A stretch of DNA of 60,893 bases from NCBI GenBank assembly GCA_030728245.1, contig JANQZX010000133.1, positions 1 through 60,893 on the forward strand, given 5' to 3'. Numbering within the stretch: the stretch's first letter is position 1; every line of letters begins with the position of its first letter. This DNA is from Saprospiraceae bacterium. Its GTDB lineage: Bacteria > Bacteroidota > Bacteroidia > Chitinophagales > Saprospiraceae. The notes below the pieces were generated by a model that made no database searches, was not told the origin of the DNA, and saw only the letters and a program-made list of their open reading frames with translations. Below are positions 1 through 60,893 of this stretch, piece by piece. The position numbers were made by a program, and so were the translations under genes.

Positions 1-224
1 TGTCGCATCAGGCGTCCCATGTTGTACCAGTTGTAATCCATGCCTGTTCCGTCCATAGCGGAATCATCTTTAAGGGTATCGGGCGTTTCCTTAAGCTTTG
101 CCTGGTCACTGGCAATGACCTGATAGGGTTTTATGCCCCTGCCTCCGTAGGTGATGGTCCCTTGCGCGAACAAGCCTAAGGAAAGGAGATTAAAACAAAT
201 AAAAACATAGAATGACTGCTTCAT
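1..224 (-). CDS. Secreted protein of unknown function, N-terminal part only
   Basis: The start ATG is at 224-222 and the frame stays open to the window edge, giving about 74 residues. They begin MKQSFYVFICFNLLSLGLFA, a Sec signal peptide with a short basic n-region and a hydrophobic core, with likely cleavage near AQG. The mature part (TITYGGRGIKPYQV...) resembles no family I can name, so no function is proposed. The gene follows the LytTR regulator gene on the same strand after a 107-nt gap that holds two palindromes and a -7-like element, so it probably has its own promoter. Confidence 0.65.
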   Translation of the reverse strand, partial: MKQSFYVFICFNLLSLGLFAQGTITYGGRGIKPYQVIASDQAKLKETPDTLKDDSAMDGTGMDYNWYNMGRLMR

Positions 225-272
225 ATTTTATATCTCTATAAGTGGAACAATAGAATGTATGGTAAACTATTC

Positions 273-280
273 CAAAGATA
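273..280 (-). promoter_or_regulatory. Possible -7 promoter element (TATCTTTG) inside a palindrome
   Basis: Read on the minus strand, 280-273 is TATCTTTG, a full match to the Bacteroidota -7 consensus TAnnTTTG, about 50 nt before the start of the partial gene at 224. It sits within the perfect palindrome TTCCAAA-gata-TTTGGAA (270-287), which could be an operator. No TTG is found at the usual 19-21 nt spacing, so promoter identity is uncertain. Confidence 0.35.
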
Positions 281-302
281 TTTGGAACATTTTACAAATC
301 AT

Positions 303-320
303 ATACTCATAAATGAGTAT
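303..320. repeat. Short perfect palindrome, operator or terminator stem
   Basis: ATACTCAT-aa-ATGAGTAT has 8-bp arms and a 2-nt loop. It lies 12 nt past the stop of the LytTR regulator gene and upstream of the partial gene at the left edge. The loop is too tight for a classical terminator hairpin and no T-run follows on the minus strand, so an operator is about as likely as a terminator. Confidence 0.35.
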
Positions 321-331
321 TTTTCGATCTT

Positions 332-1930
332 TTACTTCGAAAATCTGGCTTTATATGTTCTGGAGAATGGAACGAGGATGCCGTTTGTCATAGATATCTT
401 ATTAGATTCTATGGTGACTATAAACTCTTTGTTTACAATAAAACTTTTATGAACTTGTATGAAGTTTTCATTGGTAATCTTTTCTAAAAACTCTTTTATA
501 GTTTGTCTTTCCATCACCTTTCTATTCTTAAAATGATACGTTAGATTATGATCCAAAGATTCGATAAAAATAACCTCCGACAGATTAATAACCGTTTTAT
601 CTTTCAACACGTAAGAATATTGTGATAATCCTTCTTCCTTATTTGTAAGAAATACGTCATTTAGCCTTTTTTGGGACATAATTTGTTTTAACTGTTCCCT
701 CCATTGATTTTCATTTTCTGTGAATTGATCTCTTTCAGCTATTAGATTTTTTCTCTCTTTTTGAATTTTATTTAAATAAAAAATCATCCCAATAGACATA
801 ACAGCAACCTCTTGAAAATTAGCTATAAATATGGGGTTAAAGCGAAATAGCGTTTTTTCTACCAGGCCAAATTCAGTTAATACATTAAAAATCAATACTA
901 ATATATTGCCGGAAAATGCGCACAAAAATAAAATAGTCCTGTACTTCAATCTGGCCCATACCCAAAAAATAATTACAAGAGACCATATAACAGAAGCAAT
1001 AAGATTTATATATAAAATACTTACTACAAGAATGGCGTACTTTTGTAAAGTGCCCATAAAAACAATCCCTAAAAAGGTCAATATAATAAAAACAGAATTT
1101 ATTACATTCCCATAGATGCCAATTAATGGAAATGCCCTGTTCACATCAAAATAATACCGGGTAAAAGACACGTAAGAAAACCCAAATAGGGGTAATATTA
1201 AAAATCTTAATGCATCATTTATCCAAATATTATTTGGATAAATAAAAGCAAATGAAAAACCAGAGGTTATAAAATTATAGCACAACACAACAAAAACAAA
1301 TAAACTATAATATTTAAACAATTGATTATTTATTAATTTTGAAGCAATTGCACTTAAAATAAAAAAGAAAACAAAAGAACCCATAAATGCATACCAGAGT
1401 AACATTTCTCTGGTACTATAGTATTCAAAGCTATCTTTTTCCCACAAATAAAGAGGAAAATTAGCGGATCCACCTTGTTTATCAATTTTTAATAAATATT
1501 CTCCGTTCTCAGCTCCAGCTGTTAATGGAAACAATAACTTAGGATGAATAATAGGACGTTTTGTAAATGGAATCTTATCCCCAATTTCAGCGATTAATAT
1601 TGTCTTTCCTTCCTTAATCAAATATAAAGCAGCGGAATCAATGTGAGGACTATTTAATTCAATGATATGACTTTGACTTTCATTAATTATATCTGATATG
1701 TTGAAAGTTACCCAGAAGTAATCTGTAGTTAGTCCGTGGGAAACCTTACTATTAATTTGCTTTATATTTTTTTTACGTATTGCCAGGAGAACCTCCTCCG
1801 AACTCATTTTGGCAGGAGTAACAAAAACGGATGTTTTATCATTTATATTGACGCCATACTGAAAATCTCCCTGTGCTAACAAGGATAAAAAACTACAACT
1901 AATTAAAAAAATAGTACTAAAAAATTTCAT
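332..1930 (-). CDS. 7TM-DISM membrane receptor fused to a LytTR DNA-binding domain
   Basis: This 532-residue protein looks like a one-component membrane-bound transcription regulator. After a signal peptide (ends near LLAQG) comes a beta-rich extracytoplasmic domain of the 7TMR-DISM type (about 25-165), then seven predicted membrane helices (about 180-390), a short coiled coil (about 390-425), and a C-terminal LytTR domain (about 435-530) with the typical ViFIESLDHN and FiqVHKSFIVN blocks. No kinase domain is present, so ligand sensing would pass directly to DNA binding. The ATG at 1930 is preferred over the GTG two codons upstream. It lies downstream of the polysaccharide-export pair on the same strand, so control of that locus is possible but inferred. 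Confidence 0.85.
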   Translation of the reverse strand: MKFFSTIFLISCSFLSLLAQGDFQYGVNINDKTSVFVTPAKMSSEEVLLAIRKKNIKQINSKVSHGLTTDYFWVTFNISDIINESQSHIIELNSPHIDSAALYLIKEGKTILIAEIGDKIPFTKRPIIHPKLLFPLTAGAENGEYLLKIDKQGGSANFPLYLWEKDSFEYYSTREMLLWYAFMGSFVFFFILSAIASKLINNQLFKYYSLFVFVVLCYNFITSGFSFAFIYPNNIWINDALRFLILPLFGFSYVSFTRYYFDVNRAFPLIGIYGNVINSVFIILTFLGIVFMGTLQKYAILVVSILYINLIASVIWSLVIIFWVWARLKYRTILFLCAFSGNILVLIFNVLTEFGLVEKTLFRFNPIFIANFQEVAVMSIGMIFYLNKIQKERKNLIAERDQFTENENQWREQLKQIMSQKRLNDVFLTNKEEGLSQYSYVLKDKTVINLSEVIFIESLDHNLTYHFKNRKVMERQTIKEFLEKITNENFIQVHKSFIVNKEFIVTIESNKISMTNGILVPFSRTYKARFSK

Positions 1931-2028
1931 TTGCACCTAAGTAAATCGAGACTATATAAATCTAAAAACCCTATATATATTAAGACTAAGCTATCAAAAA
2001 ATCAAATTGCAATATAACTACAGTTTTA

Positions 2029-3039
2029 CTATTTTTTTGATGTTTTTAAATATAAATTAAAAGGTATTAATAGAAATAAAAACCCAATAATAAAGGCATG
2101 TTTCCACCTCTTTTTACCCTTAAATTCCAAAGGAAGCACCGGTGTATCTATTAGATGTATAAAGGACGACTTTCTTAATTGCTGATAAACAGCAATATCA
2201 AGTATTTCTTCATTTATTTTTAACTTTAATTGAGCCTCTTCTATGTTCTTTTCCAGCTTTTCCAAAAGGAACTGATCTTCAAAAAAAACCAGGTTTCTTG
2301 ATCGATTTTTTTTAGCGTACCATATCATCTGAGCATTTTTTATTTCATTGTTGATATTTACCCGTTGCCTGCGAAGTGTTGTTATATACCTTTCAAGCTC
2401 CTTAGATTTTTCGGTTTCATAAAATTTCAATAAACTTTCTAATAGCTTTTCGGGAAAATAATAACAAAAAAGTGGTTGGTCATGATGCATTTCAATAAAG
2501 TACATGGAACCCATTTCTTCTAATTTACCAACGAGCAGATGACTTTTTTTTAATTTTTTAATAGTCATATTTGTTAGGCTATCTTTTGAGTTTGCCGACA
2601 AAGGAATCAAATTTTCCATCCCTAAAAGAAATAACAAGTTCCTTCCCTTCAATGCAATAATTGGGCTAAGAAGCGCCTCTTTTATGATCTTATCCGATTG
2701 AAGAATAATTCGAAGATTATCGCCATTTAAAAGTTTTGAGGAAGGGTTTCCCGTCGTATTCACCCCAGAATAATGCAAAAGATGCTCCTCTTCCGTATTA
2801 ACTGCTGGTCTGTCAATAACAAAAGTAAGCCGGGATAAATATTGTACCTTTTTCAGAAAATGGGCATAGGAAAATCCTACAGCCCCCCCAATGACAAAAA
2901 ACAATAAAAATGTAAACTTATTTTTTAATATCTGATTATACCAGCTCACCAATACATCTAACAAATAATCAATGGTAATGGTATTGGTAGGCTTCATTGT
3001 TATATTTTCGCCTTTTGGGGTGTCAACTATTGCTTTCAT
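2029..3039 (-). CDS. Wzz-like polysaccharide chain-length/co-polymerase protein
   Basis: The 336-residue protein has the Wzz topology: a short cytoplasmic N-terminus, a membrane helix at about 40-60, a long periplasmic segment with charged helical stretches (about 215-290, coiled-coil like), and a second helix near the C-terminus (about 312-330). It lacks the C-terminal tyrosine kinase found in BY-kinase fusions. Wzz proteins set chain length or couple polymerisation to export of surface polysaccharide. Its start ATG overlaps the stop of the upstream Wza-like gene by 4 nt (ATGA at 3036-3039), which suggests translational coupling. An in-frame ATG at 2997 is an alternative start. Sequence is divergent, so the family call rests on topology and partner gene. 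Confidence 0.75.
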   Translation of the reverse strand: MKAIVDTPKGENITMKPTNTITIDYLLDVLVSWYNQILKNKFTFLLFFVIGGAVGFSYAHFLKKVQYLSRLTFVIDRPAVNTEEEHLLHYSGVNTTGNPSSKLLNGDNLRIILQSDKIIKEALLSPIIALKGRNLLFLLGMENLIPLSANSKDSLTNMTIKKLKKSHLLVGKLEEMGSMYFIEMHHDQPLFCYYFPEKLLESLLKFYETEKSKELERYITTLRRQRVNINNEIKNAQMIWYAKKNRSRNLVFFEDQFLLEKLEKNIEEAQLKLKINEEILDIAVYQQLRKSSFIHLIDTPVLPLEFKGKKRWKHAFIIGFLFLLIPFNLYLKTSKK

Positions 3040-5453
3040 CTGTTCAGATATACCAAAAACAGAGAAAGAGTAGTCGTTATGCCTAATATTCTATCTGTTA
3101 TTTTACCCCAATCGATTTGGTTTCTTTCCCGGCTATCTGGTCTGTTTTCTGCTGACACTTTAATGATATCACCTGACATTACCTTTAACTCGTTCTTTGA
3201 CAAATCCTTTAAGGATGCAGATATCAACTCTCCAGACAATCTTGCAATAGTAACTGTCCCATTGATTTTCGACCTAAGGATTGGGCCACCATATTGATCC
3301 AAATACCATTTGACCCCATAATTACCTTTAAATGCTACCGGAATAAACTGCATGGAGGAATCCATTCCAAATTGTTTGTAATCAGGCACTTTTAAAAAAA
3401 CGATATTGTTTGTTTCCTCTATATATACTGAATCATTGTGCTGCAAAATAGGGTCATAATTTACGTTATGGGGAAAATTAAGGGCTGATTGAAGATTAAA
3501 TGGTTGTTCAAAACGCCCCTTTATATTTCTTATCAGTTTGCCATGCAAAATGGTTGAATGTACGGTAAGACCGCCTGCATCCAATATCAAATCAGACAGA
3601 AAATAAGGTTGTTTGTCTGAAAAATGGTTCCCATACCGTTGTATATTTCCGGATAAGAAAACGGTTTTTGTAGCTGCGAGATTTTTCTTACTTCTTACCA
3701 TTATCTTATCTCCAGGCATTAATTTGAAGATACTTGTTTCATCTTTAAATGAAAATGAATCAGATAATGATATAATTATTCTGGTAAGTGTAGGTATATC
3801 TTCCTTATAAATAGTCCGAAAAACCTCAACGTTACTGATATCGGCACCATCAGTTATTCCACCAGAAAGCCGGAACATATCCTGAAGTTTCAGGGAAGAG
3901 TCAAATGCAAATTCTTGTGGAAATTTCACGGCACCAAACAGACCAATTTGCGTTGGAAAATGCAGGTAAGTCTTATCTGGTACAAATAATTTATCTCCCG
4001 TTTCAAGCCATACATCCTTAACTGACAATGGATTATCAAGCATTGAAATGATATCCAAAGTCAGGTAAATGGTCTGTTGTGGTGTATTCGGATTCGTTCG
4101 GAAAATATATGCCTTATCAGACGCACCGGAGGCTAAGCCACCTGCCAGAAAAATAGCCTCAGAAACATGAAGCTGCTTCCCGGGAGGAAATGACCTGACA
4201 AATGGTGCCTTTACATTCCCTGCTACCTCAATAGTAAACTCCTCTTTAAATTTTGATTTAAAATCGATGATAATTTCATCCCCAGCCATTAATTCAACAT
4301 CAACAAACCCCTCAGACGCCTTGAGAGACATTTTTTTAATACCCAAAGCCCCGTTATCATCCTTCCTGAGGAGTGTAAACTGATCTTTTGATGCACCCTC
4401 CGATAATATAGCTTTTTTAAACAAACTATGGATTGACTCGCTACTATCCAAACCATATAAACCAGGAAAAAGGACTGCCCCACTTATTTTAACCCTATTT
4501 TGAGATAGCTCATTAATCTCTTTGAACACCAGAGAATCTCCTGGTTGAAAGGTAAAACAAGATTTCCCCGCTAAATACGGTGGCAGATAAATATCTATTT
4601 GTAATTTTACATTTTCTGTATATCTGAACAGCTTAGCATATTGAACATTTGCCGACGCTAATAATCCGCCGCCAAAATGAATCATATCACTTAAACATTC
4701 ACCATCGAGCACTTCATATTTGAGCGGACGATGGATGGCTCCCGTCAAAGAAACGACCGTTTTTGAAACAGGCAGATGAACAATATCAAGATCATGAAGC
4801 TGCAGGGGAATTTCTCCATTTGGATAAGAACTAAAGGCATAGACATCGAAATTACTGGCTTTACCCTGTTGTATCATTTTGATATTCCTGATAGAGGCTC
4901 TATTTGTCGGACCACCCGCCGCCGCAATAGCTTGAAATATATTAGACATGGCAGGAAGTTCGTAAAAACCCTCCTCCTGCACATTGCCTAAAACGTACAC
5001 CCTTATTTTGCCGGAAGGAACCATAGAAACTATAAATTGTCCGGAAGAAAAGGTATAAAAACGAGAAAAATGCGTGGATAATACCTTCTTTGCCTGCAAA
5101 AAGGTCAGTCCGGCGAGAAAAATGCCAGGCATTTGATCGGGTGAAATAAATCCCTTTTCATCGATAGAAAATACAAAATTAGCTTGAGAACGACCTATTA
5201 TCTGGATAGATATTTTATCATTGAGTGCCAATCGGTAGTCCGCTGAGGGCAGGTTGTAGGAAGAAAGCGGATTTGGTAAATTATTTTCTTTAAACAGGTG
5301 GAATCCAAACAATGGCAACTGCCCGGACTGCGGAAGAACTAATGAATCTCTCCAAACGGCAGCGTTTAAACAAGAAGATATTATACCGGACAGGAAAAGA
5401 AAGAAAAAGAGCCTGATTTTGACCCTATAGAGGGAGTTATTCATGCAAAGCAT
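3036..5453 (-). CDS. Wza-like polysaccharide export protein with multiple SLBB domains
   Basis: The 805-residue outer-membrane polysaccharide export (OPX) protein has a polysaccharide export domain at about 68-150 (YRLALNDKISIQIIG...), followed by about six SLBB-type repeats, each opening with a strand such as VYVLGNVQEEGFY, VSLTGAIHRP, KISGAVLFPG, IEVAGNVKAPF, LFGAVKFPQ or VFLSGNIQRYG. A hydrophobic helix ends the protein (about 787-803). The N-terminal signal ends ISSC, which fits a lipobox with the acylated Cys near residue 28. Wza of E. coli has about 380 residues, so this is an extended form, as seen in many Bacteroidota. ATG codons at 5453 and 5444 are both possible starts. It is translationally coupled to the Wzz-like gene downstream. 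Confidence 0.85.
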   Translation of the reverse strand: MLCMNNSLYRVKIRLFFFLFLSGIISSCLNAAVWRDSLVLPQSGQLPLFGFHLFKENNLPNPLSSYNLPSADYRLALNDKISIQIIGRSQANFVFSIDEKGFISPDQMPGIFLAGLTFLQAKKVLSTHFSRFYTFSSGQFIVSMVPSGKIRVYVLGNVQEEGFYELPAMSNIFQAIAAAGGPTNRASIRNIKMIQQGKASNFDVYAFSSYPNGEIPLQLHDLDIVHLPVSKTVVSLTGAIHRPLKYEVLDGECLSDMIHFGGGLLASANVQYAKLFRYTENVKLQIDIYLPPYLAGKSCFTFQPGDSLVFKEINELSQNRVKISGAVLFPGLYGLDSSESIHSLFKKAILSEGASKDQFTLLRKDDNGALGIKKMSLKASEGFVDVELMAGDEIIIDFKSKFKEEFTIEVAGNVKAPFVRSFPPGKQLHVSEAIFLAGGLASGASDKAYIFRTNPNTPQQTIYLTLDIISMLDNPLSVKDVWLETGDKLFVPDKTYLHFPTQIGLFGAVKFPQEFAFDSSLKLQDMFRLSGGITDGADISNVEVFRTIYKEDIPTLTRIIISLSDSFSFKDETSIFKLMPGDKIMVRSKKNLAATKTVFLSGNIQRYGNHFSDKQPYFLSDLILDAGGLTVHSTILHGKLIRNIKGRFEQPFNLQSALNFPHNVNYDPILQHNDSVYIEETNNIVFLKVPDYKQFGMDSSMQFIPVAFKGNYGVKWYLDQYGGPILRSKINGTVTIARLSGELISASLKDLSKNELKVMSGDIIKVSAENRPDSRERNQIDWGKITDRILGITTTLSLFLVYLNR

Positions 5454-5566
5454 TGAATTGTTCCCCTAATGATAATAAAGCAATATAACGTTAAATTATT
5501 AGAATATCAAATAAACAGGCATTTATAAAAATATAGATTTCATTTAACTATAAACGACTTAAAACA

Positions 5567-5613
5567 AACTACCTGAATAACAAAGATTATATACCATTGC
5601 TATTCAGGTAGTT
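5567..5613 (-). terminator. Long perfect hairpin downstream of the ROK kinase gene
   Basis: AACTACCTGAATA (5567-5579) and TATTCAGGTAGTT (5601-5613) are perfect 13-bp inverted arms around a 21-nt AT-rich loop. On the minus strand the stem is followed by TGTTTTAAG, a modest T-rich tract, so it probably terminates the ROK kinase transcript before the polysaccharide genes. The loop is long for an intrinsic terminator, so a protein-binding or RNA-stability role remains possible. Confidence 0.55.
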
Positions 5614-5662
5614 ATAATTATTATTTTGACACAAAGCCCTTAAAATATAAACGTACTTCTCA

Positions 5663-6574
5663 TTAAGCGACTAAAAAAGCAGCGCCAAAAACACCCGCGC
5701 TATCACCCAATTTAGGAGGAACGATGATAGTGTCCAATCTTGGATTAAAAACGTGCTCCTTAATAGATTCGATACCCTCCGTGTAGAGAAGATCTATATT
5801 CGCTAAACCACCTCCAAGGACAATAACATCGGGATCGAGGATATTAATTAGGTTCGCAATACCCTTTCCAAAGAAGTAAATGAGTCTTTTCACTGTTTGA
5901 GTAGCTGCCTGATCAGAACCATCCTTATATTTTTTAATAATATCGTTGAGGTGCATATCCTGACCGGTCAATCCTTTGTAATATCTTTCCAAAGCGGGTC
6001 CGGAAATAAGGGTTTCTACGCAACCTGTTTTTCCACAATAACAAACACCGCCCGATTCATCTAAAAAACTGTGTCCCCATTCACCGCCAATACCCTGACG
6101 ACCATTCCAAACGCTACCATTCAGAACCAGACCACCGCCAACGCCGGTACCCATAATGACACCAAAGACCATTTTTGCATCGGGCATGACTTCTTGAACA
6201 ACGCCCATGCGAGCTTCAGCAATGGCAAAACAATTGGCATCATTAGCCATTTCAAATGAAATACCCAACGCTTTTTCAAGATCACGTTTGAACGGCATAC
6301 CATTTATAGCTGTAGTATTACTGTTTTTATGGGTCTGTGTGATAGGATCGAGGGCACCCGGCGTGCCCAAACCGATACGTGTAGGAGTTAAGCCCGTTGC
6401 TTCCTTCAAATTATTTACCAAAAGACCAATTTGACCTATAATATGATCATACCCTTTTGTTTTTTCAGTGGGTACGCGCATTCTGGCAATGATATTATTG
6501 GGTTCATCCTTACTTTTTAAAATGACCCCTTCGATTTTAGTACCTCCTAAATCAAATCCCCATATTGGCTCCAT
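5663..6574 (-). CDS. ROK-family sugar kinase
   Basis: This 303-residue protein is a ROK-fold hexose or N-acetylhexosamine kinase. The N-terminal phosphate-binding motif GFDLGGTKIEG opens the protein, a second glycine-rich motif MGTGVGGGLVLNG follows, and the structural zinc site of the family is intact in the GH...CYCGKTGCVE segment. Length is typical (about 300). Glucose is a likely substrate, but sequence alone does not separate glucokinase from fructokinase or ManNAc kinase. The start is set at the ATG at 6574 because the longer frame begins with TTG and adds 11 residues that do not fit the family. It is divergent from the aminopeptidase gene, with about 140 nt between them. Confidence 0.9.
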   Translation of the reverse strand: MEPIWGFDLGGTKIEGVILKSKDEPNNIIARMRVPTEKTKGYDHIIGQIGLLVNNLKEATGLTPTRIGLGTPGALDPITQTHKNSNTTAINGMPFKRDLEKALGISFEMANDANCFAIAEARMGVVQEVMPDAKMVFGVIMGTGVGGGLVLNGSVWNGRQGIGGEWGHSFLDESGGVCYCGKTGCVETLISGPALERYYKGLTGQDMHLNDIIKKYKDGSDQAATQTVKRLIYFFGKGIANLINILDPDVIVLGGGLANIDLLYTEGIESIKEHVFNPRLDTIIVPPKLGDSAGVFGAAFLVA

Positions 6575-6713
6575 AGTTCCCTTTTTAACTTTACAAATAA
6601 TAAACAATAATAAATAAAAAAACGGTAGTAGTTTATACTTCCTTTGGAAATTAAGGTAAAATCCTAATTTTACATTACTAAATAATTTGCACTTGCATAA
6701 ATACCATCATAAA

Positions 6714-8177
6714 ATGCTAAAATACGAAATCGTTACTGATTTTTCCTCCTGTTCTGACTGGATTATTGGCGTAAAGGGAAAAACGGATTTAAATCTTCTG
6801 AAAAATCTAACGCTGGATATTCCTTTCATTTCCGACAAAGATTTTTCAGGAGAGGCGGGAAAAGAGTTTGTAGTGAATGTGAATAACAAACGATTTTTAT
6901 TTCTCGGCCTGGGTGAAGACCTCCGTTTCTCTACTGTTCAGAAAATATTTCGCCAGTTTACCTTTCAAAATAAAGATAGGTTCAACGAAAAAACAGGCAT
7001 TATTTTCTTGTTAACAGATATTTCATCTACCCCCTTGTCACGCCTTTGCGAAGCTGCATGGCAGGGTATTCAAACTGGAATAAACAATATTGGCTCCTGG
7101 AAAACAATAAAAAAAGCTTCTTCCGCCTGGGAGAATGCAAACGCATGTATTTACTTTTATTCAGGAGAAGCCATGCAGGAGGAAATAAAAATTTCCCTGC
7201 ATAAAGGAAATATTATCACTAATGCAAGAAATACGATCTGTCGATTAATAAACACGCCTGGAAATTATTTAAATCCCTCTGATTTTGCATCAGTAATTGA
7301 GGAAATAGGAAAAGATGCAGGATTTAAGGTTCAGATATTCAATGCGCGGGAGCTTCAAAAAAAAGGACTACACGCGCTACTCGCTGTGGGACAAGGAAGT
7401 AAATCGCCTGCCATTCTGGCTCAATTGAGTTATGACGGAGGGCAAAAGGATCAAAAACATATAGGTTTAGTAGGTAAAGGAGTAACTTTTGACACTGGAG
7501 GCATATCTATAAAGTCCTCCACCAATATGCACTACATGAAAAGTGACATGAGCGGTGCAGCGGCCATTCTTGGTACATTTCAAGCCGTAGCCAAACTGCG
7601 ATTACCCATTAAACTTACCGGATTCTTACCCATTGCCGAAAATGCAATAGGTTCTCAGGCCATAAGACCTGGCGACATTCTATCGTCTTATAACGGAAAA
7701 ACCATTGAAGTCATTGACACGGACGCCGAAGGCAGATTGATACTTGCCGATGCGCTCTCTTACCTGGTCAGAAATTTTAATCCTGATATGGTGGTAAACA
7801 TGGCCACGCTAACAGGCAGTATTGTCGGAACTTTGGGTAATCATGCCGCTGGTTTATTCTCTAATAATGACGAATTAGCACAACAATTAATAGCAGCGGG
7901 AAATGAATCTGGAGAAAACCTTTGGAGAATGCCTTTGTTCGATGCCATCAAGGATGATTTAAAATCAGATGTAGCCGACCTTCGTAATTACAGCGGATTA
8001 CCCACCACAGGGGCTATTTCAGCCGCTAAATTTTTAGAAGAATTTATTGACAATCACCCAGTTTGGGCTCATATAGATATCGCTGGCGTAGCCTTTGATA
8101 AAACAGAAACGACACAGCTTAAGGCTGCCACAGGTTATGGTGTACGACTTTTAACAGAATGGATATCAAACTTGTGA
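6714..8177 (+). CDS. pepA: Leucyl aminopeptidase, M17 family
   Basis: The 487-residue cytosolic metallopeptidase removes N-terminal amino acids from peptides. The C-terminal catalytic domain shows the family signatures: VGKGVTFDTGGISIK with the catalytic Lys and metal Asp, MKSDMSGAAA, and DTDAEGRLILADAL with further metal ligands. Usual M17 proteins have NTDAEGRL, so the first residue here (Asp for Asn) is a small variation. The N-terminal macro-like domain is divergent, as is normal. The ATG at 6714 is used rather than an upstream TTG at 6687. It probably takes part in peptide turnover. Confidence 0.93.
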   Translation: MLKYEIVTDFSSCSDWIIGVKGKTDLNLLKNLTLDIPFISDKDFSGEAGKEFVVNVNNKRFLFLGLGEDLRFSTVQKIFRQFTFQNKDRFNEKTGIIFLLTDISSTPLSRLCEAAWQGIQTGINNIGSWKTIKKASSAWENANACIYFYSGEAMQEEIKISLHKGNIITNARNTICRLINTPGNYLNPSDFASVIEEIGKDAGFKVQIFNARELQKKGLHALLAVGQGSKSPAILAQLSYDGGQKDQKHIGLVGKGVTFDTGGISIKSSTNMHYMKSDMSGAAAILGTFQAVAKLRLPIKLTGFLPIAENAIGSQAIRPGDILSSYNGKTIEVIDTDAEGRLILADALSYLVRNFNPDMVVNMATLTGSIVGTLGNHAAGLFSNNDELAQQLIAAGNESGENLWRMPLFDAIKDDLKSDVADLRNYSGLPTTGAISAAKFLEEFIDNHPVWAHIDIAGVAFDKTETTQLKAATGYGVRLLTEWISNL

Positions 8178-8186
8178 TATTAATCA

Positions 8187-8217
8187 CTGTTATTCTATTT
8201 CCTCCCCCGTAATTTTG
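8187..8217 (+). promoter_or_regulatory. Probable Bacteroidota-type promoter of the MBL-rhodanese gene
   Basis: TAATTTTG (8210-8217) matches the TAnnTTTG -7 consensus. At 20-nt spacing the -33 position reads CTG (8187-8189), two of three bases of the TTG consensus. The start codon at 8240 lies 23 nt downstream, and the preceding gene ends at 8177. Confidence 0.45.
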
Positions 8218-8239
8218 CATTGAATAAAAAATTAACACT

Positions 8240-9643
8240 ATGTTTTTTCAACATATTTACGACAAAACACTTGCTCAGGCAAGTTACTTACTTGGCTGCC
8301 AGAAAACAGGCGAAGCTATCGTCATTGATGCAAAACGCGATGTAGATACTTATATCGACATAGCCAAACAGAACAATTTGCGCATCACCCATATAACGGA
8401 AACTCATATCCATGCCGATTTCCTCTCTGGTTCACGCGAATTAGCTGCTCTTACGGATGCGGAGATGTATTTATCAGACGAGGGCGGTCCCGATTGGCAA
8501 TATAAATTTAGTCATACCGGCTTACGTCATGGAGATGTCATAAAAGTTGGCAATTTATCTCTTAAAGTTCTCCACACTCCGGGCCATACTCCAGAAAGCA
8601 TCACTTTTTTGCTCACTGATCATCCTGCCAGTAATGAACCTGTGATGATGTTTACCGGTGATTTTGTGTTTGTAGGTGACATAGGTCGTCCCGATTTATT
8701 GGAAAAAGCGGCAGGAATGAAAGGGACGCAAGAAATTGGAGCCGATCAAATGTATCATTCTATCCAGCAATTTCAGGCACTGCCTGACTTTATTCAAGTT
8801 TGGCCAGGACATGGCGCCGGGTCTGCTTGCGGCAAAGCATTGGGTGCTGTGCCCAGTACAACGGTCGGTTACGAAAAAATACGCAATTGGGCGCTCCAAT
8901 ACGGAGAAGATAAAACCGGATTTGTAGGCTATCTGCTTAGTGATCAACCTGAGCCTCCAAAGTATTTTGCGGAGATGAAAATGAGGAATAAGGAACCCAG
9001 AAATTTGTTGACTCAAGTACCCAAACATCAAAAATTAAGTCCTGAAGCTGTTTTGGATGCACTTAATAATGAGGTAACCGTCATCGATACCCGCCATAAA
9101 TCACTTTATGAAAAAGGATCTATACCCGGTACTATAAACATTCAGCATAATAATTCACTGGCAACCTGGGCCGGTTGGTTCCTAACTTACGATAAACCTT
9201 TCATTATTATTGCCGAGGATAATAATATGGAAGAAATAACCCGGAAACTTATGCGCATAGGGTTAGATCAAATCATGGGTTATATAGATAATGTCAGCTG
9301 GTATGAGGCATTGGGCCATAAACTTCAGGTAACTTCCATTATAGACGCTGATTTTGTTGAAAATGCAGTTAAAAATAATGAAATGGAATTATTTGATATT
9401 CGTGGAACTTCAGAATTCCAGGACGGACATATTCCTGGGGCAAAACATCTTTTTCTAGGTACTTTAACTGAAAATACAGCAAAATTACCAAAGGACAAAC
9501 CGTTTATTATTCAATGTCAGGCTGGTGACAGAACGGCTATTGGAACTTCCCTCCTATTGTCATTAGGTTATACAAATGTTCTGAATTATTCTGGTGGATT
9601 TGCCGATTGGAAATCAAAAGGAAAGGACATAGCAAAAGATTAA
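8240..9643 (+). CDS. CstB-like persulfide dioxygenase with two rhodanese domains
   Basis: The 467-residue protein has a metallo-beta-lactamase-fold dioxygenase of the ETHE1 type (about 1-235; metal motif HIHADF, plus HTPGHTPES and GDFVFVGDIGRPD), then two rhodanese domains (about 265-355 and 365-467). The first has no active-site cysteine (FIIIAEDNN in its place), so it is a pseudo-rhodanese. The second keeps the loop CQAGDR with the catalytic Cys at 426. This order (dioxygenase, dead rhodanese, live rhodanese) is that of CstB, which oxidises low-molecular-weight persulfides and makes thiosulfate from the sulfite formed. A role in sulfide or persulfide detoxification is therefore likely. Confidence 0.88.
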   Translation: MFFQHIYDKTLAQASYLLGCQKTGEAIVIDAKRDVDTYIDIAKQNNLRITHITETHIHADFLSGSRELAALTDAEMYLSDEGGPDWQYKFSHTGLRHGDVIKVGNLSLKVLHTPGHTPESITFLLTDHPASNEPVMMFTGDFVFVGDIGRPDLLEKAAGMKGTQEIGADQMYHSIQQFQALPDFIQVWPGHGAGSACGKALGAVPSTTVGYEKIRNWALQYGEDKTGFVGYLLSDQPEPPKYFAEMKMRNKEPRNLLTQVPKHQKLSPEAVLDALNNEVTVIDTRHKSLYEKGSIPGTINIQHNNSLATWAGWFLTYDKPFIIIAEDNNMEEITRKLMRIGLDQIMGYIDNVSWYEALGHKLQVTSIIDADFVENAVKNNEMELFDIRGTSEFQDGHIPGAKHLFLGTLTENTAKLPKDKPFIIQCQAGDRTAIGTSLLLSLGYTNVLNYSGGFADWKSKGKDIAKD

Positions 9644-9685
9644 AAAGACCATTTTCTTCGTTAACCCTACATATAACTTTTATCA

Positions 9686-11650
9686 ATGATGAGATATTTA
9701 GGGTTAACGCTTTTTATTTTTATACACCTTCACATTGAAGCCCAGTCCTTTCGAACGCTTTCTCAGACAAAGCCAGGTATTCGGAAAGATTACGAAAAGG
9801 CTAAATTGGAAGCACAAAAGGAAAATACCAATGCCAGTATTATTCTTTTATTAAAGTGCCTTGAAAAAGATCCCATTTTGGTAGAAGCCTGGACATTACT
9901 GGGGAATGCATATCATGATATCGGCGAGTATAAAAAATCTCTGGATGCCTTTACAAAGTTATCCCTTATACACCCAAATCATGACATCAGGACGAACTAT
10001 GCTTTTGGACTAACTGCTTATAAATATGGAGATTATTCCCTGGCAGTTGAAAAACTGACCTTATATACGACCTCAAATAAAATAAAGGGACAGCCGCTTG
10101 AGCAAGCCAGTAAATTATTGGAAAATGCGATTTTCGCCCGTGACGCAGTGCAAAATCCTGTATTATTCACCCCCACGCCTTTGAATTCTTTTATTAATAC
10201 AGATGAACCAGAATATCTGCCATCCTTTTCTGCCGACGATAAAACCTTGCTATTTACCCGCGTAGTAAATGGGCAGGAAGATATTTTTTATACACAAAGA
10301 GATTCATTGTCAGGCGATTGGGGCAAATCAATTGCCTTAACCCAATTAAATACGCCTTTTAATGAGGGAGCACACACCTTATCGGCTGACGGTTCAACGT
10401 TGATATTTACCCAATGTGAAAATAAAAATGGACTGGGTAGTTGCGACCTTTACATTTCATACAAAAAAGGAGAACAATGGACAGCGCCTAAAAATGTAGG
10501 GGCACCTGTAAACACTATGTATTGGGAATCAATGCCTTCCCTTTCTGCTTCCGGCGATAAATTATTTTTTTCTTCCAAACGTCCCGGAGGTTTTGGTGGT
10601 ACGGATATATGGATAAGCCGACTTATTTCAGCCGATAAATGGTCTGTCCCTGAAAATGCAGGACCGAACATAAACACCCCGGGAGATGATCAGGCGCCCT
10701 TTCTTCATATAGATGGGCAAAGCTTATATTTCATGTCCAATGGACATAAAGGGATGGGCGGATTTGATATTTATCTTTCCAGAAAAGATAGTACACAGAA
10801 GTGGGGAAAACCTATTCACCTGGGTTACCCCATAAACACCATTGCCGATGAAGGCGCGCTTTGTATCAATAGAACGGGGGAAACAGCCTATTTTTCCAGT
10901 TCTAAACGGGATACACCTGGAAAAGGCATGACCAGTAAAACAAATATTGATATCTTCAGTTTTCCTCTTTATCCGGACATCAGACCTATTCCCGTTACCT
11001 TTGTCACTGGGAAAATATTTGCCAATGATAGTAACCAACCTCTTCCGGCACAACTTGAAATAAGTGTAACTGAAACCGAAGCCATTATTTTTAAGGCAAA
11101 AATAGACTCCACAGGAAAATTCTTTATTTGTTTACCGAGCGGTCAAAATTATTCTCTGTCGGCCTCCTACCCCGGATATACCCTTTACAGCAATTATTTT
11201 ACGCTACTCGACGCTCATTCTGCTTTAGAACCCTATTATTTGACTATTTTACTGCAAAAAATAAATAAGCCAGCCACTGCCATTTCAACGGAAAAAATGG
11301 TAGAGGAAGGAGATCCAATTGTATTAAAAAATGTATTTTTTGAAACGGGATCAGCACAACTAAATCCAAATTCGCTCCATGAATTAAATCTGTTAAGTCA
11401 GTGGCTAGCAGAAAACTCAACAATTTTCATACAAATTAATGGGCACACAGACTATATAGGGGAAGAAGAAATGAATGTGCAACTGAGTACTCAAAGAGCA
11501 AAAACGGTATATGAATACTTAATACAATCAGGAATAGGCAGGGAGCGTCTTCGATATAAAGGCTATGGTTCGTCGAAACCCGTTGCCGACAATGCAACGG
11601 AAAAAGGGAGAAAAGAAAACAGGCGTACAGAATTCATCTTGTTGAAATAA
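9686..11650 (+). CDS. PorE-like OmpA-family protein with TPR and beta-propeller
   Basis: A signal peptide (cleavage near EAQS) starts this 654-residue periplasmic or outer-membrane protein. Next come TPR-like helices (about 30-150, including LVEAWTLLGNAYHDIGEYKK), a PD40/WD40-like propeller (about 185-430, repeats such as LFFSSKRPGGFGGTDIW), a carboxypeptidase-regulatory-like beta sandwich (about 440-525), and an OmpA peptidoglycan-binding domain (about 545-654; INGHTDYIGEEEMN and LSTQRAKTVYEYL). The same domain order occurs in PorE of Porphyromonas gingivalis, a T9SS component that links the system to peptidoglycan. Paralogues with this layout are common in Bacteroidota, so orthology to PorE is not proven. 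Confidence 0.8.
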   Translation: MMRYLGLTLFIFIHLHIEAQSFRTLSQTKPGIRKDYEKAKLEAQKENTNASIILLLKCLEKDPILVEAWTLLGNAYHDIGEYKKSLDAFTKLSLIHPNHDIRTNYAFGLTAYKYGDYSLAVEKLTLYTTSNKIKGQPLEQASKLLENAIFARDAVQNPVLFTPTPLNSFINTDEPEYLPSFSADDKTLLFTRVVNGQEDIFYTQRDSLSGDWGKSIALTQLNTPFNEGAHTLSADGSTLIFTQCENKNGLGSCDLYISYKKGEQWTAPKNVGAPVNTMYWESMPSLSASGDKLFFSSKRPGGFGGTDIWISRLISADKWSVPENAGPNINTPGDDQAPFLHIDGQSLYFMSNGHKGMGGFDIYLSRKDSTQKWGKPIHLGYPINTIADEGALCINRTGETAYFSSSKRDTPGKGMTSKTNIDIFSFPLYPDIRPIPVTFVTGKIFANDSNQPLPAQLEISVTETEAIIFKAKIDSTGKFFICLPSGQNYSLSASYPGYTLYSNYFTLLDAHSALEPYYLTILLQKINKPATAISTEKMVEEGDPIVLKNVFFETGSAQLNPNSLHELNLLSQWLAENSTIFIQINGHTDYIGEEEMNVQLSTQRAKTVYEYLIQSGIGRERLRYKGYGSSKPVADNATEKGRKENRRTEFILLK

Positions 11651-11660
11651 ATTCTGTACG
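11624..11660. terminator. Inverted repeat between convergent genes
   Basis: CGTACAGAATT (11624-11634) and AATTCTGTACG (11650-11660) are perfect 11-bp arms around a 15-nt loop, spanning the stop codon of the PorE-like gene. On the minus strand the stem is followed by a T-rich stretch (CCTGTTTTCTTTTCTC), so it may end the purA transcript that arrives from the right. On the plus strand no T-run follows. Confidence 0.45.
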
Positions 11661-11700
11661 ACAGTAATTTCAGGGAAATGTCAAAATACAGGCAAAGAAA

Positions 11701-12972
11701 TTATTTGACGATGAGTTGATCTCTACCTGGACCTACGGAAACCATGGTAATAGGCACATTAAGTTCTTTTTCAAGTTTCAACAAATAATCAGTTGCCTCC
11801 TTAGGCAAATTATTCCAATCGGTTACTTCATCTAAGGGTACATTCCAACCTGGAATATTTTCATAAGAAACAGAAAAAGTATCATCACTTATATCAAAGG
11901 GAAGATTTTGAGAGAGGGAACCATCTTCTGATGTATAGGCAGAACCCATAGCAAAATCAGAAAAAGCGGAAAGAACGTCCATTTTAGTTACAATCAGCTG
12001 AGTAACCCCATTTAACATGATGGCATATTTCAACTGAGGCACATCGAGCCAACCACATCGCCTGGGTCTTCCTGTAGTTGCACCAAATTCTCCGCCTTCA
12101 GCCCTTAATTTTTCTCCTGTTTCATTATGTAGTTCTGTTGGAAAAGGGCCCGATCCAACCCGGGTACAATAGGCTTTGGTAATACCATAAACCTCCTTTA
12201 TTTTTTGCGGAGAAACGCCCAATCCAGTACAAACGCCCGCGGTAATCGTATTGGACGAAGTAACGAAGGGATAAGTTCCAAAATCAATATCTAACATAGT
12301 ACCTTGAGCCCCTTCAGCTAATATTCTTTTACCCTCAGCCAAGGCATCGGCTATAAAATATTCGCAATCAACAAATTGCAATTTTTTAACCTCATTAATT
12401 GCCTCCATCCATTTTTGTTCTTCACCTTCGATATCAAAAGGAAGATCAGGAAATTGTGCTAATAATTTTAGGTGTTTCTGCTTTAGCGAATAGTATCTGG
12501 CATGAAAATCAGGCGACAGAATATCACCAATTCTAAGACCATTCCGCCCTGTTTTATCCATATATGCCGGACCAATACCCCTTAGGGTTGAACCAATTTT
12601 TTCCTTCCCTTTAGCTAATTCCGATGCTGCGTCGAGCATACGATGAGTGGGTAATATAAGGTGAGCTTTCTTCGCAACAAAAAGTCTGTTTTCGAAAGTA
12701 ACACCCACGGCGGTAAGTTCATTCAATTCTCTAACAAAAGTAATTGGGTCTATAACTACCCCATTACCGATAAGGTTTTGCAGATTTTCCCTGAAGATAC
12801 CGGAAGGAATAGTATGAAGGACAAATTTTTTCCCTTCAAATTTAAGCGTATGGCCAGCATTAGGTCCACCTTGAAACCGGGCTACCATTTGATATTTTGG
12901 TGCCAAATAATCTACTATTTTACCTTTACCTTCATCGCCCCATTGCAATCCCAATAAAACATCAATTTCCAT
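11701..12972 (-). CDS. purA: Adenylosuccinate synthetase
   Basis: This enzyme makes adenylosuccinate from IMP and aspartate with GTP, the first step from IMP to AMP. The 423-residue protein has the hallmark GTP-binding P-loop LQWGDEGKGKIVDYL at its N-terminus, then RFQGGPNAGHT, the IMP-contact GSTLRGIGPAYMDK, and LAEGAQGTMLDIDFGTYPFV. Length matches bacterial PurA (about 420-430). The ATG at 12972 puts the catalytic Asp in its normal early position. It is convergent with the PorE-like gene. Confidence 0.97.
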   Translation of the reverse strand: MEIDVLLGLQWGDEGKGKIVDYLAPKYQMVARFQGGPNAGHTLKFEGKKFVLHTIPSGIFRENLQNLIGNGVVIDPITFVRELNELTAVGVTFENRLFVAKKAHLILPTHRMLDAASELAKGKEKIGSTLRGIGPAYMDKTGRNGLRIGDILSPDFHARYYSLKQKHLKLLAQFPDLPFDIEGEEQKWMEAINEVKKLQFVDCEYFIADALAEGKRILAEGAQGTMLDIDFGTYPFVTSSNTITAGVCTGLGVSPQKIKEVYGITKAYCTRVGSGPFPTELHNETGEKLRAEGGEFGATTGRPRRCGWLDVPQLKYAIMLNGVTQLIVTKMDVLSAFSDFAMGSAYTSEDGSLSQNLPFDISDDTFSVSYENIPGWNVPLDEVTDWNNLPKEATDYLLKLEKELNVPITMVSVGPGRDQLIVK

Positions 12973-13094
12973 ACGCGCAAAAATATATTTTTAAGAATCA
13001 ACTTTTCGAAACAAATTTAAAATAATATCCAGCAGAATTTCTCTAAAAACGATGAAACTGAACTATTAATTTATTTGCAACCCATATTTAAGGC

Positions 13095-13613
13095 TTAGGA
13101 CTCCTTAAACCAGCCAGCATAGGTAACATAATTATTGGCAATTCTGGAAACCGTCTGGGAAAATTGTTCCTCACTTAAGGGCTTTATCTTTCTGGCGGGA
13201 ATCCCTGCATAAATATACCCTGATTCCAGCACCATATTTTCCAAAACAATAGCTCCGGCGGCGATAAGGACATTATCTTCCACCACCGCGTGATCCATAA
13301 TTATGGCGCCCATACCCACTAAAATATTATTTTTCAGGGTACATCCATGCACGATAGCCCTGTGACCGATACTCACATTGTCACCAATGGTGGTTGCGGC
13401 CTTATTCCATGTACAATGGATAATGGCACCATCCTGCACATTGACCCGATGGCCTATTCGAATGGCATTTACGTCACCGCGAATCACTGCCTGAAACCAA
13501 ACGCTGCAATCATCGCCCATGATGACATCTCCGATAATGGTTGCATTTTCAGCCAAATAGATGTTTTGCCCAAAAATAGGCGTATTCCCGTTTACCGACT
13601 TGATTAATGACAT
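13095..13613 (-). CDS. Gamma-class carbonic anhydrase-like hexapeptide protein
   Basis: The 172-residue left-handed beta-helix protein consists of hexapeptide repeats, as in the YrdA/PaaY/gamma-carbonic anhydrase family. The three zinc-ligand histidines are visible in the segment IIHCTWN...GHRAIVHGC. Family members form trimers with metal sites between subunits. Some hydrate CO2, some do not, and activity cannot be decided here. The ATG at 13613 is chosen over a TTG two codons upstream. It is divergent from hemN, with 79 nt between the start codons. Confidence 0.88.
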   Translation of the reverse strand: MSLIKSVNGNTPIFGQNIYLAENATIIGDVIMGDDCSVWFQAVIRGDVNAIRIGHRVNVQDGAIIHCTWNKAATTIGDNVSIGHRAIVHGCTLKNNILVGMGAIIMDHAVVEDNVLIAAGAIVLENMVLESGYIYAGIPARKIKPLSEEQFSQTVSRIANNYVTYAGWFKES

Positions 13614-13662
13614 ATTCAACTTTTTAAAGAATCTGTTAAAAGAATGGCAATACCCACCAAGA

Positions 13663-13670
13663 TACCTTTG
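13663..13670 (+). promoter_or_regulatory. Possible -7 element (TACCTTTG) of hemN
   Basis: TACCTTTG fully matches TAnnTTTG and lies 23 nt before the hemN start at 13693. No TTG occurs at the expected -33 spacing, so the call rests on the -7 match and position alone. Confidence 0.35.
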
Positions 13671-13692
13671 TCAAAACTACAAAGATTTCCCA

Positions 13693-15048
13693 ATGGTTGA
13701 TGAAAAGCTTTTAAGTAAATATGATATTCCTACGCCACGTTACACGAGCTACCCTACTGTTCCTTATTGGCAGACGGAGCCGATTTTAGAAAATGTATGG
13801 AGGAAAAGGCTATTGGATTCCATTTTAAAAAGTCCTTCATTAAGTTTATATATACACCTTCCCTTTTGCGAAATGCTATGCACTTATTGCGGTTGCAATA
13901 AACGCATAACGAGAAATCATGGCGTTGAAAAGCCCTATTTGGCAACTTTACTCAAGGAGTGGCAATTATATCGAAAGGAATTTCCTTCCTCTCCGATGGT
14001 ACAGGAATTACATTTGGGTGGCGGAACCCCTACTTTTTTCAGTCCTGAAAATTTAGTTGATTTCATGGGAAAATTGATATCAGATATTGATGTTCCCGCC
14101 GATGCAGATTTTAGTTTCGAAGCACATCCATCCTCCACTACCACCGATCATGTTGAACAACTGGGGAAAATTGGATTCAATAGGATAAGCCTGGGCATTC
14201 AGGATTTTTCCATGGATATTTTGAACCGAATCAATCGGTTTCAGACCTTGGAACAAATTGAAAATATCACTTATTCAGCCAGAATAAATCATTATACCTC
14301 CGTTAATTACGACTTAATCTATGGTCTCCCCGGTCAGACCATTGAACATATTAGTCAAAATATGGCTCATGTTGAAAGATTAAAACCCGATAGAATTGCC
14401 TTTTATAGTTACGCACATGTGCCTTGGGTTAAGCCTGGCCAAAGAGCTTATTCTGAGAAGGATTTACCGATTGGAATGGAAAAACAGCAACTTTTTGAGG
14501 AAGGCAAAAAATTATTATTGGAAATAGGCTATCTACCCATCGGAATGGATCATTTTGCCCTGGCAACTGATGATTTGTTCAAGGCCTTTTCCAACAAAGA
14601 TCTTCATCGTAACTTCATGGGATATACCCCTAAGGATACCGCTATTTTATTGGGATTGGGTGTTTCCGCTATCAGCAGTAATGAAAACACCTATATTCAA
14701 AACTACAGAGATTTGGAAACATACCAAAACAAAGTAGAAAATGGTCATTTACCCATTGAAAAAGGACACTTAATACAAGTGGAAGAACAAGAAACAGGAA
14801 GGCAGATAAGAAATATACTTTGTCAATACGAAACGAGCTGGGCCCCTACTTTTTTAAACAGTGCATCTGGACTTCAAATAAAATCTGACTTAATTGATTT
14901 AGAAAATGACGGCCTGATCAGGCAAAAGGAAAATGGTCTAGAAGTTACCCATACAGGCAAATCATACCTTCGGAATATCTGTTTAATTTTTGACGATAAA
15001 TACCGTGCGAAAAAACCGGTGAATCCTCTGTTTAGCAAATCCATTTAG
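13693..15048 (+). CDS. hemN: Oxygen-independent coproporphyrinogen III oxidase (radical SAM)
   Basis: This radical-SAM enzyme turns coproporphyrinogen III into protoporphyrinogen IX without oxygen, in heme synthesis. The 451-residue protein carries the HemN-type cluster motif CEMLCTYCGC (Cys 59, 63, 66, 68), where the extra CxC separates true HemN from HemW-like paralogues. Also visible are the N-terminal KYDIPTPRYTSYPT block, ELHLGGGTPTF, and RISLGIQDF. The ATG at 13693 gives the family length. The longer frame upstream overlaps the divergent carbonic anhydrase gene and adds nothing family-like. Confidence 0.95.
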   Translation: MVDEKLLSKYDIPTPRYTSYPTVPYWQTEPILENVWRKRLLDSILKSPSLSLYIHLPFCEMLCTYCGCNKRITRNHGVEKPYLATLLKEWQLYRKEFPSSPMVQELHLGGGTPTFFSPENLVDFMGKLISDIDVPADADFSFEAHPSSTTTDHVEQLGKIGFNRISLGIQDFSMDILNRINRFQTLEQIENITYSARINHYTSVNYDLIYGLPGQTIEHISQNMAHVERLKPDRIAFYSYAHVPWVKPGQRAYSEKDLPIGMEKQQLFEEGKKLLLEIGYLPIGMDHFALATDDLFKAFSNKDLHRNFMGYTPKDTAILLGLGVSAISSNENTYIQNYRDLETYQNKVENGHLPIEKGHLIQVEEQETGRQIRNILCQYETSWAPTFLNSASGLQIKSDLIDLENDGLIRQKENGLEVTHTGKSYLRNICLIFDDKYRAKKPVNPLFSKSI

Positions 15049-15205
15049 GTGACAAAAATCATCCTTTTTGATGGAGAAAAGTCTGTCAAAAAATGTTTAA
15101 ATACTACCATTTTTGTACCATTAAATGGATTGTTTTATACTAAAAACAGCCATTTCAATCGATTTGGGAGTGAAATTAACATTAACCTATTTAAACATAA
15201 CTACC

Positions 15206-16090
15206 ATGAAAAATACATTTCCGGTTATACTGGCAGCATTAGATTTAAGTCCACAGGATAAGCAGATCCTAAAGGTTTTAAAAACGATAGGTGAATTATC
15301 TGCCACAGAAAAAGCCTATTTATTTCATATTTCACCTGATTTTTCAGTGCCGGAAAATTTAGAGACTACTTATCATAATTTATTTAATGCTTCATTGCCT
15401 ATAGATGAACGCATGCGGGAAGATATATTAAAACAGGTAGAAGAAACCTGGGAAAATTACCCATCATTTGCCTATTTTGTTGAAATAAGAGAAGGCAAAC
15501 CTTATCAAAAGTTACTACACTGGTTGAATATAAAAGAGGCTGATTTATTGGTTATTGGACAAAAAAAGCAACCAGGAAAAAGTGGTTTGACGGCAAAACG
15601 AGTAGCCAGGACGACACCCACGAGCGTCTTAATTGTACCTGAAAAAGAAAGAACTTTCAAGTGGATATTAGTTCCAATGGATTTTTCAGAACATTCAAAA
15701 AAGGCATTAAGTATGGCCATTGCCATGCAAGCGAAAAAACCCGATATCTCTATTACTGCCTTGCATATTGTCGAACAACCTCCGGCTGACTTTTATAATC
15801 AGGCTCTGGTAGATTCAACCTTCAGGGAGGCTTTGAGAAATGCAGCGAACAAATCATTTGAAAAATTATTTGCCACCATTCCCGGAGCCGAGAAAATAAG
15901 ACTGGAATTAATTGATAATCATTATCATAATCCAGGCATTCACATTCAGGAATTTGCAAAAAATGGAGAATACGATCTCATATTAATGGGTGCGCAAGGG
16001 CACTCTATGTTGAAATCTATGCTTTTTGGCAGCGTTACAGAAGCCATCGTTGATAAAAATGAAGATCAACTTGTTCTTATTTTAAGATAG
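15206..16090 (+). CDS. Tandem universal stress protein (UspA) domains
   Basis: The 294-residue cytosolic protein holds two Usp domains (about 1-145 and 150-294). The C-terminal domain keeps the ATP-binding pattern G-2x-G-9x-G-S (MGAQGHSMLKSMLFGSVT). The N-terminal domain has a less clear form (VIGQKKQPGKSGLTAKRVAR), so ATP binding there is doubtful. Tandem Usp proteins bind nucleotides and support stress survival, with no fixed reaction. The ATG at 15206 is used, since the upstream in-frame extension does not match the fold. A strong terminator follows the gene, so it is a transcript end. Confidence 0.9.
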   Translation: MKNTFPVILAALDLSPQDKQILKVLKTIGELSATEKAYLFHISPDFSVPENLETTYHNLFNASLPIDERMREDILKQVEETWENYPSFAYFVEIREGKPYQKLLHWLNIKEADLLVIGQKKQPGKSGLTAKRVARTTPTSVLIVPEKERTFKWILVPMDFSEHSKKALSMAIAMQAKKPDISITALHIVEQPPADFYNQALVDSTFREALRNAANKSFEKLFATIPGAEKIRLELIDNHYHNPGIHIQEFAKNGEYDLILMGAQGHSMLKSMLFGSVTEAIVDKNEDQLVLILR

Positions 16091-16126
16091 CCAAATATAC
16101 AAATATAAGATGTAATAAAAATTCGT

Positions 16127-16167
16127 TCACCTCGTTAGGAGTAAAATCCTTTCGAGGTGATTTTTTT
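16127..16167 (+). terminator. Intrinsic terminator of the universal stress protein gene
   Basis: TCACCTCG (16127-16134) pairs with CGAGGTGA (16153-16160), and the inner arms AGGA/TCCT (16137-16140/16147-16150) extend the stem around a GTAAAA loop. A run of T (16161-16167) follows. The layout is that of a Rho-independent terminator on the plus strand. Confidence 0.85.
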
Positions 16168-16183
16168 GTTATTAACACACATA

Positions 16184-16257
16184 AAAAAAATGGAGCACCG
16201 AAAGATGCTCCACGAATTCCCTAAAATCACCCGAATTAAATGAATGATACAAATTTA
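16184..16257 (-). ncRNA. Candidate short minus-strand RNA with its own terminator
   Basis: On the minus strand, TAAATTTG (16257-16250) matches the -7 consensus. About 40 nt downstream lies the hairpin GGAGCA-tctttcgg-TGCTCC (16211-16192), directly followed by a run of eight T, a good intrinsic terminator. No minus-strand gene ends here, and the ~60 nt between have no start codon with an open frame. This fits a small noncoding RNA of about 60 nt, or an orphan terminator guarding against antisense reading. No TTG lies at -33 spacing, so the promoter is weakly supported. Confidence 0.3.
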
Positions 16258-16343
16258 TACTCTTTACTGCCTTTAAGTATTGATATTTGTCAATAACACA
16301 AAGCAATATTTATCAATCTTTTTATCTTTATTAAAAAAGGACA

Positions 16344-17300
16344 ATGGAATTAACATTCAATTCAATTGTATTTGAGCATAACACGGGTTTACACCCTGAA
16401 AATGCCATGCGATTGAGCGCTTTCAGGCACTTGCACCAAAATGAATTGATAGATGGTGAAAAATATCTAAGTCTGGTACATAGCATGGACCATATCCAAA
16501 AAATTCGAGATAACTCAAAAGACTTTTATCAGATTGATGACGACACCTTCCTTTCCAATCAAAGCTATGCGGTTGCCTGTTATTCTGTGGGTGCAGCTGT
16601 TCAGGCTGCGGAAACGGGGAATTTTGCTTTAATACGTCCACCAGGTCATCATTCATATAGAGATAAAGCCAGTGGATTTTGCCTGTTCAACAACGTTGCT
16701 ATTGCCAGTGAACATAAGGTCAGAGAAGGAAAACGAGTATTAATCATTGATTTTGATGGGCATTATGGCGATGGCACCGCAGACATCTTTTACGATACGG
16801 ACAAAGTCCTCTATTTTTCCATTCATCAGCATCCAGCTTTTCCGGGAACGGGTGATTTGCACCTCATTGGAGAGGGAAAAGGGAAGGGATTCAACATGAA
16901 TATGGGCGTACCTCCAAACTCAGGAGACGACATTTTCTTAGATGCTTTTTCTCATTTTTTACCCATTTTCAAGTCTTTTAATCCGGACGTAGTAGCCATT
17001 TCTGCAGGTTTTGATGGGGCCGAAGAAGATCCGCTTTTGCAGTTAAATTTATCTCCTAATGCATTTTATCAAATTGGTAAAATGATTGCCGCCTCCTTTT
17101 CTAATACTTTTGCCGTGTTGGAAGGTGGGTACCATCCCGGAGCGTTAGAACGAGGAATATATTCTTTTCTTGCAGGCATGAACGGACAGAATATCCCATA
17201 CACCACAGAAAAAAGTATTTCAGGACTGAGAGCTTGGGAAACTTATGAAATGAATTTACATAGTGTTTTAGGCTTTTTAAAACCATTTTGGAAAATATAA
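16344..17300 (+). CDS. Histone-deacetylase-family (AcuC/HDAC-like) protein deacetylase
   Basis: The 318-residue protein has the arginase/deacetylase fold of zinc-dependent deacetylases. Visible motifs are RPPGHHSYRDKASGFCLFNN (His102/His103 pair), DFDGHYGDGT (zinc ligands Asp138 and His140), AGFDGAEEDP (zinc ligand Asp224), and LEGGYHPG (Tyr263, transition-state Tyr), so the active site looks complete. The usual HHGNGT is HYGDGT here. Substrates in this family include acetyl-lysine proteins, polyamines and acyl amides. Only 6 nt separate it from the PatZ-like acetyltransferase gene, which favours protein acetyl-lysine as substrate by inference. Confidence 0.9.
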   Translation: MELTFNSIVFEHNTGLHPENAMRLSAFRHLHQNELIDGEKYLSLVHSMDHIQKIRDNSKDFYQIDDDTFLSNQSYAVACYSVGAAVQAAETGNFALIRPPGHHSYRDKASGFCLFNNVAIASEHKVREGKRVLIIDFDGHYGDGTADIFYDTDKVLYFSIHQHPAFPGTGDLHLIGEGKGKGFNMNMGVPPNSGDDIFLDAFSHFLPIFKSFNPDVVAISAGFDGAEEDPLLQLNLSPNAFYQIGKMIAASFSNTFAVLEGGYHPGALERGIYSFLAGMNGQNIPYTTEKSISGLRAWETYEMNLHSVLGFLKPFWKI

Positions 17301-17306
17301 CCCCTT

Positions 17307-19973
17307 ATGAGGCAAAAATTAGAACAGTTGTTCGAGCCCCGAAGCATTGCTGTCATTGGGGCGTCGGAAAGGGAGGGAAGCGCAGGCAGAATGATCATGG
17401 AAAATATAAAACGACATGGTTTTCCAGGCTCATTGTACCCTGTGAGTTCTAAACATTCCTCCATATTGGGAATGCCTGCTTACAGTAAAGTGGGGAAAAT
17501 TCCCGAGCCAGCTGATTTAGCTATTTTTTGTGCTCCTTTTAGGGTCTTAAGACAAGTGGTTGATGAATGTGTCGAAGCCAAAATTGGAAGTATTCTATTT
17601 TTTGGACCCGATTTTGATACGCAGGATGCAGCAACCATTGATTACATTAACAAAAAATGTAAACAAGGTGAAATCAGAATGCTCGGCCCTTACAGCCTCG
17701 GGTATATTCATCCTCACAAGATGATTTATGCCACAAATATGCCCGTTGAAGTTAGAAAAGGAAACTTAGCCTTACTCTCAGAAAGCGGTCCTCTGCTAGA
17801 GGCCATGCTTGATTGGGCCGGAGAACGGGAAGTGGGCTTCAGTCAGGTAATTTCCCTTGGACTGGCAGGAGATATTGATTTTGCAGATTGCATCGACTTT
17901 TTAGGCACAGATGCTCAAACCGCAGGCATTCTGATATATATGGAAAAGTTACCTAATGCTCGTCGCTTTCTAAGTGCCGCAAGGTCTTTTTCAAGAAATA
18001 AACCCATCATTATTTTAAAGGCAAATAGAAAGAAAGAGGATATAGATTGGAACTCTTCTGTTTTGGACTGGGAAGAAGAAAAAGATTTTGCCTACGATGC
18101 CGCTTTTCAAAGAGCGGGCATTATCAGGGTCGATACCATAGCTCAGTTATTTAATATGGGCCTGGCTGCCACCAATTCTGTAAGACCCACCGGAAATAAT
18201 ATGGTAATTTTATCCAATATTGCCGCAGGGGGTATTTTAGCATTGGATGCGTTGTTAAAAAGAGGGGGGAAGCATAGTATTTTATCTAAGGCGTCCGTTG
18301 AAAAATTAAATTCCCTTTTACCTCATTCTTCATCTGCCGACCGACCTATTCATGTGGGTAATTTTGCCGACACGAAAAGATATACCGAGACGTTGAAGAT
18401 TTGTTTAAATGATGATGCAGTGGATGCCATCATCGTAGTTTACTCCGTTTATCTAAAAAGTGAGGCCCTGAAAATTGCTCAGGCCATTACTCAATTAAAA
18501 CCTTTAAGAAAACCGGTATTCACCGTTTGGATGGGCGGAAACCAGGCAGCTGAGGCGAGAAGGATTTTAGGACAAGCGAAAATTCCTTGTTATCCCTACC
18601 CCGAAAGTGCTATTGATGCACTAATGAGGCTCTACCAATATCATCTGGATCTGAAACTACTGTACGAAACACCCCTTTCTATACCTATCGACTTTAATGC
18701 AGATCAAAAGGCAGCCAAAGGCATTATCGATAAAGCCCTAGCTGAAAATCGATTATTACTTTCCGAAAAAGAGGGTCATGATTTACTCCTGGCGTATGGC
18801 TTTCCGGTTATTGAGAGCTTTTTAAGTACTACCGTAGAAGAAGCTAAAAGTATTGCACAGAAAATAGGTTTCCCTATCGTAATGAAAATCGATTCCATTG
18901 ATATTTTACAGAAAACAGCCGTGGGCGGCGTTCGTCTGAATATTAGAGATGTGAATGAAATGACCGAGATTTGGACAAATATGATGCTTAGTTGCTCAAA
19001 AGCACATCCTACCGCTGATATTAGAGGCATTCGGATTGAAAAAATGGTACTTAAGGGCTTTGATCTGTTTATTGGTTCTTACAAAGATCCTACTTTCGGA
19101 CCTTTGATGCTCTTTGGAAAAGGCGGTTGGGATAAGGAGGTTTTTCCAGATATTCGCGTCGGTCTTCCTCCCCTGAATATGGCTCTCGCTCAACAAATGG
19201 TAGAAGGAACCCAGCTTTTTACCCTCCTAAAGGGTTACCGAAATCAATCGGGCGTACCATTAAATCTATTATATCTCTGGCTACACCGGTTTTCTTACCT
19301 TCTTATGGATTTTCCAGCCATAGCAGCCGTTGAAATTAATCCTTTTCGAATGGATAATGAAAGTGGCATGGCTTTGCACGTAGCGGTGAGATTACAGAAA
19401 ACAAACGAATCGACAAATCAACATTTCCGACACCTGGCACTTTCTCCCTACCCTGGAAAAGATTACTGTTTAGATAAAAATCTACGCTTGGGACAATCCG
19501 TTCACCTACGACCCGTAAGACCAGAAGATGAACCTGGCCTGGCCGAAATGCTCAAAAATGTCTCCCGCGAAACCCTGTATATGAGATTTTTCGGCTACAT
19601 ACCCAAAATAGACCATACCTGGTTAACCCGTTTTACTCACATCGATTACGATAGAGAAATAGCTATTGTCGCTACAATTCCTCCAACAGAAGATAAACCC
19701 GAGGCCATCATTGGAATCGTTCGTATTATCGAAGATGCCTGGAGAGAATCAGCCGAATACTCAATTCTCATTGCCGACCTTTGGCAAGGGCAAGGACTGG
19801 GTATCATGCTAACTAATCATATTCTGGATATTGCCAAAAAACGGGGTATAAAAAAAATAGTGGCCTCCGTACTACCGAATAATGAGTCGATGATTAAACT
19901 TTTTGTAAAAAAAGGATTCACCATCGATAAAAAATATCCCGATGTTTACGAAGCTTTGTTAATCCTCCAATAA
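17307..19973 (+). CDS. PatZ-like protein lysine acetyltransferase (ADP-forming acyl-CoA synthetase-like + GNAT)
   Basis: The 888-residue protein has the architecture and length of PatZ/YfiQ: CoA-binding domain (about 5-100; IAVIGASEREGSAG), succinyl-CoA-ligase-like domains (about 145-460), an ATP-grasp-like domain (about 480-700), and a C-terminal GNAT domain (about 725-888) with the acetyl-CoA motif WQGQGLG (826-832). In active ADP-forming synthetases the phosphorylated His lies in a SSHTG motif. The aligned segment here reads SSVLD (about 250-254) ahead of YDAAFQRAGIIRV, so that His is lost. The synthetase part is thus probably regulatory, and the GNAT part does the acetylation. It appears co-transcribed with the deacetylase-like gene upstream. 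Confidence 0.9.
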   Translation: MRQKLEQLFEPRSIAVIGASEREGSAGRMIMENIKRHGFPGSLYPVSSKHSSILGMPAYSKVGKIPEPADLAIFCAPFRVLRQVVDECVEAKIGSILFFGPDFDTQDAATIDYINKKCKQGEIRMLGPYSLGYIHPHKMIYATNMPVEVRKGNLALLSESGPLLEAMLDWAGEREVGFSQVISLGLAGDIDFADCIDFLGTDAQTAGILIYMEKLPNARRFLSAARSFSRNKPIIILKANRKKEDIDWNSSVLDWEEEKDFAYDAAFQRAGIIRVDTIAQLFNMGLAATNSVRPTGNNMVILSNIAAGGILALDALLKRGGKHSILSKASVEKLNSLLPHSSSADRPIHVGNFADTKRYTETLKICLNDDAVDAIIVVYSVYLKSEALKIAQAITQLKPLRKPVFTVWMGGNQAAEARRILGQAKIPCYPYPESAIDALMRLYQYHLDLKLLYETPLSIPIDFNADQKAAKGIIDKALAENRLLLSEKEGHDLLLAYGFPVIESFLSTTVEEAKSIAQKIGFPIVMKIDSIDILQKTAVGGVRLNIRDVNEMTEIWTNMMLSCSKAHPTADIRGIRIEKMVLKGFDLFIGSYKDPTFGPLMLFGKGGWDKEVFPDIRVGLPPLNMALAQQMVEGTQLFTLLKGYRNQSGVPLNLLYLWLHRFSYLLMDFPAIAAVEINPFRMDNESGMALHVAVRLQKTNESTNQHFRHLALSPYPGKDYCLDKNLRLGQSVHLRPVRPEDEPGLAEMLKNVSRETLYMRFFGYIPKIDHTWLTRFTHIDYDREIAIVATIPPTEDKPEAIIGIVRIIEDAWRESAEYSILIADLWQGQGLGIMLTNHILDIAKKRGIKKIVASVLPNNESMIKLFVKKGFTIDKKYPDVYEALLILQ

Positions 19974-20021
19974 CCTATCATTTATTGGGAACATATCCGT
20001 ATATTGTAAAAAAATTAGACC

Positions 20022-21116
20022 ATGCCCACCTTTAAATGCACCTTTTTTCTCCTTGCTTTTGTTGCCATAACCTCCACTCTTCAGGGACAGGAAAACAAGA
20101 TGGATTTTGAAAAATATGACCCGCCATCTTCTTTAAAAGTTACGGAACATGCTTTATTAAAATCAAAATTTCCCTTTGTCGATATCCATAGTCACCATTG
20201 GAATATGGCTACTCAGGACCTGACCATTTTACTAAAGGAAATGGATTCACTCAATATGGGTGTATGTATTAACCTTAGTGGCAGAGGTGGAAATGCATTG
20301 AAAGGCATGGTCGAAAATGTTAAGAAATATGGTGCTGAAGATAGAATTGCCATTTTTACAAATGTTAGCTTCAATGGCATAGATGAACCTGATTGGACAT
20401 CAAATGCCGTAAAACAACTCGAATTTGATGTGCAAAATGGTGCAAAAGGTCTAAAAATATTTAAAAGTTTAGGACTAAGCGTAAAGGATAAAGCGGGGCA
20501 ACGTGTCGCTATTGACGATATTAGGTTGGATCCTATCTGGGCAAAATGTGGAGAACTTGGTATCCCCGTTTTGATTCATTCCGCAGATCCCGCACAGTTT
20601 TGGGAACCTTTTGACGAAACAAATGAACGTTGGTTAGAGCTTAAAACGCATCCGGGAAGAAAAAGGAGTAATACCGACCCCGCTCCTTTTTCAACCCTAA
20701 TCAAAGAGCAACATCATGTTTTCCAAAAACACCCAAAAACGACCTTTATTAATGCTCATTTCGGATGGATGGCAAATGATCTGGATTCTTTATCCAGATT
20801 TCTAGATGTTTTTCCTCATGTAAATGTTGAATTTGGTGCAGTTATCGCCGAATTAGGGAGACAACCAAGACGTGCCAGTGCCTTCTTTGAAAAATACCAG
20901 GATCGGATTCTTTTTGGAAAAGATGCCTATAATCCAGAGGAGTATTTTACTTATTTCAGGGTGCTGGAAACTGCCGATGAGTATTTTCCTTACTACAAAA
21001 AATATCATGCCTTTTGGAAAATGTATGGCCTACATCTTCCAGATAAAATTTTGAAAAAGATTTATTATCAAAATGCTGTCAGAATTGTTGGTTTGAAAAA
21101 ATCAGTTTTTGAATAG
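20022..21116 (+). CDS. Secreted amidohydrolase-family (amidohydrolase 2) protein
   Basis: A signal peptide (cleavage near LQGQ) precedes a TIM-barrel metal-dependent hydrolase or decarboxylase of 364 residues. Motifs of the Amidohydro_2 group are VDIHSHHW (HxH metal ligands after strand 1), VLIHSADP, FINAHFGWM and LFGKDAYNP (Asp after the last strand). The group covers decarboxylases, lactonases and amidases, and the substrate cannot be told. Export to the periplasm is unusual among characterised relatives but common in Bacteroidota annotations. It lies 48 nt after the acetyltransferase gene on the same strand. Confidence 0.85.
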   Translation: MPTFKCTFFLLAFVAITSTLQGQENKMDFEKYDPPSSLKVTEHALLKSKFPFVDIHSHHWNMATQDLTILLKEMDSLNMGVCINLSGRGGNALKGMVENVKKYGAEDRIAIFTNVSFNGIDEPDWTSNAVKQLEFDVQNGAKGLKIFKSLGLSVKDKAGQRVAIDDIRLDPIWAKCGELGIPVLIHSADPAQFWEPFDETNERWLELKTHPGRKRSNTDPAPFSTLIKEQHHVFQKHPKTTFINAHFGWMANDLDSLSRFLDVFPHVNVEFGAVIAELGRQPRRASAFFEKYQDRILFGKDAYNPEEYFTYFRVLETADEYFPYYKKYHAFWKMYGLHLPDKILKKIYYQNAVRIVGLKKSVFE

Positions 21117-21131
21117 AAAAATGACAACCTC

Positions 21132-22328
21132 ATGAAATGTAAATTCTTACCTATTATAGCTTTTTCCCTCTTTTGGATGGCTAACCTGTCGGGGCAAACC
21201 TTTACCCCCGAATCGGTACCTAATACGAAGATTCAAAATAATAGTTACATCAGTGATCCATCTAACATATTGGATGAAGAAACTTATAACCAGATAAATA
21301 ATCAGTTAACCTTTCTGGAGGACAGTGTTGGTAATCAGGTAGCTTTAGTTATGTTGCCTTCCATAGGCGAAGCTATACCTAAGGATTTTGCCTATAAACT
21401 GTTTAATTTATGGGGAATAGGAAAAAGTGGAGCGGACAATGGGTTACTCATATTATTTGTTCTGGATCAAAAAAGAGTTGAGTTTGAAACAGGTAATGGA
21501 CTGGAAAGCATTTTGCCAGATGCCATTTGCAAAAGAATAATAACTAACGAATTAATTCCTTCCTTTAAAAACGAGGCTTATGGGGAAGGCTTATTAAAAG
21601 GAATAAATGCCATTTCCTCCATAATTCAAAATCCTGAAAATGCGGTTGAATACGAGGAAAAGGAAAATAAAGGGGAAGGTGGTTTCTTTTTGCAACTGTA
21701 TGGCTACCTGACTGCTTTCGTTAATGGCATCATCGTGTTGCTTTTAGGGAGAAGTTTTAAGAAAGATGAAACACCTTACAAGAAATATCATACACTCAAA
21801 AAATACAATATAACGCCCCTTGCCTTTATTTTTCCCATCCCATTTTTGGGCATCCTTTGGTTTGTCAGGAAGGAAATGAAAAAGTGGCGAAATACGCCTC
21901 CTCAAGAACCCCATGGAGTGAAATTAAGCAAAGAACAAGAAAATAGGTCGAATAACCATTTAAATTCAGGACAGTCAAAAGAAGCTGAATTAGGGGTGGC
22001 AGAATATGACGTTTGGATAGGTGAAGGGGTTGAGCCTACGATTTTGCGATATGTAAAATCCCCTAAAAGTTACACAAAATGTCCTTCCTGTAAATTTCAA
22101 ACGGAAAAGTTGGCCAATTCAACTACCTTAAGGGCAGCAACTTATTCAAATACAGGCGAAGAATTATTGCGTTATTCTTGTTTACATTGCGGAAACCAGC
22201 GGGAAAAAATAAATATTATCCCTAAAAAGGTGAGAAGTAGCTCAAGCGGTTCCGGTGGTGGAAGATCAGGAGGTGGTAGCTGGGGCGGTGGCAGAAGCAG
22301 TGGAGGTGGTGCCGGTGGCAGTTGGTAA
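21132..22328 (+). CDS. TPM-domain membrane protein with zinc ribbon and Gly/Ser-rich tail
   Basis: This 398-residue protein starts with a signal peptide (cleavage near LSGQ), followed by a TPM domain (about 37-165; ISDPSNILDE, GLLILFVLDQKRVEFETGNGLE), two hydrophobic segments (about 188-206 and 228-243), a zinc-ribbon-like module with two Cys pairs (CPSC and CLHC, about 316-350), and a tail of GGGRSGGGSWGGG-like repeats ending GGSW. Gly-rich tails of this kind are typical of YgcG-type TPM proteins. TPM domains have acid phosphatase activity in plant TLP18.3, but the bacterial role is unclear. It is convergent with pyrD, 27 nt away. Confidence 0.85.
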   Translation: MKCKFLPIIAFSLFWMANLSGQTFTPESVPNTKIQNNSYISDPSNILDEETYNQINNQLTFLEDSVGNQVALVMLPSIGEAIPKDFAYKLFNLWGIGKSGADNGLLILFVLDQKRVEFETGNGLESILPDAICKRIITNELIPSFKNEAYGEGLLKGINAISSIIQNPENAVEYEEKENKGEGGFFLQLYGYLTAFVNGIIVLLLGRSFKKDETPYKKYHTLKKYNITPLAFIFPIPFLGILWFVRKEMKKWRNTPPQEPHGVKLSKEQENRSNNHLNSGQSKEAELGVAEYDVWIGEGVEPTILRYVKSPKSYTKCPSCKFQTEKLANSTTLRAATYSNTGEELLRYSCLHCGNQREKINIIPKKVRSSSSGSGGGRSGGGSWGGGRSSGGGAGGSW

Positions 22329-22355
22329 ATGACTTTTCAGGAAAAAGGAAGGAAA

Positions 22356-23393
22356 TTATTTATTTGTTCCGCTTACTAAGTTTTTAACTAAAAACGGACC
22401 TTCATACACTAAGCCAGTATAAATTTGAATGAGTGTTGCCCCCGCGTTCAATTTATTTTTCGCGTCTTCTACTGAGGTAACTCCCCCTACTCCAATAATA
22501 GGTAGCATTCCATTTGTTTTTTCAAAAATATAGGCTATAAGTTGATTTGATTTTTCACGAACAGGCTTTCCGCTAATCCCTCCAGAACCAAAGGATTCAA
22601 GCAACGACTGTTCAGTAAATAGATTCGTACGATCGGACGTTGTATTTGAAACAACTAAACCATGGCATTTCGTCGATTGAACCACCTCGATGATATCATC
22701 TACTTGAGATAATTCCAAATCAGGGGCTATTTTTAAAAGGATAGGTTTACTGTTTATCATCCTATTATTAGCTTGTTGTAGTGCGGTTAATATAAGAGTG
22801 AGAGGTTCTTTTTCCTGCAAAGCTCTGAGTCCCGGCGTATTCGGGGAACTTACATTGACGACAAAATAATCGACGTAAGGAAATAGTTTTTCAAAGCAAA
22901 TCAGATAATCATCTAATGCATTTTCATTCGGTGTATCCTTATTTTTTCCAATATTCCCACCTATTATTAGCCCTTTTGGTCGTGTGAAAGCTATCAATTG
23001 CTCAACAAGAAAATCTACTCCGCGATTATTGAACCCCATTCTATTCAAAAGAGCGTCATCCTCTGGCAAACGAAATAAGCGGGGTTGAGGATTTCCATTT
23101 TGAGGTTTAGGAGTTACTGTACCCAGTTCAATGAACCCAAAGCCGAGAGCAGGCATTTCATTCAGGTATTCACCATTTTTATCGAAGCCTGCTGCCAGGC
23201 CGATGCGATTTTGAAAAGAAAGGTTACAAAAAGAGACCGCTGAAACATTAGATTCCGAGGAGCAATACCCTTTGAACAGACCCCCAATCACAGGAATTTT
23301 CAATAAAACTTTAAATAAAAACAACGTTAATCCGTGCGCTGTTTCCGGAGGAAAGAGGAAAAGAACGGGCTTAATAAAAAGTTTATAGACCAT
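22356..23393 (-). CDS. pyrD: Dihydroorotate dehydrogenase (quinone), class 2
   Basis: The enzyme oxidises dihydroorotate to orotate in pyrimidine synthesis and passes electrons to quinone. The 345-residue length and the amphipathic N-terminal helix (VYKLFIKPVLFLFPPETAHG) are those of membrane-associated class 2 enzymes. FMN and substrate motifs include NRIGLAAGFDKNGE, NRMGFNNRG, VNVSSPNTPGLRALQ (with the catalytic Ser) and IIGVGGVTSVEDA. It is the last gene of a minus-strand run after the response regulator, 28 nt away, so part of its expression may come from the upstream genes. Confidence 0.96.
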   Translation of the reverse strand: MVYKLFIKPVLFLFPPETAHGLTLFLFKVLLKIPVIGGLFKGYCSSESNVSAVSFCNLSFQNRIGLAAGFDKNGEYLNEMPALGFGFIELGTVTPKPQNGNPQPRLFRLPEDDALLNRMGFNNRGVDFLVEQLIAFTRPKGLIIGGNIGKNKDTPNENALDDYLICFEKLFPYVDYFVVNVSSPNTPGLRALQEKEPLTLILTALQQANNRMINSKPILLKIAPDLELSQVDDIIEVVQSTKCHGLVVSNTTSDRTNLFTEQSLLESFGSGGISGKPVREKSNQLIAYIFEKTNGMLPIIGVGGVTSVEDAKNKLNAGATLIQIYTGLVYEGPFLVKNLVSGTNK

Positions 23394-23421
23394 AAAACCG
23401 AAAATTTAGCTGATAACCATG

Positions 23422-24141
23422 TTAAAGAACCCGAAGTTGAAAACCATTTCCATGAATATTAACAATTTCAATATTAGGATCTTCCTTTAACAATTTCCTA
23501 AGTTTGGTAACAAAAACGTCCATTGAGCGGGCCGTAAAATAGGTGTCATCACCCCATATTTTAGTTAGCGCTTCGGCTCTTGCCACCACATTATTCATAT
23601 TATCTGCAAATAAACAAAGAAGCGCTGATTCTCGTGGAGAAAGTTTCACTTTTTGATCTGGATTGGCTGCTTTTGTATATACCAAAATTCTAAGATCTGC
23701 ATCATAATGATAATCCCCAATCGTATAATATCTGCTAACTTCCTGGGATACAGGCTTCTCAGGAACATTGCTTCTTTTCCTTTTTAGGATGGCATTTATT
23801 CGTAAAAGAAGTTCTTCCGAGTTAAAGGGTTTGGTGATATAATCATCTGCACCGATTCTAAAACCTTCCAAAACGTCAGCTTTCAGCGACTTTGCGGTTA
23901 AAAAAATTAAAGGCATAGAAGGATCAGCGTGTAAAATTTCTTTGGCCAAAGTAAACCCATCTTTCTCAGGCATCATAACATCAAGAATACAAATATCAAA
24001 TTTTCCATCTTTAAAAGCATTCCAACCTTTCACACCATCATTTGCCAGTGTCACATCATATTGATATAATTCCAGATAGGAGCTAAGAACGTCTCCAAAA
24101 TTCTGGTCATCTTCGACTAATAGAATTTGCTTATTATCCAT
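23422..24141 (-). CDS. OmpR-family response regulator
   Basis: The 239-residue protein has a receiver domain (about 4-118) with acidic pocket Glu10/Asp11/Asp12, phosphoacceptor Asp54 in ILDVMMPEKDG, and LTAK, followed by an OmpR-type winged helix (about 135-238; KLSPRESALLCLF, ARSMDVFVTKLRKLL). It would bind DNA on phosphorylation by the kinase encoded just upstream (32 nt gap). It lacks the PglZ-like effector domain of PorX, the known T9SS-linked response regulator. Its target genes are not evident, although its place behind sprA makes envelope or secretion genes plausible. Confidence 0.95.
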   Translation of the reverse strand: MDNKQILLVEDDQNFGDVLSSYLELYQYDVTLANDGVKGWNAFKDGKFDICILDVMMPEKDGFTLAKEILHADPSMPLIFLTAKSLKADVLEGFRIGADDYITKPFNSEELLLRINAILKRKRSNVPEKPVSQEVSRYYTIGDYHYDADLRILVYTKAANPDQKVKLSPRESALLCLFADNMNNVVARAEALTKIWGDDTYFTARSMDVFVTKLRKLLKEDPNIEIVNIHGNGFQLRVL

Positions 24142-24173
24142 TTTTAATGAGTTTCAAATGAAAAAATGATAAA

Positions 24174-25538
24174 TCAATGAAGGGGAAAAAACAGGATAAA
24201 ACTGCTTCCCTTGCCTAATTCACTGCGAACATCTATTTTACCTTTATGGGCTTCAACCATTGTTTTGACATAACTTAATCCTAGTCCGAAGCCCTTGACA
24301 TTGTGAATATTACCCGTTGGTACTCTATAAAATTTGTCAAATATAAATTTACGGACATCCCTGCTCAAGCCTATTCCCTCATCCTTCACAATAATCTCCA
24401 GGCCTTTATCTACATTCCTTGTAAAAATGGTAATATGCGGTTTTTGAGGAGAATATTTATTAGCATTATCTAACAGGTTATTAATAATATTGGATAAATG
24501 TGTCTGGTCTCCATTTATAACGGGTGAAGCAGCATTTAAAAAGCCTTGAACGGATCCTTCTCTTGCCTCTACTTGCAGCGAAATATTTTCAATAGCTGCA
24601 AGAATAAGGTCATGCATATTGATAGAGCCCCACTTTAAATTAAAGTCCTTTTTATCTAAAAGAGCCATTTGCAGCACCTTTTCCACTTGCTTATGCATGC
24701 GAATATTTTCCTGCTTAATAATTCTTGAAAAGCGCAGTATTTTATCTTCGTTTTTTAAAACGGCGGGGTTATTTAGTGAATCTGCAGCTAAGGAAATGGT
24801 AGCAATTGGCGTTTTAAACTCATGGGTCATGTTGTTTATGAAATCCGTTTTCATCTCTGACAACTTCTTCTGAGTAAAAATAATATATAAAGTGTAGCCA
24901 AAGCAAACCAGAATAATACCAGCAAAAAACAGGGTTGCCGCCAGGGTTTTACCTAAAGATCTTAGAATAATAGCATTTTTATTTGGGAAAAATATTCTTA
25001 ACTCGCCGGGAACGGGACGCTCCCTTGGAAAAACATTAACTCTGAAAGCAGTATTCTCATCTCCGGTATTGACGTATTCCGGTAAAACATTTTCTTTTTC
25101 CTCCTCATAATTAAACTTTTTGCCATCAAGAATGACAAAACTACCTTTTTCAAAACCATAGATTCCGTAATGATACCTATAGCTTGGAATTTGACTATTA
25201 ATACCTCTAATGGCTAACTCCTCTTTAAGAATTCCATCTAAATAATCCATTTTAATTCGATTCTCCAGATTTTTTTCTTTTTCTTTGGATCCAAAAGGAT
25301 TATAAGAAGGGACATTACTGTTAGGGTATTTTTGGCTCATGGAAGAAAGGAAAAGATCTTTTTCCTCATCGAGTTCCAATTTTTTAACCACTTCATTCAG
25401 TGCACTAAAAACACTTTTTTCAAATCGCTCAGTATTCACCTGCGTAGCTGATTGAATGAGGCGTATTTGTGACCAGATAACCCCAACTATGGCCATAGCC
25501 ATAAGTGCCAGAATTCCAAAAATGACTTTTTTATTCAT
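24174..25538 (-). CDS. Membrane sensor histidine kinase
   Basis: The 454-residue kinase has one helix at about 5-24, a periplasmic sensor region (about 25-195) with no domain I recognise, a second helix at about 200-222, a HisKA domain with the phosphoacceptor in MTHEFKTPIATIS, and a HATPase domain showing the N box (NNLLDNANKYS), G1 (DEGIGL) and G2 (GFGLGLSYV). It has no HAMP domain. It is encoded between sprA (3 nt away) and the response regulator (32 nt), so all three are almost certainly co-transcribed. Confidence 0.94.
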   Translation of the reverse strand: MNKKVIFGILALMAMAIVGVIWSQIRLIQSATQVNTERFEKSVFSALNEVVKKLELDEEKDLFLSSMSQKYPNSNVPSYNPFGSKEKEKNLENRIKMDYLDGILKEELAIRGINSQIPSYRYHYGIYGFEKGSFVILDGKKFNYEEEKENVLPEYVNTGDENTAFRVNVFPRERPVPGELRIFFPNKNAIILRSLGKTLAATLFFAGIILVCFGYTLYIIFTQKKLSEMKTDFINNMTHEFKTPIATISLAADSLNNPAVLKNEDKILRFSRIIKQENIRMHKQVEKVLQMALLDKKDFNLKWGSINMHDLILAAIENISLQVEAREGSVQGFLNAASPVINGDQTHLSNIINNLLDNANKYSPQKPHITIFTRNVDKGLEIIVKDEGIGLSRDVRKFIFDKFYRVPTGNIHNVKGFGLGLSYVKTMVEAHKGKIDVRSELGKGSSFILFFPLH

Positions 25539-25541
25539 ATA

Positions 25542-28500
25542 CTATAGCGTAAATCTAAGAATAAAACCGCCAGAAGCATCTGTTCTGGGAAATCCAGCTG
25601 AAGTTTTAGGTCTATTTTTCCTATAATCGAAAAAAGCCCTAAGGGAAAGTTGCCTGCTTATTTTGTATTCTGCTGAAGGTGAAAAGGTGAGTGAATAATT
25701 ACCTCTGGTAGGTTCAATAATTCCCTGATCTAACAAGTGATTAAAGGTTACATCATCTCTCATGCTCAAATTGAAGGTAATATCTAAGTCATTACCTTGA
25801 GCTGCGGTATTTCTGCCTGCCGGGTCGTTATTCCCTAAAGGTCCAGTAGATTTAGGAACAGGACGCCCCCCTCCTTTTTTATTGGAACCTGTTAGAAAAG
25901 GTATATCCAGATTTCTAAGTAAATATCCAAAACCAATAACAAACTCCTTACTTCTGGTTTCTGAAAGTTGATTACTAACAAAACTCATTGCCAGTAGCCG
26001 ATTAACTTTATAATTTACATTAAGAGACATGCCGTTTTTCAAAGTAGCGTCCACGGCAATAAGAGGAGAAAATCCTTCTTGAATGGCCACTTCGGGAATC
26101 TCGAGCCTGGCATAAAAATTACCGTTTAGTTCGTTTAAAGCCCCTGAGCTTTGTGTCCTTATAAAATCGAGTCCCGAGTTGAACCTACTCACCGTAAGGG
26201 TAGATTTATAACCGTGCGTCAAGCTAAAATTCTGGAACAATTCGCTGAATAAAGGGACTTTAGCTAATCCATTATATTGTAATCTCCAGTTAATATTGGG
26301 TAGTAACCCAAAAATATCCAATGGAATAGAGTTGGCATCAGCACCGGTATAAGCCGCAATAAATGCGGGGATTAAAACATCTTGCTGCGTCCTGCCATAC
26401 CCATAAGAATATCCATTTTTTGCTAAAGTAGTATCAGAATGTGTACCCTCACCCAAACGCATTGATACAGCTATTCTATTGGTTTCAAACTGTTTAAACA
26501 GATTAACCAGATCGTCTTTATCCTGGTTAAACAAGGTTTTAAGCGCTGAATAACTCATCGTCATCGTTCCAATATCTTTGGGAATGGCATGCGAAAAAAC
26601 CGTTGAATTATCTAGCGTAGTATCTTTAAAGAACTGAGAATGATTACTGGAGAAATTTTTATTAAACTCCAACTCGATCCTAAATTCTTTGAAAGGTTCA
26701 ACAGTCAGACGTCCGTCATAATTTTCTGCTCTGGACTGAGCCACCTCTTGATTTAGAAAAACGCTGGAAGAAATCCAGCCCTTTTTAGCTATTTCATTCA
26801 GCCAATCTGAGGCAGTATAATTTTCTGCTTCGCTTAATTGGCTGATTTTAGGTTGTAGGCCTGCTACAAAATCCCATCCCGGACCTTGAAAATCGGGTCC
26901 CATACCCATTAATTTTGCAGCTGGCATAAATCCGGGAACCACAGTACTACTTTGCAAGGTATAATTGAAACGTGCTCTTCGAAGCAATAAAAAAGGCCTT
27001 ATCAACATCCTTTCTGCCATACTGGGCTCTGACCCTTTTTTTTCTTTTTCCTCTGGTTGCGCTGGTTCCTGATTTTGATTGTCGTCCTTACTTTTCTTAG
27101 ATTTTGTGGCTGGCGCACCTCTATCAATTTTTCTTAAATAAGGAATTTTACCATAGATAGATTCAAAATTAAAATCAATGTTTGCCTGAATATTTTGGCT
27201 GTTACGAATTTGATTTCCCAGACTATCTAAATTCAGAGCAGCTGCATTCCATCCATATTGACCTTGATATTGTACTCTGGAAGTAATCCAGTCCATAAAA
27301 GGGATGACTCTGAAAGGAAGGGTATAACCCAAAGTAAAGGAGTGTTGGTAAGTTTTAGATCTTCCTAATTGCTGAATATTACTCCAAATACTATCTTTTC
27401 TAATTTGTGTGGCTGTTTCAATATTGTAATTTTCCAATAATCTGACTTCATCAGGTTCATCAATTACGGCAAAATTAGAGGCTGAGAAAGTGAATTTAAT
27501 GGCCTTCGTCAAATCCCAGTTTACATTATATTCCCTATCCCAGGAAAAGCGTTTATTAAAGAAGGTATTATATCTGTCTTCGAGGCCAGTAAATCGGTAA
27601 CGCGTGGTATTAAACAATCTTGCCATTTGGGTACCGAAAGTAAATGAATTAGGCAGAGGATTGAAGTTTATTTCTGAAATCCACTTTAAGGCACTCCCTT
27701 TTAAATTTTTAAAAGGTTGAATAAAGTCACCTTTTCTTGAAAAAGCATAATTCAAAGAACCTGTTCGACGCAAACTTTCATCAAATTCAATAAGAGGGCT
27801 TCGTTTATCTGTTTTAGTAAATGCGTAATTAAAAGAAAAGTTAGAAATATCCCAGGGTGCGGGATTACCTGGCTGTCCGCTGGGCCCTCCCGTCCGTTCT
27901 TTCCGAACATTTGTAAAATTGTAGCCTTGAATAGTATTAATTTCTCTGGAAAGTCTTTTTATAGAATCTCTATCTGCCAGAGAGGGAAAGGTTGGCAATT
28001 TATCTTTCAGCCTGATGTCCAAATCAAAAGGGTCAAACTCTGGGGTTGTGAAATTGGTTGAATATTGAGCGAAAAGAGGTAATTTAATACCCCAGGAAGC
28101 AGGGAGAAACTTATTTAGTTCAATAGAACCGGAAACATCAAAACCGGTAATAGCCTCCCTATTTCTTTGCAACACTCTTTGATCGATGGCACCAAAACCA
28201 ATAGAGGCATAATTTCCGGCTAAACTGACATTGCCCAAATCAGCCAATTGCATGTCCAGGCGGCCGATAGCGGCTACACCCCCTCTTTCATCCAGACCAG
28301 TAAGCCTAAGTTCATTTACCCATAACTCAACATTTACAGGGCTTACCTGCCCACCATTTCTATTTCTCACCCCAATCATAGCAATTTTTGCCAATCCCAG
28401 GGAGGGATTACCTTTTATACTTATTCTGTGCTGCATTTCCGGATTACCGACGGTGCCGGTGCCATCTACAATTTGGCCATATTCGTCAGTTAGTGAGAAA

Positions 28501-31500
28501 CCAGCATCATTCCTCTTAATTTTCAGGTCGGTAAAAAGAGAAAGAGCAACATCAAATTCATTTTCAGGCCTCCATACCTCTTGTTTATACTCGTCACTAA
28601 TAATATTGGCGGGTAACTTTGTGTCATCAGAAAAACGTACGGGAATTTCGTATTCGTAATAATTATTTTTAAAGTCAGATCCAATACGGATAAAGACCGA
28701 CACATCACCATCATTTAAATTTGGACCAACTACCTTTTCAGCATGAACAAACGCCTTGATTCTGTCATAAACCCGCATATCGAGACCCACATTTTTAAAT
28801 ACCGCTTTTTCCTCTCTTTCGCACAAACCCTTTATCTTCATGGTCAGTGACTGTTCGTTTTGAAGGGTATTGAAAACGCCCAGAGCCTGTTGACGTTGAA
28901 TACCCACGGGTAAAACATAGCTGAAAGGCTTTCTATTACTATTTTCCTCAATATTTACGGCATCTACATCAAATTGTGTTTGTGCATCACAGGGTACATT
29001 ATTTTGCTCATTTAAATCTTGAGAATATCTACGCCATTGATTACGAACCAATTCCATACGCGCGAATCTAAAAGTTACCTCACTTTCAAAACCGTGTAAA
29101 TACATTCTCATGAAACGGATGGATCGAAAATCCTTAATTCCACCCACAGCTACTTTATCATTGCCATTTAAAGGAACACGAAGTCTGTACCATATTCTTT
29201 CACCGTTATCACTTTCAATACGATCTGTGACAAATGGCGTCCTGTTAACATCTATTTCTCTTGGATTCAGAGGGTCGGCCAGGATGGGGATTTTATATTG
29301 AAAATAAGCCTCCGTTTCATTCAGCGTATTATCTCTGTTCAAATCTTCTGCATCGGGCACGTTGGTAGCCGATTGAAGTTGATTACCGCCCGAGTTAGAC
29401 TTCGAGTTACCTTCAGGACCATTAAAATCTTTATATCTGGATAACAGATCTGTATTTTGAGCGTAACTAGGGTCATTAAAGTTTCTGAAATTATCAGCAG
29501 CGGGGTCAGATTTTAATTTTTCTGCCGCGCGCGGATTTGATTTTGCAATACTTGACAAATAAGGCGCAAATTTTTCCGCTTCCGTGGCATCATTCATACC
29601 ATCAAGACCAATATCCTGTGCCAATCTGGAAGCCTCATCAATATCAAAAGCGTTGGTAATTTGCTGAGCAACCGGAATAACGGACCAGTTGGTATTATCT
29701 GTTCGTCGACTAGGATTTAAAGGAGCGGGAAGACCGTTTTCAAAAAATTTCCGTGAATCTCTTAATATGTCTTCTGAAACGTTTCCAAGATTTATATATA
29801 ATTCCCCTTGTTTCTTTTCGTAATTATCCACAGGTTTTTTAGGATCCGCAGGATCTAAAAATGGACTGAGCACCCAAAACTCCAGAAACTCAATATTTGA
29901 AGACTGGAAATCGTTGGTATTTAAAGCCCTCATTACCCCTCCCCATCTCGAACCTGGATTATCAAGTACCATAGAATCGCCAATAAATTTGGCTCCTTTA
30001 CTAATGCCCGGATACCCACCTGGCACATCAAAGTTGTATGGGCCTCTATTTTCGGGATAGTAAGTCATATCAAACGTAGGAATATTTGGTAGCTGGTTAG
30101 GAGCAATTTGCGCATTGGGAAATACTTCAATTTGAGGAACCTGACTTGTATAAGGATTTTTAGCATCCTGATCAGTACCTCTGGCTCCTAAATCTATTCT
30201 ATACCAACTTAATTTGGCTCTATTTGAGCCATAACGAAGGTCATTAACCAGAGAAGCCTCGGGAAATAAAGGATTATTATTAAAGGCATCGTTTTGAGGT
30301 ACGGAAGCTAATACCCAGTTGGTAACAGGCTGCCTTAGGTCTAAACTACTGGCACTACCTTCAAAGTCGTCAATATAAACCACGCCCCCTTTGTCCCTGT
30401 TGTTTTGGTTTATTGCGCGCGAATGCCCTGGTCTAATCAGAGCCGTTTCCCCTGTAAAGTTGATGGAAGACTTAGCTTTTGTGCTTATACCTGGTAAGGC
30501 ATCTACTATTTTTGTCAAAAAGGGAGCATCCCGGGAAATACCAAGGTCGAACCCATAAATTGAATTATTGATGGGATCCTCTCCAATATTTACCTTTTGC
30601 GTGAAGGGTCTTTCAAAAAGTTTTAAAGCCGTTGCACCTATATTAAAATTCTTATCAACGGCATAATCAGCTCTAACGCCAAACATACTTTTTGTTTGGA
30701 AGTTGAACAGGCCATTATCTTCATAACTTACATTAACAGGAATGCCAGAATTGAGAATAGCATCATTTAAAATTCTTACGCGCCCAATATTATAATCAAT
30801 TTCATAATCCACCCCTTCTCTTAGCGTCTGTCCACCACCACTAACGGTAACAGAGCCGGGAGGGATATTAAATGCACCTAAAGAAATTTCCGACGAAACA
30901 CTCGATTTATAATTACCCTTTATAACAAATCTATTTTTCTCCTGGTACTCCTGCGCCAAAAAGAGCGTTTTTGAGTAAAGTTCTGGAAAAGTATATTTTG
31001 CCCGCAAACCAACATCTTCAATTTGCCTTGCTAATGAACCGCCAAACGGCTCAAGAACAGGGAACATAACCCGACCATTCGATAGATTAATGGTCAAACC
31101 AGGCACAAAGTCAAATATTCCGTCCGGGGTTGGATCCCCCTGTGTATTTAATTTATCAACATTAAAAACCCTAAGTAATGGTCTTCCTGCCAGATTAGTT
31201 TCTGGTAAAAATCTTTTTAACCCTTTGCCCGGATCTTCATAAAAAATATCCAGACGAAACTCATTCTGATCAATCTGTACGGCACCAATCGGATAAATAT
31301 TTTTCATCATCAAATCCCAGGTTGGTACATCAGTTGTTTGAGTGGTACTTTTTAACATTTTTACGAAGAGAACCGTCAAAGAAGAGTCAGGCTTTGTGTT
31401 TTCTGAGTTATTCGCTAATTCCCCTACTTTGAAGGTCTTGCCATTATAAGAATACTGATAAGCGACACCTACTACCTGATCGGGCTGAACGTTTATATTC

Positions 31501-32906
31501 AGCGTAACAAACCCTAGTTCAGAATGAATATTGTATTCACTTGGCCTAAGTTTTCTCGCACTAACTTTTTCAAAATCTCTGGATTGATTCAGTTTAAACT
31601 CAGACTGAAGGATAGAAACTGCATTATCTATCTGGCGAATTCTGGGATCACTAATCACCCGATTATACAAATTATTAGAGCTATTATCTGGTAAAGGCTT
31701 ACCCGTTAAATCCTTAGGAGCGAAAGCTGTTTGTGCAGGAACAGCGGTGGGATTCACTAAAATTTCAGGTTCTCCTAAATCGGCCAGCGCAACGATATCC
31801 CTTACGTTATCTACCTCATTTCTGTCATTGGTCAACCAAACCTCAATATTTTCAAGCTTAAATAAGCTACGAATTTGAGGTAAATTTTCAAGAGCTGGTT
31901 CAAAGGCGCTACGATTGTAATGCGAAAGAAAAAAGTGCCTGTTTTCGTCGTATTGATCTGCACGAACCTCGAATTCCTGTACCTGACTTCCCCCCTGGGT
32001 TTGTATATTTTTTCTCTGTGAACGTTGCTGAGAGGCGATAGCAGTAAGGCGAAGATGACCAAATTGAAGTTCCGTTTTTAATCCGAAAAGACTTTCCGCC
32101 CCTTGGATTAGGGAACCTCTTAAAGGTAAACTTACATTACCGGCTTCAATTTTTTTAACAATCTCGTCCTCATTAAACAAATCACTGTTATAATTTAGTT
32201 TAATAACCTGCTTATCAACATCAAAAGTCGCATTCGTATTATAATTCGTTGCCAAATTCAATTTATCTCCAATCTTACCTGTTATATTCATTTGAATATT
32301 CATATCAAAATCAAACAAGAGTTGTCTCCTGCCTGCTTCGATAATAAAAGGATTTTCCATACTTTGATAGTCCATTCCAAAGGTAAGGTCAACGCCACCT
32401 TGCGGACGAATATCAATAGAATTACCTCCAAAAAGCCTGTCAATCAGACTAGCTTTCACATCAACGGTAGATAGAGGATTCAAGGAACCTGTATTATTTT
32501 CAGAACCAATACCAGCTAATTGCCTGAAATATTTTTGATAATCTTCAACTTCTCTTTTTTTCAAATACTGATCAAAGGACATGTAGGATGGATATTGAAA
32601 ATCATCCTCTCCAATTTTTTCCGTCATGATATATTTATTGGTAATGGGGTCATAAGTAACCTTTTTATCAATAATGGACGGATCTTTTAAATCAATAATA
32701 TTTACCGGTTTTGCTATACTGAAATTGTCTTTACGTTCCTTAATAGCAGGTAAAGTATCTCTTGAAACCTGGGGTTTTACCTGGGGCAAGAACCTAAGCA
32801 GGTAGGGGTTCGCTTTACCCCAAGACGGCAAATTACCCCCAGAAAGATTTTGGAAAGTGATTATACCTACAAATAAAACGAATAATACGATGGCTGAATA
32901 TTTCAT
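25542..32906 (-). CDS. sprA: SprA/Sov, outer-membrane translocon of type IX secretion
   Basis: This 2454-residue protein is the giant 36-strand outer-membrane barrel of the T9SS, which moves folded C-terminal-domain proteins to the cell surface. Length is as expected (about 2400-2500). A signal segment (residues 1-24 of the ATG start) is followed by long beta-rich stretches with SprA-type blocks, such as GGSLARQIEDVGLRAKYTFP, GGVVYIDDFEGSASSLDLRQ and VELWVNELRLTGLDERGG. The C-terminus ends on an aromatic-rich barrel strand (GGFILRFTL). The longer frame starts with TTG, so the ATG at 32906 is used. ruvA lies 69 nt upstream, a gene pair seen in other Bacteroidota. Confidence 0.96.
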   Translation of the reverse strand: MKYSAIVLFVLFVGIITFQNLSGGNLPSWGKANPYLLRFLPQVKPQVSRDTLPAIKERKDNFSIAKPVNIIDLKDPSIIDKKVTYDPITNKYIMTEKIGEDDFQYPSYMSFDQYLKKREVEDYQKYFRQLAGIGSENNTGSLNPLSTVDVKASLIDRLFGGNSIDIRPQGGVDLTFGMDYQSMENPFIIEAGRRQLLFDFDMNIQMNITGKIGDKLNLATNYNTNATFDVDKQVIKLNYNSDLFNEDEIVKKIEAGNVSLPLRGSLIQGAESLFGLKTELQFGHLRLTAIASQQRSQRKNIQTQGGSQVQEFEVRADQYDENRHFFLSHYNRSAFEPALENLPQIRSLFKLENIEVWLTNDRNEVDNVRDIVALADLGEPEILVNPTAVPAQTAFAPKDLTGKPLPDNSSNNLYNRVISDPRIRQIDNAVSILQSEFKLNQSRDFEKVSARKLRPSEYNIHSELGFVTLNINVQPDQVVGVAYQYSYNGKTFKVGELANNSENTKPDSSLTVLFVKMLKSTTQTTDVPTWDLMMKNIYPIGAVQIDQNEFRLDIFYEDPGKGLKRFLPETNLAGRPLLRVFNVDKLNTQGDPTPDGIFDFVPGLTINLSNGRVMFPVLEPFGGSLARQIEDVGLRAKYTFPELYSKTLFLAQEYQEKNRFVIKGNYKSSVSSEISLGAFNIPPGSVTVSGGGQTLREGVDYEIDYNIGRVRILNDAILNSGIPVNVSYEDNGLFNFQTKSMFGVRADYAVDKNFNIGATALKLFERPFTQKVNIGEDPINNSIYGFDLGISRDAPFLTKIVDALPGISTKAKSSINFTGETALIRPGHSRAINQNNRDKGGVVYIDDFEGSASSLDLRQPVTNWVLASVPQNDAFNNNPLFPEASLVNDLRYGSNRAKLSWYRIDLGARGTDQDAKNPYTSQVPQIEVFPNAQIAPNQLPNIPTFDMTYYPENRGPYNFDVPGGYPGISKGAKFIGDSMVLDNPGSRWGGVMRALNTNDFQSSNIEFLEFWVLSPFLDPADPKKPVDNYEKKQGELYINLGNVSEDILRDSRKFFENGLPAPLNPSRRTDNTNWSVIPVAQQITNAFDIDEASRLAQDIGLDGMNDATEAEKFAPYLSSIAKSNPRAAEKLKSDPAADNFRNFNDPSYAQNTDLLSRYKDFNGPEGNSKSNSGGNQLQSATNVPDAEDLNRDNTLNETEAYFQYKIPILADPLNPREIDVNRTPFVTDRIESDNGERIWYRLRVPLNGNDKVAVGGIKDFRSIRFMRMYLHGFESEVTFRFARMELVRNQWRRYSQDLNEQNNVPCDAQTQFDVDAVNIEENSNRKPFSYVLPVGIQRQQALGVFNTLQNEQSLTMKIKGLCEREEKAVFKNVGLDMRVYDRIKAFVHAEKVVGPNLNDGDVSVFIRIGSDFKNNYYEYEIPVRFSDDTKLPANIISDEYKQEVWRPENEFDVALSLFTDLKIKRNDAGFSLTDEYGQIVDGTGTVGNPEMQHRISIKGNPSLGLAKIAMIGVRNRNGGQVSPVNVELWVNELRLTGLDERGGVAAIGRLDMQLADLGNVSLAGNYASIGFGAIDQRVLQRNREAITGFDVSGSIELNKFLPASWGIKLPLFAQYSTNFTTPEFDPFDLDIRLKDKLPTFPSLADRDSIKRLSREINTIQGYNFTNVRKERTGGPSGQPGNPAPWDISNFSFNYAFTKTDKRSPLIEFDESLRRTGSLNYAFSRKGDFIQPFKNLKGSALKWISEINFNPLPNSFTFGTQMARLFNTTRYRFTGLEDRYNTFFNKRFSWDREYNVNWDLTKAIKFTFSASNFAVIDEPDEVRLLENYNIETATQIRKDSIWSNIQQLGRSKTYQHSFTLGYTLPFRVIPFMDWITSRVQYQGQYGWNAAALNLDSLGNQIRNSQNIQANIDFNFESIYGKIPYLRKIDRGAPATKSKKSKDDNQNQEPAQPEEKEKKGSEPSMAERMLIRPFLLLRRARFNYTLQSSTVVPGFMPAAKLMGMGPDFQGPGWDFVAGLQPKISQLSEAENYTASDWLNEIAKKGWISSSVFLNQEVAQSRAENYDGRLTVEPFKEFRIELEFNKNFSSNHSQFFKDTTLDNSTVFSHAIPKDIGTMTMSYSALKTLFNQDKDDLVNLFKQFETNRIAVSMRLGEGTHSDTTLAKNGYSYGYGRTQQDVLIPAFIAAYTGADANSIPLDIFGLLPNINWRLQYNGLAKVPLFSELFQNFSLTHGYKSTLTVSRFNSGLDFIRTQSSGALNELNGNFYARLEIPEVAIQEGFSPLIAVDATLKNGMSLNVNYKVNRLLAMSFVSNQLSETRSKEFVIGFGYLLRNLDIPFLTGSNKKGGGRPVPKSTGPLGNNDPAGRNTAAQGNDLDITFNLSMRDDVTFNHLLDQGIIEPTRGNYSLTFSPSAEYKISRQLSLRAFFDYRKNRPKTSAGFPRTDASGGFILRFTL

Positions 32907-32975
32907 GTTAAACAAAGGAAAAGTCGTTAAGGTGCAAATTTCAGCCCCTTGTATTAATAAATAAATATTTCCAAC

Positions 32976-33569
32976 TCATTGAGAAAGAAGCTTAAGCGCT
33001 TTTTTAATCAAATCTTCAACATTCTCCGTGGGGGCCGAATCCTGTAATATTTGCTGTATGGCCTTTTGGACTAACCCACGGTTAAATCCTAAAGCTACCA
33101 AAGCCGATAACGCTTCATCTCTAATAGTATTGTATGACGGGTTGTTAGAAAATACTCCTTCCCCACTGTCTTTAACCATTTTATCTTTCAAATCTAAGAT
33201 AATTCGTTTAGCTGTTTTGGGTCCAATCCCCTTTGCTTTTCTAAAAATTTCATCTTGTTCGCTTAAAATAGCTAATCTTATTTCATCTGGTGAAATAGAT
33301 GATAATAATACTTGAGCCGTGGTAGGTCCTACCCCGCTAACACTGATTAATAATCGAAAAAGCGTTCTTTCTTTATCTTCAGAAAATCCATAGAGGGTAT
33401 GACTATCTTCTTTTATAAATTGATGTGTTAACAAAAATATGTTGGGCGTATCCGGCAATTGGGAATAGGTATGTAAGCTAATAAAAACCTGGTATCCAAC
33501 CCCTCCTGCTTCTAAAACAACAAAAGTGGGACATTTAAAAGTCATTGTACCTCTAAGGTGAGTAATCAT
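32976..33569 (-). CDS. ruvA: Holliday junction helicase subunit RuvA
   Basis: RuvA binds Holliday junctions and loads the RuvB motor for branch migration. The 197-residue protein has the N-terminal OB fold (about 1-62), paired helix-hairpin-helix motifs (LLISVSGVGPTTAQVLL and FRKAKGIGPKTAKRIILDLKDK), and a C-terminal three-helix domain (about 148-197; DEALSALVALGF) that contacts RuvB. It is the first gene of the minus-strand run into sprA. Confidence 0.96.
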   Translation of the reverse strand: MITHLRGTMTFKCPTFVVLEAGGVGYQVFISLHTYSQLPDTPNIFLLTHQFIKEDSHTLYGFSEDKERTLFRLLISVSGVGPTTAQVLLSSISPDEIRLAILSEQDEIFRKAKGIGPKTAKRIILDLKDKMVKDSGEGVFSNNPSYNTIRDEALSALVALGFNRGLVQKAIQQILQDSAPTENVEDLIKKALKLLSQ

Positions 33570-33592
33570 GGTATAATTTTGATAAACAGATG

Positions 33593-33600
33593 CAAAGGTA
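33593..33600 (-). promoter_or_regulatory. Possible -7 element (TACCTTTG) of the ruvA-sprA run
   Basis: On the minus strand 33600-33593 reads TACCTTTG, a full match to TAnnTTTG, 23 nt before the ruvA start. No TTG is present at 19-21 nt spacing. If real, it would serve ruvA, sprA and the two-component genes behind it. Confidence 0.4.
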
Positions 33601-33663
33601 AAAAAACAATCACTATGTAAAAGAATTTCCTACAAAGCATATCTTTACATTTCAATTTAAAAA

Positions 33664-34950
33664 ATGAAAAATACTAAAATTAATATTCTTCTCCTGGGAA
33701 GTGGTGGACGTGAACATGCTTTGGCGTGGAAGATTAGTAAAAGTGAACGATGCCAACATTTATTTATTGCTCCTGGAAATGCTGGTACACGTTTACACGG
33801 AACCAATATTTTCCTGAATCTTTCTGACCTTGACGCTATCCGTGCACTGGTCATTAAGGAAGATATAAAGATGGTCATCGTTGGACCCGAAGAACCTCTG
33901 GTAAATGGTATTGTAGATTTTTTTGAATCTGATAGCGCACTGTCTCACGTTTTAGTGGTAGGTCCCTCGGCAAAAGGTGCACAATTGGAAGGAAGTAAAG
34001 CCTTTGCTAAAATATTCATGGCAGAACAATCTATACCTACCGCGGCTTATAAGTCCTTTACTCCTGAAACGCTGGACGAAGGACTTCAGTTTATTTCTGA
34101 AAATGTCGGTCCGTACGTGCTAAAAGCAGATGGGCTGGCGGCTGGAAAAGGGGTTGTTATTTTGACCGATGCAGAAGAAGCGAAGGTGGAATTAACCGCA
34201 ATGTTAGGCGGAAAATTTGGTGCAGCATCCTCCTGTGTGGTTATTGAACAATTTTTAGACGGGATAGAATTTTCTGTGTTTGTCCTTACAGATGGCGTTA
34301 AATATGTCCTTTTTCCAGAAGCCAAAGACTACAAAAAAGTAGGAGAAGGAGATGTCGGATTGAATACAGGCGGCATGGGCGCTATTTCTCCCGTTCCTTT
34401 TTTTGATACGCCCATGATTCAAAAAGTGACTTCACGTATCATTGAACCTACCCTTAAAGGCCTTCAAAAAAACAATATTTCTTATAAAGGATTTATTTTT
34501 TTCGGCCTTATTTCAGTAGCTGGAGAACCCTTTGTTATTGAATATAATTGCCGCTTGGGAGACCCGGAAACGGAAGCTATTATCCCGCGACTGACCTCTG
34601 ATATTGTCTCCCTTTTTTATGATTTACACGAACAAAAATTAGGAGAAAATCCAATAGAAATTGATCCCCGGTTTGCTGCTACAACTATGCTGGTATCAGG
34701 TGGTTATCCTGGAAATTATGAAAGTAATTTGCCAATAACACTCCCCGGTGAGGTAACAGAATCTTTTGTTTTTCACGCAGGTACCGGTCTGGATGACCAA
34801 GGCGGCATAATCACTAAAGGTGGCAGAGTTTTAGCTATTACTTCCCTTGACGCTGATAAAAGTAAAGCGGAAGAAAAAAGTAGATGGCTCGCGTATAAAG
34901 TTTATTTTAAAAATAAGTATTACCGAAAAGATATTGGATTTGACTTATGA
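33664..34950 (+). CDS. purD: Phosphoribosylamine-glycine ligase (GAR synthetase)
   Basis: PurD joins glycine to phosphoribosylamine with ATP in purine synthesis. The 428-residue ATP-grasp enzyme has the N-terminal NILLLGSGGREHALAWK block, IVGPEEPLVNGIVD, the ATP-binding YVLKADGLAAGKGVVIL, GGMGAISPVPFFD, and the metal-binding YNCRLGDPETEAI. Length is typical (about 425-430). It is divergent from ruvA with 94 nt between the starts. Confidence 0.97.
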   Translation: MKNTKINILLLGSGGREHALAWKISKSERCQHLFIAPGNAGTRLHGTNIFLNLSDLDAIRALVIKEDIKMVIVGPEEPLVNGIVDFFESDSALSHVLVVGPSAKGAQLEGSKAFAKIFMAEQSIPTAAYKSFTPETLDEGLQFISENVGPYVLKADGLAAGKGVVILTDAEEAKVELTAMLGGKFGAASSCVVIEQFLDGIEFSVFVLTDGVKYVLFPEAKDYKKVGEGDVGLNTGGMGAISPVPFFDTPMIQKVTSRIIEPTLKGLQKNNISYKGFIFFGLISVAGEPFVIEYNCRLGDPETEAIIPRLTSDIVSLFYDLHEQKLGENPIEIDPRFAATTMLVSGGYPGNYESNLPITLPGEVTESFVFHAGTGLDDQGGIITKGGRVLAITSLDADKSKAEEKSRWLAYKVYFKNKYYRKDIGFDL

Positions 34951-35031
34951 TTATTTTCAAACAATCTTTCTCTTAATAATTCGTTATAAACGTTAATTTG
35001 CTATCGTTTTTAACAAGTCAGATATATTTTT

Positions 35032-35039
35032 TAGTTTTG
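35032..35039 (+). promoter_or_regulatory. Possible -7 element (TAGTTTTG) of the PPIase genes
   Basis: TAGTTTTG matches TAnnTTTG and lies 43 nt before the start of the first parvulin gene at 35083. The nearest upstream TTTG (34997-35000) is 31 nt away, too far for the usual -33 spacing. Support is limited to the -7 match. Confidence 0.3.
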
Positions 35040-35082
35040 TTCTTTCAAAAAAGAAAAGTTATCACTTAAACTATACATTGCT

Positions 35083-37068
35083 ATGTATTTCTATAAAATC
35101 AATTTTCTCTCTGTTTTATTTTTATTCTTATTTTCAGGTTTTGCCAGCGCTCAAAATGAAGAAGAGGTATTATTTACTGTGAATAATAATCCTGTTACCG
35201 TTGGTGAATTCAAATACATTTACGCCAAAACTAATGGAGCCAATGCAAATTTTACCAAAGGCTCATTACAGGAGTATCTGGATTTATACACAAAATTTAA
35301 ATTAAAAGTAGAAGAAGCAAAGGCACAAAAAATAGGTAATTTACCTGATATCAAAGAGGAACTACTCGGTTACCGAAGACAACTTTCCGATGCATATATC
35401 CTGAATAAAGAAGTGACAGGAAGGCTGGTTAGAGAGCTTTATGATCGTTCTTTAGAAGATGTTGATATTAGTCATATTTTATACACAATTTCCGACAGCG
35501 CACCTAAAGATGACTCCTTAAGTGCCAACAGGTTTTTGATGGATCTTTATGCAAAATTGAAAAATGGTGCTGATTTTGAAGAATTTGCAAGGAATTATAG
35601 TTTAGACAGGTCCTCGAAGACCAATAGTGGCCATATCGGATTTATTAACGTTCCTTTCCCTAATGGGTTTTACGACTTAGAAACAGCCGCTTATTCAATG
35701 GCGCCCGGGGACATTTCATTGCCCATTTATACACCCGCAGGTCTTCACCTATTAAAGGTGAATGCCAGACGTCCAGCCCGCGGTGAAATAGAAGGTGCCC
35801 ATATTTTGATAAGAAAATCAGGTGAAGGTGAAAATCCTTTTACTCCTAAAAATAAAATAGATAGTATTTACAACCTTTTAAACTCGGGTTCAAGTTTTGA
35901 AACGCTGGCAACAACCTTTTCAGAAGATGACAAAACGGCAAGTAAAGGCGGTTATATAGGTGTTTTCGGAATTAATAAGTTCGAACAAGCGTTTGAAGAT
36001 GCGATTTATAAACTTGAAAAAGATGGAGAATATAGTCAGCCCGTGCAAACCAATTTAGGCTGGCATATCATTAAACGTATTTCCAGAAAATCCATCCCAA
36101 ATTTTGAAACGTCAAAATCAAATTTGGAGGCAGCTGTTCGTCAGGATTCACGCTATGCTTTTGCTAAGGAAAATATGTTTAATCAGATTAGATTAAATGC
36201 CGGTTTTGTTGAAAATAAAGGAGCACTAGATCTGTTAGTTCCTTTTGTAAACGATACATTCTATACTTTCCGCTGGAAAATACCCACTCAATTGCCAGCA
36301 GAAAATTTATTTACTTTAGCAAACCAGACTTATACCTTATTAGATTTTGCTCAGTATCTTGAAAAATCTGCCCGCTTACGCTTCAGATTGAATCAGCAAG
36401 ATCCCGTTCCTTCCATGTTAACAAAATTATATGAAGACTATTTAGAGAACGAAACATTAAAACTGGAGGAGAGACAGTTAGAAAAAAAATATCCTGAATT
36501 CAGACACCTTTTAAGAGAATATGAGGAGGGCATTTTACTTTTTGAAGTTACCAGACAAACCGTTTGGGATAAAGCAAGTCAGGACTCCCTGGGTCTCGCA
36601 AACTTTTACAAACTGGTCCAAGGAAAATACACCTGGAACGAAAGAGCTTTGACTACCCGCTATACACTGAAAGCTTCAGCAAAAGAGCAAATTGCTCAAA
36701 TTCGCGATTTCGCAAAAACACATAAAAAGAATGAGGTGCTCATTCGCTTTAATAAAGACGATAACCAAATACTCAGTGCTGAAGAGGTTACCATAGAGAA
36801 AGGAAAATCTATCGAAGCTAGTCAATTGGGTACGCAATGGAAGTCTGGTATTGTAACCAATGCTACACTGAATGCCTCATCAACCGATATGGAATTTTAT
36901 AAAATCGAAAAGATTTTACCAGTTAGTACTAAAGCACTCGATGAGTCAAAAGGCTATATCATAGCAGATTATCAAGATTTTCTTGAAAAAGAATGGGTTG
37001 ATAGTTTAAGAAAAAAATATGCTGTTCAGATTTCAAAAGCCGCATTTGAAAGCCTTATTAAACAATGA
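35083..37068 (+). CDS. Periplasmic peptidyl-prolyl isomerase with two PpiC/parvulin domains
   Basis: The 661-residue exported protein has a signal peptide (cleavage near ASAQ), a helical N-terminal chaperone-like part (about 25-130), two parvulin domains (about 132-232 and 234-335; DISHILYTISD and EGAHILIRKSGEG open them, each followed by a GG/GHIG-type loop), and a long C-terminal part of about 320 residues that I cannot assign. PpiC/SurA proteins help outer-membrane proteins fold. Its stop overlaps the next start by 4 nt (ATGA), so the two are translationally coupled. Confidence 0.88.
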   Translation: MYFYKINFLSVLFLFLFSGFASAQNEEEVLFTVNNNPVTVGEFKYIYAKTNGANANFTKGSLQEYLDLYTKFKLKVEEAKAQKIGNLPDIKEELLGYRRQLSDAYILNKEVTGRLVRELYDRSLEDVDISHILYTISDSAPKDDSLSANRFLMDLYAKLKNGADFEEFARNYSLDRSSKTNSGHIGFINVPFPNGFYDLETAAYSMAPGDISLPIYTPAGLHLLKVNARRPARGEIEGAHILIRKSGEGENPFTPKNKIDSIYNLLNSGSSFETLATTFSEDDKTASKGGYIGVFGINKFEQAFEDAIYKLEKDGEYSQPVQTNLGWHIIKRISRKSIPNFETSKSNLEAAVRQDSRYAFAKENMFNQIRLNAGFVENKGALDLLVPFVNDTFYTFRWKIPTQLPAENLFTLANQTYTLLDFAQYLEKSARLRFRLNQQDPVPSMLTKLYEDYLENETLKLEERQLEKKYPEFRHLLREYEEGILLFEVTRQTVWDKASQDSLGLANFYKLVQGKYTWNERALTTRYTLKASAKEQIAQIRDFAKTHKKNEVLIRFNKDDNQILSAEEVTIEKGKSIEASQLGTQWKSGIVTNATLNASSTDMEFYKIEKILPVSTKALDESKGYIIADYQDFLEKEWVDSLRKKYAVQISKAAFESLIKQ

Positions 37069-37922
37069 TTTCTTTAGTCAAATATTTATTGGTGGGTCTT
37101 GTTTTTCTTGGGTATTCATGTAGCGAGAATATTCAATCCAATAATGGCAACTTTATACTGGCACGTGTTTATAATAAATCTTTATACATTAAAGATTTAG
37201 AAGGAATGTTTCCTCCAGGAACTTCCGATTATGACAGCTCTCTCATTACCAATGCTTATACCCAACGTTGGGTTAGAGACGCTGTTTTACTGTATGAAGC
37301 TGAAAATAACCTTCCTAAAGATTTAAACATTGACAGGCTGGTGCGTGATTACAGATCTTCCTTAGTTCGTAATAATTATGAACAGGTTCTATTAGAGCAG
37401 TTGATGGAAACTGAAATATCAAAAGAGGAACTTGCTAACTTTTATGATAAAAATAAGATTCAATATCAATTAGATAACCCCATCGTAAAAGCAAACGTTA
37501 TCGTTGTCCCAAAGATTATTTCCGTAAGAGATAGTTTAAAATATCTTTGGAAAAATGCTACCGATGTTAATCTGACACGTTTAAAAAATATTTGTGAAGA
37601 ATACGAATTGTCTCATATTCTTGACGGTAGTAAATGGAACGAATGGGAAAATCTGGCCATTTATCTGCCAAGAAACATAGATTTTGAAGCCTTTTCCAGA
37701 AAAGGAAAGGACTTCAGTATTCAGGATGGTGAATTCGAAGTTTGGGTAAAAATATTGGACAGTAGAAAGCCACAAGAAATTCCACCCATTGAATATGTAG
37801 AGGAACAACTCAAAAGAATGCTTCTTTTAAGCAGGAAAACAAAATTGCTCGAAGAGAAAAAAGAAGATATGTTCGATATTGCTAAACGGAAAGGTCAGAT
37901 TGAAATTTTTTATCTAAAGTAA
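37065..37922 (+). CDS. SurA/PpiC-like exported protein lacking a PPIase domain
   Basis: The 285-residue protein begins with a hydrophobic signal ending GYSCSEN, which may be a lipoprotein signal, although Gly at -3 is not canonical. The body is charged and mostly helical, resembling the N-terminal chaperone domain of SurA-like proteins (IDRLVRDYRSSLVRNNYEQVLLEQ..., ELANFYDKNK). After IVKANVIVVPK the usual parvulin strand pattern is not completed, so catalytic isomerase activity is unlikely. It is coupled to the gene upstream and followed 75 nt later by surA. It is probably an outer-membrane folding factor working with its neighbours. Confidence 0.7.
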   Translation: MISLVKYLLVGLVFLGYSCSENIQSNNGNFILARVYNKSLYIKDLEGMFPPGTSDYDSSLITNAYTQRWVRDAVLLYEAENNLPKDLNIDRLVRDYRSSLVRNNYEQVLLEQLMETEISKEELANFYDKNKIQYQLDNPIVKANVIVVPKIISVRDSLKYLWKNATDVNLTRLKNICEEYELSHILDGSKWNEWENLAIYLPRNIDFEAFSRKGKDFSIQDGEFEVWVKILDSRKPQEIPPIEYVEEQLKRMLLLSRKTKLLEEKKEDMFDIAKRKGQIEIFYLK

Positions 37923-37997
37923 ATTTTTAGTGTCCTCTTAAGTAATTAACCAACTATTCCTTTCATCTTTGTATCTTTTTAGATAATAACTTTACTT

Positions 37998-39356
37998 ATG
38001 TTAAAATATATTCTATCTCTATTTCTTGCCGTTCAGTGCTTTATCAGTTTTGGTCAAGTACAAGTAATGGATAAAATCATTGCTACCGTAGGTGGTGAAC
38101 TTATATTGCTTTCCGAATTGGAGGAACAATTTGCCCTTGCTTTGTCTCAAAAGAGTGATATACCACAAAACGCCCGTTGTGAAATTTTAGAGCAATTATT
38201 AACCAGTAAGTTATTGATAAATCAATCCAAACTAGATAGTATTGAAGTAGGTGATGATGAAGTGGAAAATCAACTTGCTGCGAGAATTGATAGAATTTTA
38301 TCCTTTATGAATAATGATATCAAGCAATTTGAGGAGTACTATGGCCAGTCTGTAAATGATGTAAAGGAGCAATTTCGGACTGATCTAAAAAATCAGCTTC
38401 TATCCGAAAGAATGAGAGGTGAAATCATGAAGGATATAACCATCACGCCATCAGAAGTAAAATCATTTTTCTCCAAAATACCAAAGGATTCACTACCCTA
38501 CTTTAACTCTGAAGTCGAGGTTGGTGAAATTGTTATCGTCCCTAAAGTAAACGATATCCAGCGCCAGATAACTATGAATAAGCTGGAGGGGATCCGCAAA
38601 AGAATTGTTGAAAATAATGAAGATTTCGCGGTACTGGCTGGAAAGTTTTCTGCCGATGGATCTGCCCAGACTGGAGGTGATTTAGGTTGGGCCACCAGAG
38701 GAAAATATGTTCCTGAGTTTGAAGCTGCAGCCTACAAACTTGAAATAAATGAAATTTCTGATATCGTTGAATCTCAATTTGGATTTCACTTAATTCAATT
38801 AATGGGACGCAGAGGTAATAGCATCAATGTGCGTCATATTCTTTTAAGACCTGAAATTACAGAGGAAGATTTCGATTTAGTTAGACGAAAACTAGATTCA
38901 GTTCGTACCCTTATCCTTAAAGATTCTATTTCATTTTCCTTCGCGGTTAAAAGATTCTCTTATGACAAGGCACAATCCTATAATAATGATGGAAGAATGG
39001 TTAATCCAGTAACCGGGAATACATTCTTTGAAGTTGGTGATTTAGACCCAGATATATATTTTGCCATTGATACACTTAAAGTCAAAGGTATTACAGCGCC
39101 TCTTGAATTTAGAGATCCATCTGGAGAAGTTCAGTTTCATATTATTCAGCTGCAGTCAAAAACACCTCCCCATAAAGCAAATTTGCTTCAGGATTATTCT
39201 AAAATCCAAAAAGCATCTATCGAATCAAAGAAAAATGAATATATAAATTCTTGGATAGACGACAAAATAAGTACAACCTTCATTAGATTAGAACAAAAGT
39301 ATTCAACTTGTCCAAACCTGGATATATGGATTAATCAGAGTAGAGGCGCCAATTAA
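37998..39356 (+). CDS. surA: SurA-type periplasmic chaperone and peptidyl-prolyl isomerase
   Basis: SurA guides unfolded outer-membrane proteins across the periplasm. The 452-residue protein has a signal peptide (cleavage near SFGQ), a SurA N-terminal domain opening with VMDKIIATVGGELILLSELEEQ (about 24-165), and two parvulin domains (about 170-270 with GGDLGWATRGKYVPEFEAAAY; about 275-385 with INVRHILLRPEI). The order and length match E. coli SurA (428 residues). It ends the three-gene folding-factor run and stops just before a bidirectional terminator. Confidence 0.92.
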   Translation: MLKYILSLFLAVQCFISFGQVQVMDKIIATVGGELILLSELEEQFALALSQKSDIPQNARCEILEQLLTSKLLINQSKLDSIEVGDDEVENQLAARIDRILSFMNNDIKQFEEYYGQSVNDVKEQFRTDLKNQLLSERMRGEIMKDITITPSEVKSFFSKIPKDSLPYFNSEVEVGEIVIVPKVNDIQRQITMNKLEGIRKRIVENNEDFAVLAGKFSADGSAQTGGDLGWATRGKYVPEFEAAAYKLEINEISDIVESQFGFHLIQLMGRRGNSINVRHILLRPEITEEDFDLVRRKLDSVRTLILKDSISFSFAVKRFSYDKAQSYNNDGRMVNPVTGNTFFEVGDLDPDIYFAIDTLKVKGITAPLEFRDPSGEVQFHIIQLQSKTPPHKANLLQDYSKIQKASIESKKNEYINSWIDDKISTTFIRLEQKYSTCPNLDIWINQSRGAN

Positions 39357-39391
39357 CACATATTCAGGAATTTACACATATTAAAAAATAA

Positions 39392-39423
39392 AGCCAAGGC
39401 ATTACACCTTGGCTTTATTTTTT
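39392..39423. terminator. Bidirectional terminator between surA and the OPT transporter gene
   Basis: AGCCAAGG (39392-39399) pairs with CCTTGGCT (39407-39414) around a 7-nt loop. T-rich tails occur on both sides (TTATTTTTT on plus; TTTATTTTTTAA on minus). The minus-strand transporter stop codon (39404-39402) lies in the loop, so its last codons form one arm of the stem. It serves both converging transcripts. Confidence 0.85.
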
Positions 39424-41375
39424 GGCTCAACCGCCATTTTCAATAAAAGTATACTTAATAGCAGAAAGGCAATTAAACCAACAATATCACCTGTTGACCC
39501 CATCGCATTTCCCCAACCTGTATTAATTTTAGACATGAGCGAAACGGGATTACCCTCCGCATCATTACCTATATTAGTACCCATAAAAATAGCAACTAAA
39601 ATACCCGTAAGTGCCCCACCGGCAATCAAACCAGAACTGAACAATGCCCCTGGACCAATTTCAGAATCATCTTTTTTCTTATTAAATTTATCAGCGATTA
39701 GTTTTATCAATCCTCCCATAAAAATGGGAGAAGTAGTTGAAAGAGGAAGATAAGCACCTACGGCAAATGCAAGAGAGCTAATACCACACAATTCAACCAT
39801 TGCAGCAATACCCATGCCGGCGATAACTAGTCCCCATGGTAATTGCTGATCCAATAATCCCTTAATTACCGTAGCCATCAGGGTTGCTTGTGGTGCGGGA
39901 AGAGGATTTGGATGCGCTGCAGTAGCTTCACCAATACCCAACGTTCGCTCCAATAACAACAGCGTAAAGCCAATAGCGACCACCGAAGCCAGAACACCTA
40001 TCAACAATCCAATTTGTTGTCTCCAAGGCGTCGCACCCAATAAATAACCTGTTTTCAAGTCTTGGGAAGTAGCCCCAGCATTTGCTGCTGCAATACAAAC
40101 CATTGATCCAACAACTAAAGCCACAGATTGATAGGCAGAATCTGTCCAGCCAATACCTAAAAAAATCAAAGCAGTGGCCATTAAGGTGGCTATGGTCATT
40201 CCAGATACTGGATTGGAAGAACTTCCAATGAGCCCAACAATCCTTGAACTAACAGTGACAAAGAAAAAACCAAAAACGAGAATTAACAGCGCGGAGAAGA
40301 AATTAGTAGGCAGATTAGGTAAAACCATCATCAAAACCAATAAAACCAGACTTCCAATCAAAACAAAATATAAAGGTAAATCCTTCTCTGTTCTGGGTAT
40401 TGACTCACTACGCTCATTTGATTTTTCTTGTAGTTTAAAATCCTTTAAAGAATCTCTGAAAGCATTAACAATTGTTGGAAGAGACTTAATCAGCGTAATG
40501 ATTCCTCCAAAAGTTACGGCACCGGCACCAATATATCGTATATACTTACTCCATATTTCGTCCGGAGACATATCACTAATCAATTTTACCGTTTCCGGCG
40601 CAAAAGGAACCGTTAAACCTTCACCGATGAGTGTAATGAGCGGAATAAGTACCAACCAGGAAAGAACACCTCCAGCCACCATAACCCCGGCAATTCTTGG
40701 ACCAATAATATATCCAACCCCTAAAAGTTCAGGTGTAATTTCACCATTAATAGTGCCATTAGGCAATGCAGACGTCTTCTTGAAAATTAAGGCTGGCACT
40801 TCTTTCCAAAGTCCAAAAATAGACATTGCCGCTTTATACATAAACGCAATGCCAAGGCCCAAAAACACTTTGCCAGCTAAATCGCCTCCCTTTTCTCCCG
40901 CAATTAACACATCGGCACAAGCTGTACCTTCCGGATAAGGAAGATTTCCGTGTTCCTTCACGATGAGGGCGCGACGGAGTGGAATCATAAAAAGCACGCC
41001 TAAAAAGCCCCCAATAAGAGCCAGCACGAAAATCTGGAAATATTCAAAATATTGTCTTCCCCCTTCTAAAAAAAGTAAAGCAGGTACAGTAAAAACAACA
41101 CCTGCTGCCACAGATTCACCGGCAGAACCTATCGTTTGCACCATATTACTTTCTAAAATAGTGGCTTTTCCCCATTTTTTAAAAAAGGAAATAGCCAAAA
41201 CCGCAATAGGAATGGATGCACTGACCGTCAACCCCACTTTTAATCCTAAATACACCGTGGCAACACCAAAGATAATACCAAGGAAAATACCTGGAATAAT
41301 GGCCTTTATAGTTAGCTCTGGCAGCTGCTGCTCCGCAGAAATAAACGGCTTGAAGGTAGATTTATCCATACCCAT
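39402..41375 (-). CDS. OPT-family oligopeptide transporter
   Basis: The 657-residue inner-membrane protein belongs to the OPT superfamily of proton-driven transporters for oligopeptides or metal chelates. It has about 14-16 hydrophobic segments and the family-typical N-terminal TIKAIIPGIFLGIIFGVATV and YLGLKVGLTVSASIPIAVLA, plus NLPYPEGTACADVL. The bacterial OPT branch usually carries peptides, although siderophore-metal complexes occur. The POT peptide transporter gene lies 15 nt upstream on the same strand. An ATG at 41369 is an alternative start. Confidence 0.92.
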   Translation of the reverse strand: MGMDKSTFKPFISAEQQLPELTIKAIIPGIFLGIIFGVATVYLGLKVGLTVSASIPIAVLAISFFKKWGKATILESNMVQTIGSAGESVAAGVVFTVPALLFLEGGRQYFEYFQIFVLALIGGFLGVLFMIPLRRALIVKEHGNLPYPEGTACADVLIAGEKGGDLAGKVFLGLGIAFMYKAAMSIFGLWKEVPALIFKKTSALPNGTINGEITPELLGVGYIIGPRIAGVMVAGGVLSWLVLIPLITLIGEGLTVPFAPETVKLISDMSPDEIWSKYIRYIGAGAVTFGGIITLIKSLPTIVNAFRDSLKDFKLQEKSNERSESIPRTEKDLPLYFVLIGSLVLLVLMMVLPNLPTNFFSALLILVFGFFFVTVSSRIVGLIGSSSNPVSGMTIATLMATALIFLGIGWTDSAYQSVALVVGSMVCIAAANAGATSQDLKTGYLLGATPWRQQIGLLIGVLASVVAIGFTLLLLERTLGIGEATAAHPNPLPAPQATLMATVIKGLLDQQLPWGLVIAGMGIAAMVELCGISSLAFAVGAYLPLSTTSPIFMGGLIKLIADKFNKKKDDSEIGPGALFSSGLIAGGALTGILVAIFMGTNIGNDAEGNPVSLMSKINTGWGNAMGSTGDIVGLIAFLLLSILLLKMAVEPKNKAKV

Positions 41376-41390
41376 TTTGTATTTTAAAGT

Positions 41391-42956
41391 TTAATGCACG
41401 CCGTGCATCCATTTTTTTAATGTAGGTGATATAAAAAATAAAATAGCGGCTACCCCTAATACGATATATACGCCCCAATTCATATATACATTAATGAAGC
41501 TCTGTAATTCCATTGCTTTAGTGGCACCCTCAGGCGGCGAAGCTATTAATTTACCTAAATAGCCCCCAATTTTGTGCCCAAAGGCAATGGAAACAAACCA
41601 GGACCCCATTACAAATCCAACGGTTTTAACCGGTGAAAGCTTTGTAACCACAGAAAGCCCCACTGGCGAAAGGCTTAATTCACCCGTAGTGTGGAATAAA
41701 TACATGCCTAAAACGAAGACAATGGGGATCAATCCTCCCTCATTTACCTCCGGAAGAATAGATTTAGCCCCTATCACAATGATTAAATACCCTAATGCTA
41801 TCTGAAGCATGGCATAAAAGAATTTCATAGGTGTCCTGGGTTCTAATTTTTTTCTACCAAGCACGGTCCAGATCCAGGTAAATACAGGAGCAAGTAAAAT
41901 GATAAATAAAGCATTGACCGACTGGAACTGCGAGGTTTCAATGCCATGTTTATTAACGTATCTATCTGTAAGAATATTTATAGAACCTCCTGCTTGCTCA
42001 AATAGAGCCCAGAAAATCATGTGGACAAAAAATAAGGCCATAAAAACGAGTAATCGCTGACCTTCTTCCTTTTCATCCGATTTAAATGCATTAAATAGAA
42101 TATATCCCAATATACCAAAACCAACAAGAAGTAAAATATAGTCAGTTACTTCTTCTGCCTGAATAAGGAATGAAAAAACAGGCACCAATAAAAAGGCGCC
42201 AAGAAGAACGGCCCATTCTCTGTTTATCCCTGCAATAAAAGAGGATTTCAAAAAAGGAATATCAGGCGGTAGTCCCTTCCCTTCAAAAACGGCTCTGTTT
42301 TTATAGAAAACAATGACTCCTGTGAGCATTCCTAAGCCAGCGAGCAAGAATCCAAGAGAATAATGAACCTCTCTGGCGAGATAACCGCAGGTTAATGGCG
42401 CCAAAAAAGCACCAATATTTATACCCATATAAAAGATAGTGAACGCACTATCCTTCCTATTGTCGTTACGGTCGTAAAAAGTACCAAGGAAACTCGAAAT
42501 ATTTGGTTTGAAAAATCCATTTCCAATGGCTAAAAAGCTTAATCCAACAAAGAATAATAATTCCGTATCGCCATTAAAAGCATTATAGGCAAGGACAATT
42601 TGACCAAACGACATAAATAAACCGCCCGTAATAATAGCCTTTCTAAATCCAATGAGTTTATCGGCCAACATACCTCCTAATAATGGCGATGCATATAATA
42701 AGGCATTAAAAGCACCATAAACACCGTAAGAAGCTCCGTCGGCATCAGATTGGCTTAATTTATCAAATAACCTTGAGGTCATATATAAAATGAGGAATGC
42801 ACGCATTCCATAAAAGGAAAACCTTTCCCATAATTCTGCAAAAAACAAAGTAAATAATGCTTTTGGGTGCATTTTTCTTTGCGATAGTACCACTATCGGT
42901 ACCCAAATGAGTACGAATACCCATCCTGCAATTAATAAAGCTAAACCTGCATTCAT
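41391..42956 (-). CDS. POT-family proton-dependent di/tripeptide transporter
   Basis: The 521-residue transporter of the major facilitator fold has the hallmark ExxERFxxY proton-coupling motif as ELWERFSFYGMRAFLILY (Glu41, Glu44, Arg45) in the first conserved helix, and later FTIFYMGINIGAFLAP, the second POT signature. About 14 membrane segments are predicted. It should import di- and tripeptides with protons. Together with the OPT gene behind it, it forms a likely peptide-uptake operon, fitting the leucyl aminopeptidase elsewhere in the window. Confidence 0.94.
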   Translation of the reverse strand: MNAGLALLIAGWVFVLIWVPIVVLSQRKMHPKALFTLFFAELWERFSFYGMRAFLILYMTSRLFDKLSQSDADGASYGVYGAFNALLYASPLLGGMLADKLIGFRKAIITGGLFMSFGQIVLAYNAFNGDTELLFFVGLSFLAIGNGFFKPNISSFLGTFYDRNDNRKDSAFTIFYMGINIGAFLAPLTCGYLAREVHYSLGFLLAGLGMLTGVIVFYKNRAVFEGKGLPPDIPFLKSSFIAGINREWAVLLGAFLLVPVFSFLIQAEEVTDYILLLVGFGILGYILFNAFKSDEKEEGQRLLVFMALFFVHMIFWALFEQAGGSINILTDRYVNKHGIETSQFQSVNALFIILLAPVFTWIWTVLGRKKLEPRTPMKFFYAMLQIALGYLIIVIGAKSILPEVNEGGLIPIVFVLGMYLFHTTGELSLSPVGLSVVTKLSPVKTVGFVMGSWFVSIAFGHKIGGYLGKLIASPPEGATKAMELQSFINVYMNWGVYIVLGVAAILFFISPTLKKWMHGVH

Positions 42957-43054
42957 TTTATATATTGATATTAAAGGTTGATGAAATTAAATGTTGAGAA
43001 AAATAAAGTTAACAAAATAGTTGAATAAATAGATAGCTTCATTAAATAAAGCCA

Positions 43055-43678
43055 CTATTGATTCTCGTTTTTGTCTATTTGGGGGGTTAATGATTCCACT
43101 TCCACTTTCCAACCAGCTCCTTCTGCCATAAATTTGATGAGATCCAATATTTCTAAACCTTGCTTCTTAGCCCTAATCATTAATTCTCCGGTAGCTGCCT
43201 TTTTGGCAATCATTTCCTTCGCATTTTTCTGAATCTTATTGTAATCTTTTTCGGAAAACGAATTAAAAGAACCCTGACTTATGTCATAATAATCAATCTG
43301 ATGGTCGATAGAAATAATTTCGGGTTCAGTGGGTACGTTTCGAATGTATAATGTCCAGGTTTCTTTATCCAGGTCAAATTTCAGATTATTTAAATCGAAC
43401 CCGACCGATACCTTGGCTTTCACCCGCATGATAGCCTTTTTCCGAAAGATCCACCAATCGTAGCCCCAAAAATCCTCATATCGGTAAAGCTCTGAATAGT
43501 AACCCTCTATGGTAACCATTTTAGCTACAGATTGAATTTTCTCCAACAGGATAGTTGATTCCTCTATTCTGTTTTCATTATTTTCCTTTTCGCTCAGATA
43601 AAGTGCAAAAAGATACCCTGCTCCAAATAAAGCCAGGATAAAAATAATACCCATAAAAAGTTTGATACCCTTCGCCAT
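43055..43678 (-). CDS. DUF4230 single-pass membrane protein
   Basis: The 207-residue protein has an N-terminal membrane anchor (about 6-25), then a mixed alpha/beta extracytoplasmic domain of the DUF4230 family (about 35-195). Visible family features are the LYRYEDFWGYDWWIFRKKAI segment and the VGFDLNNLKFDLDKETWTL strand pair, and a C-terminal helix rich in Lys/Ala. The function of DUF4230 is not known. The ATG at 43678 is chosen because the longer frame begins with TTG. It is divergent from the ATP-grasp cassette. Confidence 0.8.
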   Translation of the reverse strand: MAKGIKLFMGIIFILALFGAGYLFALYLSEKENNENRIEESTILLEKIQSVAKMVTIEGYYSELYRYEDFWGYDWWIFRKKAIMRVKAKVSVGFDLNNLKFDLDKETWTLYIRNVPTEPEIISIDHQIDYYDISQGSFNSFSEKDYNKIQKNAKEMIAKKAATGELMIRAKKQGLEILDLIKFMAEGAGWKVEVESLTPQIDKNENQ

Positions 43679-43802
43679 TGTTTTTTTCGAAAATATACGA
43701 AAAAAGCTAAATATTTTATTACCTTTCCAATGTTCCGCCAAATAGAATTCAAGTTATATTAGTATTCACAATTTATTCCACGTAATAAATTATTTATCTA
43801 TT

Positions 43803-45245
43803 ATGAATCTTGAACAACTCATCGGGTCATATACCACAGGAAAGAGCTGGGACGAAATGCTCGAAAGTAAAGTAATCCGTGCTCCTTATCAGGCACTTAT
43901 GACATCGATGGGACAAATGCCACTCGATGAATTACTAAGGAAAGAGCAATACGCCAGTGAGTTATTTATGAATCAAGGCATAACTTTTACGGTGTATAGT
44001 GATAATGCCGGTATTGAAAGAATTTTCCCCTTTGACATTATTCCCCGCATTATTACCACTTTGGAGTGGGAACAAGTGACACGGGGTATTAAACAAAGGT
44101 TAAAAGCCCTCAATCTTTTTTTAAATGATATTTATCACGGGCAAAATATTTTAAAGGATAAAATTATACCAGCATCCCTCATTGCCTCCTGCCCGCATTT
44201 TACAAGAGAAGTTTATGGCATTAATGTGCCCCATGATATTTATGTACATGTTTCAGGCATTGATTTAATCAGAGGCGAGGATAAAGCATTTTATGTCCTG
44301 GAAGATAATTTAAGAACGCCTTCCGGAGTCTCTTACATGTTGGAAAACCGGGAGGTGACAAAACGAATATTTCCGTCTTTACTCACTGAAAATAAGGTGA
44401 GTATGGTTGGAAATTATCCATTACTACTCCACGCAAATCTCATAGCCCTTTCTCCCCGACAAACCAATAATCCTATCGCTGTTATTCTTACTCCCGGGGT
44501 ATTTAATTCTGCCTATTATGAGCATACTTTTTTAGCGCGCCAAATGGGTATTCCACTGGTGGAAGGCAGTGATTTACTTGTTGATAATCATAAGGTTTTC
44601 ATGAAAACTACCCATGGTTTAGTGCAGGTTGATGTAATATACAGAAGAGTAGATGATGATTTTTTGGATCCCATTACCTTTAATTCGGGAAGCATGTTAG
44701 GTGTTCCAGGCCTGGTAGGTGCCTACAGAAAAGGTAATGTGGCTATTGCCAACGCCTTAGGGAATGGAGTCGCCGATGACAAGGCCGTTTATGCGTACGT
44801 TCCTCAAATGATAAAATATTATCTTAACGAAGATCCAATTTTACCCAATATACCAACTTATCATTTAGAAAATCAGGAAATACGCGAACACGTATTTAAA
44901 AATATTCATCAGATGGTCTTAAAACGAACCAACCAATCAGGTGGTTATGGTATGTTAATGGGCAATAAGACAACCGATGAAGAGGTGAATGCTTTTAAGA
45001 AAGCAGTAGATGAAAATCCCAGAGATTTTATAGCTCAACCCATTATTCAACTTTCAACCGTGCCTTGCCTCCTCGATGGGAAATTGGTGGCAAGACACGT
45101 AGATCTGAGACCTTACGCTCTTTGTGGACCCTCTGGCATTGAAATTGTTCCCGGTGGCCTTACAAGGGTGGCACTTAGAGAAGGTTCTATGGTGGTGAAT
45201 TCATCTCAAGGTGGAGGTAGTAAAGATACCTGGATTATTAATTAA
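43803..45245 (+). CDS. Circularly permuted ATP-grasp type 2 protein
   Basis: The 480-residue protein belongs to the circularly permuted ATP-grasp family (formerly DUF404/DUF407). Typical segments are RGIKQRLKALNLFLNDIYHG, FYVLEDNLRTPSGVSYMLEN, VIYRRVDDDFLDPITFNSGS, VAIANALGNGVADDKAVYAY and GGYGMLMG, ending with ATP-grasp-like metal-binding Asp/Arg clusters. The family is predicted to form amide bonds to peptides or amino acids using ATP. Its product is not known. It is the first gene of a tight cassette with the alpha-E and transglutaminase genes (15 and 12 nt gaps). Confidence 0.92.
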   Translation: MNLEQLIGSYTTGKSWDEMLESKVIRAPYQALMTSMGQMPLDELLRKEQYASELFMNQGITFTVYSDNAGIERIFPFDIIPRIITTLEWEQVTRGIKQRLKALNLFLNDIYHGQNILKDKIIPASLIASCPHFTREVYGINVPHDIYVHVSGIDLIRGEDKAFYVLEDNLRTPSGVSYMLENREVTKRIFPSLLTENKVSMVGNYPLLLHANLIALSPRQTNNPIAVILTPGVFNSAYYEHTFLARQMGIPLVEGSDLLVDNHKVFMKTTHGLVQVDVIYRRVDDDFLDPITFNSGSMLGVPGLVGAYRKGNVAIANALGNGVADDKAVYAYVPQMIKYYLNEDPILPNIPTYHLENQEIREHVFKNIHQMVLKRTNQSGGYGMLMGNKTTDEEVNAFKKAVDENPRDFIAQPIIQLSTVPCLLDGKLVARHVDLRPYALCGPSGIEIVPGGLTRVALREGSMVVNSSQGGGSKDTWIIN

Positions 45246-45260
45246 TAATAAAGTAACCCC

Positions 45261-46208
45261 ATGAAAATGCTTAGTAGAATAGCTGATTCGATGTATTGGT
45301 TGGGGCGATATATGGAACGTTCCGAGGGAATGTTGCGTATGCTGCATACCCAATATGTTCTATCTCTTGACAAAAGTCCGTCCGAGTTAAATAGTATGCA
45401 GTCATTATTGCATGTATTTTCCAATCTCCAAAATGAAAAAGAGCCGTTAAAACCTGATACGGCTCATCAGATTATTCAATTCCTTCTGATTGAACCGAAA
45501 AATGAAAACTCTCTGCGCATTTTATTGAACAAAGCCCGTGAAAATGCCCGCGGTATGCAAGATCATATTACCAAAGAGGTCTGGGAGCAAGTTAATCAAA
45601 TGTACCATATTATTAATAATCCTAAAACAGTATCACAATTACAAAACAATGAAGGACTGCCCGTTATCGAATCCCTTTTGAAAAATTGCTTGTTATATAC
45701 CGGAATTACCGATGCTACCATGCCTCGTGGTATGGGTTGGAACTTTATGGGCTTAGGAAAATTCACAGAAAGAACTTTGTTAACCCTCGAACTGGGTGAT
45801 TTCTTTTTTGAGTCCATTCAATATGATCTTAATCAAAATAAAGATATTCTATATTGGCGAAATTTGTTGTTCTCCCTTTCTGGTTACGAATTTCACCTAA
45901 AAAATTATAGGAATTTTGATTACAATTTCAATGTGCTTCATCAGGTTATGCTTCATCCTCAATTTCCTCACTCCGTCCTTTATTGTTTAGGCAGAATGCG
46001 GAATTATTTAAATCAGGTAATTGGAGAAAATAATTCTCCCATGAATGCCCCGCTCCTGAATCAATTTGGAAGACTTATCAGTCAGGTTGAATATGCCGAT
46101 GTCGAATATATACGAAGAGATAACTTAAAAAAGTTTCTCCATGACACCAAATCAAGTATTTATCCGTTCACTCACACACTTGGTCAAACTTTTTTTGATT
46201 ACTATTAA
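45261..46208 (+). CDS. Alpha-E domain protein (DUF403)
   Basis: The 315-residue, almost wholly helical protein has the alpha-E family opening MLSRIADSMYWLGRYMERSEGMLRML and the later ARENARGMQDHITKEVWEQVN and GLGKFTERTLL blocks. No catalytic motif is evident. In many genomes alpha-E proteins are encoded next to circularly permuted ATP-grasp and transglutaminase-like genes, as here, which points to one complex or pathway. The biochemical role is unknown. Confidence 0.92.
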   Translation: MKMLSRIADSMYWLGRYMERSEGMLRMLHTQYVLSLDKSPSELNSMQSLLHVFSNLQNEKEPLKPDTAHQIIQFLLIEPKNENSLRILLNKARENARGMQDHITKEVWEQVNQMYHIINNPKTVSQLQNNEGLPVIESLLKNCLLYTGITDATMPRGMGWNFMGLGKFTERTLLTLELGDFFFESIQYDLNQNKDILYWRNLLFSLSGYEFHLKNYRNFDYNFNVLHQVMLHPQFPHSVLYCLGRMRNYLNQVIGENNSPMNAPLLNQFGRLISQVEYADVEYIRRDNLKKFLHDTKSSIYPFTHTLGQTFFDYY

Positions 46209-46220
46209 ACTTACCTACGT

Positions 46221-47162
46221 ATGCCTGTATTCAACATCCACCATATTACTCGGTATGAATATGAAAAACCTGTAAAAGAAAGTGTAAATGAAATAAGACT
46301 TTTCGGCTTGAACTGTCCGGAACAAGAGATTTTGCAGCAAGAAATTCATATAACTCATCAACCTGATGTTCAAATTTATAAAGATTATTACGGCAATAAA
46401 GTAGGCTTATTTTCTATTTCCAGTGCCCACAAATCATTACAAATTGAAAGTAAAATGTTGGTTAGAACTATTATGAATCAAACTAACCCATTAGACTCCC
46501 AGGCAGATTTTGAAGCATTACATAAAGATGTAACCGATAATATTCTTTTGCTCGAATGCCGACGGTACGACCCTATTCATAAACAAGCTATTATCGAAGA
46601 TATTGCCACCGAAGTTTCTCAAAATGAAAAGAGACTGGTTAAAATAGTAGAAAATGCCAGCAATTATGTTTTTTCCAACTTTGTATATACCAAAGGAATC
46701 ACCAATATTTTTACAACGGTCGATGAAATTTTAGCCCATAAAAGAGGCGTTTGTCAGGATTTTGCCCATTTGCTCTTGCAGGTTTTAAGAACACTAAACA
46801 TTCCTTCAAGGTATGTCAGTGGTTATATTTGTGCCAATGCAGATGGAATGAGAGGTCAGGGCGCCACACATGCATGGGTAGAAGCCTGGATACCTAATCT
46901 TGGGTGGGTAGGTATAGATCCTACCAATAAAGTTTGGGTAAATCATTTTCATGTGAAATTATCAGTAGGAAGGAATTTTACAAACTGTACCCCCGCCAAA
47001 GGCATCTATAAAGGTAATGCCAGGCAAAATTTGACGGTGTATGTGTCCGTTGGCTATGAGGACGGCTTAACTTACGAAGATACAAATAAGGTTCTTCTCG
47101 AAACCGAACCATTTACAACTGACCAAATAGACCTTGATTATATGGCAAACCAGCAACAATAA
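46221..47162 (+). CDS. Transglutaminase-like cysteine peptidase/amidase
   Basis: The 313-residue protein has the bacterial transglutaminase N-terminal beta domain (about 1-85) and a transglutaminase core (about 140-270) with an intact triad: Cys178 in RGVCQDFAHLL, His217 in ATHAWVEAWIP, and Asp233 in GIDPTN. No signal peptide is seen, so it acts in the cytoplasm. In this gene context the core is more likely to cut or transfer amide bonds made by the ATP-grasp protein than to crosslink proteins, but that is inference. It ends the cassette. Confidence 0.92.
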   Translation: MPVFNIHHITRYEYEKPVKESVNEIRLFGLNCPEQEILQQEIHITHQPDVQIYKDYYGNKVGLFSISSAHKSLQIESKMLVRTIMNQTNPLDSQADFEALHKDVTDNILLLECRRYDPIHKQAIIEDIATEVSQNEKRLVKIVENASNYVFSNFVYTKGITNIFTTVDEILAHKRGVCQDFAHLLLQVLRTLNIPSRYVSGYICANADGMRGQGATHAWVEAWIPNLGWVGIDPTNKVWVNHFHVKLSVGRNFTNCTPAKGIYKGNARQNLTVYVSVGYEDGLTYEDTNKVLLETEPFTTDQIDLDYMANQQQ

Positions 47163-47250
47163 ACAAAAAATATTTTTTAGTCTTTAGAATACTTATTTCC
47201 TATTGTTCCGTAACTTTCTATTTATTAACTTAGGGAAATAAATAGGCTAA

Positions 47251-48066
47251 ATGTTAACTAATAAACAGGTTATAGATTATCATCGGGATGGTTTTCTGGT
47301 GGTCAAAGATTTCTTTTCACCCGCTGAAATTGATTTGCTATATCAGACGGCTACCGACGAATCGGTAGTAGATCATGCCTTCGACCTGAATGACCAGGAA
47401 GGAAAAAAAACAAAACTAACACTTTGGTTTACGGCAGGGGACGACCCATTTGGATTAATGTCTCGTTGTAAACGAATGATAGACAGTGTTCAATCATTAA
47501 TTGGCGAGGGTGAAGTTTGCCATTTCCACTCCAAGGTCATGCAAAAAGAACCCAGAGTGGGCGGCGCCTGGGAGTGGCACCAGGATTATGGCTATTGGTA
47601 CAAAAATGGCTTTTTATTTCCCGAAGCCATGATTTCTGTTATGGTGGCTTTAACGGACGCTAATAAAGCCAATGGTTGTTTACAGGTATTGCGTGGGACG
47701 CATAAAATGCAAAGGTTCGAGCATCATTTTGCCGGAGAACAACAAGGCGCTGACGACACCTTTGTTTCCGAAGCAGCTAAAATTTCTGACCTCATTTATT
47801 GTGAATTAACAGCGGGAGACGTACTCTTTTTCCATCCCAATATATTGCATAGATCTGAAGCTAACTTATCAGAGTATGCAAGATGGTCTGTTATTTCCGC
47901 CTATAATTTGTCTTACAATAAACCCTTCAGGGAAAAACATACTTCCTGCATAACCCCTGTCTCCGTCGTTTCCGATGAGTCCTTGTTAAATGAAAAAAAT
48001 AGCAAGGTAGAAAACGCTGATTTTTTACGAAAAGAACAAGAAATAACCCTAAAAATTGAAAAGTAA
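47251..48066 (+). CDS. PhyH-family Fe(II)/2-oxoglutarate dioxygenase
   Basis: The 271-residue cytosolic protein has the double-stranded beta-helix of the phytanoyl-CoA dioxygenase family. The iron triad is visible as His110 and Asp112 in EWHQDYGYWYKNG and His200 in FHPNILHRSEAN, followed by an Arg/Trp that may bind 2-oxoglutarate (YARWSVISAYN). The substrate is not known. Its stop shares one base with the next start (TAATG at 48064-48068), so it is translationally coupled to the oxidoreductase, and the two probably act in one catabolic or biosynthetic route. Confidence 0.9.
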   Translation: MLTNKQVIDYHRDGFLVVKDFFSPAEIDLLYQTATDESVVDHAFDLNDQEGKKTKLTLWFTAGDDPFGLMSRCKRMIDSVQSLIGEGEVCHFHSKVMQKEPRVGGAWEWHQDYGYWYKNGFLFPEAMISVMVALTDANKANGCLQVLRGTHKMQRFEHHFAGEQQGADDTFVSEAAKISDLIYCELTAGDVLFFHPNILHRSEANLSEYARWSVISAYNLSYNKPFREKHTSCITPVSVVSDESLLNEKNSKVENADFLRKEQEITLKIEK

Positions 48067-49265
48067 TGGCTAAAGTATGCATTCTTGGTGGTGGCTTTAT
48101 AGGTCGCTTTTATGCCGAATCACTTTGTGGAAGAAGAGGGAAAGATGAGGTTAAAGTCATTTACGCCAGAAGAAAAGAGACGGCTGAAAGGTTTGCAAAG
48201 GACTATGAAGTCCCTTTTTTCACTACCGATATGGAAGAAGCTATCGTTCATCCCGATGCGGAGTTTGTTGTTATTGGACTACCTAATAATTTGCACGAGG
48301 AAGCTGTTATGCTCTGTGTCAAACATAAAAAAGCGGTTTTATGTACCAAACCTTTAGGCAGAAATGCGGCTGAAGCTCTCCGAATGACATTGGCCTGCGA
48401 AGAAGCGGGTATTTTTGCTGGCTATTTAGAAGACTTATGTTATACCCCCAAATTTCTGAAATCACTTAAAAGTGTACAAGCAGGTGCCATCGGCAGAATA
48501 TTGTGGGCAAAATCAAGGGAAACTCATCCTGGTCCACATTCCGATTGGTTTTGGGATATCGAAAAGGCAGGCGGTGGTGCCGTACTGGATTTAGGATGCC
48601 ATTGTATCGAAATCTCAAGAAGTTTTATTGGTAAAGATGTGTTACCCGTAGAAGTAATGTGTTGGGCCGACACGCAGGTTAAACCCATAGATGCAGAAGA
48701 CCATGCTATCGGTCTGGTTAAATATGAAAATGGTGCGATAGGTCAATTTGAAGTTTCCTGGACATTTCGGGGAGGTATGGATTTGAGAGATGAGGTGATG
48801 GGTACCGAGGGTACTATTTGGTTAAATTCCTTTCTCAGGACTGGATTTGAAATGTACACCAGTGGAGCGGGAAATGCCTACGTTGCCGAAAAGGCTGAAA
48901 GCACATCGGGATGGCAATTTCCTGTTGGGGACGAGGCACACGAATTAGGTTATCCTAACATGTTTAATGATATGTTTGATTCCTTTGAAAAAGGAACACC
49001 ACCCCGCGAATCCTTTTACGATGGTTATGTGGTGAATGCCATAATTGATGCAGCTTATAAATCAGCCAAAACCAAACTGTGGGAACCCGTTGTACTTCCA
49101 ATTTGGAGAGGCCAGACAGGACTTTCAAAACCTTCCGTTTATGTTGATTTTGATGCACAACACTGGTTCATTAAGGAAGAAATTCTACCTAATGGTGATA
49201 AAAAAGTGATATTGAAAAATAAAGAAACAGGTATAATCACAGAAAAAGTAACACAACAAGATTAG
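48066..49265 (+). CDS. Gfo/Idh/MocA-family NAD(P)-dependent oxidoreductase
   Basis: The 399-residue protein opens with a Rossmann motif (VCILGGGFIGRFYAESL, GxGxxG-type) and has the family Lys-Pro motif in AVLCTKPLGRNAAEA, the second-domain DLGCHCIEISRSFIG, and a C-terminal extension of about 50 residues (345-399) that I cannot assign. Such enzymes oxidise or reduce sugars, inositols and related polyols. Coupling to the PhyH gene suggests a shared substrate, which is not identifiable from sequence. Confidence 0.92.
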   Translation: MAKVCILGGGFIGRFYAESLCGRRGKDEVKVIYARRKETAERFAKDYEVPFFTTDMEEAIVHPDAEFVVIGLPNNLHEEAVMLCVKHKKAVLCTKPLGRNAAEALRMTLACEEAGIFAGYLEDLCYTPKFLKSLKSVQAGAIGRILWAKSRETHPGPHSDWFWDIEKAGGGAVLDLGCHCIEISRSFIGKDVLPVEVMCWADTQVKPIDAEDHAIGLVKYENGAIGQFEVSWTFRGGMDLRDEVMGTEGTIWLNSFLRTGFEMYTSGAGNAYVAEKAESTSGWQFPVGDEAHELGYPNMFNDMFDSFEKGTPPRESFYDGYVVNAIIDAAYKSAKTKLWEPVVLPIWRGQTGLSKPSVYVDFDAQHWFIKEEILPNGDKKVILKNKETGIITEKVTQQD

Positions 49266-49279
49266 TTATCGTCCAGCTT

Positions 49280-51502
49280 TTATAATTGCCGTAGGTAACT
49301 TAATTTTAAAATGGCGTGCTGCTCATTTTGATTTATGCCATCTAATCTTTCAAATCCTCGTTTATTTAACACCAGATAAATGAACGAAAGAGGTCTGTAT
49401 TCCCATGAAATACGAATGTTATAATTTTTCAACTTGTTCTCTGCATTTTGTTGATAAAACCCCACCAGCTGAAGTCTTGGATTTATGGCAAACCTTCCTT
49501 CAACACTAAATAAATCAATAGTTTCAGAGGTACCATTTTCACCTAATTTTTTAACAATATTCCGATTTACCCGTCCCAGTAAGGAAAAATGAGGAATGGG
49601 TGCAAATTGCATGGTAAGATCCAAAGAACTTAATTTTCCGTCAAAGTAATTTCCCCAGCTAAAATCAGAAAAAATATTTAACATTTTTGAGGGATCCGAA
49701 CTTAGGAAAATCTGATTCCTTTGATAATTATACGTTCCTGTTTGAATGCGAACTCCCAGAGGTTCAAAAGGTTCTGTTAAATTTTGGTAAGCAAAATAAG
49801 TACCATACCCAATAAAACCCCCATTTTGTAAATTGAAGAATAGCGGCCAAAGGTTCACCTGCCTTTCGATAAGTTTCCCTGTAGAAGCTTGATGATAAAT
49901 CTCGATATTCAGCCCCGGTTCAAAGGCTCGAATGACTTTTTTAAATGGTAAATGTTTTCCGCGATAATAAATATTTACGCCGGGCGTCGATCCAATTACA
50001 TCCGTCCTGGAGACAAATCCAAGTTCAGGATTAAAACTTTTATTAACGATAGATTGAGTCCACCAAAATTTCAATTGGTTGGTGGCATAAAAATACTGAG
50101 CATATCCAGCGAATCCTGACTTTTCACCATTTGAATTGGTGGTATTCACCAACATAGTATTTAAGGAGTGTGATTGTCCCATGCGAAAAAAGCCATCTAA
50201 CATACTGGTAGCGTGAATGCCATTTTGCCCTTCTTTTAAGGCAACCAAGCCACCAATCCTATGCTGTTCGCCCAGGTTTTCTGAAAATCTTCCTATAAAA
50301 AACCGGGTTGGATCCTCTCCGTTGAAACCCCGTTGCTGAATGGCCATTACGCCTGCATTTCTCTTTAAGGAACGGTAAACGTATCTGCTCCCCATATCAA
50401 TGGGAATTGGATTGCCATTGTCATCCAGACCAATTCTTCTACTGAAGAAAGGTTGAATGCGCATAAATCCGCCAGAGAAATCAGGAGATGGACCGCCACC
50501 AACACCAAAAAGGGAAGCATTTTCAAGGAAGAACTGACGTCTTTCAGGAAAAAGAATAGAAAACCGGGTAATATTATTAATCTGCCTATCTACATCCGCT
50601 TGAGCAAAGTCCGTATTAAGGGTAACATCGAGAACAGAATTGGGATTAATGGCCCATTTTAATTCGCCCCCTAATTTAAGTGATTGTTGTTTTTTATCCT
50701 TTATTTCCGGTGAATATCTGTCCAAAGCACCCAAAACATAAGGTTGAACACGAATATTTGATTTTGGTGGGGGCGGTTTAAGATTAGTCAGCAATCCAGC
50801 ATAAGCCATTCTTAAAGCACTGAAAGAGCGGGGGAAAGGTGAAAATGCCGAAGTTTCGTTCGTTGCGCGTCTGACTCTAATCATGTTGAACCCCCATTGT
50901 TGAATGGAATCAGTTAATTTTGGATATCGTAAGGTTTGCCAGGGAACGGCTACTTCTGCATACCAGCCTGAATCGGTCCTAATCGTGCGAACACGCCACA
51001 AACCATCCCAGTCTGAATCATAATAAAGGTCGTCGAACGACAACAAATCGCGTTGCACACCATAAGCATTCATGGTAAGAGCCATAGCATTCCTATTGTC
51101 ATTAAATCCGTCAAAAGCTAAGGCAACCAGGTCATGCGAATTGAAATTGAAATCCCTTTTAAAATCTGTAGCACGAATGGCCTTTTTACCTAAAGAATCT
51201 GAGGCAAAAATGCCAAAATATAAATATTGCTTATTGTAAAGGACGCGTAAAAAAGTTTGTTGATTAGCAAGTTCGCCCTGATTAGGTTCAATTTGAAGAA
51301 ATGAGGAATTTGCCGGTGTATTTTTCCATTCTTCCTCATTCAGCATTCCATCAATACGGATAGATTTTTCAATTTTTTTTGTTTCTATAGCTCTTTTCAC
51401 CTTCCCGGGTGGAAATATTTCAGCATCCTGACACAATAATGGCACAACAAAAAAAAGTAAAAAATAAGTACCCAAGTTTAATTTGCGAGTGAAAAAAGTC
51501 AT
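49280..51502 (-). CDS. DUF5916 outer-membrane protein with CBM9-like domain
   Basis: The 740-residue protein has a signal peptide (cleavage near LLCQ), a CBM9-like sandwich (about 40-235; IRIDGMLNEEEWKNTP, QYLYFGIFASDS), and a DUF5916 region (about 240-740) rich in alternating polar and aromatic residues, with FILFPERRQFFLENASLF-type blocks, ending with a barrel-like strand. Family members are predicted outer-membrane proteins that bind carbohydrate, and their substrate and action are not known. It has a -7-like element 20 nt upstream and a terminator behind the preceding FISUMP gene, so it is probably transcribed on its own. Confidence 0.87.
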   Translation of the reverse strand: MTFFTRKLNLGTYFLLFFVVPLLCQDAEIFPPGKVKRAIETKKIEKSIRIDGMLNEEEWKNTPANSSFLQIEPNQGELANQQTFLRVLYNKQYLYFGIFASDSLGKKAIRATDFKRDFNFNSHDLVALAFDGFNDNRNAMALTMNAYGVQRDLLSFDDLYYDSDWDGLWRVRTIRTDSGWYAEVAVPWQTLRYPKLTDSIQQWGFNMIRVRRATNETSAFSPFPRSFSALRMAYAGLLTNLKPPPPKSNIRVQPYVLGALDRYSPEIKDKKQQSLKLGGELKWAINPNSVLDVTLNTDFAQADVDRQINNITRFSILFPERRQFFLENASLFGVGGGPSPDFSGGFMRIQPFFSRRIGLDDNGNPIPIDMGSRYVYRSLKRNAGVMAIQQRGFNGEDPTRFFIGRFSENLGEQHRIGGLVALKEGQNGIHATSMLDGFFRMGQSHSLNTMLVNTTNSNGEKSGFAGYAQYFYATNQLKFWWTQSIVNKSFNPELGFVSRTDVIGSTPGVNIYYRGKHLPFKKVIRAFEPGLNIEIYHQASTGKLIERQVNLWPLFFNLQNGGFIGYGTYFAYQNLTEPFEPLGVRIQTGTYNYQRNQIFLSSDPSKMLNIFSDFSWGNYFDGKLSSLDLTMQFAPIPHFSLLGRVNRNIVKKLGENGTSETIDLFSVEGRFAINPRLQLVGFYQQNAENKLKNYNIRISWEYRPLSFIYLVLNKRGFERLDGINQNEQHAILKLSYLRQL

Positions 51503-51522
51503 AAGTAAGGATTAAATGCATA

Positions 51523-51530
51523 CAAAAGTA
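51523..51530 (-). promoter_or_regulatory. Possible -7 element (TACTTTTG) of the DUF5916 gene
   Basis: On the minus strand 51530-51523 is TACTTTTG, matching TAnnTTTG, 20 nt before the start at 51502 and just downstream of the FISUMP-gene terminator. At 20-nt spacing the -33 site reads TTC, two of three consensus bases. Confidence 0.4.
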
Positions 51531-51552
51531 GCTATTCACCTTCGTAAAACGA

Positions 51553-51586
51553 AAAAACCCCCTGGTTTTCACCAAAGGGTTTTTTC
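51553..51586 (-). terminator. Terminator downstream of the FISUMP gene
   Basis: On the minus strand a stem AAAAAACCC...GGGTTTTTT with inner ACC/GGT pairs and a short mismatch encloses a GAAA loop and is followed by a T-rich tract. It lies 17 nt past the stop of the FISUMP-domain gene (51603) and before the DUF5916 promoter. The plus strand also shows a T-run, so it could work both ways. Confidence 0.7.
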
Positions 51587-51602
51587 AAAAAACTATAAAA
51601 TA

Positions 51603-54600
51603 TTAATCTTTTACACAACGCACGGAGAAACCTGACTTAATGTCATTATCGAAAACACCAACAGCATCTGAATTATAAATCATTGAAATATACCTTGATA
51701 TGAGGGGACCTGATGTACTGGATGTCCACCAGCCACCACGATTAGTTATATCGGCAAAACTTCCGCCTGAACTTCTTCCACCGCCAGGTAAAGCGCTAAA
51801 TCCTGAAGTATTAGTATTACTGTTTGGTAAAGTCCAGGAAGTAGTTGTTTTTAATTCATAACCAGCAGCTCCGAAACCTCCAAAAGGAGTGGACAATGAT
51901 TGCCAATTATTTTCTGTAGCCACATGCCAGCCCGAAGGACATAATCCTCTTGGATCATTTACTGCATACCAATTATATAATTTACCAAAGGTTGCATCAT
52001 TTGATGGGTCATTATTATAAAATGACCAGGCTCCGGAATTGGACAACGCCCATGAACCATCTATTGTAACATTTGGAATACTATCACCATTAGCATATTT
52101 AATGGTCTTTAAATTGGTAGTTAGCCATTCCAATCCATTTATGACTATAGACGAATAACGATTGTTTGAAGCATCAATAATTACTGGCAAAGTAGTGAAA
52201 GACACTTGATTACCATATCCAGTTCCAGCACTATTTGTAGCATAAGCTCTAACATAATAAGTTGTACTTCCATTCAAACCTCTCAAATTACTGGTAAATA
52301 AACCTGTTCCCGTTCCATTTTTAGTAGTATCTGTTGAAGGTAAAGTTGGATTTTGAGAAATTCCCCAAACAATTCCTCTATCTGTAATGGCAGCTCCACC
52401 ATTGGAAGAAATATTACCTCCACTTATCGCTGAAGAATCTGTAATACTAATAATATTGCTTGTTGTTAACGTAGGTACAACAGGTAAGGTAACTAAGCTA
52501 TCCAAATTTCCATAAGACGTACCCATAATATTGGTAGCAAAGGCTCGAATATAATATTTTGTATTTCCAATTAAGCCTGTAATATTTGTTGTCCAATCCA
52601 AACCTGCTGTAGTATCTATTAATTTAGTGTTTGAGATTGTTGGATTAGTTGTTGTACCATAAACTAAACCCTTTTCTGAATGTGCCGCACCTCCGGTTAA
52701 AGAAATTGTACCTCCGGAAGTGGCAGATGTAGAAGTTATCGACGTGACGGGCTTAGTAACTACCGTTGGGGGTACTGCTAACGTTGTAAAAGTTACCTCA
52801 TTACCATAATTAGTTCCTTTATTATTGGTCACGTAAGCGCGGACATAGTAGGTAGTTCCAGGAGGTGTTAAACTGTTAAGATTACTGGTGAATGATCCAG
52901 TGCCAGAACCATCAGTAGTACTAAAATGACTTAATGTAGGCATTGTTGAAGTATTCCAGACAATACCTCTTGCTGATATTATACCACCTCCATTAGCTGT
53001 TACGTTACCTCCTGAAATGGCTGAATTTGATGTTATGGAAGTAACAGGCGTTGTTGTTACTGTCGCCAGAACCGATGTAGATGTTGTAAAATTAAGTTGA
53101 GAACTGTAACCAGTGCCCGTTGCATTGGTTGCGTAGGCACGGACATAATATACAGAATCACCTAACAAACCTGTCAATTGACTTGTAAATGGTGCAACTC
53201 CTGAGCTATCTGTTGTTTTTGAGTTTAAAGTGGTTGGATTAGGTAAAGTGCTCCAAACGACCCCTTTACTTAAAATAGCAGCGCCTCCATCAGAAGTGAT
53301 TGCCCCACCGCTTCTTGCAGAAACATTGGTTATTAAATCTATCGGATTAATAGTAACCGTAGGCACTACAGGTGTTAAAGTAGTAAAACTCACCTCATTT
53401 CCATAAGCTGTTCCTGCACTATTGGTAGCATAGGAACGAACGTAATAAACCCTTGATCCAGCTAAACCTCTAATCGTATCAAGAAAAATATTATTTATTG
53501 ACCCATTGATTGACCTATTTTTAGTTACAACAGGATTTTGTAATGTATCCCAAACCACACCTCTTGCCGTAATTGGCGCCCCCCCATTATTCACTACAGA
53601 TCCACCCGTTGCAACACTTACACTAGTAATAGATGAAAGCGCTATGGTTGTAAGGGAAGGTGGCGTCGGCACAGGAGTAGTAAAAGTTACCTGATTGCCA
53701 TAAGCTACTCCCGATGAATTTACGGCATAAGCTCTTACATAGTAAGTCGTACTCCCCAATAAACCATTCATATTACTTATAAAAGAACCCGTTCCAACAC
53801 CATTTCTAGTAGTGTCATTTGCTACAGTTGGATTTGGTGAGGTACTCCAGCAGATTCCTCTGGCTGTTACCGGCGTTCCTCCGTCAGAAGATATATTGCC
53901 ACCACTTATAGCCGTAATATTAGTCACGGAGGTAGCTACATTTGTTGTTAAGGTAGCAAAGGCAGGTCCGGACCACATTGGAACGCCTGTTTGCGATAGA
54001 AATAATCCCTGACCAGGGAGACCTTGTTGAATTTTCACCCAGGCCGTTCCATTCCAAAATAAAATATCTCCTGCGGTATTTCCGGTTTGTGGAAGTCCGA
54101 CTTTTTGATTCCAACTGGCAGTATCCACCGCCGTAATGCCCTTTGCTACACTAGTACTATAAAGTGGATCCGACTCTGTGTAACTATCCAATTTATCATT
54201 CCAATAAGCCGTATCAACAGCGGTAATACCCTTTGCTACACTTGCATTAAACAAAGGATCAGATTCAGTAAAGCTATCCAATTTATCATTCCAATAAGCC
54301 GTATCAACAGCGGTAATACCCTTTGCTACACTTGCATTAAACAAAGGATCAGATTCAGTGAAACTACTTAATTTTTTATTCCAATAGGCCGTATCAACTG
54401 CTGTAATACCTTTTGAAATACTCACACTGAACAAAGGATCATATTCTGAGTTCCATAATGCCGTATCAGCAGAGGTAATACCTTTCGCCACACTAGCATT
54501 AAATAAAGGATCATTTTCCAGGAAGCTACTCAGCTTATTATTCCAATAAGCTGTATCCACCGCCGTAATACCTTTCGAAATGCTGGCATTAAACAAGGGA

Positions 54601-55043
54601 TCCAATTCTGTTAATGGACCTGTTACCTTTTCTGCGGATTTAGCATATATAGAAAAAGGTACACTAAGTAGTTGAGAAACAACAATCAAAGTATAATTTT
54701 TACCCCCATTTGGATCTGTCTCAGATTTTACATAGAATGGACCTTTTGACCAATCTATCCCTGACATCGTACCAAACAATGGCGCGCCTGAACCTATATT
54801 TAAATAAACTAATCCATTCAAATTTGTTTTTTCATTGTGTTCCTCCTGATATAATAATACATCTGCTGCAGAACCGCTTAGAATACTTATACGCATTCCC
54901 ACCGATACATTGGAAACCAATTCATTATTACTATTTCTAATAATAGCCTGATAACTGATTAAATCAGGGGCTTGACCAAAGCCAATGACATGTATCATAC
55001 TAAAAAATAAGAAGAGAATACTTCCTTTCATTACTCCTTTCAT
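51603..55043 (-). CDS. Large secreted repeat protein with Fn3-like array and FISUMP domain
   Basis: The 1146-residue exported protein has a signal peptide (MIHVIGFGQ cleavage), an N-terminal domain common to Bacteroidota surface proteins (about 20-145; APDLISYQAIIRNSNNELV), six repeats of about 30 residues (SDPLFNASVAKGITAVDTAYW type), a short linker (GLPQTGNTAGDILFWNGTAW), six fibronectin-III-like modules of about 90-100 residues ending in TYYVRAYATNSAGTGYGNQV-like strands, and a C-terminal FISUMP domain (about 965-1146; GLEWLTTNLKT, LCPSGWHVATENNW, GFSVRCVKD). No T9SS sorting domain follows FISUMP. It is the last gene of the type B locus. ATG at 55043 is used, 4 nt past the preceding stop; ATG at 55031 is possible. 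Confidence 0.85.
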   Translation of the reverse strand: MKGVMKGSILFLFFSMIHVIGFGQAPDLISYQAIIRNSNNELVSNVSVGMRISILSGSAADVLLYQEEHNEKTNLNGLVYLNIGSGAPLFGTMSGIDWSKGPFYVKSETDPNGGKNYTLIVVSQLLSVPFSIYAKSAEKVTGPLTELDPLFNASISKGITAVDTAYWNNKLSSFLENDPLFNASVAKGITSADTALWNSEYDPLFSVSISKGITAVDTAYWNKKLSSFTESDPLFNASVAKGITAVDTAYWNDKLDSFTESDPLFNASVAKGITAVDTAYWNDKLDSYTESDPLYSTSVAKGITAVDTASWNQKVGLPQTGNTAGDILFWNGTAWVKIQQGLPGQGLFLSQTGVPMWSGPAFATLTTNVATSVTNITAISGGNISSDGGTPVTARGICWSTSPNPTVANDTTRNGVGTGSFISNMNGLLGSTTYYVRAYAVNSSGVAYGNQVTFTTPVPTPPSLTTIALSSITSVSVATGGSVVNNGGAPITARGVVWDTLQNPVVTKNRSINGSINNIFLDTIRGLAGSRVYYVRSYATNSAGTAYGNEVSFTTLTPVVPTVTINPIDLITNVSARSGGAITSDGGAAILSKGVVWSTLPNPTTLNSKTTDSSGVAPFTSQLTGLLGDSVYYVRAYATNATGTGYSSQLNFTTSTSVLATVTTTPVTSITSNSAISGGNVTANGGGIISARGIVWNTSTMPTLSHFSTTDGSGTGSFTSNLNSLTPPGTTYYVRAYVTNNKGTNYGNEVTFTTLAVPPTVVTKPVTSITSTSATSGGTISLTGGAAHSEKGLVYGTTTNPTISNTKLIDTTAGLDWTTNITGLIGNTKYYIRAFATNIMGTSYGNLDSLVTLPVVPTLTTSNIISITDSSAISGGNISSNGGAAITDRGIVWGISQNPTLPSTDTTKNGTGTGLFTSNLRGLNGSTTYYVRAYATNSAGTGYGNQVSFTTLPVIIDASNNRYSSIVINGLEWLTTNLKTIKYANGDSIPNVTIDGSWALSNSGAWSFYNNDPSNDATFGKLYNWYAVNDPRGLCPSGWHVATENNWQSLSTPFGGFGAAGYELKTTTSWTLPNSNTNTSGFSALPGGGRSSGGSFADITNRGGWWTSSTSGPLISRYISMIYNSDAVGVFDNDIKSGFSVRCVKD
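54100..54615 (-). repeat. Tandem ~90-bp coding repeats in the FISUMP gene
   Basis: Six in-frame units coding for about 30 residues each, one of them 6 residues shorter, fill this part of the gene. Two consecutive units share an 86-bp block that reads the same (54184-54269 and 54274-54359, period 90 bp), while the outer units differ more. Such near-identical repeats imply recent duplication and can gain or lose units by slippage. Confidence 0.85.
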
Positions 55044-55047
55044 AGTT

Positions 55048-56055
55048 TTAATTTTTTGTACTTTTTGCTGGTGTGCCTTCTTCCTTTTTGTCATCGGCCT
55101 TATACTGCTTTATGGCCTCTGGTTTAGATGTTAATTTAAAGGCTAAAAAAATAACATGATTCCCACCTCTTGAATAATCATTAATGGCAGACAATGGCAT
55201 TTCAAACTGATAGCCAATTACAAATGGATGCCATGAAATTAAGGCATTTGCACCCATTGATTGCCTTCCCGTTAAGGCTGCATAACCATAATTCCTGAAC
55301 ACAGGAGAAACTGTAAAAAAAGAACTTGGTGACGATATAAATTTAAAATCTAACATCATATCAAATTGATAATCCGAGTTTCTTTGCGTTCGAATTAATA
55401 CATTAGGCCTTATGACAATATTTTCTTTCGCTTTTAAATCAATCCCTGAATTAATAAAGACAGTAAAGGCATTTTGAATATCATCTTCATTCGTAAAAAT
55501 AGTACTTACTCTTGGTATGATATTATAGGCTGAGACACCCAAATTAAAGCCATTCGAATAGAAATTGAACCCGAAATTAGCGTTAGGGTATGAATCCGAC
55601 CATTTATCTGGATTATTAATAGTTAAATCATCTGATTCTTCAGGTTTGAAGTTTGAGTTATCAACACTATATTGGTTATAGGTTGCTGATAAACCAAAGG
55701 AAAAACCTGTCAAGGGATCTTTCCCTTTTTTCCCACCGCTAATATGATAGGCAAAGGTCGATTCAAATCCAGAAAATCCAGTGGCACCATTTTGATCTTT
55801 AAAGCCATTAATTCCTACGCCTATTCTACTCTTAGAAAATGGATAATCCATCGAAATAACTTGCGAGTTTGGGGAATTATCAAAACCTACCAATTGTCTC
55901 TTGTATATTAAGGCGATGTTACCATTATTTTGAGCTCCTGCCAAAGCAGGGTTAGTCAAATACGGTTTAAAAAAATGTTGGTTTTGGAAGATATAATTTT
56001 GTCCATTTCCAGTAATACTATAGATAACTAAAAGGACAGGCAATAATTTTTTCAT
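55048..56055 (-). CDS. PorP/SprF family type IX secretion outer-membrane protein
   Basis: The 335-residue outer-membrane barrel has a signal peptide (cleavage near GNGQ) and the PorP/SprF opening FQNQHFFKPYLTNPALAGAQN, then RQLVGFDNSPNSQVISMDYPF and a C-terminal strand pattern, with a Lys/Glu-rich tail. Members such as SprF are needed for surface delivery of a specific partner, often encoded next to it and bearing a type B (CHU_C) signal. The gene sits between the CHU_C protein (7 nt) and the FISUMP protein (4 nt), so it is probably the dedicated partner of the former. Confidence 0.93.
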   Translation of the reverse strand: MKKLLPVLLVIYSITGNGQNYIFQNQHFFKPYLTNPALAGAQNNGNIALIYKRQLVGFDNSPNSQVISMDYPFSKSRIGVGINGFKDQNGATGFSGFESTFAYHISGGKKGKDPLTGFSFGLSATYNQYSVDNSNFKPEESDDLTINNPDKWSDSYPNANFGFNFYSNGFNLGVSAYNIIPRVSTIFTNEDDIQNAFTVFINSGIDLKAKENIVIRPNVLIRTQRNSDYQFDMMLDFKFISSPSSFFTVSPVFRNYGYAALTGRQSMGANALISWHPFVIGYQFEMPLSAINDYSRGGNHVIFLAFKLTSKPEAIKQYKADDKKEEGTPAKSTKN

Positions 56056-56062
56056 ACGCTTT

Positions 56063-57187
56063 TTATCTTAGTAAGGTAAAATTCCCTTTCAACGGAACGG
56101 CGTCTTTTGATATCTGAATGACATACCAATAATCACCCGCAGTAGCAGGATAATTATTAATCATTCCATTCCAGCCAGGCGATGATCCGGGGTATTCAAT
56201 TAATAATCGTCCTAATCTGTCAAAAATAAATACCTTTGATTCTGGTTTGAAAGCCAAGGCAGGAATAGACCATAAATCATTTTTGCCATCCTCGTTGGGT
56301 GTAAATACATTTGGTACCTTAATATCGCTCTCAATCACCTTAACCATAACATTACAGGTTTTTTCCCCAATGATAAGTGGGAAAAAGGCTATTCCTGCTG
56401 TATCGGGCTTTCCAGTCAAATTGAAAGATAAAATGCCTCCGCTACTGTTTAATAGCAAAGAATCGGCTTTTAATGTTAATCCATTAACAACGGATGAAGC
56501 TAAATTAACAGGATATGATTTCTTATTATTCCCTCCCTGATAACTTATGGTTACTACGCCGGAATAATCTAATTTTGAACCTACATCCTTTGGATTAACC
56601 ACAATGCTATTACAATTCAAAGTGGAAATTTTAGGTTCCAGTATGGTCACTGGCAGGTTAAATGTGCAGGTTTTTGCACCAAATGTTACATTAAACACAG
56701 CAAGACCTGTATCAGCAGGGGTACCCTTAATTACCAATTCAACAGATCCATTCCCATTAGCTAGTTTTCCCGGCTGTAAACTCAGGTTCAACCCTGATAC
56801 GCCAGATGATGGTAAATTAAGACCTAAAAAATAAGCCCCATTACCTTTTAAATAAGGTAATATCATAACCCCATTATAAACTTCCCCCTTGTATATCTCT
56901 TTATTATCTATAATAATCCCACTACAAGATAATTCCTCTACTTTAGATACAAGTTCATACACAGAGGGTTGCTGTATTCCCTGGTTAATATTAAAATCAG
57001 GACTTATTTCATTTGAAAAAAAAACCTGCCCGACAGTTACCTGAGCTGAGCCTATGACATCATTAACAACACCACTTCCCCCTGAGGCTGGCATAAAAGG
57101 AATACTGTCCTGTCCGTTCGCCAAATTGTTTAGACTAATACCAACAAACAGGGCGACTAATAAAAAAAATGGAAGGTGTTTATACAT
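56063..57187 (-). CDS. Surface protein with type B T9SS (CHU_C) sorting domain
   Basis: This 374-residue exported protein has a signal peptide (cleavage near LANGQ), an N-terminal segment of the common Bacteroidota type (GSAQVTVGQVFFSNE...NQGIQQPSVYEL), two similar beta-rich modules of about 95 residues, each with a CNSIVVNPK/CSGIIIDNK-type opening and a TCNF/TCNV Cys pair (about 92-285), and a gliding-associated C-terminal domain (about 290-374; VPNVFTPNEDGKNDLW, FDRLGRLL, GWNG, GDYWYVI). That domain targets proteins to T9SS export. The ATG at 57187 is used over an adjacent GTG. It is the first gene after a clear promoter. Confidence 0.92.
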   Translation of the reverse strand: MYKHLPFFLLVALFVGISLNNLANGQDSIPFMPASGGSGVVNDVIGSAQVTVGQVFFSNEISPDFNINQGIQQPSVYELVSKVEELSCSGIIIDNKEIYKGEVYNGVMILPYLKGNGAYFLGLNLPSSGVSGLNLSLQPGKLANGNGSVELVIKGTPADTGLAVFNVTFGAKTCTFNLPVTILEPKISTLNCNSIVVNPKDVGSKLDYSGVVTISYQGGNNKKSYPVNLASSVVNGLTLKADSLLLNSSGGILSFNLTGKPDTAGIAFFPLIIGEKTCNVMVKVIESDIKVPNVFTPNEDGKNDLWSIPALAFKPESKVFIFDRLGRLLIEYPGSSPGWNGMINNYPATAGDYWYVIQISKDAVPLKGNFTLLR

Positions 57188-57250
57188 CACTTTTGTAGTT
57201 GTATTTAAAACTATTAAACTGTATTAAACTGAAATTTAAGGAAGTAGCTA

Positions 57251-57281
57251 CAAATATAAACAAATTAATTATATATTACAA
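57251..57281 (-). promoter_or_regulatory. Bacteroidota-type promoter of the CHU_C/PorP/FISUMP operon
   Basis: On the minus strand TTG (57281-57279) is followed after exactly 20 nt by TATATTTG (57258-57251), a full match to both consensus elements. The expected transcription start near 57244 would give a leader of about 57 nt before the ATG at 57187. It is the best promoter match I found in the window. Confidence 0.65.
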
Positions 57282-57371
57282 TAATTATAAACTTAATATG
57301 TTAATTTAAATTTATCACCCTAAAAAGCGTTTTAAATAAACAAAAATCAAATTTTCATTTTTTTTACATCC

Positions 57372-58505
57372 TTAAAATTGATATCCGACACCTAGAAAAG
57401 TAGCCAAAAATGAGTTTGTTTTTGATGTATTTCCTTTTGATATACCCATTTTAGCTTCGGTAAAAAAAGATAATCTTGAAGTAACCTGAAGAGATCCACC
57501 TATACTTCCCATCATCAAAATTTCAGTTGAAATCTTGTTACTTACTTGACTATATTTATAGCTACTATTATTGGAAAGTTCAATAAATTCATAGGTGATT
57601 TGGGCAGGCATAGTTATTTTAGCACCCAGACCAATACCTGAATATACCTTGATTTTTTTCTTATTCAGAAAATAATAGTTTGTTGAAATAGTTGGTATAA
57701 TATTTCTCTCTATTCCTTTTATTTCATGTAAAGTAAATGTCCCCAGCGGATTATTACTGGAAGAAAGCATCACTTTGCTGCTGCTTAAGTCTTCTGTTTC
57801 AAAAAAATGTTGCGTGAAAATAAGAGAAGGTACTAAGCTAAACCTTGGTGAGATTACCCATTCTGTGGACCACTGCAATGCTACCGGATTTTTTATCTCA
57901 TCTAAACTTAGTGGTATAAATGCCCCCGCTGACAGGCCAACTTTTATGCTGGTTTTTGATTCCTTTTTATTTTCATCTGGTATTTTTATTTCTTCTTTTT
58001 TTTCAACCAGGCTAACACTCAATGTATCTACAATCTGTAAAATGGACTCTTGTTTTTTATCTATCTTTTTGACCTCCGATATTATTTCCTCTTGGTGGGT
58101 TAAAGCTTCCGACGGAACAGCTAAAATGGGTTGATTCACGACAGGCGAAACTAACTTTTCCTTTAACACACGATTAACATAAGCTAATTTGTATAGCGTA
58201 TCATGAATATATTTTTCTTTCTCAACGATAATGGTATCCCTTACTATCGATGGATTATATTGGCTATTCTCTGAAAAAGATTTTTCCAGTTTCAAATGAT
58301 GTAAGGCAGTGCCACTCCAAACAGCATAACCCGTTATAAAAGGTAATAAAATCCACGGTAGAACTTTCAGCCAATTCCGTCTCTTTGATTGATATTGATC
58401 TAATTTAGAAGTCAAATCATACCAGTCCTCCTCCTCCGGATCAATGATTGAACGAGCATTTTTCAAATTTTCGGAAAATATATGGTCGAATTCGTTATCG
58501 CTCAT
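57372..58505 (-). CDS. Anti-sigma-like single-pass protein with C-terminal barrel-like region
   Basis: The 377-residue protein has a short acidic cytoplasmic N-terminus (about 1-42; FDHIFSENLKNARSIIDPEEEDWYDL), one membrane helix (about 46-64), a helical charged linker (about 75-180), and a beta-rich C-terminal part (about 185-377) that resembles a Bacteroidota outer-membrane beta-barrel domain and ends GVGYQF. The layout and its place 24 nt after the ECF sigma gene indicate an anti-sigma factor that senses the envelope. There is no clear zinc-binding anti-sigma motif, so this is inference from context. How a barrel-like domain and an inner-membrane helix fit in one chain is unclear. Confidence 0.65.
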   Translation of the reverse strand: MSDNEFDHIFSENLKNARSIIDPEEEDWYDLTSKLDQYQSKRRNWLKVLPWILLPFITGYAVWSGTALHHLKLEKSFSENSQYNPSIVRDTIIVEKEKYIHDTLYKLAYVNRVLKEKLVSPVVNQPILAVPSEALTHQEEIISEVKKIDKKQESILQIVDTLSVSLVEKKEEIKIPDENKKESKTSIKVGLSAGAFIPLSLDEIKNPVALQWSTEWVISPRFSLVPSLIFTQHFFETEDLSSSKVMLSSSNNPLGTFTLHEIKGIERNIIPTISTNYYFLNKKKIKVYSGIGLGAKITMPAQITYEFIELSNNSSYKYSQVSNKISTEILMMGSIGGSLQVTSRLSFFTEAKMGISKGNTSKTNSFLATFLGVGYQF

Positions 58506-58529
58506 GATATGTCAGGATTGTCAGTTTTT

Positions 58530-59075
58530 CTATACATATTGGTATTTAATCATTAATGCTTTCAGTTGAATTCTTGCTTTCGCAAGATTAGATTTAGAGG
58601 TTCCCGTGGAGATATTTAGCAGTTGAGCAATTTCCTCATGAGATAATTGCTCTATCACATAAAGATTGAAAACGAGACGATATGCAGGAGAAAGTTTTTG
58701 AATAAGCAGTATCTTCTCCTCAATATCCATTTTATTAAGCCATTGTATATCAAATCGTTCTGATGTATCAGGAATTTCATCCTTTTCACTGGTTTTGATT
58801 TTATTCACATCGGCCCTATACTTATCAATCGCCACTCTTTTAGCCAGTTGTGTTATCCAACCCTTAAAATTAGTGCCTTGTTGATAAAGATTTATTTTAG
58901 TGAAAATTTTAAAAAACACATCGTTTGTGACCTCCTTTGATTCTTCAAAAGATCCAACATAACGCCTGACAATAGAAAAAACGAAACCATAATAGAACTC
59001 ATAAATTTCTTTTTGAGCGGCTCTATTATCAACCCTGCAACTATTTAGTACTTTCTCTAATTTTTCATCAATCAT
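58530..59075 (-). CDS. ECF-family RNA polymerase sigma factor
   Basis: The 181-residue protein has sigma region 2 (about 20-90; FYYGFVFSIVRRYVGSFEESKEVTNDVF, FKGWITQLAKRVAIDKYR) and region 4 with a helix-turn-helix (about 125-178; LSPAYRLVFNLYVIEQLSHEEIAQLLNISTGTSKSNLAKAR), and no region 1.1 or 3. It should recruit RNA polymerase to a small regulon. It heads the run ending in the barrel-like protein and sits beside the CHU_C operon, so that operon is a natural target, though the promoter found there has the housekeeping form. Confidence 0.95.
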   Translation of the reverse strand: MIDEKLEKVLNSCRVDNRAAQKEIYEFYYGFVFSIVRRYVGSFEESKEVTNDVFFKIFTKINLYQQGTNFKGWITQLAKRVAIDKYRADVNKIKTSEKDEIPDTSERFDIQWLNKMDIEEKILLIQKLSPAYRLVFNLYVIEQLSHEEIAQLLNISTGTSKSNLAKARIQLKALMIKYQYV

Positions 59076-59131
59076 TGAGAACCATTCTATCTATTTCCTT
59101 TAACGGTAAGGAGAAAAAATAGGTTGCCTCG

Positions 59132-60607
59132 TTATACTGATGTTTTTCTGTTTACTACATGAATTATTATTCCGTAAAACAATAAGATTATAGTGCCTAA
59201 TACCCCTGACAGAATGGGATCGATTGAACTATTTAACCAACTGAATGACTCAGGTAAATTTCGGGAAAAAGTACTCCATGAAATGACTATTATACTCAAA
59301 GAAATAGCCACTAAACCATGGAAATAGGATAATTTTATTTTGAGTAAAGCGAGTAAAAATAGCCCAAGTATGCCTCCTCCAAAAATACCAGATAATTGCC
59401 ACCAAACATCTAGCGCACTTTTTGCCTGAATCATCCAAATGGCAAATAAGGTTCCAAGGATGCCCCAAACCCAGGTAGCTGATTGAAGGATGAACATTTG
59501 TTTCTTTTCACTTATATTTTTATCAAATCTTCCTTTTAAGAAATCAATCCAAATAACAGTAGCTGAGCAATTTAGTGCTGAGTCAACGGTACTCATTGCT
59601 GCGGCAATAATGGCAGCAAGAATGAGACCTTTGAGTCCCACAGGCATTTGTGTAGCAATAAAATAAGGGAAAACCTGATCTCCTTTGGTAATATTAGAAG
59701 GAAGGGAATCCTGTATTTGATAAAAATAAAACAAGGCTGTTCCGATAAAGAGAAAGCAAACGGTAAGAAACAAATAAATAATGGTCGCCAGTTTCATAGA
59801 TTTTGCCGCTTCCTCAGTGTTCTTAACCGTGGTATATTTTTGAACATAATTCTGGTCTGCCAAAAGATTCCTAAGATTTTCCGTTAAACCATAGATGATC
59901 ATCACCCATATCGTTCTTTTATCAAATGAAAAATCAGATAATCCCCAGGAAAATTTACCCGTATCGTAGGCTTGAGAAAAAAGTTCCGGAGAAGACAAAA
60001 ACACCATATTTCCTAAAAATATTACGGTGTAAATAATACCGGCAATCATTACAATAGATTGCATAACATCTGTCCAGATAACTGCCTCTACCCCACCCAT
60101 GAGCGTATATATAATGGTGATAAAACCAATGGCTATGATGATCCATATTAAACTCCCACCAATGAATGGCTGAATGAGTAAAGCCACCAAATACAAAATA
60201 ACGGCCATGCGACCCACCATGAATAATAAAAAGGAAAATGCTGCATATAATCTGGCCCAGGAACCAAGACGTTCCTCTAAAAAGGTATAAACGGAGATTA
60301 GATTTAATTTTCTGTATAATGGAATAATCTTAACCACGGCCAACCAGCTTACCGGTATCATGCAGAGGGAAAAAATAATGGGATGCCAGTCAGAGTCAAA
60401 AGCTTTTCCTGGTGTAGCGATGTATGAAATACTACTGGTATAGGCACTCATCACAGCCAAACCTGCTGCCCATCCTGGTATTTTCCCATTTGCCGTCATA
60501 AACTGACCTGCCGTTTTCATTTTTCTGGCAAAATAAAAGCCCATCCCCAATAAAATAAGGCCGTATAACGTAAGAACCACATAGTCAAAAAAAGCTAAGT
60601 TCCCCAT
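59132..60607 (-). CDS. Sodium:solute symporter (SSS family)
   Basis: The 491-residue inner-membrane protein has about 13 helices and SSS motifs, including the N-terminal FYFARKMKTAGQFMTANGKIPGWAAGLAVMSAYTSSISYIATPGKAF and the GGVEAVIWTDVMQ segment. SSS carriers import sugars, sialic acid, amino acids or vitamins with Na+. The aldolase-family gene 19 nt upstream suggests N-acetylneuraminate or a related sugar acid as substrate, but the alignment cannot decide. The ATG at 60607 is used over a TTG two codons upstream. Confidence 0.92.
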   Translation of the reverse strand: MGNLAFFDYVVLTLYGLILLGMGFYFARKMKTAGQFMTANGKIPGWAAGLAVMSAYTSSISYIATPGKAFDSDWHPIIFSLCMIPVSWLAVVKIIPLYRKLNLISVYTFLEERLGSWARLYAAFSFLLFMVGRMAVILYLVALLIQPFIGGSLIWIIIAIGFITIIYTLMGGVEAVIWTDVMQSIVMIAGIIYTVIFLGNMVFLSSPELFSQAYDTGKFSWGLSDFSFDKRTIWVMIIYGLTENLRNLLADQNYVQKYTTVKNTEEAAKSMKLATIIYLFLTVCFLFIGTALFYFYQIQDSLPSNITKGDQVFPYFIATQMPVGLKGLILAAIIAAAMSTVDSALNCSATVIWIDFLKGRFDKNISEKKQMFILQSATWVWGILGTLFAIWMIQAKSALDVWWQLSGIFGGGILGLFLLALLKIKLSYFHGLVAISLSIIVISWSTFSRNLPESFSWLNSSIDPILSGVLGTIILLFYGIIIHVVNRKTSV

Positions 60608-60626
60608 TGTCAATATTTTAATAAAA

Positions 60627-60893
60627 CTATTTTTTTAAGAATGGATATTTATCCTCTAAATACTTCATGGAAGATTCCAACTTTTTTAATCCCTCATTTG
60701 CCATTGGAAAAAGAGGCGGCATAGCCTTATTTTGGCAAATGCCTTTCAAAGCGAGCGCTGCCTTTATGCCCTTCATGAATCCGTCAAAATATACCGCTCG
60801 GTCCAGCTCTTTCACAATTTGCTGAAATTCCATTACTTTAGTCAAATCTCCTTGTTGAAAGGCTTCGAATAAACCGACAAAAAGCTGTGGATA
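60627..60893 (-). CDS. DapA/NanA-family class I aldolase, C-terminal part
   Basis: Only the last 88 residues are in the window, and the start lies beyond the right edge. They read YPQLFVGLFEAFQQGDLTKV at the edge, then ELDRAVYFDGFMKGIKAALA and GLKKLESSMKYLEDKYPFLKK. This fits the C-terminal helical bundle of the dihydrodipicolinate synthase/N-acetylneuraminate lyase family. The catalytic Lys and Tyr are outside the window. With the sodium symporter behind it, N-acetylneuraminate lyase or a keto-sugar-acid aldolase is more likely than lysine-pathway DapA. Confidence 0.72.
   Translation of the reverse strand, partial: YPQLFVGLFEAFQQGDLTKVMEFQQIVKELDRAVYFDGFMKGIKAALALKGICQNKAMPPLFPMANEGLKKLESSMKYLEDKYPFLKK

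Follow-up and report, generated by a model that had tools for sequence, protein, structure and literature searches.

The window, a stretch of 60,893 nucleotides from a contig of a Saprospiraceae bacterium, carries on its minus strand five genes that run in one direction and encode, in order of transcription, an ECF sigma factor, a Dma-like protein, a type B (CHU_C) protein, a PorP/SprF protein, and a FISUMP protein. Profile matches and coordinates bore out the preliminary description of this row, with the FISUMP repeat protein standing behind the other four. The features are as follows.

58530..59075, minus strand: ECF sigma factor, 181 aa (PF08281, 2.7e-14; PF04542, 6.4e-11; TIGR02937)
57372..58505, minus strand: Dma-like candidate anti-sigma factor, 377 aa, assigned from its architecture and position
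57251..57258, minus strand: TATATTTG, a -7-like element 71 nt before the CHU_C start, invariant in 7/7 genus members
56063..57187, minus strand: CHU_C protein, the putative anchor, 374 aa (TIGR04131, 85.9 bits; cut-off, 35)
55048..56055, minus strand: PorP/SprF-family outer-membrane protein, candidate shuttle and anchor (PF11751; TIGR03519, 166.7 bits; cut-off, 90.55)
51603..55043, minus strand: FISUMP protein, the putative fibre, 1146 aa (PF09603, 133 bits)

The locus was at first outlined as 55048-59075, and the fibre gene falls outside these coordinates. Its likelier start is 55043 because the listed ORF start, 55094, overlaps the PorP gene.

Read in the direction of transcription, the genes and gaps are an SSF transporter gene, 56 nt, the sigma gene, 24 nt, the Dma-like gene, 184 nt, the CHU_C gene, 7 nt, the PorP gene, 4 nt, the FISUMP gene, 100 nt, and a DUF5916 gene. 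The suggestion that the same five-gene order might be met in other Bacteroidota held for all seven members of the genus, and the order was not found outside it. In one member (G006), the row is divided between two contigs, both broken there, with the sigma and Dma-like genes on C118 and the genes from CHU_C to DUF5916 on C151, and the CHU_C match contains one in-frame stop. The contig ends inside the FISUMP gene in G003 and inside DUF5916 in G004. The sigma factor is 97-98% identical in the six other members (6/6).

The CHU_C protein has a candidate signal peptide, a GVQQ domain (residues ~25-85), two Ig-like domains (~90-285), and a type B CTD (289-374). Its structure model (pLDDT 80, pTM 0.47) gave low TM-scores only in a fold search; the matches were beta proteins, including stacked Ig-like ones, with invasin and S-layer proteins as examples. 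SprF-type proteins had been named as partners of type B substrates, and the available text of two reports describes a type B substrate with a directly downstream PorP/SprF as a shuttle pair (PMC12618676, PMC9143113). The same arrangement is present here: like SprB-SprF and Fjoh_3952-Fjoh_3951 as described there, the window has a TIGR04131-type CTD followed directly, after 7 nt, by a PorP/SprF gene. Unlike in those pairs, the substrate has only 374 aa and includes a GVQQ domain, and there is a third gene, for a fibre that lacks a CTD. The T9SS is present in this genome, as judged from SprA, the core part searched, which lies in the window at 25545-32696 (2368 bits). The Ig/CTD module and PorP of the cassette recur with the giant adhesins found in the genus (57-59% and 53% identity, respectively). 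The N-termini read, those of G001 and G003, gave no GVQQ match, and no fibre gene stood behind their PorP; in the genome of the window, the giant adhesin is truncated at the contig end.

The FISUMP protein begins with a MAT_N-like domain (~15-147), followed by 90-bp tandem repeats (54121-54446), Fn3-like repeats below the cut-off, and a FISUMP tip (968-1145). Its N-terminal domain scored 38.4 bits (1e-9) against NF053851, and 28.9 bits in the genome search, both under the curated MAT_N cut-off of 60 bits. All 33 members of its alignment (A2) matched NF053851 at E<0.01, the best at 2.7e-13. These matches, below the family cut-off, suggest that the N-terminus is related to that of the mosaic adhesive trimer (MAT) fibres of Bdellovibrio. 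As far as the available text on the B. bacteriovorus fibres goes (PMC10769870), the two have in common a related N-terminal domain, a long shaft, and a distinct tip domain; they differ in that the window protein matches under the family cut-off and has a T9SS-exported partner encoded next door. Neither NCBIfam nor our own type A and B profiles found a T9SS CTD in the window fibre. The other proteins carrying the MAT_N-like domain (hereafter FIBN), some of them cut at locus ends, had no match to our type A and B CTD profiles, and the FIBN profile had no match among PDB sequences. A reading of the fibre as a TANFOR polymorphic toxin was also considered; such toxins, in the available account (PMC7073777), are likewise signal-peptide proteins without a CTD encoded beside a T9SS substrate gene. 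The window protein, unlike them, has no TANFOR match among NCBIfam families at E 0.1 and ends in a FISUMP tip rather than a known toxin domain, and this reading was set aside.

Similar pairs of base and fibre genes recur in many Bacteroidota. The fibre N-terminus was carried by 65 of the 100 relatives searched, and our forward test covered 80 loci fetched from Bacteroidota, picked by FIBN, with 87 FIBN genes among them. A protein with GVQQ and a type A CTD was encoded directly upstream of 63 of the 87, at a median gap of 6 nt (control, 1/340). PorP stood directly before the fibre gene in five more, always with a type B protein before it (5/5), which had GVQQ in four cases and no GVQQ match in one (L226). 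The upstream gene was unrelated in 10 of the remaining cases, another FIBN gene in 4, and a CTD protein without a GVQQ match in 1, and 4 lay at an edge. Four further anchors, missed by the GVQQ profile and positive for TIGR04183 (L159, L160, L162, and L164), are outside the 63. In the reverse test, an anchor query yielded 30 loci, chosen by similarity to a paired anchor, from genomes already used in the survey of 100 relatives. After two long CTD proteins without GVQQ were dropped, FIBN was found downstream in 23/28 and upstream in 1/28. TIGR04183 was above its cut-off in all 10 of the short anchors checked, out of 16 listed. No anchor-fibre pair of this kind was recognised in the portions of the literature examined.

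Some rows depart from the common arrangement. FIBN genes stand without a visible anchor at L184, L185, and L179; at L057, a type B anchor is followed by the fibre gene with no PorP between; and at L168, a PorP fragment precedes the fibre gene with no type B gene before it.

Adjacency by itself indicates a functional link only, and the anchor and the fibre could be unconnected surface proteins that serve under the same conditions and are coexpressed without touching. We consider this unlikely. Against it stand the lack of any match of the fibre to a T9SS signal profile and the two giant adhesins, which have the same export module without GVQQ and no fibre gene behind. Across 75 pairs, moreover, FIBN distances correlated better with GVQQ distances (r 0.71) than with those of the CTD that the same protein carries (0.60; difference by bootstrap, 0.028 to 0.194), although saturation may partly explain the lower value for the CTD, which diverges most among the three domains (mean identity, 0.33 versus 0.40 and 0.54 for the other two). 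The reading with contact, in which the small exported CHU_C protein is likely the docking base of the fibre, is the one we adopt.

In most loci fetched from other Bacteroidota, the CTD of the base is of type A and no PorP intervenes; the GVQQ profile is common to these anchors and that of the window. Three of the five type B loci (L188, L189, and L190) are taken to be records of the genus members G003, G006, and G001 and thus add no independent cases to the genus count; the remaining two belong to Pedobacter sp. BAL39 (L211), where a GVQQ and TIGR04131 protein is followed by PorP and then by a collagen-like fibre, and to a Bacteroidales genome (L226). We considered whether the type B form evolved independently in Pedobacter. 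The tree asks for two to three changes, but one clade was not rejected (AU test, p 0.78), and separate origins are therefore not claimed.

The two genes in front of the cassette look like an ordinary envelope-sensing sigma/anti-sigma pair. In the available text on Bacteroides thetaiotaomicron, Dma/Das proteins are dual membrane-spanning anti-sigma factors that act with ECF21 sigma factors (PMC13088901). The window pair resembles them in that an ECF gene adjoins one for a protein with a polar N-terminus (residues 1-45), one hydrophobic stretch (46-66; best 19-residue hydropathy mean, 1.32), a long polar segment (~67-187; 59% polar or small residues, by composition only), and a C-terminal part (188-377), a candidate barrel, ending in YQF. 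This likeness is one of architecture and of same-strand, 24-nt adjacency to the sigma gene, rather than of Dma1-3 sequences or ECF21 class. At 20 sigma/Dma-like loci outside the genus, the next gene on the same strand encodes 388-639 aa (20/20), and in 16 of these proteins the best 19-residue hydropathy at the N-terminus exceeds 1.6. Ten of 21 proteins behind homologous sigma genes were checked, and six of these matched OMP_b-brl or OMP_b-brl_2 at E<0.01, two of them above the Pfam cut-off. The label of an anti-sigma-like membrane/barrel protein thus agrees with position, architecture, and counterparts elsewhere, but not with any profile: the window protein had no Pfam or NCBIfam match at E 0.1, and hence none for its N-terminus or barrel. 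Its structure model, from an alignment of two close rows, had no usable fold (pLDDT 28.6).

Whether this pair belongs with the cassette is a separate question. The preliminary description had seen a self-contained sensing and display unit, and conservation inside the genus fits that idea. As a general feature it was rejected on the searches outside the genus. The Dma-like protein is rare there: 93 relatives gave two matches, both weak, of which one has no sigma/Dma-like locus and the sole real one is at 27%, and 394 other genomes of the class gave none, in a search that may not reach far, since only few candidates are scored in each genome. No type B, PorP, GVQQ, or fibre gene was found downstream on the same strand at the 20 non-genus sigma/Dma-like loci (1.1 to 9.6 kb visible), and no sigma gene at the four sister CHU_C-PorP-fibre cassettes whose upstream DNA is visible (L058, L059, L063, and L172), the first of which lies behind a LuxR-type regulator instead. 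Because the pair and the cassette were not found together outside the genus, the locus looks like two neighbouring units, sigma/Dma-like and CHU_C/PorP/FISUMP; one of them may control the other.

The invariant TATATTTG ahead of CHU_C resembles the -7 element of Bacteroidota housekeeping promoters; the -33 element there is not conserved across the seven genus members, and TAnnTTTG is absent from the 225 nt before the sigma gene. A search for a motif shared by the sigma and CHU_C genes gave one low-complexity gapped word, TTTT-19-AAAT. Among 67 anchor upstream regions, TAnnTTTG occurred in 25 (14.8 expected), a TTTG-based two-box pattern in 1 (0.8 expected), and a looser TTG-based one in 5 (1.2 expected); because of these counts, a housekeeping promoter is weak as a feature of anchors in general and was not retained.

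A single unit, with the Dma-like protein as sensor of the outer membrane or of the displayed structure and the sigma factor as driver of the CHU_C operon, is in our judgement rather doubtful for this locus. It would account for the order in 7/7 genus members and for the 184-nt gap, in which no terminator-like site was found, and Dma2 is reported, in the available text, to affect mainly its own operon, adjoining genes, and PULs (PMC13088901). Behind the 20 other Dma-like genes, TIGR04183 was well above its cut-off in one case (L147) and at it in another (L143), and two further neighbours matched our own type A profile only (L137 and, weakly, L132; background, 9/184 genes). Against it, the pair is missing at the four sister cassettes named above and the cassette at the 20 other sigma/Dma-like loci, no better promoter word is shared, and the -7-like element before CHU_C is of the housekeeping kind.

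The two units may instead be accidental neighbours, the pair regulating elsewhere (its own operon or the SSF/sialidase-like cluster) and the adjacency reflecting the close kinship of the genus genomes, a reading that we rate only a little short of even. The pair lies closer to the SSF gene (56 nt) than to CHU_C (184 nt), the outer BNR, DHDPS, SSF, and DUF5916 genes are kept too where contigs extend, and the arrangement was not found outside the genus. However, the order is retained in all seven genomes, though the genus's other cassettes lie elsewhere in them.

We lean, with some confidence, to a fibre-display cassette, whose anchor docks a MAT-like fibre, beside a sigma/anti-sigma pair that possibly raises its neighbours' expression. 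The three-gene cassette probably exports and displays a surface fibre. The CHU_C protein would leave through the T9SS by its type B CTD, and the neighbouring PorP/SprF, by analogy with the published pairs, would collect and hold it with the N-terminal GVQQ domain presented. The FISUMP protein, a predicted MAT-like fibre with a Sec-type signal and no T9SS signal, would dock on this base by its MAT_N-like domain and point its FISUMP tip outward, while the ECF sigma factor and the Dma-like protein would form an envelope-spanning pair that may raise the expression of neighbouring genes. The sigma-linked arrangement is seen in one genus only, and therefore claims of sensing should await expression data.

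Across the Bacteroidota, we tentatively propose a two-part T9SS system for the display of MAT-type fibres, in which the GVQQ domain of a small exported base would be the receptor for the fibre N-terminal domain and the sorting signal would be interchangeable, being either type A by itself or type B together with PorP/SprF; a Dma-type envelope sensor may, in this genus, also have taken control of one such cassette. An often-adjacent, T9SS-exported partner is a concrete candidate for the fibre anchor, and perhaps for the export route, and it makes the binding target of MAT N-terminal domains a directly testable question. The existence of type A and type B versions also raises the question of whether it is the sorting signal that makes a fibre fixed or mobile. 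If true, the two-part system would put a name to the type of surface element that MAT fibres are believed to require.

All five genes named in the preliminary description, encoding an ECF sigma factor, a membrane or barrel-like protein, a CHU_C protein, a PorP/SprF protein, and a FISUMP repeat protein, were found to be present and to run in the same direction, on the minus strand. The sigma factor is an ordinary ECF factor, and its 377-aa partner, which resembles the published Dma family of dual membrane-spanning anti-sigma factors of Bacteroides thetaiotaomicron, had no match in a family search; it starts with a polar N terminus, continues through a single hydrophobic stretch into a long polar segment, and closes with a C-terminal part whose last residues are YQF. 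The CHU_C protein (374 aa) is a type B T9SS substrate, and its gene is separated by 7 nt from the PorP/SprF gene, which lies 4 nt before the gene for the FISUMP protein (1,146 aa). A 90-bp repeat in 3.6 copies makes up part of the fibre shaft (54121-54446), and the complete fibre ORFs listed for genus members span 1051-1163 aa, suggesting that the repeat copy number may vary. Upstream of sigma (59132-60893, and likewise at L048:1470-4949) are genes for an SSF transporter, a DHDPS-family protein, and a BNR-repeat protein, which together look like a cluster for sialic acid uptake and use. The T9SS translocon gene sprA lies at 25542-32915, some 19 kb away from where the fibre gene ends, and the genome has 18 PorP/SprF matches (15 over the cut-off) and 24 type B C-terminal sorting domain (CTD) matches (23 over the cut-off).

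The first ~130 residues of the mature FISUMP protein, which we call FIBN, match the NCBI model for the N-terminal domain found in Bdellovibrio MAT fibres; the window protein scored below the cut-off, and 33/33 relatives in the alignment matched at an E value of <0.01. Counting the genus itself, 65 of 100 relatives carried FIBN. A scan of the genome collection confirmed at least 577 relatives, from which the best 80 loci, with 87 FIBN genes, were retained. Directly upstream of 63 of these 87 was a gene for a protein combining GVQQ, the N-terminal domain of the window's CHU_C protein (the candidate anchor), with a type A CTD; most of these proteins (61) were 154 to 254 aa long, and the other two 527 and 917 aa. 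PorP stood directly upstream of five more, preceded by a type B protein with GVQQ (four cases) or without a GVQQ match (one case), and the remaining neighbours were another FIBN gene (4), a CTD protein without a GVQQ match (1), other genes (10), or a sequence edge (4). Among other genes of at least 200 aa in the same loci, only 1/340 had such an upstream GVQQ neighbour. A reverse search from an anchor returned 30 loci, 28 with a short anchor, which FIBN followed in 23, preceded in 1, and accompanied in neither position in 4. Each set was picked for its resemblance to one of the two partners, and the genomes of the reverse loci are among those of the 100-relative search; these counts are therefore enrichments rather than censuses. 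One locus (L184:842-8421) carries six FIBN fibre genes in the same direction, with no adjoining anchor gene seen.

In the best 80 loci, PorP stood directly before FIBN in five cases, and a type B CTD gene preceded it in all five: three genus members, a Bacteroidales genome (L226), and Pedobacter sp. BAL39 (L211). Type A anchors in these loci were never separated from their fibre genes by PorP. Two loci beyond the 80 are exceptions: in L057, a type B anchor and the fibre gene behind it have no PorP, and in L168, a partial PorP precedes a fibre gene but has no type B gene ahead of it.

None of the FIBN proteins collected, some of which are truncated where their locus stops, matched a T9SS CTD profile, and the fibre therefore appears to depend on help for its placement. 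The genus also encodes giant adhesins that end in an Ig/type B module like that of the window CHU_C protein and are followed by PorP, with 57-59% identity to the window in the Ig/CTD module and 53% in PorP (L055, L062):

G001, contig C14 (L062, L298, L299): giant adhesin ORF, 8062 aa
G003, contig C11 (L300, L301): giant adhesin ORF, 6649 aa
G000, contig C122 (L055): giant adhesin ORF, at least 3270 aa

The two with readable N termini had no GVQQ match and no fibre gene behind their PorP. Across 75 pairs (of 78, after a 90% identity cut), FIBN distances correlated with those of GVQQ at r = 0.71, versus 0.60 for the CTD of the same protein (0.69 versus 0.54 for the 61 pairs of the best 80 loci alone), although the CTD diverges more than either of the other two domains, so saturation may explain part of its lower correlation. 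This tracking supports, but does not prove, docking. On these grounds, we infer that the fibre would dock on the GVQQ domain of a T9SS-exported base. In a structure model of the CHU_C protein (pLDDT 80, pTM 0.47), two Ig-like domains and the CTD are visible along with a GVQQ part rich in strands; this last part has modest confidence (blocks of pLDDT 45-74), and the majority of alignment rows span GVQQ only.

The five-gene order was conserved in all seven genomes of the genus (one split by a contig break) but was not seen outside it. In a search of 100 genomes, the Dma-like protein was matched in all 7 genus members, and 2/93 other genomes gave weak matches, one being a sigma/Dma-like pair with no T9SS genes in line (L064) and the other showing no such pair (L065). 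When 395 genomes of the class were searched with a Dma-like profile, only the window's own genome matched, with few candidates scored per genome, such that distant relatives were possibly missed. Sigma homologues are common, with matches in 100/100 genomes. Of the 23 loci outside the genus returned for sigma, longer stretches were taken for 20, one per genome (without G029, G033, and G048). In 20/20 the following same-strand gene encoded 388 to 639 aa, and in 16/20 the best N-terminal 19-residue hydropathy exceeded 1.6; one locus had a second sigma gene with a different neighbour. Six of 10 tested proteins encoded behind homologous sigma genes matched outer-membrane barrel families at an E value of <0.01. 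None of the 20 loci had GVQQ, type B, PorP, or fibre genes downstream on the same strand (1.1 to 9.6 kb visible), so the pair is of a widespread kind and its link to the cassette is local. In two loci of different genera (L143:782-1711 and L147:8694-9620), the Dma-like gene is followed by one for a dioxygenase-like protein whose terminal type A T9SS signal scores at the cut-off in L143 and over it in L147.

The cassette also occurs without the pair, as sister CHU_C-PorP-fibre sets in the genus with visible upstream DNA and no sigma gene; L171, L169, and L170 are outside this count, as their sequence ends too near for a call:

L058 (G005): sister set
L063 (G005): sister set
L172 (G001): sister set
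L059 (G006): sister set, PorP in two frames

Ahead of the sister set of L058 are genes for a LuxR-type response regulator and for a protein with a weak AraC-type helix-turn-helix match (3937-5675), and a similar LuxR/AraC-type pair, in two tandem copies, precedes sister fibre or anchor genes at L177:9756-13533. Such a pair may be an alternative means of regulating cassettes like this one. The sigma/Dma-like pair may still regulate the window cassette, since Dma2 is reported to act on genes within and adjoining its own operon and on PULs (PMC13088901), and no terminator-like site was found in the 184-nt gap before CHU_C. Counting against such control, the gap contains a −7-like element invariant in 7/7 genus genomes (the −33 element is not conserved), and the CHU_C and sigma upstream regions have no gapped promoter words in common beyond one of low complexity. 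The gene arrangement was confirmed, but its interpretation as a self-contained sensing and display unit was supported only in part: the pair possibly controls the cassette, but each is found without the other. Most likely, the window cassette is the type B form of a T9SS base-plus-fibre pair that is itself widespread, and in this one genus it stands beside a pair of Dma-type regulator genes.
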